Origin: Diphasiastrum complanatum
Lineage: Eukaryota > Streptophyta > Lycopodiopsida > Lycopodiales > Lycopodiaceae
Assembly (NCBI GenBank): GCA_029204225.1
Contig: CM055109.1
Location: 33,733,167 to 33,797,166, forward strand
Direction of reading: 5' to 3'
DNA: 64,000 nt
How positions within the stretch are numbered: position 1 is the stretch's first letter; each line of letters begins with the position of its first letter. This document shows positions 1 to 64,000 of this stretch, piece after piece. The position numbers and the translations under genes were made by a program. A model generated the notes under the pieces. That model saw only the letters and a list, made by a program, of their open reading frames with translations, ran no database searches and was not told the origin of the DNA.

Positions 1-1443
1 TCTCAAGGAAGTTGGTAAGTGTACTTCATCAAGTGAGGCTTGGGAAGTTTTATGAGTTGAAGTCTACATCAAGGTACTAACCCTTAGGAGGCAAACCTTT
101 CAATGTATGAAAAAGAAAGGATGGTGCTCATGCTTTTGTTTTGAGGGTTAAGGCATTCAATGATGAGTTAGCATGTATTGATGAAAGCATTAAGGAGGTA
201 GAGCTTGTTCAAGTTGTTTTTAATGGCTTGTTGGATGAATATGATAATCTTGTTCAAAGTTTTGCTATTCAAAAGACTTTGCCAACTACAGTGAATTTGC
301 AAGAGATCTTGGTGAATGAGGAGTTTAGGCTTCTATCAAGAGGATGATTCACTTCCATTTCTCAAATTGGAGAGGAGGAGGCTATGTTCTCAAAAGGCAA
401 GTTCAAGGGAAAAGGAAAAGGCAAGTGGTCTAAAGGGCAAGATCAAGGTGAGGCTTTTACTTTTGTTGGCAAGAAGAAGGATAGATCTAAGCTAAAATAT
501 TTCTATTATGGAGTCAAAGGAATTTTGCTAGTGAGTGCTTGAAGAAAAAGAGAGATCAAGGTGATAAGCAAGGTAATATAGGATGGTGTTGGTGATCAAA
601 ACTTAAATGATGATACTTTTGTGATGTCTTCATGTTTGGTTGTTAATGATGGAGATATTGATCCTTGGTGGATTGATAGTGGAACAAGCTCACACATGAC
701 CTTTCAAAAAGAGTATTTTTCATCTTTGTTGGCATATGAAGGTGACAAGAGGGTGATCTTGATGGTGATTGTGAAATCAAAGGGATTGGCACAATTCTTA
801 TTTGTCTCTCTATAAATAGGAATGTTCATTTGAAGAATGTTTCGTTCATTCCATCTATTATTAAGAACCTTCTTAGTGTGAGTCAAATGCTTGACAAGAG
901 ATTCAAAGTAGAGTTTGATGGTGTTGCCTATTTGATCAAGAAGGAGGATGAATTGATTGCAAAAGGGAAGAGGCAAGGTAGGTTGTTCAAACTTGATGCT
1001 TGTCTTGTTGCTAACCAAGTACGACAACGAAGCATTTGTCAATGCAAGAGGTATGGCACAATGGGGCATCTCAACTACAAGTCATTGGAGGTGATGGCAA
1101 AGAGGCAAGTTGTTTTTTGTCTTCCCGATTCTTTAACAAGCTTGAATCATATTTGTGAGCAATGTGCTTTATCAAAGTCACATAGGTTGCCTTACAAGAG
1201 ATCTACATCAATGTCAAGCAGACCTTTTCAATTTGTGCATTCGGATATTCATGGTATTACTACAATTAGCTATGGAGGTGCTAAGATGTATGTGACTTTT
1301 ATTGATGATTTTAGTAGATTTTGTTGGGTATATCTACTAAAGAGCAAGGATGAAGTATATGATGTCTTTGTCAAGTTCAAGATTGCAAGAGAGGTCCAAT
1401 TCTCTACCAAGATCAAGTTCTTGAGGAGTGACAATGGTGGTGA
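1..1443 (+). pseudogene. Copia gag-protease-integrase fragment (mosaic copy 1, piece 1)
   Basis: This is the broken 5' half of a Ty1/copia polyprotein. Gag UBN2-type sequence (VKAFNDELACIDESIKE) lies near 141-347. It is followed by a Lys/Gly-rich stretch and a zinc knuckle near 500-540 in which the first cysteines read as Tyr and the frame shifts. The protease motif WWIDSGTSSHMT is near 670-700. The integrase HHCC region (CEQCALSKSHR) and core (HSDIHG, FIDDFSRF, LRSDNGGE) run from about 1060 to 1440. Several stops and frame changes separate these blocks, so no complete product can be made. The fragment is open at the left window edge. It stops abruptly after the integrase SDNGGE motif, where gypsy sequence begins in another frame. 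The closest gag relatives in the window are the copy at 53831 and the gag at 13792-14544. Confidence 0.85.
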
Positions 1444-2657
1444 GAATAAATTCGGAAAAATGCCAAATATGGGTTTCCCATGGAGTTATGCTTGGGCACG
1501 TGATATCGAGACATGGCATTGCCACAGATTATTTTAAAATCAAGGTTATTGTGGAATTGCCACCGCCAACAACAATTCGTGGAGTTTATGTGTTTATGGG
1601 TCATGCGAACTACTATCAAAGTTTTATTATCATTTTTGCGGATTTAGCACGAACTATATACAAACTAACTATTGTTTCTATTTGGACAGTAGAGGCGTTA
1701 GAAGCCTTTGAAAAATTAAAAAAAGCATTAACTTCAGCACCAATAGTGCGTTCTCCATGGACGGTTGAATTTCATGTTCACACGGATGCCTCAAAATATG
1801 CTATTGGATCAGTTTTGATGCAGCCAGTTGATTATAAGAAAGACTATCCTATACGATTTGCAAGCATACAACTTACAAATCCGGAGAAGAACTATTCAAC
1901 AACAGAACGTGAAACGTTAGGCATGATTTTTTCTGTTTGGAAATTTCGTCACTATCTCATGGAAATGCACTTTGCATTTTATATAGATCACCAGCCGTTG
2001 CTTTATTTGGTAGACACGACATGCAATACTGGACGTATTGCAAGATGGTTATTGTTATTGACTGAATTTGACTTTCAAAGTGTGGTTCAAAAGGGGAAGC
2101 AACATTATCTAGCCGATCACGTTTCGTGAATTGAATCCACACCAATTAATACTGAAGTGGATGATGAATTACCAGATGCTGCATTGTTCTATGTAGAAGC
2201 AGTACCTGAGTGGGCAGCGGATATTGCTGAGTACCTGATGCTAGGACAACTGAATGACTCTTTGACAAAAGTACAGAAAAGGTAATTGATTCATAAGGCT
2301 CAACCTTATCAATTGATTGCAGGACAATTATATCGTCGTGGATCAGACGATATTCTATGTAGATTTGTTTTACCGCATGAAATCCCAGATTTAATCATGT
2401 TTTCACATGATGGCATGGGCGGAGGACACTTCTCTACATATATTATTGTTCACAAACTTTTGCAATCAGGATGTTGGTGGCCTACGCTTCATATGGACAC
2501 AAAAACTTATATTCAGACATGTGATGTTTGCCAGTGAGCATGACGGCCTACTAGACAGAACTATGAATCCTTGCATCCGGTTTTATCACAAGCACCGTTT
2601 GAAAAATGGGGACTGGATTATGTTGGTCCTATTCATCCTGTCACGCAAGGATCTTAG
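1444..2657 (+). pseudogene. Gypsy RT end-RNaseH-integrase fragment (mosaic copy 1, piece 2)
   Basis: Ty3/gypsy pol sequence. The frame at 1428-2129 contains the RT thumb motif GHVISRHGIATD, then GHANYYQSF and an RNase H domain (HTDASKYAIGSVLMQ, TTERETLGMIFSVWKFRHYL, DHQPL). A second open stretch at 2286-2537 carries the integrase H2C2 zinc domain, ending WWPTLHMDTKTYIQTCDVCQ. The start of the integrase core (EKWGLDYVGPIHPV) follows in a different frame near 2595-2640. A stop and frame breaks separate the pieces. The fragment joins copia integrase upstream at about 1443 and is cut downstream by the LTR of the minus-strand copia element. Only the C-terminal RT, RNase H and N-terminal INT are present, so this is a captured or recombined fragment and not a complete element. 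Confidence 0.85.
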
Positions 2658-2997
2658 TGTCAAGGATCTTACTGGCAGTATAGTTAGCTAATTTGCAAGC
2701 AATCTGACATCAATCAGATAAACAGTAAAGAGAGATCACACACCAACCCAAGAGAACACTTCTGAACTATATTTACAAAAGAGATCGAAAGAATTATATA
2801 CACAATCTAATTTTTGTGGGGTACTGCTGCATGGCAGTTTGGTCCCCGTTACGGGACGCATGTCCCAACTTACACTACGTGTACTATCAAACTGACACAC
2901 ATGCATACTATCACAAAGGCAGTAAAAAACTCGAAATCACTGCTAAACATGGAAAGTCATGAACTATGAGAGAAACTCGGGCTTACTTATTCTAACA
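2658..2997 (-). repeat. LTR of the truncated minus-strand copia element
   Basis: Read on the minus strand, the sequence starts TGTTAGAATAAG immediately after a polypurine tract (GCTTAAGGGAG, about 2998-3008) that follows the end of the RNase H reading frame. That is the expected place of a 3' LTR. The left boundary is inferred: it is the first TG-starting point (TGTCAAGG) after the gypsy integrase sequence ends. An 11-bp direct repeat, CAAGGATCTTA, occurs at 2646-2656 and 2661-2671 across this junction. No second LTR exists in the copy, so the boundary cannot be confirmed by comparing paired LTRs. The same structure is present at about 56713-57052. Confidence 0.55.
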
Positions 2998-3011
2998 CTC
3001 TCCCTTAAGCC

Positions 3012-4454
3012 CTAGTTTATATTTCTTACAAAGAGCTTTTTTCTAAAAAACTCAAACTTATCAGTACTTAAAGGTTTAGTGAATATATCGGCTAACTGAT
3101 TCTCTGTCTTACAATGCACTACGTCTATTTCATTAGATAATAACTTCTCTCTAACGACATGATACTTAATTTCTATATGCTTCATGCGTGCATGAAATAC
3201 AGGATTTTTAGCTAGCTGTATAGCACTCTGACTGTCACATTTGATCACAATAGGTTTATTCTGCGGAATTCCAATGTCTTCTAATATTCTTCTAAGCCAA
3301 ACTGCTTCCTGCATAGCGGAACATAGTGCTTTGTATTCTGCTTCTGTAGTAGAAAGAGCAACTGTGACTTGTTTATTACTTGACCAAGAAAATACACCAT
3401 TACCAACATGAAATATATAACCTGTGGTAGATCTCATGTCATCAATACAGCCTGCCCAATCTGAATCAACAAAGCCCTGTAAAACTAGTAAAGTATGCTG
3501 CCTCTCATACAGCAATCCATGGGTTAACGTGCCCTTCACATAACGAAGAATTATCTTTGTTGCTTTCCAATGAATATCTCTAGGAGTAGCCATGAATTGA
3601 CTTACAACGCTTACAACATAACTTATGTCAGGACAAGTTGTTGTGAGATAAATCAGCGAACCAACTAATTGACGAAATAAAGTGGCATCAACTAGTGCAC
3701 TCTCATCCTGGTTAGATAGTTTCTTATCAACCTCCACAGGTGTGGATACTAGCTTGCTGTCGCACATTTTGAAATGCTTCAAAATCTCATTCACGTACTT
3801 TGTTTGTGTTAGTGTGATGCTATTGCAACCTTGCCATACTTCCACTCCCGAATAGTAGTGCATCAATCCAAGATCAGTCATATCAAAACTAAAGAATAAG
3901 TCTTTCTTGATTGCGCCAATCAAATCATCATCATTTCTTGTGATTATGAGGTCATCTACGTACAACACAATCAGTGTGATGCTTGAATCACAAGCAAAGT
4001 AGTAAAGATTGAAATATGAAGAAGTGCGTATCAAACCTCTAGAAAGGAGATGCTCATCAATTTTCAATCCATACAAGGCTTTCTTCAGCTTGCACACTTT
4101 GTCTTCCATGCCATGTATCACAAAGCCACTAGGTTGCTCCATGTACATTTCTTCGTCAAGCTTACCATTCAGGAATGTGGACTTTACGTCCATCTGATGT
4201 AGATTCCATCCAAATAGTGCAGCCAGAGTAATTACCGTGCAAAGTGTATTCCACTTGGCCACAGGAGCGAAGGTCTCTTCGTAGTCACTGCCCTTACTTT
4301 GTGCATAGCACCTTGCTTTGTGTTTTGCAATAGTTCCATCGGCATTGTACTTTGTCCTGTATACCCATTTGTTGCCAATGGGTCTTTTGCCCTTTGGAAG
4401 ATCCAGTATCTCCCATGTGTCATGGTGTTTGATGGAATCAATCCCCTCCTGCAT
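3012..4454 (-). CDS. Copia reverse transcriptase-RNase H open frame (mosaic copy 1)
   Basis: An intact 480-codon frame with the C-terminal half of a copia polyprotein. It starts inside the RT entry motif (AMQEGIDSI..DTWEILDLP). RT motifs follow (KHKARCYAQSKG, YEETFAPVA, QMDVKSTFLNG, YGLK), with the catalytic YVDD at 3951-3962. The RNase H domain follows (DSDWAGCIDD, STTEAEYKAL, CDSQSAIQLAKNPVFHARMKHIE), ending with the usual ADIFTKPL. The frame is not a natural gene start. It is the downstream part of a polyprotein interrupted by one in-frame TAG at about 4473-4475. The same nonsense codon occurs in the second copy near 58528, so it predates the duplication. The second copy's frame is broken further by one-base changes near 57475 and 57733. 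Confidence 0.85.
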   Translation of the reverse strand: MQEGIDSIKHHDTWEILDLPKGKRPIGNKWVYRTKYNADGTIAKHKARCYAQSKGSDYEETFAPVAKWNTLCTVITLAALFGWNLHQMDVKSTFLNGKLDEEMYMEQPSGFVIHGMEDKVCKLKKALYGLKIDEHLLSRGLIRTSSYFNLYYFACDSSITLIVLYVDDLIITRNDDDLIGAIKKDLFFSFDMTDLGLMHYYSGVEVWQGCNSITLTQTKYVNEILKHFKMCDSKLVSTPVEVDKKLSNQDESALVDATLFRQLVGSLIYLTTTCPDISYVVSVVSQFMATPRDIHWKATKIILRYVKGTLTHGLLYERQHTLLVLQGFVDSDWAGCIDDMRSTTGYIFHVGNGVFSWSSNKQVTVALSTTEAEYKALCSAMQEAVWLRRILEDIGIPQNKPIVIKCDSQSAIQLAKNPVFHARMKHIEIKYHVVREKLLSNEIDVVHCKTENQLADIFTKPLSTDKFEFFRKKLFVRNIN

Positions 4455-4472
4455 TGCTTTTTGCCATATGTC

Positions 4473-6185
4473 CTAATTTTTGGCCTCCTCAAAGCAAGAG
4501 GGTTCAGTAGATGAAATAGTGTCACTCATACGTGCAAGCTTTACCTTAAACTTGTCAGGTTCCTTGCTCCCTCTTGTGGAATGCCACAACTCTCCCTCCT
4601 TGTTAGGCTCGGCAATTTTCCCTTCCTTGTCACTCATGATTTTAGTATACCATTTGGGTAACTTACATTGAGGTGATCCTGCTACGAGGTGAATAGGAAT
4701 CCCATGGTGCATCTTGCTCCTTCCTTTTATCACCTGCTACCTCAGTCTTTTTCGATCCAATAGATTTGTTTCTCACTCTCCATCTCGTCACTATGGTGGG
4801 AGGAGTACCACGTCCCTCATCATCATCATAATGATCTTCCTGTGGTGGTAGAACTACTTCATCCTCTTTGAGAAGCTTGCATAGCTCATCATTATTCTTT
4901 TCTTCATCCCCAAATCTATGGATTTCATCAAATAAGACATCACAGCTTATGTGCACATGTAGCCCCTCTGGATCATAACATCTATATCCCTTGGTTTGTT
5001 CATCATATCCTATAAAAATGCACTTCAAGGCCTTTACCTGCATTTTGGCTCTCTCGCTCTTAGGTATGTGAACATACACTCGACATCCAAACACTCACAA
5101 CCCATCCATCTTAGGCTTCTTAATAGTGAATGCCTCCTCGGGTGTGCGATTATGTACAACAACTGTAGGGCTTCTATTTTGCAAGAACACAGCAGTTTTG
5201 ACAGCTTCTTCCCATAAAGAATCAGTATGTGTCATCATTGCCCTAGCTGCTTCGACAATGGTACGATTCTTTCGTTCAGCTACCCCATTTTGTTGAGGTG
5301 TATCAACCTGCGCAAACTCCTGTTTAATGCCATGCTCCTTGCAAAAATCAATAAAATTTGTGGAACGATACTAACCACCACGATCTGCCCTGAGTACCTT
5401 GATCTTAGCACCTGATTGATTTTCAGCCAATGCTTTGAAGCTTTTGAAGCATCCAAATGTGGCAGACTTCTACTTAACGGTGTAGATCCAGGTCTTTTGT
5501 GAGTAATCATCAATGAAGGTTAGCAAATAAAATGCTTTACCAATAGACATTACCTTCATTGGCTCACATAGGTCAGAGTGTATCAACTCAAGCACTCGTT
5601 TTGCTCTTGTTGCTCCTTCCTTGTTGAACTTCTTCATGTGTAACTTGCCTAGCACGCACTCCTTGCAAATGGACTCTTCCTTGTCATCCAAACTGGGTAG
5701 ACTTGTTAGCATCTTGAGCTTACAAAGCAGCCTCAAGCTCTTGAAGTTCAAATGCCCCATACGTCTATGCCATAAATCACTTTGTGATATAGATGTAGAT
5801 GTTAACACATTGCACTTCGTAACAACAACATTTAACTTGTACAAACCACAAGTTTTGTGCCTAAAGCCATCAGCAATCACCTTGAAACCCTATTTCACAT
5901 CCTTGATCTGGCATTTCTTGTCGTTGAACTCCACCTTCAACTTATGATCTGTCATTGTACCAACATATAAAAGACTCTTCTGAAGGCCAGGAACATACAA
6001 CACATTTCAATTACCTTCACATGTCCATCAGGTTATTGAATAGGCACTTCACCAACTCCATGAATTTGGCACTCGTCGTCGTTCGCCTGCGCAACTCTTT
6101 CTCCATCATCAGTAAGCTCCAGATTTTTAAACCATGATTTGTTGCCAGTCATGTATCTTGTTGCTCCTGAGTACACATACCAATG
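4473..6185 (-). pseudogene. Copia protease-integrase remnant of the same minus-strand element
   Basis: Continues the 3012-4454 element upstream. Reading leftward from 6185: protease active-site region WYVYSGATRYMTGNKSWF (the usual Asp of DSGA reads Tyr), then GAG_pre-integrase (LWHRRMGHLNFKSLR), zinc cysteines (CKECVLGKLH) and the integrase core start (LIHSDLCEPM, FIDDYSQKTW) at 5470-5880. The integrase C-terminal domain (GCRVYVHIPKSER..KCIFIGY) is at 4663-5094, and the pre-RT linker runs to 4473. There are multiple stops and frame changes. The element is truncated in protease at about 6185, where plus-strand gypsy sequence starts, so gag and the 5' LTR are missing. Confidence 0.8.
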
Positions 6186-6194
6186 TGTATGATC

Positions 6195-7335
6195 AATGGA
6201 ATGTTGCGATGCTAATGTTGTCGCGAAGCTTTATGCTAAAGAGTTGAAGTATGAGTTCTTTAAGAAAGAACTGTTGTATCTGGGTCATGTCATATCCTGG
6301 AAGTGAATTATGACTGACCGGAAAGATTAAAACGGTTCTGGATTGGCTAATTCCTAAAACAAGAAGGGAACTTAAATCTTTTTTGGGGTTTACTATTTTC
6401 TTCCATAGATTCATCATGGATTATTCGAGGATTGCTGCACCTCGCAACGATTTGTTGAAGGGGATAATTACTCGAAAGGGGAGTCCACCTCTCATGTGGA
6501 ATGAGACATTAGATGCAAGTTTTAATAAACTTAAGGAACTAATTGTCTCAGCACCAGTGTTGATCATAGTGGATCCTTATTTGGTTACAGTGGATGCTAG
6601 TGATTATGTGTTTGGTGCAGTTCTTCAAAAAGAGGGGAGGCCAGTTGCTTTTGAGAGTAAGAAATTATCTGATGCAAAGACTAGGTATACGACCCAAGAA
6701 AAAGAACTTTTGCGGTTGTGCATGCGTTGAAGATGTGGAGACACTATTTATGTTAGTCAATCTATAGTAAGTCAGATCACCAACCATTAAAATATTTTTG
6801 TAATCCGAAAGCAAAAGGCTTGATGGGCTGAACTGATGCAAGAATTCAACTTTGATTTGAGATATATAAAATGATCGTCAAATCAAGTGGCAGACGCCTT
6901 AAGTCGGATTGGAGAGATGAATGAGTTTTTGTTCACTTAGGTCACTACTAATTTCTATCTTTCATTTTGAGGTCTTTATGAACAAGATCCTCACTTCGGA
7001 CCTAAATGGCAAACGATTTTAAATGGCTCTCAATCGGTTACTGATTTGCAAGGTGACCAGTTGGTTGTGAAAGATACGAAGGTAGTGGATGATTTTCCCA
7101 TTCCATTCGGAATGAGATCGGAATGAGATTTTGTTCCGAAAGGGAAAAGTGTGTGTACCAGGAATGGATGCGTTAAAAAAGAAAATTTTATTTGAATGTC
7201 ATGATGCACCTTGTGCTAGGTATCCAGGTATACATTGTACACTAAATTTGGTACGAAGAGACTTCTTTTGTCCAAAGTTGAAACCTTTCGTAGGATCTTA
7301 TGTGTTGAACTGTGATCAGTGCCAATGTACCAAAC
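6195..7335 (+). pseudogene. Second gypsy RT-RNaseH-integrase fragment (mosaic piece 4)
   Basis: Ty3/gypsy pol remnant. RT motifs (AKELKYEFFKKELLYLGHVIS) lie near 6225-6300. RNase H is at 6383-6730 (GFTIFFHRFIMDYS, TVDASDYVFGAVLQKEGRPVAFESKKLS, YTTQEKELL). After a broken interval, the integrase H2C2 zinc domain runs from 7131 to about 7335 (CHDAPCARYPGIHCTL, LNCDQCQCTKP). It is a different gypsy sequence from the fragment at 1444-2657, because the RNase H regions are clearly different sequences. It is joined on the left to the truncated minus-strand copia and on the right, in frame, to copia integrase. Confidence 0.8.
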
Positions 7336-7715
7336 CTTTTTTATCAACTTTAAAAGTTTTTGGATGTATTGCTTATGCGCAGATTCCTCATGATCTCAAA
7401 AAGAAGCTCGACTTCCAAAGTATCAAGTGTATTTTCATCAACTACACTACTGCAGATCAAGCTTACAAGTTGTTCGATCCTATCGAGGTGAAGATATTTG
7501 CTAGCCGGGATGTCATCTTCATCGAAGATCAGTTTATCAACCTCAAGGGAAAAGGCAAAGCCCATGTAGCTGACTTGTCTGACTCGTCCGACATATTGAA
7601 CTTCAAGGTTCCTCGGTCGACTATTCTCATTGAAGGTCCAAGCTCATCTACTTTCAACGAACAACATATCAATGGCAAATCCGAATCATTTACAGCTATT
7701 TTGTTTTCATATTGA
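7131..7715 (+). pseudogene. In-frame gypsy-integrase/copia-integrase chimeric frame
   Basis: One open frame of 194 codons. Residues 1 to about 70 are a gypsy integrase zinc domain ending CDQCQCTKPF. Residues from about 72 onward are the copia integrase C-terminal domain (LKVFGCIAYAQIPHDLKKKLD, KCIFINYTTADQAYKLFDP, FASRDVIFIEDQF). The switch between two superfamilies happens within a few codons near 7335 without breaking the frame. The catalytic integrase core is absent, so no working enzyme is expected. The frame could be an accident of a recent deletion or template switch, and nothing in the sequence indicates that it is expressed. Confidence 0.7.
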
Positions 7716-7965
7716 ATCAATACTATCTTCTTATTGCGTTCAAATTCATATTAGAATGTAAGCGTTTTTGTAGTTCTTCGTGACAGATTATTTGTTTAAT
7801 AATTCAATGTTTAATGTTTGGCTACGTAATCACTGTAGTACTAATGATCTTAAGATAAGTTACTATAAGATTGAACATGATTCTCTTACCATTGTTTTGT
7901 TAATAATTGACAGGCATAGTCATGCATAGACAAATAGGAAGATAGTTTATTCAGCGCATATAGGT
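7716..7965. other. AT-rich spacer between two copia fragments
   Basis: No coding similarity seen. It separates the chimeric frame from the next copia fragment. Both neighbours carry the same integrase-tail region, so this is probably old insertion or UTR sequence. Confidence 0.4.
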
Positions 7966-9953
7966 GTTTTGATCCTGTAATGAACAAGATTCACATAAGC
8001 AAAGATGTGATCTTTGATGAGACACATAGGTATGAAGGTGAAGACCATTTAAGTGATGAAAGCATCAAAAGACTTCCCACAGTCTTGGAAGAAGAAAATG
8101 AAGAGGACACTCCACAGGATGATGCACATGAAGACGAAGATCGAGAGGGTGATTATGAGAAGACACCACATATCCAAGAGCCTAGGGAAAGGTACTTTCC
8201 GATAAGAGCAGCAAAGGAGAAACCGGTTGGAAGTAAGAGACATTACTTGGACACTCCTCGGGACACATACTCTCCAGGAAGTGTATCACCTGAGTCTAAG
8301 ATACCAAAATGGTATGAAAAGATCATGAAGGACACAAAGCTAAATCAACTAGGATCTAGCACACAAGAAGAAGTGAGAAGATCAAAGAAAGTCTACCAAT
8401 TGCTATCATGTGAACTATGCCCTAATGAGTGACATTTTGAAGTGTCGAGAGCCATCAACCTTTGATGAGGCAAAAGATCACAAAGAGTGGCAAAGGGCAA
8501 TGGAAGAGGAGATGGAGTCCATCCACAGGCATGATACATGGGAGTTACTTGATCTACTACTTGGAAAGAAACCCGTTGACAACAAATGGGTATTTAGAAC
8601 AAAGTTTCATGTGGATGGCACGATAGCAAAGCATAAGGCACGCCTAGTAGTGAAGGGCTACGAGCAAAATAAAGGAATTGACTATGAAGAGACATTTGCT
8701 CCACTGGCTAAGTCGACTACGCTACGCTTATCATTGCCTTAGCATCTCATTTCGGGTGGAAGATCCATCAAATGGATGTGAAGTCCGCATTTTGAATGGT
8801 GACTTAGAGGAAGAAGTTTACATGGTCCAACCACAGGGCTTTATGGCAAAGAGACAAGAACATAAGGTGTGCAAGCTACACAAAGCACTTTATGGCCTTA
8901 AGCAATGCCACGCACATGGCATGGACGCATTGACAATTACTTTCTTTCTCATGAGTTTGTAAGAACAAATTCAAATCCAAATATTTATGTTCTTATAAAT
9001 GAAGATAGCATTGCCTTGATTGTACTTTATGTTGATGATATTATTATCACGGGCAATGATGAGAATCTCATTCATTCTATCAAAGCCAATTTATGCAAGC
9101 AATTTGAGATGACAGATTTAGATCTTATGCACTATTGCTTGGGTGTCGAAGTATGGCAAACTGACAGTGATATCAGGTTGTGTCAAAACAAGCATGTGCG
9201 TGAGATATTAGAGAGATTTCGCATGACAGAGTGTAAACCTTCCATCACCCCTTGCGAAGCTAGTAAGAAATTATCTTGTGTTGATGATAGTGCACATGTT
9301 GATGCTACTTTATTTCGTCAGCCAGTTGGGAGTTTGATATATCTTCCGGCTACACATCCTGATATCTGTTATGCTGTAAGTCTGATTAGCCAATTCATGT
9401 CATCACCCACTATGGATCATTGGAAAGCTGTGAAAAGGATTTTTAGGTATGTAAAAGGTACACCTAACCTTGGCCTACTCTACAAAAGACAAAGTGCTTT
9501 ACCTAAGTTGCAAGGTTATGTTGACGCTGATTGGGCAGGAAATGTAGATGATAGAAAGTCAACAACAGATTATGCCTTCAATTTTGGTAGCGGTTGTTTT
9601 TCATGGTCTAGCAAGAAGCAAGACACCATTTCTCTTTCTTCTACAGAAGCTGAATATAAAGTGTTAAGTTCTGCTACTCAAGAAGCTATTTGGCTGCGTA
9701 AGTTGTTACGTGAAATTGGCATGAAGCAAGTGCATCCCACTGTTATTTTCTGTGACAGCCAGAGTGGAATTCAATTGGCTAAGAATCTTGTCTTTCACGC
9801 GAGAACAAAACATATTGAGGTAAAATATCACTTTGGATTTAAGTATTGCATAGTGTTTTACGTTGTTGCAAGTTGCTGATATATTTACGAAAGCTTTAAG
9901 TAAAGAGAAGTTTGAAACTTTTAGAGCCAAACTTGGCTTAGATCTGGTTATGT
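7966..9953 (+). pseudogene. Copia integrase tail-RT-RNase H pseudogene
   Basis: The 3' part of a copia polyprotein, with at least three frame changes. The integrase tail and acidic linker (KIHISKDVIFDETHRYEG, then an Asp/Glu-rich stretch) are at 7980-8432. RT begins at 8410-8742 ([47 protein letters not shown]). It shifts frame near 8740 and again near 8920, and continues at 8905-9879 with YVDD at 9028-9039. RNase H follows (DADWAGNVDDRKST, SSTEAEYKVL, CDSQSGIQLAKNLVFHARTKH). The end motif IFTKALSKEKFETF lies in a shifted frame near 9890-9930. It repeats the FDP..DVIF segment already present in the chimeric frame just upstream, so it is a separate copia fragment. Confidence 0.85.
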
Positions 9954-10036
9954 AAAAAGCCTTTATTTATGATACTATAATGGAGGTATGTTCCATGAAT
10001 AGAGTAAACTTTAAAATAAAGAGAGACGTTGATCAC

Positions 10037-10330
10037 TGAGGGAGAGAGTTAAAATAGCAATGATCGACTTATACCATGCTTTCTAATTTCGACAGCACCA
10101 CGTGTGCTCAGTTCTAGAATTATCGGTCCGTCTTTCTTTTACGAGCCCTTTGAGTGCTCTTAAGCAGCTTTATCCTTGTACTTGCTTATTAGTGTGAATA
10201 TACATTTTGTGGGAGAGCAATTCTGCTGTCTTGTCTTATTGCGCTTGACGTTGTACTATGGTGATTGATTCGGTCGGTTTTAAACTGTATTCTCAACTGC
10301 AAAGACACTTGAGGCTTGAGCATCTCATCA
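10037..10330 (+). repeat. Possible 3' LTR remnant after the copia fragment
   Basis: About 85 bp after the end of the RNase H frame there is a purine tract (GAGGGAGAGAG, about 10038-10048), followed by TTAAAATAGCAATGATC. This is the arrangement of a copia polypurine tract and LTR start. No partner LTR is in the window and the right end is not defined, so both boundaries are guesses. Confidence 0.3.
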
Positions 10331-11770
10331 CAATAACAAACACTTTGTGATAAAGCTAACTATTATTACTCAAATCAACCATAACCCATAGTGGCCGACA
10401 CCACATACTCACTTGAATCTTCATAACCCATGTATGTTGTTGTGCTCAAGCACAATTAAATGCTAACACCCAAGACATATACATCATTCCTTTGATTCAT
10501 ATATATAGAATCTCACGTCCATCATAGATGACCATTCAATGCATGCATATTATAATAGCCTAAAAAAAGTAAAATATTTACTTGTATAATCATCATTGTT
10601 GCCTAAGGCGTCATTCTAAACATCTATACAAAAGAGCTCATACTAGCCATAATTATGTTTATTGTTATTCCGATATCTTTGCTAACATACTGATTTTGTT
10701 TTCTTTGTGAGTGAGCAAGTGTTCATAAAAGTCTACGAAGTATCAGAATAGAACAACCAGTATAGCAAAATATTCACAAAATTATAAACCTCGGGGTTTA
10801 GAACACATAATAAGGTTTTAATCTAGCCATGGTAGTTTGAGAAACTCATTTTGAGATTGTCAAGCTTTACCACATAAGAGCCCCATATTGATACTCGATA
10901 GAAGTAACACATAAACCAAAAACTATTAAGTAAATCAGAACACAATTCGTGCTCACATTCCTTGATGGGGTAGATACCAAGAATCTCTTGATATAATTTC
11001 AATCACAATAACTGATTATTAAGATATTTATGGATGTTGTCATCATGCTACTTACTTAGAATGAACTATAATTAAAATTCAGTAGCTGAAGAATATTGAA
11101 TTTGAGGCAATTTTTTTGAAGAATGACAATCCTCCAATAACATAGAATATTGGAGAAAACTCCAAGGAGGTTTTTTCCCCCTCCTTTTTGTGTCTTCGGA
11201 TGGTGGACTCCCATCATATGATTTGATGGGCTGGTGGGCTAAACGTGCTCCCTTGAAGGGCTTTCCGGGTTAGTGTTTCTTTAAGATGTCGGGACTCGGA
11301 ATCATCTACAAGGCCGGTGAGTTGTCATTGTCACAACGTCACAAGACTCGCAACGGTGGACGGCAGGCTGACGCTGTCAAAAAATGCGGTTTCGATACTT
11401 CGAGTGCCTACCTTGTACGAGAAATTTCTAGTGTCATGTACTTTGTACGTTCGCATGATGAAGATTCAACTTGACTTCCAAAAAGTGTACACGTACACTG
11501 TATTCTTCATCAGAAGTGGGGAATAGGCTGAACACTGTATCTATGAACATGGTCGCTAACTCTGTAATGGAATTATTGGACATTATTCGTCACTTAAGAA
11601 ACGTAGCATACATCGGCAAGTGCCATGAAGCCTCCTATCAGGTTGAAATCCAAAGAGTCGCCTCTGTCGCCAGGTACACACACGAAAGCTATATAGCTCG
11701 CATTACATCATATCGTTCTTTGAGACCGTGTACTCCAAGACTAGTATAGATGTATGCATCAATCATCGAG
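10331..11770. other. Non-coding stretch, nothing recognised
   Basis: 10331-11150 is AT-rich with no coding or repeat structure I could identify. 11160-11770 looks somewhat richer in G and C and contains two short open frames (11286-11474, 11471-11749) with no recognisable family. I treat them as chance frames. Confidence 0.4.
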
Positions 11771-11960
11771 CTATGGTTAGTTTTATCAGACACTGACGAA
11801 ACATAAATTATATCTAGAAACTAACTCAATCATCGTGTCTATGGAGAGATACATTAGCTAACCGTAAATTAGTCATATTTACCTTTTCGTTCTTTTGATA
11901 ATACGCTTAAATGGTGCTACAGTTTCTCGGTTTAGCTGCGAAGTATTAATTAAGCGCATC
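11771..11960 (+). repeat. Direct repeat unit 1 of about 180 bp
   Basis: The stretch starting CTATGGTTAGTTTTATCAGA and ending GCTGCGAAGTATTA is repeated at 12937-13113 with about 90% identity by eye, in the same orientation and 1.16 kb apart. The second unit ends exactly where the truncated gag-novel-ORF element begins. It could be an LTR-like or local duplication. No coding potential. Confidence 0.7.
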
Positions 11961-12936
11961 GATACCGGAACGCCTATATTCCCGACGATGGCGTAAACTA
12001 CAGATAAAGGATGAATGTATCGAGCATGGGTGACGTGAAGGCGATCCACCACATAATGGTCTCTTTAACTGATCCATACGCAAAGACAATCAATCTAGTT
12101 TCCACTCACTTCATAAAAAATAGCAACATCAAACCAAATATTTTCAAACCCAAGAACGAGAATGCAACTGTGACTTTTTCTGCTGTGCAAGCATACCTCA
12201 TCGGCCGATGCATCGAATTCCCTGTCCTTGCTTTATCGTTGGGGCTGAAGTCACGCACTCCCAGTCCTTACTCTACCGTTAGGACTGAATCCATGAATCG
12301 CTAGTACTTTTGTGTTTATGTGATCCAGCTTCTGTGAGCATGCGAGGATGAAATCATAAAATTATGGACTTGCAGAAGTTCGACGCTTGATGTTTTCTCC
12401 TCCTGATACTAACCATTTTGGAGAACCAACAAGTAAATGAATCAACCCAATTCGTACATTAGCCTTTGGCGTGAAATCTCGTAGATGTATCGAAGTTCAG
12501 CATTGTCCCACATGCCGTAGTAGTATCTGCAATATGATTATCGTGAAAAAATGATGACTTGTTGCGAGGCAGAATTCCTCCGCCGCTCTGAGATGACAAG
12601 TGTCTTTCACATGGTGTTCAATGCCAACCAACGGCTTCTCGAGACCTCAGCTTTTAGAACTACTCAATGGGAGCCCGTGTTATGGACAGTTATAATGGTA
12701 TACCTGAATTATTATTTTCATTCGTGCTGCTGCTGTGTCAAACAACCATTCGTTTAAGTTAAAAACTGCTCGTCCCCCAAACCTTACAAAAAGGACTAAC
12801 TCAAATCCCATTTTAGATAACTAATACTCGAGGAAGCTTTTGGACATGAGATACTTAGTAGTACACTTGTAAGTGACAAAGAGTTGCAAATGCTACTAGT
12901 TTGTTAAAGCTGTCCAAATTAGACTTGATACAAAAC
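11961..12936. other. Unassigned DNA between the direct repeat units
   Basis: Contains only short open frames (12011-12304, 12551-12757) with no recognised motif. A short repeat near 12186-12290 has the pattern 'CCTT GC/AC TTTATCGTTGGGGCTGAA' followed by 'CCTTACTCTACCGTTAGGACTGAA'. No retroviral motif seen. Confidence 0.35.
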
Positions 12937-13113
12937 TATGGTTAATTTTATCAGACACTGACAAAACAAAAATTATATCAAGAAACTAACTCAATCATCC
13001 TGTCTATAGAGACATTAGCTAACAATAAATTAGTCATATTGCCTTTTCGTTCTTTTGATAATATGCTTAAATGGTGCTCTTGTTTCTTGGTTTAGCTGCG
13101 AAGTATTAAGCGC
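12937..13113 (+). repeat. Direct repeat unit 2 of about 180 bp
   Basis: Second copy of the 11771-11960 unit, with small deletions (for example it lacks the second TTAA near its right end). It abuts the 3' truncation point of the minus-strand gag element, so one of them was probably cut by the other's arrival. Confidence 0.7.
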
Positions 13114-13756
13114 ACAAAGGTTAGTCAGAACAATGTCATTGGTGGCACCATCATAAATCAAATGATAGATTCCAAACTTTCCATCCAACATGAAGTAGAG
13201 TAGGTGAAGATGAGTATCAAACCTAATAAATCCAGTCTTCTTGAGTCCATAACAAGCCTCAATAAGCTCACCAATGAGATCTCCCTTGCCTTGAAGAAAT
13301 TGCCTCGATTTGCTCCATGTAGTCTTCTCCAACCAACCTTTTGTCATCTTGATCATGAGTGATCAATCCACAATCATAGAATCTTTTGAGTTGATGAAGA
13401 GTTGTGAGATCCATGCCTTGGATCTTCCATTGCTCTTTCCTTCATAGGACTCCCTCTTAATGATTGCATCATAAGAAGTAGAAACCTCAAAAATAATTAG
13501 AAGCCATGAAAAAAATGATTAGTACCTTCAACATAAGGATGATTGAAGTACTCTCTTTTTTCAAACAGGAACTTCTACTCAATGTTTTAGGTAATGACTC
13601 ATATGATAATGATTCATCCTCACTATCATTCACAATGACATCATTCAAAGTACATCCTACTTTGAACTCTTCACATACTTCTCTTCTTCTTGACTTGTGA
13701 CTATCTCCCTCACAAAGTCTCTTGATAGAACCATTTGATCTACTCTCTTCAAACAT
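13114..13756 (-). pseudogene. Truncated novel ORF region (copy C) related to the 61-64 kb element
   Basis: Two frames here match the unfamiliar part of the large frame at 61264-64000. 13487-13756 shares REVCE.FKVGCTLNDV, the Ser/Leu-rich SLSRSSCLK.ESTS and LMLKVL. 13030-13356 and adjacent sequence share LLQGKGD.IGELIE.CY and IRFDTHLHLLYFML. The linker between zinc knuckle and REVCE is about 500 bp shorter than in the large copy. Everything matching 61264-62340 is missing: the similarity ends at about 13114, at the 180-bp direct repeat. Frame changes and stops make it a pseudogene. Its value is that it shows the novel region belongs to an older, multi-copy family. Confidence 0.7.
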
Positions 13757-13759
13757 TCA

Positions 13760-14544
13760 TTAGCAAAATGCCCTTTGATTTCACAATAAAATCATTTCAA
13801 CTTAGACGTATCTTTCTTTTTGCCAAAAGAGGAAGTCTCACCTTGATCTTGCTCTTTAGACCATTTTCCTTTGCCTTTGCCCTTGAACTTGCCTTTGATG
13901 AACATAGCATCCTCTACATAATGAGATGTCGATGTAGATCCACCTCTTCTTGATTGAAGACTATACTCCTCATTCACCAAGATCTCTTGCAAATCCACAA
14001 TACTTGGCAAAGTCTTTTGAATAGCAAAACTTTGAGCAATATTAGCATGATCATCCAACAAGCCATTAAGTATAACTTGAACATTAAGTATAGCTTGAAC
14101 AAGTTCTACCTCCTTAATGCTTTCATCAATACATGCTAACTCAGCATTGAATGCTTTAACCCTCAAAACAAAATCATGAGTACTCTCTTCCTTCTTTTGC
14201 AAACTTTGAAAAATTTGTCTTCTTAGAGTCAACACTCTAGATGTAGACTTGGATTGATAAAGCTTCTTCAAAGCTTCCCAAGCCTCCAAAGATGATGTGC
14301 ACTTACCAATCTCCTTGAGAAGTTCATTGTTAACATTCATCTTAATCATGTGTAGAGCCCTTTTGGCCCTCTTATCATACCTCATTTGATCTTGTTGAGT
14401 TGTTGGTCTCTCCTTCAAACCTGCAACAATCTCCATCAACTCATTCAACTCCAATAAGGAATCCATCCTCACCTTCCAAGTAGAATAGTTGATTGAAGTA
14501 AACCTATCATTGCCTTCCAACATGAATCCACCACTTGTAGCCAT
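13760..14544 (-). pseudogene. Copia gag (copy C) with stop at the zinc knuckle
   Basis: Gag of a copia-type element. It most likely starts at the ATG at 14544 (MATSGGFMLEGNDRF), since the ATG-like upstream extension to 14613 has no gag similarity. The UBN2 region (NYSTWKVRMDSLLELNELM, KRALHMIKMNVNNELLKEIGKC, RVLTLRRQIFQSLQKKEEST) is complete. It contains an 18-bp in-frame tandem duplication (VQAILN VQVILN, about 14064-14099). The basic linker KGKFKGKGKGKWSK precedes the zinc knuckle. There the first Cys codon reads TGA, ending the frame at 13792. The rest of the knuckle (FYCEIKGHFANEC) is still readable, but downstream sequence is in another frame. Confidence 0.8.
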
Positions 14545-14895
14545 GTTGCAATGACTTGATCTTCTCCTTTCAACCCGTTCCAATGCACAAAGCACTCTCT
14601 TGAATGTCAACAAATGAACTCAAGAAGAAATCACAAAGATATGGAACCTCTCAAATCTCTTCTAGCACTTCTAACTAGAAAATCAATACATAGAATAGTG
14701 ATCAACCTATGATCTATCCTCAATCTAATGATTCTTGCCACTTTCTAAGATTGAAACACACTCAAATGGAGTTCAGTAACCTCACAAACTAGAGATCCAA
14801 TTAAAATTAGGGTTTTGACAAAATCACAAAAAATTCAATATCTCAAATTCTACCTGCAATTGCCAGATGTTATCATCTAGTCACCATGTGTCATT
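14545..14895 (-). repeat. 5' leader of the copy C gag element
   Basis: Read on the minus strand, this matches the leader in front of the gag start at 53831 (shared stretches include CCATATCTTTGTGATTTCTT and TTTCAATCTTAGAAAGT). No PBS or LTR follows on the right, so the element is truncated at both ends. Confidence 0.6.
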
Positions 14896-15401
14896 GGCAA
14901 AGTATGGCATAATATCTCACAATAGGAAAATAGTGTTACACTCATACCTTATTACAATCAAAGTTCTTGCCAGTTATATTACTACACATTGCCGGTTTAA
15001 TTTTTCTGAGTATTGGAAATAGGGACATAGGTGAATGGATTCCAATTATTATTGTCCAAAATCACTACTTTTAAAAAAAGACAAATTTCAAAATTTTGGG
15101 TAGTTGGACACCCAAGAATAGTAGGATGTTTGGACACTTATGACATCATTTAACCAGATGATTACAATTTAGCAGATAAAAGATTGTGTCGTTCAGTGCA
15201 CTATATATTCTTTGACAAGGCTTGGGAATATAACGGCCAACAATCTTTGATAATTGTGTGATTTTAGAATGCAACAATCTTGAGTTGATTTTAGCATTTA
15301 GTGAAGGCCTTGAAATTCATCTTGAAACAGACCACGAAATACTGAATCTAAATTAGTCAGGTCCTCAAAACAGACCTCGAAATACTGAAACTAATTTGAG
15401 G
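14896..15401. other. Non-coding, nothing recognised
   Basis: AT-rich. It contains a short near-repeat (CAGACC.CGAAATACTGAA near 15330 and 15372) just before the telomere-like tract. No gene seen. Confidence 0.4.
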
Positions 15402-15425
15402 GGGTTTAGGGTTTAGGGTTTAGGG
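15402..15425 (+). repeat. Short interstitial telomere-like tract (TTTAGGG)3
   Basis: GGG followed by three exact TTTAGGG units, the plant telomere repeat type. It is too short to indicate a chromosome end. Similar short tracts occur as telo-box motifs or relics of break repair. Confidence 0.8.
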
Positions 15426-16640
15426 ATTCTTGCAAATTTCAAAAAGGCTGACCATTGTTGCGGCATTTTTGAAGAGGGAAGAGGAGTGGGTTATGGTATC
15501 AAGGGTCATACCTGTCGTCTTTGTCGTCTCCCTTGTACGGTTGATCCTTCCTCACCCTCTTTATCCTCCTCACTCTCTTTATTCTCCTCACATTTGAATG
15601 CTCCTCTTGCTCTTGCCTCTCTTGCTATTGTTCTTTGCTTCCTCCTCTTGCACTTTGCTTGCTCCTCTTGCACTTTGCTTATTCCTCGTGCTCTTCCTCT
15701 TTGTTTACTCCTTGCAAAGTCAAATGTGGTGAGCTCAAGAACAAAAGAGAAAGTGGACAATGGAGGCTTTTTTTATTATTGGATGTAAGGTAATCTCCCT
15801 CTGTTATTACAGATTGGTTTTATTTCTTCAAGTTTTCTATGCAAGTTTCTTTTGAGTCAAAGGAGTCGGCGGATCCACAAAAGTTTTTTATGGTAAGACA
15901 TGGCTCGTAAAGGTCGTCGGAATATGCGGATCTATAGGATTTGTTGTTCCGAAGGCTATTCCGATGGCCTATTTTTTATCAACGTGCTATAGATCCATGT
16001 GAGGAATGATGAGGGTACTATAGATCCATAGATTTTGTTGTAGATCCAGACTTATAGAGGGTCGGAATGCCTATTGGAATATGAGAATCTATGGGGTTTG
16101 TTAAATCAGCACCTATTCTGAGGGGTATTATGATGCCAAATCTTATTCATCAACTGGATATCCAGTTTTTTTGTGCATATACAAGATTCCATATGGATCT
16201 TCGTTGTTCTTTGTGTAAAATTAGTTTATTGCAATAATTTTGTTGTGGTAATATACTTAATAAACTACACTATTGGTTTTTGTTTTGCATGTTTCATTGT
16301 TGGTTTCTAGGCCAATCACCATCAGAGCATTTGAGGCGCAAATTCTGTAGCAAATCCCAGAGGTACTTTCAGGGTCGGAATGGAGGACGTAATACACCAT
16401 GATATTTTTTACAGTATACTGGTGTTCCTTCTTACATTTTGTTTTGAGCTTTTAAATGGTAGATCTGTGAATTTGTTGATAGATTTGTAATTTAGCTTAG
16501 GTGTTTTTATGAGCTGAATCTTCAATAGTTGTATGAGTTTTTTGCAAGTTTGTATGCCAATTTTTTAGCTAAAACACCATCCAAGCAGCTGATTAACAAA
16601 ATAAAATCTTGACATGAAGGCTTAAAGCTATGCCAGGTTC
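15426..16640. other. Unassigned; pyrimidine-rich low-complexity and GATC-rich stretch
   Basis: 15530-15720 is a CT-rich low-complexity region with the repeated phrase CTCCTCTTGCACTTTGCTT. 15850-16150 repeats GGATCTATAGG/GATCCATAG variants. No coding family recognised. Confidence 0.4.
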
Positions 16641-16646
16641 AATTTT

Positions 16647-17170
16647 TCTAGCTTACTCGAGAAGTGCTCACGTCTGAACAAATAGCTTTGCTACCAATGA
16701 ATTTTCAAAAAACCATCATAGGATTTTACAATTGATTTTTGCCATCCTACTTGAACACCCATCAACTTTGAGATAATGTTCTTCCAAAAGAGATTATTGT
16801 CAAAAAATTTCATTAGCCAACAAAATCAGGTTTGATAGCCATAGAGCAAAGATGTAGACAACTCAAACAATGCTCAAGACAAAACATTTTTTTAGTGATT
16901 ATATGAAAAGATGCATACCTTATTTACATCTTATCACAATCTATTAGAGCTACAAATCAAGTTTAATAGCCCTTGTTCCCACCACAAGTGTCAGCCTACT
17001 GGAGAAGTGCTCAAGTTTGAACAAATACTCCCAGTTGAGCAGTGCCATATTCTAGTATTCCATCAGTGCAAACTACTAGAATACTATTCCAGTACAAACA
17101 AAGTTTTTCATAAATGATCTTTTCTAGCCTACTTGAGCAATGCTTGAGTTTGATGAAATATGTGCACACA
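16647..17170 (+). repeat. Three degenerate copies of a ~38-bp motif
   Basis: A motif like TCTAGCCTACTGGAGAAGTG, continuing CTCAAGTTTGAACAAAT, appears at about 16647, 16991 and 17123. Spacing is irregular (344 and 132 bp). Probably remnants of a decayed repeat. Confidence 0.5.
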
Positions 17171-20100
17171 CAGAAAGTACAAAAAATTGCTCCAACTCGA
17201 GAGATATTCTTTATGTCTTCTAGAGGAAAATAATTCATGAATGCTAATGTGCACTTACTTTGATGACCATATAAAAATGATCTAACAAACCCGAGTAGGG
17301 TGTTGTGGAGAAAAATTAGATGGTGCATTTTTATTTTAGCCACGTGTGCCCTAAGCTTCAAATTACCTTTAGCTATCAATTGTGCGACTAGGAGGGCCAA
17401 TTGCATGATTGTTGGAAATCACGTGCACCCCTATTTCACATTGATGGGATTTTTATTAAACTTTCACATGACATGTATAATGTAAGGGTACCTTTGAAAT
17501 AAAATAAGTATAAACCTTTCCCCAAACTGTGTTTCTTTTAACTTTTGGAGTTAGGAACTCCCCGATTGAATTTTTTTTTTTCTTTTTGTGGAATTTTAAA
17601 CTGGTTGAAATTTGAAAATAGGTTACTTGTTTGATAGTTTCTAATCGATGTTGATCGATAGAAATCAGTCAAGTGAATGTTTGTGCAAGATACTCGTTAA
17701 ATTTGTATTAAAATCGTCAAACAATATGAAATGACCAGATTGGATGAGTGGCAATAGTATTCTTTATCTAGTCAATAAATCTGATAGGATACAGTTGAAG
17801 AATTACTAAAATCCTATTGGTGGGATTTCCATTCATGTAATTTCATATTCTATGTTTGGATAGGTTTTGTCAATATTAACAGAGTAATGCCAAACGAGTC
17901 AATAAAATAAAATAAAGTCCAATTTTATTGGAAAATTTGTAATAATAGGAATTACATAACTGATTTCATTTCCAGTAAAATCCTATGGTGAATTATATTC
18001 AGCCCAAGTATAGGACAAAAATGAGATTGTTTTGGACTTTTTCCTACAGTAATTGAATTTTTTAAACCATTTACTAATGTCATTACATCTTCTTGGTACC
18101 TGCTGAAATAGATTTTCAGGGAACTGAAAATTCTAAGGAGGGAAGAAAAGTGAACATCAGAGGTAGTAAGTGTGACCGGGAAATGTATTTCGCAGTTGGG
18201 ATTTTGGTAATCCTTGTAAATAATTGTTTAATACTGGTTATTGATCTCCTGGTTAGAATTCATTCAGATGAATTCATAACTGATATCTTTGTATCCATTG
18301 AGTTTTTCGTAGTTTTGGATGTCAATTGTGAGGTTTAGAAGTGGAATCTGATACGTTGATTACATTGGATCTATTAGTTGACATAAGCTTGTCCCTAGAC
18401 TTGATGCATCAGTAGGGTTTTAAAACTTGTCAATAACCAGAAAGGTTCAGAGTGTAATAGTGAACCATGTTAATTCTTCTGTCTAAGTCACATAATCATA
18501 TGTAGATTATGGGTATCCATCTGATAGGCATGCCGGTCATCCAAATAAATGGATTCTCCAGTGTTTGGGAATAAGAGATAATATCCTATATGGACTAAAG
18601 GACAACTAGATGATCACTGGATCTCTAGAATATCAGATAAGGCGGTTAAGAGTTTTCCGGAAGGAAAAGCTGATGGTATGGGACATCAGTAATTTTGGAA
18701 AGGAAATTCTAAGACTGGTGTGTTTTAGTACCTAGTCGCGATATGGGAAAGAAGAAAACCATTTGATCAAATGTGGGGTATTTTGTTTGAGGTTTTATCT
18801 AGATCCCAATGTGGTATCTCATTATTTACAAAATCAGAGGCCCTCAAATCTATTTCTCGCTTTCTTAATTAATCCTTTACTTCTTAGTAATTTTTCAAAT
18901 ATAGGATATCAGACTGATTTATATGATTCTTTTTAGCACGAAGTTATTCTTCTAAAAGATTGTTATGTCATATAAATTACTACTTGTAGGAATAGACTTG
19001 GAATTCAGATAGATTCAATTTCTTAAACCATGGAATATCTCTATTGCATAAATGGACTTTGGTGGAATAGTAGTTTCTATCACTCGGAGTGAAAATATTT
19101 GAAGGAAAAGTCCTGTGTGTAATAGGGTGAATCCTTTAGTGGAAGCACTTATTACTGACTTTTCTAGAATATAGATATTTTCATATATCATCTTTCCAGT
19201 TAATTTTTATGAAAATTTATAATTTTCTTAAAAGGAGGGGTGAAGTGGTGGGATAAAATTCTATTTGGGAATCTGTTGGTTGCATAGTTTTCAGAAGAGA
19301 ACCAACTGCGGCATAGAAATAAGATTTGGTCTGAAAGTAATTTCGGACAGATTCAGAGTAAGATACCTAATTGGAACTTTTTAAAATAAGAGAAATTCTC
19401 TAGGGATTGTGTGGACAATCTGGAACTAGAACTGGTTTCGAATTTGAATCATTATCTATTTGTAGTACAGTAAAAGGTCAAAAGTTACTAATTCCATTTT
19501 GATTGGAATAAAAGTAAGTTTGATCAGAATTTAAGTCTGAGAGTTCTATATTGGATCAACCTAATCTTAGTTTAAGTACTAGGATCTGAGAGGGGTTAAG
19601 CAGTGAGAGAAATTATGTAATTAGAGGTAAGTGGGATTGGAAAACTGTTGAGAGTGAATTTTATTCGTCTCAAAGATTTTTTGAATATGTTATTTACTCA
19701 TGAGAAATAGAAAATATCTTGTAGCTGAGTTACAAGATCTCAGTGAGATATGTGAGTAACATATGTGGGTTCTGGAGGAATCTGCTGGGTAAGAATGTGT
19801 TTATGTACTGGGTCATAGTGAGATTATTCTCATATGTGCACGATTAATCTTGTATGAATCTACTGTGTAATCCTAGTTACTAAGGTTATCTGGTGCACTT
19901 AACCTAGTCGGCGAACATAAGCATATGATCAAGTATTGTTTTGACATATACTTGCAGAGTTAATAAATCTTTCTATAGAAGATTTATGGATTAACTTATA
20001 AATGATTTGGGTAAGGATCTAAATGTGGTGTTATACTAGTAAAATTGAATTCTTTGCTGATTTCACATGTGTGGACTGTCCACAACATGTACTTGTGATC

Positions 20101-21059
20101 TCCTAAGGTGTGTAGATGCACCAAGATCAAGACTAGATTGATATTCAAGATCTATCTTTGATTCTATGGCAAAAACACGCTACTGCATGCATTCAATCAC
20201 TTCCAACTCTCACTCACACGTGTGGGAAGTATTAAAAAATTATTCTAAGTAAAAACAAGCTGCTCTCCTCGGGTAGAGAAAGAAAAAACCATCATGAGCT
20301 CTCGGGTAGAGAGAGAAAGCTAGAAATCCAATGACACTCAAAATCCACACAATCACCAAATCAATTAGATCCAAAATGAGGAGTACAATGATACTAGTAG
20401 ATCCACGAGCTACCACTATGCTTAACTATGATTGGACCACACTTTGTCACCTCTTAATCCTATTGGACCATTGATCCATGCACTCTTAATTCTATTGGAC
20501 TATATTCAGGCAATATTGTCACTACTAATGAATGTGATAGTGGGAGGCTCATGGCAGTGGAATGCGAGCACTAGGGTGGTGTGTTTGTTTGTGGTGGCTA
20601 TTGTTCAAAGGCGGACATAGTTAGTAGGTGGTCGGCTCAGTCTAGTCAGATGAGGGGGCGGTTGAGGATGATTCAAGGGCGGACAAATGGGGTGCGTGTA
20701 CTTATTGATGCTAGATAGTTAGAAATGTTTAAAGTAGTTTAATGGGAGAATGCTTTGGTCAAGACAAAGGCAGGGTGAGGTGCGTGGAGGGCATGGCTTG
20801 TATAGATGTAGTGTTTGTCAGGGAAGGATGTCAGGAGTTTTGATCAGGGAGCCATTCGTTCATGCAGGTCGTGGGTAGAGTGTTTTGTTGAGAGGGCTGT
20901 GGAGAGAGTCTGTTGAAATGTTGTTGGCAGGCAGATTGTTCACAAGCAGGTTGGAAACGGGTTGCGATCAAATGCAGGTTTTTGTGAATGCGGTCGATGC
21001 GGCTTGAGTGGTCTCTACGGGCATATGCAGTGTCTATGGTTACCTGTGGCTATGATGGG
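17171..21059. other. Long non-coding stretch without recognisable features
   Basis: About 3.9 kb of AT-rich DNA with stops in all frames and no retroviral motif that I could find. Two similar GGGTAGAGA.AGAAA segments near 20268 and 20304 are the only local repeats noticed. It may be old LTR or UTR sequence of a large element, which cannot be shown from this window alone. Confidence 0.4.
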
Positions 21060-21067
21060 TGATGGAG

Positions 21068-21245
21068 GTGTCAGCGGTTGATTACGGTTGTAGCAGGCGA
21101 TTGCGGTTGCAGCAGAAAATTGCGGTTGCAGCAGACAATTGCGCTTTGTAGCAGTGGTTGCAGTTGCGGCGGGCGTTTGCGGTTGTGGCAGTCGATTGCG
21201 ATGTCAGCGATTGATGGCGATGTCAGCGGTCGATGGCGGTTACTA
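21068..21245 (+). repeat. Short minisatellite, ~18-20 bp units (GCGGTTGCAGCAGRMAATT type)
   Basis: About nine imperfect units containing GCGGTTG(C/T)(A/G)GCAG or GCGATGTCAGCGRT, G-rich on the plus strand and directly in front of the larger 25-bp array. Not a coding repeat. Confidence 0.6.
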
Positions 21246-21666
21246 TAGGGCAACTATGGATGGGGTTGGAATATGGGTGAAGGAATGATCGGATTGAATT
21301 GCGGTCCTGACGGTGTAAGTGTGGAGGTAGTGTGCTGGTGATAATTGTGGGGGTGCAACTTGTTGCGATTGAAGGGGAATGCAGTGGATGTGATGATGTG
21401 CAGACGTTGCGATGGGTTGCGGTGAATGTGATCTCTACGGTGCAGAGGCTGATGCAATTGAGGTGTAGTTGAATGCGGTCCCTACGATGAAAAGGCTGTT
21501 CCCACGGGTCAATGTGATCACTACGGCTCAATGCAGATGTAGGCTTGTGTAGTTGGTCGCGTTTACAATGTTGCAGATAGATAAATATATTGTCAATGCA
21601 AGCTATAGTTCTGAACGTCGTTGGAAATTTCTGTGGTCTAGCGTGGATATGGGCTGACTGAAGCAG

Positions 21667-22263
21667 GTCGTCGGTTGAGATTGGACTGAATGGCCGTCGA
21701 TTGAGATTTCACTAAGGCCATCGGTTGAGATTTTACTGAGGGCCGTCGGTCGAGATTTCACAGGGCACCGTCGATTGAGATTTGATTGAGGGCCATCGGT
21801 CAAGAATTCACAAGGCACCGTCGGTTGAGATTTGATTGAGGGCCGTCGGTCAAGATTTCACAGGGCACCGTTGTCTAGAACGGATAGAATCTCATCGGTT
21901 GAGATTGGAAGCGGATCCCGTCGGTTGAGATCTGAGCGACTTACGTCAGTTGAGATCTGACCGATGGATGTCAGTTGAGATCTGACAGGTGGACGTCAGT
22001 TGAGATCTGACTGATGGTGTCAGTTGAGATCTAATGCAGGGCTGTCGGGCGAGATTGGAATGAGGCCGTCGGTTGAGATTTGAGTGGAAACCGTCGGTCA
22101 AGATTTCAATAGATTACCGTCGGTCGAGATGTAACAGATGACCATCGGTTGAGATTTGAGAGAGTGTGTGTCGGTTGACAATCAACAGAATGCGTCGATT
22201 GATATGGACACGAGCTCTCCGGTTGAAATTTCAACACAGGGGGGTCGCTCCGGTTGAGATGTG
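21667..22263 (+). repeat. 25-bp minisatellite, about 24 diverged units
   Basis: The core CCGTCGGTTGAGATTTGA recurs about every 25 bp for 600 bp. Some neighbouring units (about 21727-21870) alternate between a GGTTGAGATTTGATTGAGGG form and a GGTCAAGATTTCACAGGGCA form, which gives a 50-bp higher-order period. The unit length is not a multiple of three and all frames contain stops, so it is not a protein repeat. It ends about 70 bp from a PBS-like sequence, so it may lie in the leader of a minus-strand LTR element. Confidence 0.85.
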
Positions 22264-22328
22264 ATCATGAGGGGACGAGCGGAGCGTGGACAAGGTTGTG
22301 GGTTTCTGATGTAGAAGGTGTTGGAGTT

Positions 22329-22346
22329 CAATGGGCAACGGTGCCA
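22329..22346 (-). other. Probable primer binding site, tRNA-Asp type
   Basis: On the minus strand TGGCACCGTTGCCCATTG follows the probable LTR end ..TTAACA after two bases. It matches the TGGCGCCGTTGCC primer site common in plant gypsy elements, except for one base. Position and orientation agree with the adjacent LTR candidate. Confidence 0.55.
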
Positions 22347-22348
22347 AA

Positions 22349-23501
22349 TGTTAACAGATCCTCTGATCCAGAGGATCTGTTGGTTTCTAAAATTAATTCT
22401 TTCTTACTTTTGCCTATCAGCAGAGACGGTGGGTTCTTCTTGAGATTGTCATTCTTGTTTTAAACCCAAAATCAGGCAGAAGGGAATAGACTCTTGTTGT
22501 AATATATTTTTTTGTCCTGCCTGTCAAAGGGTCGAACTCTCTTGAATGCACTTACATTCATACATAGATGCAAGCCAAGAACGCTCATTCATAGATCAGA
22601 GTGTAGCCCAAATGAACATTCTGTAGTTTCTACAGCTATCGACTCTAAAAACGAACTGAATCAGAGCCTAAGCATTACTAACATTGAGCTACACTTGCAT
22701 AAATTGACAAAACAAGAACCAAGAACTAATCTATAGCATGTTAGAAATCCAAGAATCAAGAAACCAACCAGTCTTTTGATTCTTGGACATCCCAAGAACA
22801 TCAAGAACTGGACTGAAAGGAGATATGCAAGAACTACACCACAGATCTAGCCTATTTAGTTTATCTGAATGCTGGTTCCTACATTATTCCACAAACAAGA
22901 AAAAAAACTAATCCACTCTATGAAAGCAACAAATCTAATCCACTCTACAGTCCACAACCACACACAAAAGGAGGGAAGGGCAAGATCATAAATGCATCAC
23001 TCAAGAAACAAGCATGATCAAGGAGCTCAATGGATGCACCAAACTCGTGAGGCTCTTCTCATTTCAGCATGGAGTTGATACAATTCACAAAAAGCTCCTC
23101 TACTCAAAGAGAGAGTGTCTTAAATAAGAAAGAGAGCTCCTTAGGTGGCATTGTAGTGGAATTTCCACATTTACAATTTACAACTGGAATAATGCTCTCC
23201 ACTAGAGGTCACCATCAAAAGGTGGCTCACTCTAGTTTCTTTAAGAGGGGTCTACTTGCATTTAATACATTTTCCTAGAAATACTAGTTCCTACGTGGTC
23301 ATTCCATCTTCCGAGATTTACCATAAGGCTTACACAGTTCTTACATGTCTTTCCTAGACAGTATTTCTCGGCTCTCAAACTCGGCTCTCAGTCTTCGTTA
23401 GTCTCGTCTTCTCAGAGACCTCCTCGGTCTAAGGTGAGAGGTGCTCTTGAGTTGCTCTGTCCGAGTATCTTGGGGATTCGTCAGAATCAGCCAACATCAT
23501 C
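22349..23501 (-). repeat. Candidate gypsy-type 5' LTR (minus orientation)
   Basis: Starts TGTTAACAG on the plus strand next to the PBS. The far end is a guess at ...CCAACATCA near 23501. A perfect 12-bp inverted repeat (AACAGATCCTCT, 5-bp loop) occupies 22353-22381 at the inner end. No second LTR was found in the window, so neither length nor type is confirmed. Confidence 0.35.
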
Positions 23502-23636
23502 CCACCCCTAATGTGTTGTAGGACCCACTGCAACTCATATTAGACGATGTCGCTCCGCTTTGCATTAGCATCTTCGATCATCACTTGGAAAAGCGTAGAT
23601 CCTCGTTCGCTTACATAAAACCAAGTGCTTATTGTC

Positions 23637-24225
23637 GCTAGTCTTTATCACAAAAATTGTTTTTCATGAATTGTCGCAGTTTATCAGAATGTCTTATTTC
23701 TGCAGTTGGTTGACATTCTCAAAATTGGAGAGCTCTTTGCAGCTTCACAACTTGCATGCTCGAGTGCTTTCCATGTGTCTCTTTGTTTTGTCACTTGTAT
23801 CTGCCATTGACGGTCTCATCTTTCGTTTCATGGTAGATTATATCTTCTGGGAGGTCTGTATCCTCCATTTGCCTCTAGGTGTATCCGTGGTTATTTTCTC
23901 AGTAGAAGTTCCAGTCTCAAGGAAAACCTTTGATCTGTAGGTTGCACAAGCTTTGATTATCAGTCTCAAGGGGATGGATTTATCAAAGATTGGTGGTAGG
24001 AACAATTTTGGATGGACGGTTTCGTAACGGTAAGGAAACATGATGAAGCCTTGGTGGTAGGGTGAAGGAGCTGATAGTTCTACAGTTACAGCCTTGGACC
24101 CGTGCAATGTCGAGCTTTGACCACCACTTGCTGGGTGAGGAGTTTGTTTTATTTGTAGGTTCACGGTTGTCTTCATCTTTCTTTTTCTGCAGCTCTTCCT
24201 TTTGATCCATTACTTTTGGATCTCT
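23637..24225 (+). repeat. Dispersed repeat R1, plus-strand copy
   Basis: About 590 bp that recurs in inverted orientation at 26585-26802 plus 33233-33620, where element A has split it. Shared phrases include TTGACATTCTCAAAATTGGA, TGTATCTGCCATTGACG and AAGTTCTAGTCTCAAGGAAA or near variants. Identity is about 80% by eye. Open frames in both copies (23632-23940 and 33202-33486) give similar peptides (SLVSAID, VCILHL, GVSVV) but no known domain. Confidence 0.75.
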
Positions 24226-25189
24226 TTGGGCTTCATAGGAGGGGATTCAACTATCATTGCTCCAGAGAGTTTCTTTTGTTCAAGATTGATCTGATTCATC
24301 TATTGGTTAAGTTTTGTCCTTTACTCCTCAGCTTCCTGAATCTTTCTCTTTATTTGTTCTGGATGCTTCGCCTACTTCTTAGATCTTCGTTTGGCTGATC
24401 ATCCATTGTAGGTGGCAGTTGGCCTCTGCAAGACACTTGCAATGATCTGTCAACTACTTTGGTATGACTATAAAAAACTGGAGATTTCTTAGAAGAACAG
24501 TAGACTGATGATAATCAAACAGATGGAAGGAAGGCTGGTGGTGACAACGGTAGATGGTGTGGACGATAGACATATTAATGGGCATAAAATTCGAAATATG
24601 GCAAGAGGCCGGTTGAAGAAAGAGACTGATTTCCCAATATTTGTGTTTCCCTTTCTGAAGGATCTTTGTTGTGACTGGGGTACTTCTTTTGATTGAGTCT
24701 CTTTGGACTACCCATATGTCTTCTTAGCCTTTGACGTTGGCTGGATTCTGGTCACAGTGGCACCGGGAGCGGCGCCGACGTCGGTGGCGCCGAGAGCAGT
24801 AGGGGCGCTGCTGGCGCTTTTTCTCAAGTAATATTTTCTTGCTCACTTTTCCAGGCTACTCCGACATGGATTACTCCATTAGATTCTTCAAATCTGGCAC
24901 AGAAAAGTGGTTCTTGATGAACTTCTAGTTCAGTTTGAGCTATCTTCTATGCTAATACTTACTTTGCATTTGGCACCAACTTCAGGAACTCTCCCAACGT
25001 AATATTGATCTTACTAGACAAAATACTCATGAGGAGTTTTGTTTCCGGCACTTCAGGTTCAGTCATCTTGAAGGGTTCTTCATGATGACACAACTGAGCA
25101 TTCATATTTGTACGTGGATTATTTGGTGATTGCGCTGGTGAAGAATGAACTTCAGCTGTTGCTTTAGCGGCTTCAAGCTCCTCTTCTTT
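24226..25189. other. Unassigned DNA with a GC-rich patch
   Basis: 24770-24825 is a GC-rich stretch (GGGAGCGGCGCCGACG..) in an AT-rich setting. The rest shows no gene. It may belong to the degenerate gag on its right. Confidence 0.35.
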
Positions 25190-25800
25190 CTACCAATGTT
25201 TAATCCATTGCCTCATATCTTGGTATCTTCTTCTTTCTGCGTGGAGATTTGAATAGACTCCAGAGTTGTTAGTATTTCAGTCAATGGTATAGAATCAATA
25301 GGTATTGGATCCACTATAGGTTCTTTCTGCTTCTATGCTCTGGTAACCACCATCAAGGGTACACTTGGTTCGGTCTGAGCTGCTGGTCTATGCTTAATTG
25401 TTATCAAATTCATAGGACTTGTGACCGGTGGCGGCTTCGATCTTGCTGGACACTCCTTGTAGCAATGCCCCTAACCATAGTCATGATATAATGGTACAAA
25501 TTTGCCTTTGTTTGGACATTCTACAACTTCGTGATTTTCTCCACATGCAAAGTATCCAAGCGGCGCTCTGGTCCAATTTCTAGATGCTTGTTGTTAAGCG
25601 ACAACATAAATAGCATACTGTTATGAAGGTCCACTTTCATTACCATAACTTCATTGCTCGGTACCTCTGTAAGGTTATGGTTCCATCAAATTAGCCGGAG
25701 GAGCCGGTTGTGTCGGTGGGGCTGGCAAAGCTAATATCTCCGAATATCCAAGATGATGTTTGGTTGCAGGATCCTTTCTATAAAGGGGTTTCCGATATCC
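25190..25800 (-). pseudogene. Degenerate retroelement gag with two decayed zinc knuckles
   Basis: Minus-strand translation around 25440-25570 reads GYFACGENHEVVECPNKGKF, then PLYHDYG, a stop, and GHCYKECPAR. These are two tandem CCHC-like knuckles of plant gypsy gag type, each missing its first Cys and one spacer residue. A Pro-rich tail (LPAPPTQPAPPANLMEP) lies upstream near 25690-25730. Several stops show it is dead. No pol sequence is attached. The boundaries given are approximate. Confidence 0.5.
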
Positions 25801-26584
25801 CATTTGGACATATCGTTGCTGGATAATCTGAGGATTAAAAAAATGTTTTCATGAATGAATAATCTTATGTTCGAGAATTGTTCATTCATTAGAAAAGAAT
25901 TCATTCATGGCTTTGAATAGTTGTGCGTTAAGTATAATTCTTCTTTCAAATATCGTAAGGTCAAATATAAAGATATTTTTTCAATTTGTCGAATATATGA
26001 CCTTTAGTCTTGATTTTGAAATTCAAAATAAGTTGATTCGTGTTGTGTTTGAACAAACATAAAACGTTGAATTGCCTTCAAACATCTTTCAAAATTCAGA
26101 ACTCAGCATCACATATTCAACATCACATGCAAGAGTTTGGAATAAATATTTACAATATATTCACGTCATCATGTAATGCTTGCACCATCTGCAAATCTTT
26201 TTGGCAGTCAAGTAATAAAACTTGTACTAGTTGATCGTCTTCTTCAGTATCTTTTTGCAGAGTAATTTCTTTGAAGAGACGAGATGAGAACTGTAGAAAC
26301 TTACACTTTACATATAAATTCATCCCCTCTTATGAAGCCCAAATCGAAATGCTATAGCTCTGTGTGTAAACAGTTTGAGGATTTACTGACACACATGATT
26401 TCGAGAAGTTGGTGCATTTTTGTTCTTTGAAAGCTAAAAGTTCTTCCTAAGCGCCACACAGTGAAAAGTGAATTTCACTTTTTGCTAACTCTACTCGTGT
26501 ACTGCCCATGAGAGCTAGGGCCCAAAATTTCACTAATCGCTAACTCTAGTTTTGTACCACCCATGATAGCAAGGGACCACTTGA
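25801..26584. other. Non-coding, with a short tandem pair
   Basis: Nothing coding recognised. 26483-26600 carries two imperfect ~55-bp units (CTAACTCTA.T.GTGTAC..CCCATGA.AGC). Confidence 0.4.
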
Positions 26585-26802
26585 CACGAGACCAAAAGTA
26601 ATGGATCAAAAGAAAGAGTTGCAGAAAAAGAAAGATGAAGACAACTGTGAACCTGCAAAATAAAACCAGCTCCTCACCCAACAAGTGGTGGTCCAAGCTC
26701 GACATTGCAAAGGTCTAAGGCTGCAACTGTAGAACTATCAGTTCCTTCACCCTTCCACCAAGTCTTCATCATGTTTCCTTACCATTACCAAACTGTGCAC
26801 CC
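26585..26802 (-). repeat. Repeat R1, inverted copy, part 1
   Basis: Reverse-complement match to 23985-24225 (TTGGTGGAAGGGTGAAGGAACT, written as variants on the opposite strand). It ends in CACCC, the target duplication of element A. Confidence 0.7.
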
Positions 26803-26880
26803 TGTGAAAATTGTCAACATTTCCTAGCTAGTTTGAGGCCTAAATTGGCTAAAATTGTAAATAGTTTTGGTTCTGGAGTT

Positions 26881-26892
26881 TCACACGTGTGA
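26881..26892 (+). promoter_or_regulatory. Palindromic G-box in LTR U3
   Basis: TCACACGTGTGA is a perfect palindrome around CACGTG, the core bound by plant bZIP and bHLH factors. It is also present in the 3' LTR (32656-32667) and in the otherwise diverged U3 of element D (61160-61171). Function is inferred from conservation only. Confidence 0.5.
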
Positions 26893-27082
26893 ACCAGGCC
26901 ACAATGTTTTTATTTACTGTATTTTTTCAGTATGATGAAGTGTCAAACTTCATACCCTTCAAAATGAGACCATTTTGATGTATTTTGGTCATATAAGCCA
27001 TTTTTAGCTATTTTTCCTATATAGGGAATATCTAGGGTCAAGTACCTTCTAGAGAGAGGAGAGAGAGTCATCTTCCTCATCC

Positions 27083-27090
27083 ATAAATAG
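27083..27090 (+). promoter_or_regulatory. TATA-like box of element A LTR
   Basis: ATAAATAG lies downstream of the GA-rich tract. The equivalent position in element D's LTR reads TATATATAG (minus strand, near 60972). It is positioned as expected for the LTR promoter. Confidence 0.5.
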
Positions 27091-27457
27091 TAGGGAAGTC
27101 GTGGAAAACAGGTTGGAGAAACCTTTTGTATGCTTCATTGAGATCAATAGATCATTGTCATTGTTTCTTCCTCCATTGAGAGCATTGTTGTGTGTATTGT
27201 CTTCAAGCTATTGTGTATGATCTTAGGTGCTTTCCAAAAGTGATAGGCTGATGTATTATGGACTGTATAATGCTATTTTGGGCCGCACTTGATGTTTATG
27301 GAAGTTTCCATTTGTGATAAATGCTTTTTGATCAAGTTCTTTGCATTCTAGGTAGCATAGAATGTGTTGCCAATTCCTAGCTTATGTAGTTTGGAGTGCA
27401 AGCATTCAAGCCAATGATCTTGGAGTTTAGATCCACTTAGGATCTGTATTTTTCACA

Positions 27458-27469
27458 TGGTATCAGAGC
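27458..27469 (+). other. Primer binding site (initiator Met tRNA)
   Basis: TGGTATCAGAGC directly follows the 5' LTR end. It is the standard plant copia site complementary to the 3' end of initiator methionine tRNA. Confidence 0.95.
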
Positions 27470-28629
27470 TGGTTGGCTTCTATTTACAGTAAGTATTCCA
27501 TTTTTGGTGATATTTGGATGTTTGATCAAGTTCTAGCATGATTTTGCATTGCTTTGTTGATCAAATCTTACTAACCTTTGTTTTGTGAGTTGAACTTGTG
27601 GATCAAAAGCATATTTCAGGTCTATTGAAGATCAGAGGCTGAAAAGAAACTATTTTGGATCAGATCATAACACCTAATCATTTGTGATTGTGAGGCTTGT
27701 GCATATTCAATACTAACAATGTTCTTTTCAATCCTATTGTTGACAATCTCCATTCTTGGATGAACACTCTCCTTAAGTGGATGAAACTTCTCCTTAAGTG
27801 GATGACAAATGCTCTTTTGAGTGAGTTGTAATTCTCCTAAAGGCTGAGCAAAGCTCCCATTTGGATGAAAGATCCCCTTTTTTGGGTGAACATATTGTAA
27901 GCTCCATTGTGAAGAGCATATTGTAAAGATTGTCATCAATTTTGGCATAAATTTTGGTGTACTTTGTTGAGCATGTAAGTAACTCTCCTTATGTAATTTG
28001 ATTGGAGCATTTGCTGGAAGGTGTTAACCATTATGCAAGTGTGTTTTCAGGTTCTTAACAGGTTGAGGAACATTCTCATGTGAAGTGATCTTAGATCTAC
28101 ATCTAAACACCAAGATTTGACAAGATAGTGAAGCTAGTCTTGTGATTCACTAAGTGTGCTCATTCATTCACCTCTAAATCTTGTATTTATCACTTGCTGG
28201 AGTTTATAAACTTTTAGAAGTGTGGTTTACATGTGGTTTTACAGGTTGAATCAATATCTTAGTGTGTTGATCATATGTTGATCAAGTTTGTTCATTACTA
28301 GGTAATCTTGGCATCCTAGTTTTGGGTATTTTCTAAGAATGCAAGTAACTCTTCACACCATAACTTGATTTGGTCACTTGCTGGAAAGTTTGAGAGCTTA
28401 AGCAAGAGTGTGTTCAGGTTGGTTTGATTTTGTAATCCATTCTTAGTGTGTGCAAAGTGTTGCATGTGTTTCAATCTTCCTTTCTATGCTTGGAAACCAT
28501 CTAGGTTCAAGATAGAAGTGTTTTAGGGTCCTAAATCTTCATAGATCTCTTTATCTATCATTTGTTGAGAGAAAAGTGAGTGCTAAGTGCTTTAGGACAG
28601 AACCTAAAAGTTGAAGAAACATTAGAATC
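27470..28629 (+). other. Long 5' leader of element A with a triplicated motif
   Basis: 1160 bp without gag similarity. Three related segments near 27971-28055, 28155-28250 and 28338-28425 share AAGTAACTCT, CACTTGCTGGA and a pyrimidine-rich CAGGTT ending, about 183 bp apart. They could be packaging or structural elements or simply an old duplication. Confidence 0.6.
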
Positions 28630-30480
28630 ATGGCTTCCAATGGTGGGATCATGCTAGAGTCTAGTGAAAGGTTGAGTTCATCAAACTACTCTACTTGGAA
28701 AGTGAGGATGGAGTCCTTACTTGAGTTGAATGAACTCATGGACATAGTTGCAGAAATTGAAGAGAGACCTCTCACACTTCAAGAGCAACAAAGGTTTGAT
28801 AAGAAGGCCAAAAGGGCTCTTCATATCATTAAAATGAATGTTACAAATGAACTTCTCAAGGAAGTTGGAAAGTGTCAAAGTTCAAGTGAGGCATGGAATG
28901 CCTTAAAGAAGCTCTTTGAATCAAAGTCCACATCTAGGGTATTGACCCTAAGGAGACAAATATTTTCTAGTAGGCAAAGAGAGGGTGAAAGTTCTCATGC
29001 ATTTATCTTGAGAGTTAAGTCCCTAAGTGATGATTTAGCATGCATTGATGAGAACATAAAAGATGGTGAAATAGTCCAAGTTATGTTGAATGGTTTGCTA
29101 AATGAACATGCTAACCTTGTGCAAAGTTTTGCCATTCAAAGAGTCTTGCCAAGTGTGGTTGACTTGCAAGAAATCTTATTGGCTGAAGAACATAGGTTGC
29201 AATCAAAGCTTGATGGTGCATCCTTGCAAGGTGGAGGTGAAGAGGCTTTCTTCACAAAAGGCAAATTCAAGGGCAAAGGTAAAGGCAAAGGGAAATGGTC
29301 CAAAGGTGGTAACTTTGATCATGATGATCACTCTTCCTCTTCCTCTTATACTAAGAACAATAAGTCAAAGTTCAAGTGCTTTTATTGTGGGATAAAAGGT
29401 CATTTTGCAAATGAATGTTATAAGAAGAAAAGAGAGCAAGGAGAGAGGCAAGGAAATCTTACAATAGATGAGGAAGAACATAACACATGTGAATCACTTG
29501 TTATGACTTCAAGTTTGTTAGCCAACATAGATGATAATGATCCTTGGTGGATTGATAGTGGAGCCTCATCTCACATGACGAGACATAAGGAATACTTTAC
29601 ATCCTTATTGTCTTATGAGGGAGAAGGTAACATCATCTACACTGCAAATGATGGTCAATGTGACATCAAAGGCATAGGCACTATTCCTATTTCCCTTTCA
29701 ACAAATAGGAAAGCAAATCTTGAAAATGTTTTGTACATTCCTTCAATCACTAAGAATTTGCTTAGTGTAAGTCAAATGATTGACAAAGGACTTGATGTGG
29801 AGTTCATTGGAGATGCATGTTTGATAAGTAAATGTGGATCCTTGATTGCTCAAGGTAGGAGGCATGGTAAACTTTTCAAGCTTGATGCATGTGTGATCTC
29901 TAATCATGAAGGATGTATGGCTAGGGAGCAATTGACAAACCAAGAAGTTTGGCACAAGAGGTTGGGCCATCCCAACTTCAAATCTTTGGAGGTAATGGCA
30001 AAGAAAGAGCTTGTTCTTGGTCTCCCTAAAAGTCTTGTTGCAAACAATAGTGTTTGTGAACATTGTGCCTTGTCCAAATCTCATAGACTTGCTTATTCTA
30101 GATCTACTTCTAGATCTAAAGAAGCTTTTCAACTTGTGCATTCTGATATTCATTCTTCTAGTACAACTAGCAATGGTGGGGCAAAGATGTATGCAACTTT
30201 CATTGATGACTTTAGTAGGTATACTTGGATCTATCTTCTTAAAAGTAAGGATGAAGTGTTTGCTGCATTTGTCAAGTTCAAGAATGAAATGGAAAACCAA
30301 TTCAATACAAAGATCAAATGCTTAAGATCTGATAATGGAGGGGAATACACCTCAAATAGGTTCAAAGACTTTTGTATAGCACATGGGATTAAGAGAGAGA
30401 TGTCTAGTCCTAGGACTCCACAACAGAATGGAGTGGCCGAGAGGAAGAATAGAACCCTATTGAATGTGCCAAGGCAATGA
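28630..30480 (+). CDS. Element A gag-protease-integrase frame (frame ends early)
   Basis: 616 codons from the ATG in MASNGGIMLESSERL. The copia gag domain (UBN2 type) occupies residues ~20-200. A Gly/Lys-rich basic stretch is at ~215-240. The CCHC zinc knuckle CFYCGIKGHFANEC is at 250-263. The protease motif WWIDSGASSHMT has its active Asp at 309. GAG_pre-integrase with HKRLGH is near 440-450, and the zinc cysteines CEHCALSK near 475. The integrase core has catalytic D505, D568 and E604, with the expected 35 residues between the last two. The frame stops at TGA 30478-30480, shortly after the Glu, because reading shifts by one base just upstream. The RT half continues in the next frame from 30477. 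The break lies inside a domain, so it is a disabling mutation and not a programmed shift. Gag itself is intact. Confidence 0.93.
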   Translation: MASNGGIMLESSERLSSSNYSTWKVRMESLLELNELMDIVAEIEERPLTLQEQQRFDKKAKRALHIIKMNVTNELLKEVGKCQSSSEAWNALKKLFESKSTSRVLTLRRQIFSSRQREGESSHAFILRVKSLSDDLACIDENIKDGEIVQVMLNGLLNEHANLVQSFAIQRVLPSVVDLQEILLAEEHRLQSKLDGASLQGGGEEAFFTKGKFKGKGKGKGKWSKGGNFDHDDHSSSSSYTKNNKSKFKCFYCGIKGHFANECYKKKREQGERQGNLTIDEEEHNTCESLVMTSSLLANIDDNDPWWIDSGASSHMTRHKEYFTSLLSYEGEGNIIYTANDGQCDIKGIGTIPISLSTNRKANLENVLYIPSITKNLLSVSQMIDKGLDVEFIGDACLISKCGSLIAQGRRHGKLFKLDACVISNHEGCMAREQLTNQEVWHKRLGHPNFKSLEVMAKKELVLGLPKSLVANNSVCEHCALSKSHRLAYSRSTSRSKEAFQLVHSDIHSSSTTSNGGAKMYATFIDDFSRYTWIYLLKSKDEVFAAFVKFKNEMENQFNTKIKCLRSDNGGEYTSNRFKDFCIAHGIKREMSSPRTPQQNGVAERKNRTLLNVPRQ

Positions 30481-32582
30481 GACTACATGCTAATCTTGCT
30501 AAGTCTTTTTGGGGGGAAGCTTTAGCATGTGCTAACTATCTATGTAATAGATGGAAAAGTGCTTCCTTGGATGGTAAAACTCCTCATGAGGTTCTTTATG
30601 GTAGAAGGCCGAGTGTCAAGCATTGTAGGATCTTTGGATGTACATGTTTTGTCAATATCACACTTGATGATAGAACTAAAGAAGATCCTTCATCAAAGAA
30701 GGGTGTGTTTGTTGGCTATAGTGAAGTAAGCAAGGCTTACAAAGTGTACATTCCTTCTACAAAGAAAGTTGTCATAAGTAGGGATGTCATCTTTCATGAA
30801 GAGAATGTTTCCAATGTTGTTGATGTTGATGTTGATGTGCCTACTAATCATCATGATGTGCAAGATGTCTTGGATGAAGATGGAGATGCCACTCCAAAGC
30901 AAACTTCAAGGAAGACTCAAAGGCAAAGGGCTAAGCCATCAAGGCTAACCTATGATGAAAAAGGAAAGCAAGTGGTGGACAACTCTAACTTTGCTTTTCT
31001 TACCTCTTTTGATGAACCAACTTGTGTAGGTGAAGCAATTCAAAAGAAGGAATGGATCCAAGCCATGGATCATGAGCATCAAGCACTCATCAAAAGCAAC
31101 ACATGGAGGTTGGTAAAGCTTCCAAAGGACAAGAAGGCAATTGGTTGTAAGTGGATCTTCAAGATCAAGACAAATCAAGATGGATCAATCAACAAGTACA
31201 AGGCAAGGTTGGTGGCAAAGGGGTATGCTCAAGAATATGGTATTGACTATGATGAGACCTTTGCACCCGTGGCAAAGATGGTAACTATTCGAATCCTAAT
31301 CTCTCTTGCAACTCTTTATGATTGGGATATGTGGCAAATGGATGTTACTAATGCCTTCTTGAATGGTGATCTTGAAGAAGATATTTACATGGAGCAACCC
31401 GAGGGCTATGTTTCACATGATGAGCCTAATCATGTGTGCTATCTCCAAAAGAGTTTGTATGGGCTAAAGCAAGCACCAAGGAGTTGGTATGCTAAGCTCA
31501 ATTCCTTCTTACTTTCTCAAAACTTTGTTATGAGTGAGTATGATCATTCTCTCTACTTTAGATTGAATGAAAATGATATCACTTTACTTTTGATCTATGT
31601 TGATGACATTATCTTAAGTGGTGGTAACAATCTAGATATAGATGAAATCAAGATGGCACTCAAAAGAGAGTTTGAAATTCAAGATCTTGGTAAACTTCAT
31701 TATATCTTAGGAATAGAGATTATTAGAACTTCTAAATCTACATTCATATGTCAAGAAAAGTATGTTAACTCTATTCTAAAAAGGTTTCATATGGAAGATT
31801 GTAAAGTTGTTTCTACTCCTATGGAATCAAATGTAAAGCTAACTACAAGAAGTAATGAAAGATCCTTCAAGGACATTACTCTCTATAGAAAGCTAATAGA
31901 ATCTCTTATATGGTTAACCATCACAAGACCTGATCTAAGCTTTGTGGTTGGTAAACTAAGTCAATTTATGCAAGATCCTAGTGAGGCTCATTGGAAGCTA
32001 GGAAAGAGAGTACTTAGATACATCTCGGGATCTAGAGATTTTGGCATCTTGTATGGAGGTACTACACCTAACCTTTGTGGATTTTCATATTCAGATTTTG
32101 CAGGTGATCAAATGGATAGGAAGTCAACAAGTGCCTTTGCAATCTATCTTGGAGATGGAGTGGTCTCATGGCTATCAAAGAAGCAACCAACTATCTCTCT
32201 ATCTTCCACCGAAGCCGAGTACAAGGCATTAACAACATGCACCAAGGAGATTCTTTGGATCAAGAGGATGTTATTGGATCTTCACTTGCTGGAACCAGAG
32301 AAGACTCCAATCATACTTTGTGATAACCTTTCAGCCCAAAGCTTGGCAAGCAATCCTGTTTTTCATGCAAGGAGCAAGCACATTGAGATTGCTCACCATT
32401 TTGTGAGAGATCAAGTCATTGCCAAAGAGGTGGAGCTTCAACATGTCTCTTCAAAGGAGTGTGTGGCTGATATCTTCACCAAACCATTGGGAAAGGACCT
32501 ATATTTAATGCATAGATCTAATCTTGGAATGTGCTCAAAGACTATGTTGAAACTAGCATCCAATGTTGAAGAGGGAGTGTGA
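30477..32582 (+). CDS. Element A integrase tail-reverse transcriptase-RNase H frame
   Basis: 701 codons. The first ~100 residues are the integrase C-terminal part (FWGEALACANYLCNRW, YGRRPSVKHCRIFGC, KGVFVGYS, ISRDVIFHEE). An acidic linker follows, then RT: TWRLVKLPKDKKAIGCKWIF, KARLVAKGYAQ, YDETFAPVAKM, QMDVTNAFLNG. Catalytic YVDD is at residue 374 (31596-31607). RNase H follows (SDFAGDQMDRKSTS, SSTEAEYKAL, CDNLSAQSLASNPVFHARSKHIE), ending ADIFTKPL. The first ATG is only where this frame can be called open. The real polyprotein began at 28630, and the 4-base overlap of the two frames marks a one-base change. The stop codon at 32580-32582 overlaps the first bases of the 3' LTR, so the polypurine tract is inside the coding end. 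Confidence 0.93.
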   Translation: MRLHANLAKSFWGEALACANYLCNRWKSASLDGKTPHEVLYGRRPSVKHCRIFGCTCFVNITLDDRTKEDPSSKKGVFVGYSEVSKAYKVYIPSTKKVVISRDVIFHEENVSNVVDVDVDVPTNHHDVQDVLDEDGDATPKQTSRKTQRQRAKPSRLTYDEKGKQVVDNSNFAFLTSFDEPTCVGEAIQKKEWIQAMDHEHQALIKSNTWRLVKLPKDKKAIGCKWIFKIKTNQDGSINKYKARLVAKGYAQEYGIDYDETFAPVAKMVTIRILISLATLYDWDMWQMDVTNAFLNGDLEEDIYMEQPEGYVSHDEPNHVCYLQKSLYGLKQAPRSWYAKLNSFLLSQNFVMSEYDHSLYFRLNENDITLLLIYVDDIILSGGNNLDIDEIKMALKREFEIQDLGKLHYILGIEIIRTSKSTFICQEKYVNSILKRFHMEDCKVVSTPMESNVKLTTRSNERSFKDITLYRKLIESLIWLTITRPDLSFVVGKLSQFMQDPSEAHWKLGKRVLRYISGSRDFGILYGGTTPNLCGFSYSDFAGDQMDRKSTSAFAIYLGDGVVSWLSKKQPTISLSSTEAEYKALTTCTKEILWIKRMLLDLHLLEPEKTPIILCDNLSAQSLASNPVFHARSKHIEIAHHFVRDQVIAKEVELQHVSSKECVADIFTKPLGKDLYLMHRSNLGMCSKTMLKLASNVEEGV
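32568..32577 (+). other. Polypurine tract of element A
   Basis: GAAGAGGGAG immediately before the 3' LTR. The identical tract precedes the LTR of element D on the other strand (about 61251-61260). It primes plus-strand DNA synthesis. Confidence 0.9.
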
Positions 32583-33232
32583 AAATTGTCAACATTTCCT
32601 AGCTAGTTTGAGGCCTAAATTGGCTAAAATTGTAAATAGTTTTGGTTTTGGAGTTTCACACGTGTGAACCAGGCCACAATGTTTTTATTTACTGTATTTT
32701 TTCAGTATGATGAAGTGTCAAACTTCATACCCTTCAAAATGAGACCATTTTGATGTATTTTGGTCATATAAGCCATTTTTAGCTATTTTTCCTATATAGG
32801 GAATATCTAGGGTCAAGTACCTTCTAGAGAGAGGAGAGAGAGTCATCTTCCTCATCCATAAATAGTAGGGAAGTCGTGGAAAACAGGTTGGAGAAACCTT
32901 TTGTATGCTTCATTGAGATCAATAGATCATTGTCATTGTTTCTTCCTCCATTGAGAGCATGGTTGTGTGTATTGTCTTCAAGCTATTGTGTATGATCTTA
33001 GGTGCTTTCCAAAAGTGATAAGCTGATGTATTATGGACTGTATAATGCTATTTTGGGCCGCACTTGATGTTTATGGAAGTTTCCATTTGTGATAAATGCT
33101 TTTTGATCAAGTTCTTTGCATTCTAGGTAGCATAGAATGTGTTGCCAATTCCTAGCTTATGTAGTTTGGAGTGCAAGCATTCAAGCCAATGATCTTGGAG
33201 TTTAGATCCACTTAGGATCTGTATTTTTCACA
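32578..33232 (+). repeat. Element A 3' LTR
   Basis: 655 bp. It differs from the 5' LTR at three positions that I could find (C/T near 32648, T/G near 32961, G/A near 33020). It is followed by the CACCC target duplication. Confidence 0.95.
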
Positions 33233-33620
33233 CACCCAAATCTGTTCCTACTACCAATTTTTTGATGGTGAGTCCATACCCTTGAGACTAATAATCGAAG
33301 TTTGTGCATCCTGTAGATCGAAGGTTTCCTTGAGACTAGAACTTCAACTGAGAGAAGAACCACGGAAACACCCGTAAGCAAATGGAGGATACAGACCTTC
33401 CAGAAGTTAGAATCTGCAAAGAAACCAGAGATGAAATCGTCAATGGCAGATACAAGTGATAAGAGAAAAAGACACATGGGAAGCACTCAGACATGCAAGT
33501 TGTAAAGCTGTTGGGAGCTCTCCAATTTTGAGAATGTCACCCACTTGCAGCAATAAAACATTTTGATTACATTGCGACAAGTTGCAAAAATAGTTTTTGA
33601 TAAAGACCGGCAACAATAAA
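33233..33620 (-). repeat. Repeat R1, inverted copy, part 2
   Basis: Continues the R1 copy interrupted by element A. Its reverse complement aligns with 23637-23985. Removing element A and one CACCC would give one continuous ~600-bp repeat. Confidence 0.75.
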
Positions 33621-34010
33621 CACTTGTTACAGCAAAAGAATATAGATTACATCAAATGAAAGATCTTGTTAAGAGCTCACTCACACTTCACAACTTCCTC
33701 GTGAACATTTCTATTACCCACCCGTTGTTGCAAAATTGATTCATTCCATCAATTATGATGCATTCGTAATCACAGTAGTACTATGGGCAAAAGGCAGTGC
33801 TTTTACTTCAAATTCTGTGTATTATTTCAAATCAGATCTAAAAGAATAGCCTCCTAAATTTCTAATGTTGACCCCTTTAGTTTCCTTCTTCCATAAAATA
33901 AGTTGGGTAGATTTACTTGAAATGCCCAAAGATTGCTTTTTAGATCACTGCCCACAGAGCATACTTCTATGGTTAAATTGCGTCGAGTTGTAAGGAGTCA
34001 TACCCTGATT
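33621..34010. other. Non-coding, nothing recognised
   Basis: AT-rich spacer between R1 and the palindromic cluster. No gene or repeat noticed. Confidence 0.4.
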
Positions 34011-34445
34011 GGCTATAACTTTTGCTTGGTTCATCGGAATGTGAAACTGAGTACACCATATGAAAGAGTACTCGGGCGCTCTGATTAGCTATCCCAATTT
34101 TCTAACAGCTATAACTTTCTTGTTTCTAGGCAGAACTATGACAATATGGTATGCGTTGCTCTCGGTGTCCTCTTTCATATGGTGTACTCAGTTTCACATT
34201 CCAATGCATCGATCAAAAGTTATAGCTAATAAGGATTGAGATATCTAATCAGCGCGCCCGAGTACATTTGCAAAGTTGCAAATGTACTCGGGCGCACTGA
34301 TTATATATCCCATTTTTCTAACACCTATAACTTTCTTGTTTCTGGGCAAAACTATGACTATATGGTATGCGTTGGAAAGCTCTTGGCGTCCTCTTTCTTA
34401 TGGTGTACTTAGTTTCAATTCCGATGCACCGATCAAAAGTTATAT
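34011..34445. repeat. Palindromic and direct-repeat cluster
   Basis: Outer inverted arms of about 58 bp (34011-34068 and 34169-34226; TGAGTACACCATATGAAAGAG and its complement) enclose a ~100-bp core. Next comes a 27-bp hairpin with a 2-bp loop (34247-34273 / 34276-34302, one mismatch, AATCAGYGCGCCCGAGTACA..). Then a second direct copy of the core plus one outer arm runs to about 34445. No coding capacity. It could be a foldback element or part of one. Confidence 0.75.
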
Positions 34446-34989
34446 CTAATCATGATGGTGAATGACAATATAGATAACCAATATAGGTTAAATAGCGGGC
34501 AGCACCGAAAACACAAAATGTTGCCGGATAGCTTTCTCTCTCCATGTTATCTCTCTCTAAAGTCAAACTTGCTTAAAGGGCCCATTTTGAGCCCATATTT
34601 CCCCTAATGTCTAATTTGTACATGCTACTTACTGAATCAATTATACAGTTTTATTATGTTCACTATTATGTGAATATGAAAAAATACTTCTTTGTTCTAT
34701 TGTAATCTGACTACGTCCTCTTATAATTTTGTCTGAGCTATCGAATACTTTCTACATCAATACTCACTTTGCATGTTTGTCTACAAAATTAATCTCATTG
34801 ATTTTGATGATTTTAAAGTTAAAATCAAGTAGAATTGAACATGATAATTTTTGTAATAGTTTTGTTCAAATTTGATAGACATGGTCGAACATTAGAAAAA
34901 AGATCTTTCAACAGAGTCTGATAGTAGCATCTGACAAACCTTCTCCTGATAGTTATTGGCTTTCAATATCATGAAATCTTGAATCTCAT
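34446..34989. other. Non-coding, nothing recognised
   Basis: AT-rich with no open frame of note. It precedes the gag pseudogene. Confidence 0.35.
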
Positions 34990-36480
<1,491 letters not shown>

Positions 36481-37440
36481 CGTTTGCCATCTCCAAAATG
36501 CCTGAAACTTCACGTGTAGTCTAAAAAGAGTATGTCGAAGCCAATGGCGATGTCAAAATTCAAAAATAATGACCTGCACTATGTAGCTTACAAGACCATC
36601 CGCCGCGTTATCTCCAAATCGGAAGCCAAGATGGGTTTTGTTTCCAAAATGTTTTTAGGCACACAATGCCATTGGAAGAAGTAGACCACGACAATGCCAC
36701 TAGAAGAAGTAGCTCCGATCTATCAAGATCAATATCAACCAGTCTTATTATGGGATCCTCTGATGGATGCTGTGTCTCATTTAATGAACAAGGTTATCAA
36801 GAATGGCCACCAGACTCATACAATTATTATCGAAAATTTGACAAGTCCATGTTCTTGCTGATCGTCATCAAGTAAAGCCTCAGTTTTACGTAAGCGAACC
36901 CATATCTACGCTTTTCCTATAGCACAAAAATAAAAAATCTATATATATGCCCTCTACAGACTTTGACAATGCGACTCGTCATCATCCCAAGAACCAGTCA
37001 AAGGTAGAGTGGGCAGCAGGAGCATGTTGTTCGATTCTGGGAATGACATGGAACATTTTAGAATATGAAAAGAGGATTTGACAATAAGCCCAAACAATAC
37101 ATAAATGAAGTAGAGAGTCGGAAATATTGGAAACAGGCAACCAATTGGCATCTTGCATGTGTGAGTCCAACATTGGGCCTTAGGATAATAAGTGCCATGG
37201 AGCACAATTAATCAATTAAGTATCTTAAACTTAGCTTTTGTAAAGTTCTTAAGTTGGAAAACACAACTTGACCTCAAGAAACACAAAGTGATCTTGACGG
37301 TCAAGATAGCGATCCTGATGGAACTTCAATAGCTAATCAGAGTGAAGGGGGATCACCTCTCAAATCTATAAGAGGGAGCCATTTCCCTTGTACTTGATCA
37401 TCTTCTACTCTTAATAAAAAACTTTGTCCGTTTCTCTTTC

Positions 37441-37443
<3 letters not shown>
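36481..37443. other. Unassigned DNA with a short duplicated phrase
   Basis: Only a short repeated phrase (ACAATGCCA.T.GAAGAAGTAG near 36664 and 36691) was noticed. The open frame at 36666-36875 has no recognised motif. A TATAAGAGGGAG segment followed by AATAAAAAAC near 37370-37420 resembles an LTR promoter and poly(A) region, but no LTR boundaries can be shown. Confidence 0.35.

Positions 37444-37491
<48 letters not shown>
37444..37491 (+). repeat. (TC)n microsatellite, ~48 bp
   Basis: Uninterrupted TC repeats ending in TTCTCC. Confidence 0.9.
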
Positions 37492-37495
<4 letters not shown>

Positions 37496-40459
37496 CAATC
37501 CTCCTCCTCATTTAGAAAACCATAGAGCAATCATTAAGATTCGTAGGTAGGGTTACTTTCACAGTTCACCTCCCTTGAGAAGACCAACATTTTGAGGAGA
37601 AGATCTAGAGCCAATAACATCTAGATAAGCACAAATAAATGAAACTGAGAAAAGACCAAAAGAGAGGTAGCATCAGAGATGAACGTCGTACCAATCTAGG
37701 CTATTCCACAAGTACTCCATCTTCTTCAAGTGAGTGCACATGTTTTCTTCCTCTTTGTGGCCGCCCCCTCCAAGCCCTCATATGGCTTGATCTCATTCAA
37801 TTTTTTAGCACTTTTAATTTCGTCTGAGGCATAGAATAAGGGAAACCTACTTACTATGAGTCCATAGAGTATTCAATTGCCAAAAACCGTGGAGAAACAG
37901 TGAGATAAGCCCATATTGAGAAAGAGGTTATTTCACTTTTTTTTCACAATTTTTTTGAGAAAACTGCTAGGTTTTTTTGATAATTGGCAATTATCAAACA
38001 TAAAGTTTAGACTTTTTTCATGGCGATTGAGTGGGCTAGAACAACTACCTTCTTGTCCTTACGACATCCAAAAAGGTGCATGGACGGTAAAGTTATTGCT
38101 GATTTTGTGAAAAACTAGTAACCATCACCCGATTTTTTTCACAAACATTGTATATATAGTTTCTTCTTTGGCAACTCTAGATTTCATTTTAGGAGTAAGC
38201 ACATTGAAATTAAATAGACTAAAGTAAGCTTAGAGTATTGTCGAATGCAAAACACTGATACCAAGGCATTGAGCGTTGATGCACATAACAGATTTTGTGC
38301 ATTGCTTAGTCTAAAGATCAAGGCATTCATGGACCCAGATTAAGAGGGCAACTGATTTTCATCATCTAAAATCTATGAGGTATTTTCTTATTCCAAAATT
38401 ATGATACGCTATGCAACATGAACCTTTATATGTGCACACTTTCTCTACACTTTGTAATGGGTTTTTGAAGCATGAAATGATGGGTGTCATAGCCATGGGT
38501 TTTTATTTCCTTTTGAAATGCCTTAGATGTTGCCATGGGTGTTTGAAATTGAGTGGTCAAACATTGAATGGAATATGCATCATTTTTTAGATAGCTTAAT
38601 TCGCTTGCTTGAAATCCTTATTCGTGATATGAAATGGCACGAATCACGTTTGTTTTCAGAGTAAGCTAAGTATTGATTAGACGGTTGGTATCTTAATGCA
38701 ATTCACTCCTCTCTTCTTGGAACATCGGAGAAAGGATTAAATCCACGATGGTAAATATACATTGTCATACGTTTAGAATTAACTCCCATCAGTTATTCAT
38801 ATAGTTTCACCGGAATCAGGACAACTTGTTGGAACACACGATTTCTAGCCATGCACATGCAACTATTCTCGAACTGGATAGAGTGGGGGGTAGACAACGA
38901 GAGTGTTTTAAGAGAAACAAGAGAGTTGCCTTGATCACAGAAAATTGATGGGTGGAAAAAAATTAAAAAATCTCTGACAACACATAAGAGTGATAGGTAA
39001 GAGGGAGGAAAATCTTTCCTTCTGCAAGAAAGCCTTGTTTTAGCACCCATATCAATCCTAACATCTATGCATGATTTCCAGTTTCTTTGATGGGATCACA
39101 AATGTGAAGACTTCCAAATCTAAGGAGTTGGATTTTTACATACCCTTAAAGTTAGAGAACTTTATTGAGAGATGTCATAGGGAAGATCGTTTGAGACATG
39201 TATCACGAGATATTGATAATTCAAGATTTATTTTTCAGTTAAAAAGATTACTACCTTACAAAAATCTAGTTATAGACCTTCGGTTCTTTAATCTCTTATT
39301 GTCACAACAATACTGACAGATGATCCAAGAGACATTCTTAGCCCCATATAAACTCTTGTAAAGATTGATTGACAATGTAAGAGATAGTCCTAGAATATGA
39401 GACACACGTGAAGGAAGTATTCTTAATGTACTTTGGATGTAGGAGAAAGTTTAATATGAGTGTTGTCTAAGGTCATATACTTTGCCCATATATGAGATAA
39501 AAGGACTAAAATTTTTCCCCATGAGTCAGAGTTTAAAGAGTGTACTAGAATACTTCCTAGAGAGATATCAGAATCATCACTAGATTTGATTATCAAGATT
39601 TACTTTGAGATCTACTAATCCTCTTATGAGTAAAGAGGGAGAATCATTGGTACGTTTAGAGGTGAGTAAATTTCTAGATCTATGATGGAGAGACCCTAGA
39701 GAATAATCCCAAGGCATTTACAAGATATCCTATAAGGTATTGTCCTGTCATCAGGATTGTTGGTTGGGTAGTAGCAGAGTTGATAACCCTAGACATCACC
39801 ATTTGCATTGTGAGAATGGATGATTTAGCCAATGATTTCAATTTCACATACAAGTCTTATCCCATATTTTCAACTCATAAAGGTGCTCATTATTTATTTT
39901 TTCAACTTTTATTTTATTTTATTATTATTTTTGCAATTTTATCCTCATGTTTTTTGTTTCTTTTCTTTTACAGGTTTTTTTTTGGAAGCTTTTTATTTTT
40001 CTCCGCTTTTGTTCCGCGTTTTCTTTTTCAAATTTGTTTTCTTGAATTCTTTTAATCTTCCCATTCTCTTGAAAAAAATAAACAAAAATGTGGTGAACCT
40101 GTGCCGCTCGTTACGGACATTGTGCTAACAGACCACTTTCAACAATCGGACTGACGTGATATTGAAGCTCCACAGCAGGGAGAGGGCACACTTTTTCTCA
40201 GCCTAGGGATATCTACACAGGAATAAAAAATCGACGTTCCCATATCTTTTCATGCACTTTCAGCAAAGGAAGAAAAACTGCTTTCAAGATTGAAAAGGGC
40301 TGTCGTAGGTTACATTAAATCCAAGCACAAAAACAGGCTCCTCTACATGCATTCACTTACACCGAAAACCAATTGCTTCTAGAATCTTTTCCTACAATCA
40401 ATTCATTGCATTCTGCACACAAGAAATGATCAAACCATCGTCCCTACCAAGAGAACTAT
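37492..40459. other. Long non-coding stretch, nothing recognised
   Basis: No retroviral or host motif seen in any frame. Open frames here (for example 39071-39316 and 39780-40128) are AT-rich or T-rich, and I regard them as chance. Confidence 0.4.
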
Positions 40460-40968
40460 CTTGTCTGGAGCGCGGAACTACACCTGTTCTGATACCATAA
40501 TAGAATAATGGTGTTAATCCTTTCTAACCATTAATGTGTTAATATCTTGTCTGGTGCAGGGAACTACACCTGTTCTGATACCATCATAGAATTATGTTGT
40601 TAATCCATTCTAGCAATTAATGTGTTAATATCTTGTCTGGTGCAGGGGACTACATCTGTTCTGATACCATAATAGAATTATGGTGTTAATCCATTCTGAC
40701 CATTAATGTGTTAATATCTTGTCTGGTGCAGGGGACTACACATGTTCTGACACCATCATAGAATTATGGTGTTATTTATTTCTAGCAATTAGTGTGTTAA
40801 CATCTTGTCTGGTGCAGGGAACTACATCTGTTCTGATACCATAATAGAATCATGGTGTTAATCCATTCTAACAATTAATGTGCTAATATCGTCTGGTGCA
40901 GGGGACTACACCTGTTATGATACCATAATAGAATTATGGTATTAATCCAGTCTAACAATTACCGGCAT
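40460..40968 (-). repeat. 86-bp tandem repeat, six units, each with a PBS-like motif
   Basis: Units start at 40460, 40546, 40632, 40718, 40804 and 40890, an exact 86-bp step. Each unit reads TGGTATCAGAACAGGTGTAG or a close variant on the minus strand. That is the start of a Met-tRNA primer binding site followed by leader-like sequence. The array looks like an LTR/leader junction of a copia element that was amplified in tandem. Confidence 0.85.
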
Positions 40969-42294
40969 ACTTTCATCTGCCTGGCTCCTTTCATTGCGTA
41001 ATATATAGTTTAGCTTTTTTCATGATTCCCTTCATACATAGTTTAGCTTTTTTCACATCACCATTATGAAACAAAATCTGCATTTGGAAACATAATCAAA
41101 TTCTCAAAAACGAAAGTTGTGGATTGGACTGCTGCCCATTCTGCTTTTTAAGCAAAAATGGGCAAAAAAAGCCCTAACTATCCATTACATATATTAAAAG
41201 CATTCATCATAGATATCACTTTGTAATAGACATTGTAACAAAGTATTAACACACATAAGATCAATCTTCATAAGCAAAGTGCTCTCCATAAACATACCAC
41301 AAGAATGAGCTATATACAAACACACACACACACATGAGTGTGTGTGTCTCTGTGTGAGAGGTGGGAGGTTATATCTTTTCACAAAAACCTCTTCCAATTA
41401 ACTCATTTAACCCTAAGTAATTGTTGTTATACACCATTAAATTTCTCATTACCTAGAGGCTAATCTACTTCATGACATATTGCATTTGCTAGAGAAATGT
41501 ATGGACTACCTAGCCCACTAGCTACTTTATGGCCTACTTGGTCTACTTGGCCAATTTTATCATCTCCTTGATGGCCTACTTGGTATACTAGCTAAACTAG
41601 TGTATGGCCTACTTGGATGATCTATTATGTTACCTTCTAGCAAACCTATTGTTCCCGATAATCTACTGCATAAATCTACATTACACAATGTGAGTTTAGG
41701 AGCTACTATGTGATTTCACCTTGGCCTACTAATTAACCTAATATAAGGTCTACTTGGCCATATCTCGATATAACATGTAGGTTCCCCTATGACTCAAACT
41801 CTATACATATTGTTCAAATAATTCTATAGTTTGTAAAGAGAAAATTGTAAATGTATGGTCGGGGAAAAAAAAAACTCTCACCAAGTTGTTGAGTAACTTG
41901 GAAATCATTTGTAATCGGTAGTCCACCTTGGGGACCCGAAATATGAGTTAATGCCATCAGATAATGGATTCCAGAGATGTGTCTTGGGCACAATGAAGAA
42001 ATTCGCTTGAGTGAAGTTGCACCTTAGTGTGAGGATAGAATTAGGGGAGATGGGAGACTTAAGATGCAACATATGTGGAATGCCACACACCCTCATCATC
42101 ATGTTGTTTTGAGGTTAGTGTTTATGAAGTATGTGTTGTATCTCAAAGATTTCAACTTCCAATCCCATCCTACTCTCTAGCATTTATGATGTAAGAGCAA
42201 GTTTGGACATCAAATTTCCCCTTTCCATTGAGATTTTTATGACTCCGAATTCAAATGAATCATTTTATATGTATGTCAAGTACATCATGGACAT
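40969..42294. other. Non-coding with short simple repeats
   Basis: 41320-41350 has (AC)n next to (GT)n, which can form a small hairpin. Between about 41520 and 41760 the phrase GGCCTACTTGG or TGGCCTACT recurs five to seven times. No gene seen. Confidence 0.5.
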
Positions 42295-43480
42295 GCATTC
42301 ACTCAAATGTGTCATCTTTGACCAATGAGTTAGTTTCAATAACTACAATAAGTTTTAGACATTAGGATTTAAATATAAAGTCTTGAAAAAGCCATTGTTT
42401 ACCAATGAGCAAGTTTAGACAATGCTATTCGGGTCCTCACATATGGCTTTGTGTCCTATGGCTCGTATCAGTTTTTAACGATCAATTATCAAGTCCAGAC
42501 AACAACATTTAATTTTGCAGGTCACAATTTATGGGTTAGGGCATCAACAAGTCAATTATGATCTGCACAAAATTTAAAATCAAGATTTAGGTCCCCACAT
42601 GGGGTTTATGATTTAGAGCTCAACTAAGTTATTTTTTTTAATCAGTGAGCAAATCTAGACAATAATATCCATTTCCCTACACTACCACAACTTATGGATT
42701 GAATAATATAATTTTGACAAATGAACAAGTTCAAACATTATGTACATTAGTGTTTATGATATGGGACTACAACAACTCATTTTGATCAATGAGCAAGCTA
42801 TAACAATATTTGATCTCATATGTTAACGTCTATTGTTTAGGGTTTGATTGAGTCCTTTATGAGCTTAGAGCAAGTTCGGACATCACAATCATGCTCCAAA
42901 TATGAGAGATCACATCATTGAGATAGAAGGAGGTGTTTTGGACAATAACGAGCAACAATTCCATGCATTATGGTTTATAGTAGACTATGACTCGAATAAG
43001 TCATTTCAAAATAGCAACAACATTCATTTTTTCACATAAAGGCTTATGACCTATGTCTCTAATAAGTCATCTATGATTGCATGTTCAAAACTAACAACCA
43101 ATTCCACACATTAGGAACAATTGGTTAGGGCTCACACAAGTTTTTATGACCTACAACAACATCTAGTTACATATATTAGGGCTTGAATGATTTAATTTTT
43201 ACCAATGAGCAAGTTTGGCCACCCACATTCATTTTCATAGGTCTAAGTTTATGGGTTAAGGTTTGAACAAACCAACTTAGTTTTCCACATTCGATTCCAT
43301 ACATCATGGCTTTTACAACTTTGAATTGAAATGAGTCGTTTTAGATCTATGAGAAACTCTGAGAAGCAACATTCACATATACAACTAAACTTTGGGCTTG
43401 AAGATTGAATAATTTCTTTTTGACCAATGGGCAAGTTAAAAAGCCCACATTCAATTCCATAAGTCGAAGTTAACATTGTT
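42295..43480 (+). repeat. Decayed satellite-like repeat of about 100-110 bp units
   Basis: Variants of TTGACCAATGAGCAAGTTTA, GACAACAACATTCATTTTCA and TTATGGGTTAGGGCTTGAA recur in the same order about ten times. The copies are strongly diverged, so unit borders and number are approximate. Element B is inserted close to its right end. Confidence 0.5.
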
Positions 43481-43506
43481 CATTTGTTAGAGCTCCTCCA
43501 CAATAA

Positions 43507-43574
43507 AATGGTGTCTTGTATTGATTAGTGTATCCTAAAGGCAGAGTCAAATGGTGTCTTTTATTGATTAGCAT
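43507..43574 (+). repeat. 43-bp tandem pair, second unit split by element B
   Basis: Unit 1 is at 43507-43549 (AATGGTGTCTTGTATTGATT..GGCAGAGTCA). Unit 2 starts at 43550 and continues after element B at 47356 (ATCCCAAAGGCGGAGTCA), so its left part is 43550-43574. The alignment confirms the exact insertion point. Confidence 0.8.
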
Positions 43575-44580
43575 TGTTGTAAAACTTAGGATGCCTAGAA
43601 TTTGGATTCAGGACCCTAGAGATGCTATTTTCAAGGAGTACTTGAGCCTAACATGACTAGGAATGGAACATGCATCTGAAATACACAAAGAACAGCAAGT
43701 TGTAGATCATAAGAATGATCTTAATTCAATCCTCTTTGAACTCTATTTATTGTCTAATGAATCAAGATGTGGACTGTTTCTTACTTGCTGGCCACTTCAA
43801 ATAGGTGCCTCAGATCTATAAAAGACAGTTTTCTGATCAGCTTCTATATGACTTCTATTCACCATGAAAGAATGAGCCTATGCAAGAGAAACCACAAGCA
43901 AAAGATCCCATCCAAATTGGACAATACATGAAAGAGATAGGATGAATAGAAGAACCCAAGTCCAACGTTCTACTCAGAATGTTAGATGGCTGGCTTGCCT
44001 CAAGAATAGCAGGATTCGAATGGGAGAAGCCCAGAAAAGGAGCGGCCTCCACTATAGATCAGATTGCAATAGATTTCATCCAAATCAGATGAGGGATGAG
44101 AGAGAAACTTTGAATTCCCTGATCTAATCCTGCTGCAAATTCCTACACAAAGATTTAGATGTTGAAGACAATTCAATGATGAAGAATGGAAGCTTATTCC
44201 AAAAATCACACACCCCAATTTGTGGAGTCTCAATTTAAATAGAAATGATGTATGTAAAAAGCATGGCATGCTATTGCCAAGTGTCCAAGATATGTGGCAA
44301 TTTGCATGCCTATTTGCATTTGTCTAATTTGTCATGCATGCATCTTGCATGTTGCATGCAAACTAGGATATGTGGAAAACTAACTTCTTCTTCCCCATGC
44401 ACATGTGCACAGGGGTCTACCAAACTTAAGTGGACAAGGGGCTTCATCATGCAAGAAGGCCCTCCACAAGTTTGGCTTATAAAAAAATTTGCCTAAGCTA
44501 CTTTGGGCCTTAAAAACTTTGTACCCAAGTATGAGCATGTACCATCTCACATTTATTTAACTAGGTTTACAAGTTCAACA
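43575..44580 (-). repeat. Element B left LTR (3' LTR in element orientation)
   Basis: 1006 bp. It carries the block (about 44055-44365, with GCATGCAT-rich sequence) that is missing from the other LTR. Confidence 0.9.
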
Positions 44581-44596
44581 ACTCGCCTTAAACCTA

Positions 44597-45970
44597 TTAA
44601 ATAAATAACTCCCAATTCTTCTCGATGCTTTTCAAATAAGCTCTTATCCAAAGGTTTGTGAAGATGTCGGCTACCATGTGTTCACTTGGCAGATACTCCA
44701 CTTTGATGATTTGCTTTTTCACCAAATCTCTGATGTGATGATATCTCATCGCTATGTGCTTAGTTCTTGGATGAGATACTGAATCCTTGCTTAGTTGGGT
44801 AGCTGAAGTGCTATCCATGAGAAGTAAGTACGGATTTTCTTGAAAGACACCAAGCTGGTTCAAAATATATTGCATCCATAAGATCTCATTGCATGCTTTT
44901 GCTACTGCTACATATTCTGATTCACAAGAAGATTGATTGCTTTTTACATACCCAAAAAATAGCTGCACTTGCAACTAGACAAACACTTCCAGAGATGCTT
45001 TTTGAGTCATCCTTCCTAGACATCCAACTTGCATCAGTATAGGTGATAATTTATATACTTTTGTCATGGGAAAAATAAAGTCCATAGTTTATAATATGCT
45101 TGAGATATTTCAAAACATGTTGTGCGAACTTTCAATGCTTCAAACTTGGATTATCATTGAATTGACTAAGGCTGAAAATTGAAAAAGCTATTTCAGGCCT
45201 AGTCCAAGTTGCCAAATATATAAGGGAACCAATGAGATGTTGATAAGGAATAAGAGCCATTTGTTCTTTTTCCTCCTCAGTTGTAGGACAATCATCCTTT
45301 GAGAGATGGTCCCTGTAGGCATAGGAACCATTTTCCCCTTACAATCCTGCATGTTAAACCTATCAAGAAGCTTTGACATATAGAGAGATTGATGTAGGAA
45401 ATAGCTAGAGTTTTCCTTTTCAATTTGCACCCCAAGATAAACCTTGGCTTCTCCCATATCAGCAATTTCAAATATAGAGGATATTTGCTTCTTGACTATC
45501 TCCATATTTTTTGTGGACTTAGTGGCAATCAATGTATCATTAACATAAACATGAATGATTACTATTTTCTCATTAAGGTACTTTGTATAAACATTTGGAT
45601 CAGCACTAGTGGGAGTAAAACCGTAGAAACTTCAAACCTTCATCCTTCTTTTGGAACCAGGCCCTTGCTAATTGCTTTAGGCCATATATGCTCCCCCTCA
45701 GAGAGCAAACATGATTAGGAAATTCATAGGATGTAAATCCCTCGGGCTCATCCATAGCTCCTCTTCTAATTCTCCATAAAGGTAGGCTATTTTTTCATCC
45801 ACTAAGTGGACAATTAAACCATGTTGGGCAGCAAACACAAAAGTATATCTCACACTAGAATGTTTGATGACCGTGGAAAAAGTGTCAAAGTAATATATTC
45901 CATACTTTTGTGTAAAACCTTTTGCCACCAATTGAGCTTTGTATCGATTGACCTTGACGTCTGGTCCAAA
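44597..45970 (-). pseudogene. Element B reverse transcriptase-RNase H remnant
   Basis: Minus-strand RT pieces: LVAKGFTQKYGIYYFDTFSTV, cut by stops, at 45698-45931. The region with VYVNDTLIATKSTKN (YVDD changed to YVND) is near 45530-45570. Next comes the palm/thumb segment IFEIADMGEAKVYLGVQIEKE (45188-45532). RNase H at 44597-44974 has SCESEYVAVAKACNEILWMQ, MDSTSATQLSKD and PRTKHIAMRYHHIR, then VADIFT. The AEY of RNase H reads SEY. Frame changes and stops show that it is inactive. Confidence 0.85.
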
Positions 45971-45976
45971 TTTGTA

Positions 45977-46615
45977 TCAAAATATCCATTTGCACTTGAT
46001 TGCCTTCCTTCCTTCAGGTAGAGGTTTGAGATCCCATACCTTCCTTCGATGCATGGAATCTATTTCATCTCGCATGGCCAGCAGCCATTTGTCTTTTTCC
46101 TTTCCTCCTATAGCTTCCTTATAGGATTCGGGTTCTCCTGCAAAACAACATACTTCCAAAAGGAAGTTAGCTAGAGAAGATAAATAACTTTTCAACTCAG
46201 ATATAAATTTGTTTATATCAGTCTTACCACTCCATGTCATTGTATACAATCTATTTGACATATGTACAACTTCAGAAGTGGATTTAGTTTCAAATTTGTT
46301 TTTTAGATAGTTCCAAATATCTTTGGCACTACCCATTTCATATATTTCAAGTAGAATATCTTCTGAAGTGGACAGACTGATCCAGGCACATGCTTGATCA
46401 TTCTTTTTATTCCACTTGTCTCGATCTCTTTGTGTAGCTCTATCTGTTGGTGCAAGTCCATTGATGATCTCCCATACTCCATTTCTCTTAAGAACCAGCA
46501 TCACCTTTGTCTTCCAAATGGAATATTGTGTTCCATTTCTCAAGATAAGGCCAACTGGATTTAAGGTGAGTGGGCTTGTATTTGCCACTTCTGATTGCAT
46601 GCTTCCTATAACCAC
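45977..46615 (-). pseudogene. Element B gag joined in frame to the pre-RT region
   Basis: One open frame of 212 codons. Residues ~1-145 are copia gag (LILRNGTQYSIWKTKVMLVL, KWNKKNDQACAWISLS, IWNYLKNKFETKS, WSGKTDINKFISELKSYLSS). From about residue 160 the frame reads EPESYKEAIGGKEKDKWLLA, then MRDEIDSMHRRKVWDLKPLP, which is the entry to copia RT. Zinc knuckle, protease and integrase are absent. The join is in frame, so a deletion between gag and RT produced a gag-RT fusion, later closed by a stop after KCKWIF. The start is the first ATG after the PBS, which lies next to the LTR with almost no leader. Confidence 0.8.
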
Positions 46616-46629
46616 TGCTCTGATACCAC

Positions 46630-47350
46630 AGTTGTAAAACTTAAGATGTCTAGAATAATTCGAAATCTGGATTCAGGACCCTAGAGATGCTATTGTCAAG
46701 GACTACTTGAGCCTAACATGACTAGGAATGGAACATGCATCTGAAATACACAAAGAACAACAAGCTGTAGATCATAAGAATGATCCTAATTCAATCCTCT
46801 TTGAACTCTATTTACTGTCTATTGAATGAATCAAGATGTGGACTATTGCCTACTTGCCGGCCAATTCAAATAGGTGTCTCAGATCTGTTAAAAATAAATT
46901 CTGATCAGCTTCTATATGACTTCTATTCACCATGAAAGAAAGAGCCTATGCAAGAGAAACCACAAGCAAAAGATCCCATCCAAATCGGACAATACATGAA
47001 AGAGATAGGATGAATAGAAGAACCCAGGTCCAACGCTCTACTCAGAATGTTAGATGGCTGTCCTGCCTCCAGAACAGCAAAACTCGAATGGGAGAAGGCT
47101 AGAAAAGGAGCGCCCTCCACTAGATCGCAACATGCAAACTAGGATATGTGGCAAACTAACTTCTTCTCCCCATGTGCATGGGGGTCTACCAAACTTAAGT
47201 GGACAAGTGGCTTCATCATGCAAGAAGGCCCTCCACAAGTTTGGCTTATAAAAAAATTTGCCTAAGCTACTTTGGGCCTTAAAAACTTTGTACCCAAGTA
47301 TCATGCATGTACCATCTCACATTTATTTGTCTAGGTTTACAAGTTCAACA
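46630..47350 (-). repeat. Element B right LTR (5' LTR in element orientation)
   Basis: 721 bp. Its first base on the plus strand is A where the other LTR has T. It lacks about 285 bp between the CTAGATC-like and GCATGCAAACTAGG sequences. Confidence 0.9.
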
Positions 47351-47355
47351 AGCAT

Positions 47356-47800
47356 ATCCCAAAGGCGGAGTCATTATCTTCAATACGCATGTGATAGCTT
47401 GACCACTAAGAATTGTGTATTGATAAGCCAAACAACAACAATTCAACTATTTCATGTTAGCAATCCTAGATATACGAGGTCTTTGGAAATGCTACATATA
47501 TAGAGAAACTTTGTGAAATTTCTTTGTGACATTGATTTTGACACCTTGGTTAGAATCTTATAGCTTAGATACATACACATCTCACCATAGCATCTATTTT
47601 TTATTACTTGAGTAAAATTTTCTCATTTGACTGAGTTTTGACTTTGTCAAAGTAAAATATGCCCCAGCTATCATAAATTAGAAAGTTAGGGACTATGTCA
47701 TTGATATATAGATTAAATTCTTAGAGACAAAGTCACTTATTGCTATTTATGAGTTGCAAGAAGTTTTGGATGAAATTTGAGATCAAAATAGTTGGTATAG
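47356..47800. other. Non-coding flank of element B
   Basis: Begins with the rest of the 43-bp tandem unit. Beyond that nothing was recognised. Confidence 0.4.
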
Positions 47801-48745
47801 TGTCAAAGTTGACTTGAAATCCAAGAAAAATTCATGTAAGGGAATTGAACTCATACTTGTTTCCTACTTGTCAAAATTAAGGCAAAGAAACCAAAGCTGA
47901 CACTACCAAGCAATTTATAGACATGGAAAGAGACTCGAGGAGTAGTCAGGATTAATCAAACAATGATTTTGATCAAAATTACCATTGCGAGAACAAATGA
48001 TAAAAAATGAGTCCAAGACTACAACACTAATTCCAAGATTGTCATTCTTATTCCAAATGCTCTAATAACTCAACTCAATAGTTTGTGGAGTTTTAATATA
48101 ACTATTGCTGAAGGCCAAAGAGGTGTTACAAATCAAGAAAACCTTATTATGAAGTTCTGCCTCATTCTTTCTAGGACAAAGTTTACTCTTATCGTAAGTA
48201 TATATAAATGCTTTACTATTTTTGTCAACCTTTTCATATTCATGACTATATATTCTTGTAGAGAAACCACTCATAATTCCATCGGCAAAATTATTTTGAG
48301 ACCTTGTTTTGCCAATTTCTAGAACTACATCACAATTCTAGCTTGTTTTTGGGCTACGACTTAATAATTAGGCTTTTTTAATTTTCAACTCTTCTTTGGC
48401 CTTCACTAGTATCTCTATCATCTCTCAAAGTTACATAGAAACTGTAACAACTATTGAGTCGAGTCATTATAGCTTATGGAGTAAAAACCAAAATCATGAA
48501 TTTAGCGCTACCATATTGGAGTCATTTTTAGTTTCTTTTCTAATCATTTGTAGTCACGATGCTAATTTTGATCAAAATCATTGTTTTACCAAATTGAATA
48601 CTCCTAGAGTTTCTTTTCATGATTACATTGTAGTGTCAGCTTTGGGTTTTCTTTGGCTTAGTTTGGACAAGTAGGTACCAAGTTTGAGTTTATTTCCCTT
48701 CATGGAATTTTCCTTGGATTTTGAGTCAATTTTCACACTCTATCA
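47801..48745. repeat. Large inverted repeat, ~300-bp arms
   Basis: The left arm (about 47801-48120) and right arm (about 48395-48745) are reverse complements at roughly 80% by eye. Shared stretches include ACAATGATTTTGATCAAAAT, CAAAGCTGACACTAC and GAAGGCCAAAGA. The central ~275 bp is unpaired. The open frames at 48083-48322 and 48396-48674 show no known domain. It has the architecture of a foldback element, but no target duplication could be fixed. Confidence 0.75.
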
Positions 48746-51700
48746 CTTCCTCTTGATAACAATGCCCTATCATTTGGTTACTATTTTCTACTTCAAGAAC
48801 TTACTGATTCAAAATCCTAGTACCAAAAGGTTGATTAGCTCAAAACACAAACTATTTATCTTGATGTAGTTTTATAGATTATTTTTGGGCTAGCTAGGCA
48901 TTTTGTTGAAAAAACTTTGCAAAAAATGTATTTTGTTTGTACTCGCTCAATACGGGTATACAAATTTATGTTCAAAACGAGTCCCAGTCATCTCCAAGTA
49001 AAAACTCTATATTATGTAGTTTTGATGACCTAGTATGTCAAATACCTGTTAAAGTTCTATTTGTGCCATGTAGTTAAAATGACCTAGTATGTCAAATATT
49101 TGTTAAAGTTTTATTTGTGCCAAGTGCACACTAACAATCTAACCATGGCCAAAACATTTGCAATGTTGTGCACACAAGTCCATACTACAATTTCAAATTG
49201 AGGTTCAAAGATGATGGACATGCCTAGGTCTAAAAAAACCTTGCTCTCTTTTGGAGCCTTTGGGATACCTTCCTCTCATACACAATCGGCGGGTCACTTC
49301 TTGTATCTCTAATGATGTCATTTAGGTCCTCTATAACATACTCAGGCAATAATCCCTAATCCTAGCTCCGTGTATTGGGTTGAGACTCCTCTTAGTTCTC
49401 TCCACATCAAATTGTCACTCAACTCGTACACTTCTAAAGTGCTAGTGTCAACATTGTATCTCACTCTGAATAGTTTATCCCTTTCCAAGAGGTTTCTATG
49501 GAAATATCATGAATATAAATAGTGATGGGTGACTCTTTCTTAAATTAGTTGGCAAAAGTCTCCTAGAAGAGGCACTTCACGTAATTCTAGCCCTCATGAC
49601 AATCTCGGGCCAGATCTAGCTGACAGTGCTTTGCAATTGGATGGAATGCATTGCTACTTGAATCCAAGACACTTTAACTTTGAACCCTTTGTTGTCAACC
49701 TCTATGGCCAAATCTCCCATCCTTATGCTACTGACAGTAGTATCTAGAGCTATCAGTTCTACTACAGCCCATCTAGTAGCTCTAATGATAGGACAATATC
49801 TTTTGGGGCTGGATATAGAAGCCATACATCAAATAACTCTTTCATGGATCTCCTAAAAACAAATTTAAGTGAATTCTCATTGTTGATCCTTATGCCTTTA
49901 CCTTTGTCAATAACTCTCCCCCTCTCTTCTCAACCAACAATCATTCTTGCATAAATTTTGATGATCAAATCAAGAGGGCTGACGTAGGTAATCTACTCAC
50001 TTCAAGATGGGCTCTAATAGTCATTTTGAACCTCCATTAATGGGAATAGATCTAGGATGGTATATAGAGTATAACTAGCGAAGGTTCCTCATGTACAATT
50101 CCATCTATTAATAGAGTTGAAAAAAGATGATACACCCATAGGTGGTTCACACATCTCATGTCATCAAGAAATTTTAGTGAGGCTAAGCATGTCACTAGGC
50201 TTACTAGTGCATAACGATATAATAATCTTTTCCAACTCAGACCACCTCTACCTCGGGCCATTCTACGGTGGCCTTTCAATTAAGTCCTCTCTCTCATGAT
50301 CTTACTCTTGCGCATATCAAATATCTTGCTAAGCTCTAAGATCGGATTGACACTAACGAAGCAATGGTCTCATCACTCATGTCTTAGAAGTGCATAGGTA
50401 GTCCTTTAATTTCTCTAAAAGAGGATCAAGATGCCCTTGGATATACCATAATCAGGTACAGGTAGAATGCAAGGTTCTGGGGTTTGCTAAGATTTCTCCC
50501 AATCAAGAGGCTCTAAGAATGGAAATCATCCTTGGTTTTAGCCCCACTCACTATCTTCCTTGAAGAGATTTTGATAGATCGGTTTCTCTTATGTCAATCA
50601 TTCGCAGTCTCACCTCCCCAGCCTATCTAGTTTCAGGATAGCTGCATGTGCATGATTGGGAATCCTGTGTTCCAAGGAGTTATCCCACCCGTAGTCAATC
50701 TACATGAAAGACCGACTGGGTTAATTTTTCTTAACTTGTGGCTATGTGTTCCAATTTTCACAAGTATAATCCTCACTCTTGTGTTCCAACGAGATGACGG
50801 TGATTTGCATTAACTGACTCAAAAACAGATTCACCATGCAATAAGCAATCTAGAACTATTTTAAATATCATTCTCTCAACAACGTACTCGTTAATCATTA
50901 AGATTCTCTCTCAAAATTCACTCTATTCTCAAGTACGAAAGCATTTTATTAGGAGCACTCACTCACACACAATATGTCAAGCGCGAGTTTTTATTCAATA
51001 CCTTCCAAATCATTGAGAACTTCAGCAACATGCATCATAGTTTGTCAAGGACACATAACCAAGGAAACATTATTGAGTCTACCTCTTTTCCAGATGATAC
51101 CCCAAAATATATTTTCACCAAGAGTATGTGATAAAAGATGATTTACTTCTCATTGACAACCAAGATTGAAAACGGAAAACCATCATTACATAAAGGACAT
51201 TATCATAACTATATCACAAAAGCAGCATGTAACAAAGAAGGGAATGAAGTTACTTGGAGAATTCTCAGGTTACCCTCCTCTTCCAACTCATGGGAAATGA
51301 GAGACCGACCATAAGTATTCTTGAAAGCATGGTCTGTAAGGTCCTTGGATATAACTCTTGTCAAGAAATAATGGCTATGTGATCAAATTATGATCATAGG
51401 CCATCAATTATGTTTTGTAAAATATACATAAGATAGATTTGTAATAAGATGTCAGAAGAATAAATCCCTTCTCACAAACCTTATCTTTTGTCTCTTCAAG
51501 GGTAAATCTAGATAAGAATAAAAATGTCGATGTCTTTGGATCTACTAAAATCCAAGATAGAATGTAGATGTCTTTTGTCTCTCGAGGGTAACTCTAGATA
51601 AGAATCAGAATGTAGATGTCTCTGGGTCTGCTAAAATCCAAGATAGACATGATACATGGTTAAGGAGATCATCTTATAGTTTCATATATTTGTGAAATTC

Positions 51701-52049
51701 CAAAGATGGAAACTACCCTTTTTAATGCATTACCTTCAATCCAATCAGAACCATAATGCTCAAATATCTTGTGTCAACATATTAACAAAGGTGATGTCCT
51801 AAAGGGGGATTAAGATGAAACATATTTTTCAAATATGATAATTATGAAAATCTGAGCTAAACCTTTTCTAGAGGGAGGTGTGACTAGAGTATGTTTGAGA
51901 TTGCAATTGAATTGGTAGTTATGTATGTTCAAGAACATGTTCGCAGCTTTGATCTTCCTATGGATTCCTCTCATGATATCAATGTCAACTCTAGGATTCT
52001 TACCAATATTGATAGAAAACAATAATTAATTTGGAATATTGGGGATGTA
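48746..52049. other. Long non-coding stretch with two short tandem duplications
   Basis: 49014-49121 is a 54-bp unit present twice (GACCTAGTATGTCAAATA..TTTGTGCC). 51484-51655 is an ~87-bp unit present twice (TCTTTTGTCTCT..ATCCAAGATAGA). The rest, including the open frames at 49616-49825 and 50052-50279, shows no recognised gene. Confidence 0.5.
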
Positions 52050-52453
52050 TGTCAAAATTTGTAATACAAATTCTAGATGAAGTTACTAGTCCTACTAGCA
52101 CTCACACAAAACCAAACATAGAGAGAATTCAGATCATAGGAGAACTGAGCTATGCTCTAGCATATTGGAATAATTGTGGTGGGGCGCCAGCCTACCTAAG
52201 TAGATTCCCTAATCAAAGAGAAAAGCTAAGAGCCTAAAGTAAATAGCAAAAGAGCAAAAGCTAATTGCTATAATTACTACCTATATTGGATAAAGTCCCA
52301 AAATATCTCTAAGTACTAAATAGATCATAATTTAGTTGTAGTGCACCCACCTTTAAGAAATGAATTTACTATAAATAGAATGTCCCCTAAAATAGCACGC
52401 ATGCATGGCCAAACTATCATTAAGGGGTATCAAATAAACATTAATTCCTAACA
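52050..52453 (-). repeat. TRIM LTR copy 1
   Basis: 404 bp, starts TGTCAAAATTTG and ends CCTAACA on the plus strand. This is the most complete copy. Confidence 0.85.
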
Positions 52454-52643
52454 CTCCCCCTTAATGTTTACTTTCAACTTATATGTGGATGATGTTTTGG
52501 TCTCCATTTACTTATGGGACAAATGCACTCTTTTGGGCGTTTCGCAGTAGCAGCCGCCTGTGCGTAGCTTGTACCCTCCAACACCCTGACTCAAGCGACC
52601 ACAGGGTGAAGTACCACCCCACTCCCACTTGGCTCTGATACCA

Positions 52644-52881
52644 TGTCAGAGTTTGTCAACAACGGAAAGCAAGCTAATTGCTATAATTACTACCTATATT
52701 GGGTAAAGTCCCAAGATGAATTTCTAAGTATTAAATAGATCCTAATTTAGTTGTAGTGCACCCACCTACATGCATAAGCTTTAAGAAACAAATTTGCTAT
52801 AAATAGAATGGCCCCTAAGATAGCACGCATGCATGGCCAAACTATCATTAAGGGGTATCGAATAAACATTAATTCCAAACA
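52644..52881 (-). repeat. TRIM LTR copy 2, internally deleted
   Basis: Keeps both termini (TGTCAGAG..CCAAACA), but a stretch of about 200 bp after the first 13 bases is replaced by ~14 unrelated bases. Confidence 0.85.
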
Positions 52882-53085
52882 CTCCCCCTTAATGTTTACT
52901 TTCAACTTATATGTGGGTGATGGGTTAGTCTCCATTTACTTATGGGACAGATGCATCTTTTGGTGCCTTTCATGGTACCAGCCGCTTGTGCGTATCTTGC
53001 ACCCTCCAACACCCCCACTCAGGCGAGCACAAGGTGAAGTACACCCAACTTGCTCGTACAGGATCCCCACTTGGCTCTGATACCA

Positions 53086-53443
53086 TGTCAGAATTTGTGA
53101 TACAAATTCTAGATGAAGTTACTAGTCCTACTAGCACTCACACAAAGCCAAACATAGAGAGAATTCGGATCATAGGAGAATTGAGCAATGCTCTAGCATA
53201 TTGGAATAATTGTGGCAGGGTGCCAGCCTACTTAAATAGATTCTCTAATCAATGAGAATAGCTAAGTGCCTAAAGTAAATAGCAAAAGAGCAAAAGCTAA
53301 TTGCTATAATTACTGCCTATATTGGGTAAAGTCCCAAGATGAATTCTGAAGTACTAAATAGATCCTAATTTAGTTGTAGTGCACCCACCTACATGCATAA
53401 GCTTTAAGAAATGAATTTACTATAAATAGAATGGTCCCTAAAA
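53086..53443 (-). repeat. TRIM LTR copy 3, truncated
   Basis: Matches copy 1 up to the CTAAAA position, then switches to the leader of the copia gag pseudogene. Confidence 0.85.
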
Positions 53444-53830
53444 CCTTGCCCCAAGGAATCGGTGTACCATGCAAGGCCGTGTGAATCAGTGTGAAAGATT
53501 TCATAGAAATGAAATGCATCGTGTGCTTGCCAAAGATCACCTACTTTTGTAGAAACTCTATTTTTTATTGGATCTCTTGTGTTTGAAGTTGCTAGATGTT
53601 GGAAGAGTGTATTTCAATCTTAGAAAGTACAAAAGTTCATAAGATTGTAGGTTGATCATTTGTTGATCAAGTATCTTTCGTTCTATGTGATGGATTTGCT
53701 AGGTTTGGTGCAAGAAAGAGATTTGAGGGGTTCCATATCTTTGTGATTTCTTCTTGAGGTCATTTGTTGACATTCAAGAGTGCGCTTGTGCATTGGAATA
53801 GGTTGAAAGATAATATCAAGTCATTGCAAC
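53444..53830 (+). repeat. Leader of the second-copy copia gag
   Basis: Matches the leader of the gag at 14544 read on the other strand (CCATATCTTTGTGATTTCTT shared). No PBS or LTR precedes it. It begins at the TRIM truncation point. Confidence 0.6.
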
Positions 53831-55497
53831 ATGGCTACAAATGGAGGCTTCATGTTGCAACGCAATTATAGGCTTACCTCAAGCAACTACTCTACTTGGA
53901 AGGTGAGAATGGAGTCTCTCCATGAGATGAATGAGTAGATGGATATTGTTGTAGGTGTGGAGGAAATACCTTTGGAACCTCAAGAACAATTGAGGTATGA
54001 TAGGAGGGAAAAGAAAGCTCTTCATGTGATCAAGATGAATGTTACAAATCAACTTCTCAAGGAAGTTGGTAAGTGTACTTCATCAAGTGAGGCTTGGGAA
54101 GTTTTATGAGTTGAAGTCTACATCAAGGTACTAACCCTTAGGAGGCAAAACTTTCAATGTATGAAAAAGAAAGAATGGTGCTCATGCTTTTGTTTTGAGG
54201 GTTAAGGCATTCAATGATGAGTTAGCATGTATTGATGAAAGCATTAAGGAGGTAGAGCTTGTTCAAGTTGTTTTTAATGGCCTGTTGGATGAATATGATA
54301 ATCTTGTTCAAAGTTTTGCTATTCAAAAGACTTTGCCAACTACAGTGAATTTGCAAGAGATCTTGGTGAATGAGGAGTTTAGGCTTCTATCAAGAGGATG
54401 ATTCACTTCCATTTCTCAAATTGGAGAGGAGGAGGCTATGTTCTCAAAAGGCAAGTTCAAGGGAAAAGGAAAAGGCAAGTGGTCTAAAGGGCAAGATCAA
54501 GGTGAGGCTTTTACTTTTGTTGGCAAGAAGAAGGATAGATCTAAGCTAAAATATTTCTATTATGGAGTCAAAGGAATTTTGCTAGTGAGTGCTTGAAGAA
54601 AAAGAGAGATCAAGGTGATAAGCAAGGTAATATAGGATGGTGTTGGTGATCAAAACTTAAATGATGATACTTTTGTGATGTCTTCATGTTTGGTTGTTAA
54701 TGATGGAGATATTGATCCTTGGTGGATTGATAGTGGAACAAGCTCACACATGACCTTTCAAAAAGAGTATTTTTCATCTTTGTTGGCATATGAAGGTGAC
54801 AAGAGGGTGATCTTGATGGTGATTGTGAAATCAAAGGGATTGGCACAATTCTTATTTGTCTCTCTATAAATAGGAATGTTCATTTGAAGAATGTTTCGTT
54901 CATTCCATCTATTATTAAGAACCTTCTTAGTGTGAGTCAAATGCTTGACAAGAGATTCAAAGTAGAGTTTGATGGTGTTGCCTATTTGATCAAGAAGGAG
55001 AATGAATTGATTGCAAAAGGGAAGAGGCAAGGTAGGTTGTTCAAACTTGATGCTTGTCTTGTTGCTAACCAAGTACGGCAACGAAGCATTTGTCAATGCA
55101 AGAGGTATGGCACAATGGGGCATTTCAACTACAAGTCATTGGAGGTGATGGCAAAGAAGCAAGTTGTTTTTTGTCTTCCCGATTCTTTAACAAGCTTTAA
55201 TCATATTTGTGAGCAATGTGCTTTATCAAAGTCACATAGGTTGCCTTACAAGAGATCTACATCAATGTCAAGCAGACCTTTTCAATTTGTGCATTCGGAT
55301 ATTCATGGTATTACTACAATTAGCTATGGAGGTGCTAAGATGTATGTGACTTTTATTGATGATTTTAGTAGATTTTGTTGGGTATATCTACTAAAGAGCA
55401 AGGATGAAGTATATGATGTCTTTGTCAAGTTCAAGATTGCAAGAGAGGTCCAATTCTCTACCAAGATCAAGTTCTTGAGGAGTGACAATGGTGGTGA
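53831..55497 (+). pseudogene. Copia gag-protease-integrase fragment (mosaic copy 2, piece 1)
   Basis: Starts at ATG 53831 (MATNGGFMLQ..). It shows the part missing from the first copy: gag N-terminus with NYSTWKVRMESLHEMNE, then a TAG near 53936 and a TGA near 54106. From 54055 on it corresponds to window positions 1-1443 at a constant offset of 54,054, with about 12 substitutions noted. Domain content and defects are as in copy 1: the protease reads WWIDSGTSSHMT and integrase ends after LRSDNGGE. Most stops are common to both copies, so they predate the duplication. Confidence 0.88.
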
Positions 55498-56711
55498 GTA
55501 TAAATTCGGAAAAATGCCAAATATGGGTTTCCCATGGAGTTATGCTTGGGCACGTGATATCGAGACATGGCATTGCCAGAGATTATTTTAAAATCAAGGT
55601 TATTGTGGAATTGCCACCGCCAACAACAATTCGTGGAGTTTATGTGTTTATGGGTCATGCGAACTACTATCAAAGTTTTATTATCATTTTTGCGGATTTA
55701 GCACGAACTATATACAAACTAACTATTGTTTCTATTTGGACAGTAGAGGCGTTAGAAGCCTTTGAAAAATTAAAAAAAGCATTAACTTCAGCACCAATAG
55801 TGCGTTCTCCATGGACGGTTGAATTTCATGTTCACACGGATGCCTCAAAATATGCTATTGGATCAGTTTTGATGCAGCCAGTTGATTATAAGAAAGACTA
55901 TCCTATACGATTTGCAAGCATACAACTTACAAATCCGGAGAAGAACTATTCAACAACAGAACGTGAAGCGTTAGGCATGATTTTTTCTGTTTGGAAATTT
56001 CGTCACTATCTCATGGAAATGCACTTTGCATTTTATATAGATCACCAGCCGTTGCTTTATTTGGTAGACACGACATGCAATACTGGACGTATTGCAAGAT
56101 GGTTATTGTTATTGACTGAATTTGACTTTCAAAGTGTGGTTCAAAAGGGGAAGCAACATTATCTAGCCGATCACGTTTCGTGAATTGAATCCACACCAAT
56201 TAATACTGAAGTGGATGATGAATTACCAGATGCTGCATTGTTCTATGTAGAAGCAGTACCTGAGTGGGCAGCGGATATTGCTGAGTACCTGATGCTAGGA
56301 CAACTGAATGACTCTTTGACAAAAGTACAGAAAAGGTAATTGATTCATAAGGCTCAACCTTATCAATTGATTGCAGGACAATTATATCGTCGTGGATCAG
56401 ACGATATTCTATGTAGATTTGTTTTAACCGCATGAAATCCCAGATTTAATCATGTTTTCACATGATGGCATGGGCGGAGGACACTTCTCTACATATATTA
56501 TTGTTCACAAACTTTTGCAATCAGGATGTTGGTGGCCTACGCTTCATATGGACACAAAAACTTATATTCAGACATGTGATGTTTGCCAGTGAGCATGACG
56601 GCCTACTAGACAGAACTATGAATCCTTGCATCCGGTTTTATCACAAGCACCGTTTGAAAAATGGGGACTGGATTATGTTGGTCCTATTCATCCTGTCACG
56701 CAAGGATCTTA
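55498..56711 (+). pseudogene. Gypsy RNaseH-integrase fragment (mosaic copy 2, piece 2)
   Basis: Duplicate of 1444-2657. The frame at 55482-56183 holds the RT thumb and RNase H. A one-base insertion near 56426 (relative to copy 1) breaks the integrase zinc-domain frame that is open in copy 1, and moves the offset to 54,055 from there on. Confidence 0.88.
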
Positions 56712-56712
56712 G

Positions 56713-57052
56713 TGTCAAGGATCTTACTGGCAGTATAGTTAGCTAATTTGCAAGCAATCTGACATCAATCAGATAAACAGTAAAGAGAGATCACACACCA
56801 ACCCAAGAGAACACTTCTGAACTATATTTACAAAAGAGATCGAAAGAATTATATACACAATCTAATTTTTGTGGGGTACTGCTGCATGGCAGTTTGGTCC
56901 CCGTTACGGGACGCATGTCCCAACTTACACTACGTGTACTATCAAACTGACACACATGCATACTATCACAAAGGCAGTAAAAAACTCGAAATCACTGCTA
57001 AACATGGAAAGTCATGAACTATGAGAGAAACTCGGGCTTACTTATTCTAACA
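56713..57052 (-). repeat. LTR of the truncated copia (copy 2)
   Basis: Duplicate of 2658-2997, essentially identical. Boundaries carry the same uncertainty. Confidence 0.55.
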
Positions 57053-57066
57053 CTCTCCCTTAAGCC

Positions 57067-58509
57067 CTAGTTTATATTTCTTACAAAGAGCTTTTTTCTA
57101 AAAAACTCAAACTTATCAGTACTTAAAGGTTTAGTGAATATATCGGCTAACTGATTGTCTGTCTTACAATGCACTACGTCTATTTCATTAGATAATAACT
57201 TCTCTCTAACGACATGATACTTAATTTCTATATGCTTCATGCGTGCATGAAATACAGGATTTTTAGCTAGCTGTATAGCACTCTGACTGTCACATTTGAT
57301 CACAATAGGTTTATTCTGTGGAATTCCAATGTCTTCTAATATTCTTCTTAGCCAAACTGCTTCCTGCATAGCGGAACATAGTGCTTTGTATTCTGCTTCT
57401 GTAGTAGAAAGAGCAACTGTGTCTTGTTTATTACTTGACCAAGAAAATACACCATTACCAACATGAAATATATAACTGTGGTAGATCTCATGTCATCAAC
57501 ACAGCCTGCCCAATCTGAATCAACAAAGCCCTGTAAAACTAGTAAAGTATGCTGCCTCTCATACAGCAATCCATGGGTTAACGTGCCCTTCACATAACGA
57601 AGAATTATCTTTGTTGCTTTCCAATGAATATCTCTAGGAGTAGCCATGAATTGACTTACAACGCTTACAACATAACTTATGTCAGGACAAGTTGTTGTGA
57701 GATAAATCAGCGAACCAACTAATTGACGAAATAAAAGTGGCATCAACTAGTGCACTCTCATCCTGGTTAGATAGTTTCTTATCAACCTCCACAGGTGTGG
57801 ATACTAGCTTGCTGTCGCACATTTTGAAATGCTTCAAAATCTCATTCACGTACTTTGTTTGTGTTAGTGTGATGCTATTGCAACCTTGCCATACTTCCAC
57901 TCCCGAATAGTAGTGCATCAATCCAAGATCAGTCATATCAAAACTAAAGAATAAGTCTTTCTTGATTGCACCAATCAAATCATCATCATTTCTTGTGATT
58001 ATGAGGTCGTCTACGTACAACACAATCAGTGTGATGCTTGAATCACAAGCAAAGTAGTAAAGATTGAAATATGAAGAAGTGCGTATCAAACCTCTAGAAA
58101 GGAGATGCTCATCAATTTTCAATCCATACAAGGCTTTCTTCAGCTTGCACACTTTGTCTTCCATGCCATGTATCACAAAGCCACTAGGTTGCTCCATGTA
58201 CATTTCTTCGTCAAGCTTACCATTCAGGAATGTGGACTTTACGTCCATCTGATGTAGATTCCATCCAAATAGTGCAGCCAGAGTAATTACCGTGCAAAGT
58301 GTATTCCACTTGGCCACAGGAGCGAAGGTCTCTTCGTAGTCACTGCCCTTACTTTGTGCATAGCACCTTGCTTTGTGTTTTGCAATAGTTCCATCGGCAT
58401 TGTACTTTGTCCTGTATACCCATTTGTTGCCAATGGGTCTTTTGCCCTTTGGAAGATCCAGTATCTCCCATGTGTCATGGTGTTTGATGGAATCAATCCC
58501 CTCCTGCAT
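57067..58509 (-). pseudogene. Copia RT-RNase H (copy 2), frame broken twice
   Basis: Counterpart of the intact frame at 3012-4454. Here it is in three pieces (58509-57682, 57746-57348 and 57369-57067) because of an extra A near 57733 and a missing C near 57475. The YVDD motif and RNase H motifs remain readable. Apart from these changes the copies differ by scattered substitutions. Confidence 0.88.
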
Positions 58510-58527
58510 TGCTTTTTGCCATATGTC

Positions 58528-60240
58528 CTAATTTTTGGCCTCCTCAAAGCAAGAGGGTTCAGTAGATGAAATAGTGTCACTCATACGTGCAAGCTTTACC
58601 TTAAACTTGTCAGGTTCCTTGCTCCCTCTTGTGTAATGCCACAACTCTCCCTCCTTGTTAGGCTCGGCAATTTTCCCTTCCTTGTCACTCATGATTTTAG
58701 TATACCATTTGGGTAACTTACATTGAGGTGATCCTGCTACGAGGTGAATAGGAATCCCATGGTGCATCTTGCTCCTTCCTTTTATCACCTGCTACCTCAG
58801 TCTTTTTCGATCCAATAGATTTGTTTCTCACTCTCCATCTCGTCACTATGGTGGGAGGAGTACCACGTCCCTCATCATCATCATAATGATCTTCCTGTGG
58901 TGGTAGAACTACTTCATCCTCTTTGAGAAGCTTGCATAGCTCATCATTATCTTTTCTTCATCCCCAAATCTATGGATTTCATCAAATAAGACATCACAGC
59001 TTATGTGCACATGTAGCCCCTCTGGATCATAACATCTATATCCCTTGGTTTGTTCATCATATCCTATAAAAATGCACTCAAGGCCTTTACCTGCATTTTG
59101 GCTCTCTCGCTCTTAGGTATGTGAACATACACTCGGCATCCAAACACTCACAACCCATCCATCTTAGGCTTCTTAATAGTGAATGCCTCCTCGGGTGTGG
59201 GGGCGATTATGTACAACAAATGTAGGGCTTCTATTTTGCAAGAACACAGCAGTTTTGACAGCTTCTTCCCATAAAGAAACAGTATGTGTCATCATTGCCC
59301 TAGCTGCTTCGACAATGTACGATTCTTTCGTTCAGCTACCCATTTTGTTGAGGTGTATCACCTGCGCAAACTCCTGTATAATGGCATTGCTCCTTGCAAA
59401 AATCAATAAAATTTGTGGAACGATACTAACCACCACGTCTGGCCCTGAGTACCTTGATCTTAGCACCTGATTGATTTTCAGCCAATGCTTTGAAGCTTTT
59501 GAAGCATCCAAATGTGGCAGACTTCTACTTAACTGTGTAGATCCAGGTCTTTTGTGAGGTAATCATCAATGAAGGTTAGCAAATAAAATGCTTTACCAAT
59601 AGACATTACCTTCATTGGCTCACATAGGTCAGAGTGTATCAACTCAACACTCGTTTTGCTCTTGTTGCTCCTTCCTTGTTGAACTTCTTCATGTGTAACT
59701 TGCCTAGCACGCACTCCTTGCAAATGGACTCTCCTGTCATCCAAACTGGGTTGACTTGTTAGCATCTTGAGCTTACAAAGCAAGCACCTCAGACTCTTGA
59801 AGTTCAAATGCCCACATACGTCTATGCCATAAATCACTTTGTGATATAGATGTAGATGCTAACACATTGCATTCGTAACAACAACATTTAACTTGTACAA
59901 ACCACAAGTTTTGTGCCTAAAGCCATCAGCAATCACCTTGAAACCCTATTTTCACATCCTTGATCTGGCATTTCTTGTCGTTGAACTCCACCTTCAACTA
60001 TGATCTGTCATTGTACCAACATATAAAAGACTCTTCTGAAGGCCAGGAACATACAACACATTTCAATTACCTCACATGTCCATCAGGTTATTGAATAGGC
60101 ACTTCACCAACTCCATGAATTTGGCACTCGTCGTCGTTCGCCTGCGCAAATCTTTCTCCATCATCAGTAAGCTCCAGATTTTTAAACCATGATTTGTTGC
60201 CAGTCATGTATCTTGTTGCTCCTGAGTACACATACCAATG
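58528..60240 (-). pseudogene. Copia protease-integrase remnant (copy 2), indel-rich
   Basis: Counterpart of 4473-6185. From about 58950 on it carries many one- or two-base insertions and deletions relative to copy 1, so only short fragments of integrase are readable (for example near 59529-59837). The shared in-frame TAG just downstream of FEEAKN is present. Confidence 0.85.
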
Positions 60241-60249
60241 TGTATGATC

Positions 60250-60603
60250 AATGGAATGTAGCGATGCTAATGTTGTCGCGAAGCTTTATGCTAAAGAGTT
60301 GAAGTATGAGTTCTTTAAGAAAGAACTGTTGTATCTGGGTCATGTCATATCCTGGGAAGTGAATTATGAGCTGACCGAAAGATTAAAACGGTTCTGGATT
60401 GGCTAATTCCTAAAACAATAAGGGAACAAAAATCTTTTTTGGGGTTTACTATTTTTCTTCCCCATAGATTCATATGGATTATTCGAGGATTGCTGCACCA
60501 CGCAACGATTTGTTGAAGGGATAATTACTCGAAAGGGGAGTCCACCTCTCATGTGGAATGAGACATAGATAGCAAGTTTTAATAAACTTAAGGAACTAAT
60601 TGT
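60250..60603 (+). pseudogene. Gypsy RT fragment (copy 2), cut by element D
   Basis: Counterpart of 6195-6550. RT motifs KLYAKELKYEFFKKELLYLG are readable. The match to copy 1 stops at AACTAATTGT, exactly where the LTR of element D begins (60604). Confidence 0.85.
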
Positions 60604-61250
60604 TGTGAAAAATACAGATCCTAAGTGGATCTAAACTCCAAGATCATTGGCTTGAATGCTTGCACTCCAAACTACATAAGCTAGGAATTGGCAACACATT
60701 CTATGCTACCTAGAATGCAAAGAACTTGATCAAAAAGCATTTATCACAAATGGAAACTTCCATAAACATCAAGTGCGGCCCAAAATAGCATTATACAGTC
60801 CATAATACATCAGCCTACCACTTTTGGAAAGCACCTAAGATCATACACACAAAGCTTGAACTCAATCACTACACAATGCCAACAATGGAAGGAGAACCCA
60901 ATAGAAAAATCTCTCATTAAGCAAATGAATACAATGGATCTGCTCCAACCTGTTTCTCCACGGCCTACCTGCTATATATAGCTGAGAGAGATGACTCTCT
61001 CTCCTCTCTCTAGACCCTCCTTACCTAAAATATGCCCTATATAGGTAAAATTGGCATATATGTCCAAAATACATGAAAATGGACTCATTTCGAAGGTCTT
61101 GAAGTTTGACACTTCTTCATACTGAAAAAATACACTTACTAAAAATATCTAGACCTGTTTCACACGTGTGAAAAGTCAGATCCTAAACTATGTGCCATTT
61201 TTAGCAATTTTGGCCTAAAACTAGACAAGGAAATGTTGACAATTTTCACA
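60604..61250 (-). repeat. Element D 3' LTR
   Basis: 647 bp with the same termini as element A. Bases 60604-60848 (R-U5 side) match element A 27213-27457 with one difference. The remaining ~400 bp (U3) is only about 75% similar by eye, but it keeps the TCACACGTGTGA palindrome (61160-61171), the GA-rich tract and a TATA box. Confidence 0.92.
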
Positions 61251-61263
61251 CTCCCTCTTCAAC

Positions 61264-64000
61264 TTAACTTGCTAGTTTTACAACACTACTTTGTTCCAAC
61301 TTAAGAATGATCTCCATCATCAGAATAGATCTCTTCTCAAGGATCCTAATATGTACAAAATAGGACACAACATAATTGATATAGATAATAGTGTCCATAT
61401 AGGATGCTTCACTATTTCTTACATCAATTTTACATAGAATCATAAAAATGGTACATGTAAAAGAACATAGAATCTCAATTAATGAATTCCTCCATGTATC
61501 CATCTCTGGTTTCTCTGTAAAATAGCAGCAAACAAGTTGTAAATGAAAGTGATCAACAAGTGTTTGCATGCCTCCTCCACATTTCACTATACATATAGTG
61601 AATGCAACATGTATCTCCATGAATGAACTTCCGTCACCACCTTGCCTTTGTAGATCTTCAATCCATGAAAGCCTTTGAGTGAATGAATGCCAAAAAGATG
61701 TGTTCCCTACTCCATTTGAATGACCAAAACCTGAACTTGAAATACTTGAAGTACCTCCACAAGATTTGCACACAACGCTTGATCCTACAATGTCAACAAG
61801 TTGCCAATTTGCCAACACTAGAATACTAGATCTTGAACTTTGTTCAAAAGAAAACATATTGACCACTTCAATACCTTTCAAGATCTGAATGAATTCATGT
61901 ACTTGATCATACAAACCAGCAATGATAACTATTCCATCTCCAAGATCCAAAGGATGCAAAACTATGGAACTAGTTTTATTGAAATTTGACAATTTCAACA
62001 CATTGACATAACAATGTTCATACATGAGATTAGGCAAGTGAGGTAGAGTAAGAAGACACTTCCTTGCAGCTCCAAAGACCTTACTTGAACCTTCAAGAAC
62101 CTGTAAAAACAGATTCAAAATGCCTTGACCATTTGTCTCTTCTTTGATGCTTTTCACTAGCTTCGAATTGCCACTTGTCTCTTGGTGTTGATGAAGCAAT
62201 CCAAGATCAACCTCTTGATCTTCCAATAAGACATCAAAGATCTTGCATATGTGAACATCTTCAGATCTGAAACTCTGAAGATACTCCCTCTCAAACACAT
62301 GATTAAGATCCCACAAGATCTCATCAATGCTCAAATTTGACCCTTCACTATAGTTAGTGAAAACAATGCCACCATCATAAACCAAAAGATAGATTCCAAC
62401 ATTTCCATTTAACATGAAGTAGAGTAGGTGAAGATGAGTATCAAACCTAATCAAAACAGCCCTCTTGAGTTCATAACAAACCTCAATAAGCTCACCAATG
62501 ATATCTCCCTTGCCTTGAAGAAGTTGCCACTTGAGTTGCTCCATGTAGTCTTCTTCAACCAACCTTTTGCCATCTTGACCATGAATGAACAATCCACCAC
62601 AATCATAGAATGCTTTGAGTTGATGAAGAGATGTTAGATCCATGCTTTGGATCTTCCCAAGAACCACTCTTCCATTGCCCTTTCCTTCACAAGACTCCCT
62701 CTTAATGCTAGCACCACAAAAGTTAGAAACCTCCCTCTTGATAGTTGCACCATAAGAAGTAGAAGACTCTTGAATATTAGAAGCCAAGAAAAGAATCCTT
62801 AGTACCTTCAACATAAGAGTGATTGAAGTACTCTCTCTTTTCAAACATGAACTTCTACTCAATGATTTAGGTAATGAGTCATATGATAATGATTCTTCCT
62901 CACTATCGTTCATAAAAACATCATTCAAAGTACATCCTACTTTGAACACTTCACATACTTCTCTTCCTTTTGACTTGTGATCTCCCTCACCAAGTCTCAT
63001 GATAGAAACCTTTGATCTACTCTTTTTATGAAGAAATGTGACACCACTTGTTGCACAAATGACTTTATCACAAAAAGATGTAAAAGAACCATTTCCTTCA
63101 AGCATGCTCAAAGCACCATCATCTTTTCCCACATGATTACATACATCAATATGAAAAGAATTAGAAGAACAACCATCTTCTTGCAAAGAATGACACTTAG
63201 CATCTCCATCTTTTTCCATATGAACAAACAAGTCATTAGCAACAATCACTTCCAAAGAAGAATCTTCATCAACTCCATTGATGAAGTTAGCTCCTTCCTT
63301 ACCTTTTCCATTTTTGCACTTGCCATCTAGCACCATTGAAGAACCAACAAGCCTTGGAAGTCCATGAGTAGAAGAGTACAAACATGATGCTAATTTAGCT
63401 CCACATGACTCCATTTGACTAGTAGGTAGCACTAGTCCATCTTCAAGATCCAATGGATCCAAAAAATTGACCATAGATTCACCAAAGCTTGCCAAGTTAG
63501 CACAACAATTATCATCTCCAAGAAGTACATTAGATCTCAACCTAGATCTAGCATTTTGTTTCTTATGGCATTCATTTGCAAAATGTCCTTTCACTCCACA
63601 ATAAAAACATTTGAACTTGGACTTATCTTGCTTCCTACTTTGCAAAGAAGAAGAATGCTTTCCATGCTCCAAACTACCTTGCTTGGACCACTTGCCTTTG
63701 AACTTGCCCTTTGTGAAAAGAGCTTCTTCATCTCCACCTTGTGTTGATGCACCACCACCTTTGGCTTGCAACCTATGCTCTTCAGCCACCAAGATCTCTT
63801 GCAAGTCATTGACACTTGGCAAGGACTTTTGTATAGCAAAGCATTGTACAAGGTTAGAATGTTCATCAAGCAAACCATTCAACATGACTTGAACTAGTTC
63901 CCCATCCTTTATGCTTTCATCTATGCATGCTAGATCATCATTCAAGGATTTAACCTTCAAGACAAATGAATGTGCACTCTCTCCCTCTCTTTGACAACTT
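61264..64000 (-). CDS. Gag fused to a ~760-codon protein of unknown function (5' end outside window)
   Basis: An uninterrupted frame of about 911 codons, still open at base 64000. The TTG at 63960 is not a real start: upstream codons still match gag (QREGES.H.F.L). Order: gag UBN2 tail (VKSLNDDLACIDESIKDGEL, LPSVNDLQEILVAEEHRLQ), basic GKFKGKWSK, then the zinc knuckle CFYCGVKGHFANEC at 63568-63609. The rest, 63540 to 61264, matches no protease, integrase, RT or RNase H motif. It has Ser-rich and acidic stretches and a block REVCEVFKVGCTLNDV (about 62960-62910). A second block is LLQGKGDIIGELIE, then IRFDTHLHLLYFML (about 62525-62400). A PLDL.DG.V motif is present twice (about 63440 and 61945), and a hydrophobic run LIEILCSFTCTIFMILC lies near 61440-61490. 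The last residues KLAS resemble the pol C-terminus of element A. I do not recognise the function. It could be a captured host sequence, an env-like protein or a gag-associated factor. Confidence 0.88.
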   Translation of the reverse strand, partial: SCQREGESAHSFVLKVKSLNDDLACIDESIKDGELVQVMLNGLLDEHSNLVQCFAIQKSLPSVNDLQEILVAEEHRLQAKGGGASTQGGDEEALFTKGKFKGKWSKQGSLEHGKHSSSLQSRKQDKSKFKCFYCGVKGHFANECHKKQNARSRLRSNVLLGDDNCCANLASFGESMVNFLDPLDLEDGLVLPTSQMESCGAKLASCLYSSTHGLPRLVGSSMVLDGKCKNGKGKEGANFINGVDEDSSLEVIVANDLFVHMEKDGDAKCHSLQEDGCSSNSFHIDVCNHVGKDDGALSMLEGNGSFTSFCDKVICATSGVTFLHKKSRSKVSIMRLGEGDHKSKGREVCEVFKVGCTLNDVFMNDSEEESLSYDSLPKSLSRSSCLKRESTSITLMLKVLRILFLASNIQESSTSYGATIKREVSNFCGASIKRESCEGKGNGRVVLGKIQSMDLTSLHQLKAFYDCGGLFIHGQDGKRLVEEDYMEQLKWQLLQGKGDIIGELIEVCYELKRAVLIRFDTHLHLLYFMLNGNVGIYLLVYDGGIVFTNYSEGSNLSIDEILWDLNHVFEREYLQSFRSEDVHICKIFDVLLEDQEVDLGLLHQHQETSGNSKLVKSIKEETNGQGILNLFLQVLEGSSKVFGAARKCLLTLPHLPNLMYEHCYVNVLKLSNFNKTSSIVLHPLDLGDGIVIIAGLYDQVHEFIQILKGIEVVNMFSFEQSSRSSILVLANWQLVDIVGSSVVCKSCGGTSSISSSGFGHSNGVGNTSFWHSFTQRLSWIEDLQRQGGDGSSFMEIHVAFTICIVKCGGGMQTLVDHFHLQLVCCYFTEKPEMDTWRNSLIEILCSFTCTIFMILCKIDVRNSEASYMDTIIYINYVVSYFVHIRILEKRSILMMEIILKLEQSSVVKLAS

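What the first reader, a model, noticed from the sequence alone, without database searches (positions are those of the whole stretch)
61264..63560. Gag reading frame continues into ~760 codons of unknown protein in place of pol
Seen: one open frame from gag, through the zinc knuckle, to two codons before the PPT, with no retroviral enzyme motif. Known: TR-GAG elements carry only gag between LTRs, and some plant retrotransposons have captured host coding sequence. Inferred: this is a non-autonomous element whose protein does something beyond structural gag. A frame of more than 900 codons without a stop, next to pseudogenes full of stops, suggests recent selection or very recent insertion.
Basis: partly seen in the sequence, partly recalled or inferred. 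Interest (0 to 1): 0.88.

Follow-up and report, generated by a model that had tools for sequence, protein, structure and literature searches.

The report
Non-autonomous Copia element with eroded pol
This is a recently multiplied plant jumping gene that kept its capsid gene while its enzyme genes eroded past recognition; the long open frame is most likely that eroded enzyme region rather than a new protein, and the odd part is that it has no stop codons although its amino acids drift freely.

Summary
In detail: a 911-codon minus-strand frame (61264-63999) runs from gag through a CCHC knuckle to 3 nt before the PPT. In the genome the frame is about 1,053 codons and the family amplified recently: 47 of 50 scored copies lack stops, 16 of 19 have exact TSDs, LTR pairs differ by 0-6 substitutions.

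Residues 151-911 ("X") sit where INT-RT-RH should be. A stretch matches the copia RT palm (HHalign P 1e-4; 5e-4 to 3e-8 in six older copies) without the YxDD box, though HMM searches miss it. Older relatives still carry Pol_BBD before X. Against six older copies, 249 fixed differences in X fall evenly on codon positions (85/84/80; 55 synonymous, 56.5 expected): no protein-level constraint. Gag is constrained.

An autonomous copia at 26803-33232 is the likely helper: R-U5, PBS and ~1 kb of leader are ~99% identical, U3 and gag ~78%.

Best reading: a gag-supplying non-autonomous element, a Copia counterpart of wheat RLG_Quinta. Why X stays stop-free is unresolved; selection for the open frame itself is my most novel reading.

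The parts
61264..63999 (-). Open frame, 911 codons in the window (5' open), gag end plus X
63559..63999 (-). gag part, residues 1-147; protein-level constraint
63568..63612 (-). CCHC zinc knuckle, residues 130-144
   Evidence: zf-CCHC 18.8 bits, cut-off 20.8
61267..63549 (-). X, residues 151-911: eroded pol in frame, no protein-level constraint found
62290..62637 (-). residues 455-570: RT palm-like relic
   Evidence: HHalign score 44.6, P 1.1e-4, 0 of 300 shuffles as high; older copies P 4.7e-4 to 3.1e-8; not found by RVT_2 or copia pol HMM
62368..62379 (-). YDGG at the place of the YxDD catalytic box (residues 541-544)
   Evidence: alignment; YDGA in copy 2 and YDG- followed by S, A or D in the six older copies
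62695..62766 (-). in-frame tandem duplication of 36 nt inside X
61251..61260 (-). polypurine tract
   Evidence: sequence; same tract before the autonomous 3' LTR
60604..61250 (-). 3' LTR (647 bp, TG..CA)
   Evidence: 85% to the autonomous LTRs
60604..60849 (-). R-U5 part of the LTR, 245 of 246 positions identical to the autonomous 5' LTR
60599..60603 (+). target site duplication, one side (ATTGT; other side outside the window, seen in sister copy L002)
5209..9082 (+). paralogue without the insertion (empty site at 6542-6546)
   Evidence: flanks of L002 match at 99.7-100%
26803..33232 (+). autonomous copia partner: LTRs 26803-27457 and 32578-33232 (99.5% identical), leader 27458-28629
28615..30480 (+). 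partner gag, Pol_BBD, pre-integrase and integrase frame
   Evidence: Pfam
30453..32582 (+). partner RT/RH frame; one frame break in the integrase region separates it from the previous frame
   Evidence: RVT_2 E 1.1e-78
13117..13756 (-). second copy of X (residues about 323-549), broken by frameshifts and stops, behind a different gag
13744..14823 (-). gag of the second copy, 69% identical to ours where compared

Best explanation
It is a recently active, non-autonomous Ty1/copia family. Its only gene with detectable constraint is gag. The rest of the frame (X) is the former INT-RT-RH part of pol, drifted past recognition but still in frame and lacking the RT catalytic box. It transposes with the enzymes of an autonomous copia family, one copy of which lies 27 kb away. 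Shown: family structure, recency, gag constraint, no detectable constraint on X, RT similarity by profile comparison, older relatives with Pol_BBD joined to X, and a shared PBS, R-U5 and leader block. Inferred: mobilisation in trans by that family; acquisition of its R-U5-PBS-leader by template switching in a shared particle; its own Gag serving shared particles. Speculative: the frame stays open because stops would leave a long 3' UTR on an mRNA that must still be translated for Gag.
For: 47 of 50 scored copies stop-free; 19 of 20 fetched 5' ends have LTR and PBS, 16 of 19 exact TSDs, 25 LTR-LTR substitutions over 19 pairs. Mosaic against the partner: LTR 402-647 245/246 identical, leader 7 differences in about 1,000 bp (measured on sister copy L002), but the LTR up to position 433 is 336/430 and gag 76-79% identical. 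RT palm: Smith-Waterman 90, 0 of 400 shuffles as high; HHalign P 1.1e-4, 0 of 300 shuffles; six older copies P 1.1e-5, 4.7e-4, 3.5e-7, 4.3e-8, 2e-5, 3.1e-8, five of six scoring above our segment. Pol_BBD before X in L055 and L056, E 4.7e-25 and 3.3e-24. Gag mismatches 35/30/100 by codon position against the partner, N/S 0.33, and 0.48 against copy 2; X 85/84/80, 55 synonymous of 249 against 56.5 expected.
Against: HMM searches do not see RT in X: a copia pol HMM scores our frame -2.2 bits, below many shuffles, an RT-only HMM -1.5, RVT_2 absent at E<=10. Copy 2 supports RT only in part: its later piece scores 65 against one copia pol (0 of 1000 shuffles) but 37 against the partner pol (110 of 1000), its earlier piece not at all. 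INT core and RNase H parts of X are unrecognisable; the INT-start anchor is weak (11 of 1000 shuffles as high; HHalign P 0.023). The partner copy has a frame break, and I could not count partner copies. Gene conversion could also explain the R-U5-leader identity.
Confidence: 0.7

Rival explanations
1. Same eroded pol, but the frame is open only by recency and luck: the master happened to be stop-free when it amplified, and nothing selects for openness.
For: The copies are very young. X shows neutral N/S. Discounting the changes on our own stop-free lineage, 3 fixed stops against 7.1 expected is not significant (P 0.077). In the older subfamily the frames of L056 and L057 end at nearly the same place in X, and one X block carries a 1-nt gap, so that master may not have been open to the PPT.
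Against: About 9.8 stops are expected on our lineage since the subfamily split and none are present (the frame was picked for being open, so this is biased). Stops are rarer among fixed than among private changes (3 of 249 against 9 of 181, Fisher P 0.033).
Confidence: 0.4
2. One reading: X is a captured host coding sequence or a new protein with a function beyond gag.
For: Long stop-free frame with codon periodicity and codon usage like a gene; frame 0 scores best of six in all ten segments.
Against: No homologue among scored candidates, neutral N/S, RT similarity and Pol_BBD next to X in older relatives.
Confidence: 0.08
3. X is a fast-evolving accessory protein under diversifying selection.
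For: N/S above neutral against copy 2 (2.05; 9 synonymous against 16.2 expected, 1986 of 2000 nulls at least as high) and in residues 288-549 against the six copies (2.07; 77 of 2000 nulls as low).
Against: Both are the same part of X and related sequences; over the four blocks N/S is neutral.
Confidence: 0.05
4. X acts as RNA or DNA in cis (spacer length, packaging), not as protein.
For: X is 89% identical to copy 2 while the attached gags are 69% identical, without protein-level constraint.
Against: Recombination between gag backbones explains this too; fixed differences reach 15% of sites in the compared blocks; no RNA-structure test was made on X, and Rfam finds nothing in the window.
Confidence: 0.07

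Closest known systems
RLG_Quinta, partner of autonomous RLG_Cereba in einkorn wheat (PMC11302176; abstract and passages seen)
   Same: One frame coding GAG plus a domain of unknown function (DUF1), no RT/INT; PBS and LTR ends shared with an autonomous partner; divergent GAG lineages with signs of template switching; proposed to supply GAG.
   Different: Ty3/gypsy and centromere-specific. The origin of DUF1 is given as unknown; here the unknown part looks like eroded pol.
RLC_Giselle, proposed partner RLC_Inga, barley (PMC5738225; passages seen)
   Same: Copia; potentially intact gag, no RT and INT genes; conservation with the proposed partner highest around the PBS.
   Different: The passages describe no long unknown frame after gag.
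TR-GAG elements (PMC8704663 and PMC9784723; abstracts and passages seen; the original TR-GAG paper is not held)
   Same: Two LTRs, gag frame, no pol enzymes; a copia TR-GAG was seen to transpose in Arabidopsis ddm1, with a related autonomous element suggested as protein source.
   Different: TR-GAGs carry gag alone; here 761 more codons follow in frame.
[quoted passage not shown] passages seen)
   Same: Semi-autonomous elements keeping GAG and supplying it to a group with an autonomous member.
   Different: Ty3/gypsy; Sabrina_SA and WHAM keep GAG-protease; other Sabrina variants replace GAG-Pro with unrelated short proteins.

Membership tests
LTR retrotransposon, Ty1/copia | Two LTRs with TG..CA ends and a 5-bp TSD | tested here: met
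   19 of 20 fetched copies have both LTRs, 16 of 19 exact TSDs; the window copy shows one LTR only
LTR retrotransposon, Ty1/copia | PBS next to the 5' LTR and PPT before the 3' LTR | tested here: met
   PBS TGGTATCAGAGC in 19 of 19 copies with a 5' LTR; PPT in 30 of 30 loci
LTR retrotransposon, Ty1/copia | Copia-type gag with CCHC knuckle | tested here: met
   Window part below Pfam cut-offs, but the homologous partner gag is Retrotran_gag_2 at E 1.7e-22 and the two align over 198 residues
Autonomous copia | PR, INT, RT and RH coding capacity | tested here: not met
   No such Pfam family after the knuckle; YxDD box absent
RLG_Quinta-like GAG-plus-unknown element | Single frame of GAG plus an unknown region, sharing PBS and LTR parts with an autonomous element | tested here: met
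RLG_Quinta-like GAG-plus-unknown element | Ty3/gypsy, centromere-specific | tested here: not met
   Gag and partner are copia; chromosomal placement was not examined
TR-GAG | Only gag between the LTRs | tested here: not met
   761 further codons in frame
Retrotransposon with captured host gene | A related host gene or protein | tested here: inconclusive
   No relative among scored candidates; the host genome was searched with the whole frame and with copy 2 only, and only top candidates were scored
Copia reverse transcriptase | RVT_2 match and YxDD box | tested here: not met
   No RVT_2, YDGG instead of YxDD; similarity by HHalign only: a relic at most

The most novel reading that the evidence does not exclude
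What selection keeps is the open frame itself, not its amino acids. In a non-autonomous element that still needs its own Gag translated, dead pol must either be deleted (TR-GAG) or stay stop-free up to the PPT, for example so that the RNA does not carry a kilobase-long 3' UTR and meet nonsense-mediated decay. X would be a stop-free spacer, and unknown regions such as Quinta's DUF1 could be of the same kind.
Probability: 0.3. Interest if true: 0.75.

Novelty: new variant of a known kind. Interest (0 to 1): 0.5.

Why it matters
It offers an origin for the unknown region behind gag in some non-autonomous plant retrotransposons: dead pol that lost its sequence but kept its frame. It separates two things usually read as one sign of function, an open frame and a conserved protein, with a measured case of neutral N/S in a stop-free 761-codon stretch. 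It also shows in sequence how a dependent element can stay matched to its helper: it carries the helper's R-U5-PBS-leader while keeping its own U3 and gag. The family is very young and has at least 50 copies in this genome, so whether stops in X lower RNA level is testable.

Tried and rejected
Captured host gene: disfavoured by the lack of homologues, neutral N/S and pol signals in and beside X. Chance similarity to RT: first suspected because HMMs failed; disfavoured after HHalign and the older copies. Diversifying selection: suggested by copy 2, not borne out over 249 fixed differences. Structure: AlphaFold2 on residues 151-911, single sequence, mean pLDDT 32, useless; no fold search was run. 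Viral contigs: no match. Prokaryote contigs: 11 pattern matches, none confirmed. Rfam: nothing in the window. PDB: only three weak knuckle matches, E 0.12-0.31. One search was invalid (loci not oriented) and was replaced. The polymorphism count (X: 25 nonsynonymous, 15 synonymous, 2 stops; neutral expectation 31.1, 8.5, 2.3) is not used as evidence of constraint because the 30 copies were picked by protein score. In one search the overlapping block 288-549 was computed but left out of the sum. Host not identified: named copia pol relatives are nearly all plants (one oomycete), none close; the genome has 1.74 Gb.

Full report
What is there. The frame 61264-63999 on the minus strand is open for 911 codons and runs off the window. 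It holds the end of a copia gag with a CCHC knuckle, then 761 codons (X) without a significant Pfam family. The stop is 3 nt before the PPT, and a 647-bp 3' LTR follows (60604-61250). X has codon periodicity, and codon usage like that of the autonomous element scores best in frame 0, of six frames, in all ten segments, weaker toward the C-terminus.

The family. The own-genome search scored 50 of 81,813 first-look candidates: 50 copies at 99-100% protein identity, 47 without a stop, 47 with a frame of 1,053 codons. This list is the top of a ranking by protein score, so it says nothing about how many worse copies exist. Thirty copies differ on average by 5.7 of 2,733 nt. Of 20 fetched 5' ends, 19 show the LTR and the PBS; 16 of these 19 have an exact 5-bp TSD, and LTR pairs differ by 0-6 substitutions, 25 in all, some with short indels.

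The insertion site. The sister copy L002 has TSD ACAAT on both sides and lies at the same site as the window copy. Its flanks match window 9082-6542 and 6546-5209 at 99.7-100%, so the start of the window holds an empty paralogue of that site. One detail does not fit a simple order of duplications: the 3' flank of L002 is 99.8% identical to the empty paralogue but only 97.0% to the flank of the window's own copy, while both copies are identical in the 2,733 nt of the frame and in the LTR. Either way the copies are young, and an open frame in a single copy is expected.

The partner. At 26803-33232 lies a copia element with 99.5% identical LTRs and gag, Pol_BBD, integrase, RT and RH in two frames, separated by one frame break in the integrase region. 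Against it our family is a mosaic. LTR positions 402-647 are 245/246 identical to its 5' LTR (244/246 to its 3' LTR). The leader, measured on L002 only, shows 7 differing columns in about 1,000. The LTR up to position 433 is 336 of 430 aligned positions identical, and gag is 76-79% identical; the break lies 110-160 bp before the gag ATG. In 28 of 30 copies the LTR matches that of the window copy with 0-4 mismatches; in L016 and L021 the ungapped comparison is spoiled by an indel. So the exchange predates the burst. Template switching in a particle holding both RNAs is the simplest cause; gene conversion is possible.

Origin of X. HMM searches fail: a copia pol HMM scores the frame -2.2 bits, below many shuffles, an RT-only HMM -1.5, and RVT_2 is absent. 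Pairwise comparison places residues 466-570 on the RT palm of the partner pol (score 90; 0 of 400 window shuffles as high); phmmer ranks the frame above 2,000 shuffles, at only 10.3 bits. HHalign gives score 44.6, P 1.1e-4, 0 of 300 shuffles as high (maximum 28.5), reversed controls 18-19, and 42.5 with a profile without window sequences. A DNA search with the broken second copy of X scored 40 of 2,373 candidates, at 90-100% identity to it; I fetched six of the 40. In all six X follows at about position 680-700 of the fetched stretch, and in four the gag-knuckle end is seen about 575 bp earlier; the stretch between holds Pol_BBD in the two scanned copies whose frame spans it (L055, L056). Three of six reach a purine tract like ours, exact in L053 and L057, with one change in L056. 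Their native open pieces match copia RT with P 1.1e-5, 4.7e-4, 3.5e-7, 4.3e-8, 2e-5 and 3.1e-8; five of six score above our segment (42.2); reversed controls score 13-20. This is what erosion from RT predicts. The second copy in the window agrees only in part. The start of X in L055 aligns with the integrase start at the colinear place, weakly (score 60, 11 of 1000 shuffles as high; HHalign P 0.023). The last codons before the PPT resemble those of the partner pol. INT core and RNase H parts of X are unrecognisable.

Selection. Gag: mismatches against the partner gag fall 35/30/100 on codon positions 1/2/3; N/S relative to a neutral reassignment is 0.33, and 0.48 and 0.50 against two other gags of the window. 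X: against copy 2, positions 27/24/17 and N/S 2.05. Against the older copies (six in two blocks, five in two), over 1,651 scored sites, there are 249 fixed differences: 191 nonsynonymous, 55 synonymous, 3 stops; expected 56.5 synonymous and 14.2 stops; codon positions 85/84/80; N/S by block 1.08, 1.31, 1.08, 0.77. An overlapping block (residues 288-549) gave 2.07 and is not in the sum. Changes private to one older copy have the same N:S (129:43, Fisher P 0.56) but more stops (9 of 181 against 3 of 249, P 0.033). Because our frame was picked for having no stop, only about half of the expected stops should count, and then the deficit is not significant (P 0.077). In the older subfamily the frames of L056 and L057 end at nearly the same place in X, so its master may not have been open to the PPT.

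Mechanism, by certainty. (1) Shown: a recently amplified non-autonomous copia family with constrained gag and no detectable constraint on X. (2) Well supported, not proven: X is eroded pol, without the RT catalytic box in the eight copies compared (ours, copy 2, six older). (3) Inferred: mobilised by the autonomous family, whose 5' RNA end it carries. (4) Inferred: its Gag serves shared particles, as proposed for Quinta (PMC11302176, passages). (5) Speculative: stops in X are selected against because a Gag mRNA must avoid a long 3' UTR; that long 3' UTRs provoke decay in plants is recalled, from no call. One search on this point (listing only) showed me no precedent, which does not prove there is none.

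Place among known things. It works like RLG_Quinta with RLG_Cereba and is not a TR-GAG, since the frame does not end with gag. A Copia element with potentially intact gag and no RT/INT, with a proposed partner, is described from barley (RLC_Giselle). What this case adds is the evidence that the unknown region is pol drifting neutrally in an open frame. That nobody has described this was not established: papers were searched only.

Noticed in passing
1-6546 and 54055-60603; also G000:C18 near 32.14-32.15 and 33.68 Mb: Stretch of at least 6.5 kb present twice in the window at 98.9% identity; further near-identical copies of the neighbourhood on the same contig, so a recently duplicated region.
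   Followed up: partly
L002 flanks against window 5209-6546 and 59266-60603: The flank of L002 is 99.8% identical to the empty paralogue but 97.0% to the window's own filled locus, although both carry an identical insertion at the same site. Unexplained; conversion or assembly error are possible.
   Followed up: no
L023 and L027: Two copies on different contigs (C9, C18) share the same 10 bases after the LTR; perhaps another duplicated locus.
   Followed up: no
1425-2129 and 55479-56183: A frame resembling Ty3/gypsy RT-RNase H (judged by eye) follows directly on a copia gag/integrase frame, which looks like a nested or recombined element.
   Followed up: no
11771-11949 and 12936-13109: Direct repeats of about 175 bp, 89% identical, on either side of about 1 kb, right behind the second copy of X; perhaps a small terminal-repeat element.
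   Followed up: no
61928-61995 and 63431-63498: Internal repeat of X, 71% over 68 nt, 1503 nt apart and in phase; in L055 and L058 the segment matching codons about 169-219 of the frame lies further down in X, so X has rearranged.
   Followed up: partly
40457-40961; 21669-22157: Tandem arrays: 86-bp unit with 5.9 copies; 25- and 50-bp units.
   Followed up: no
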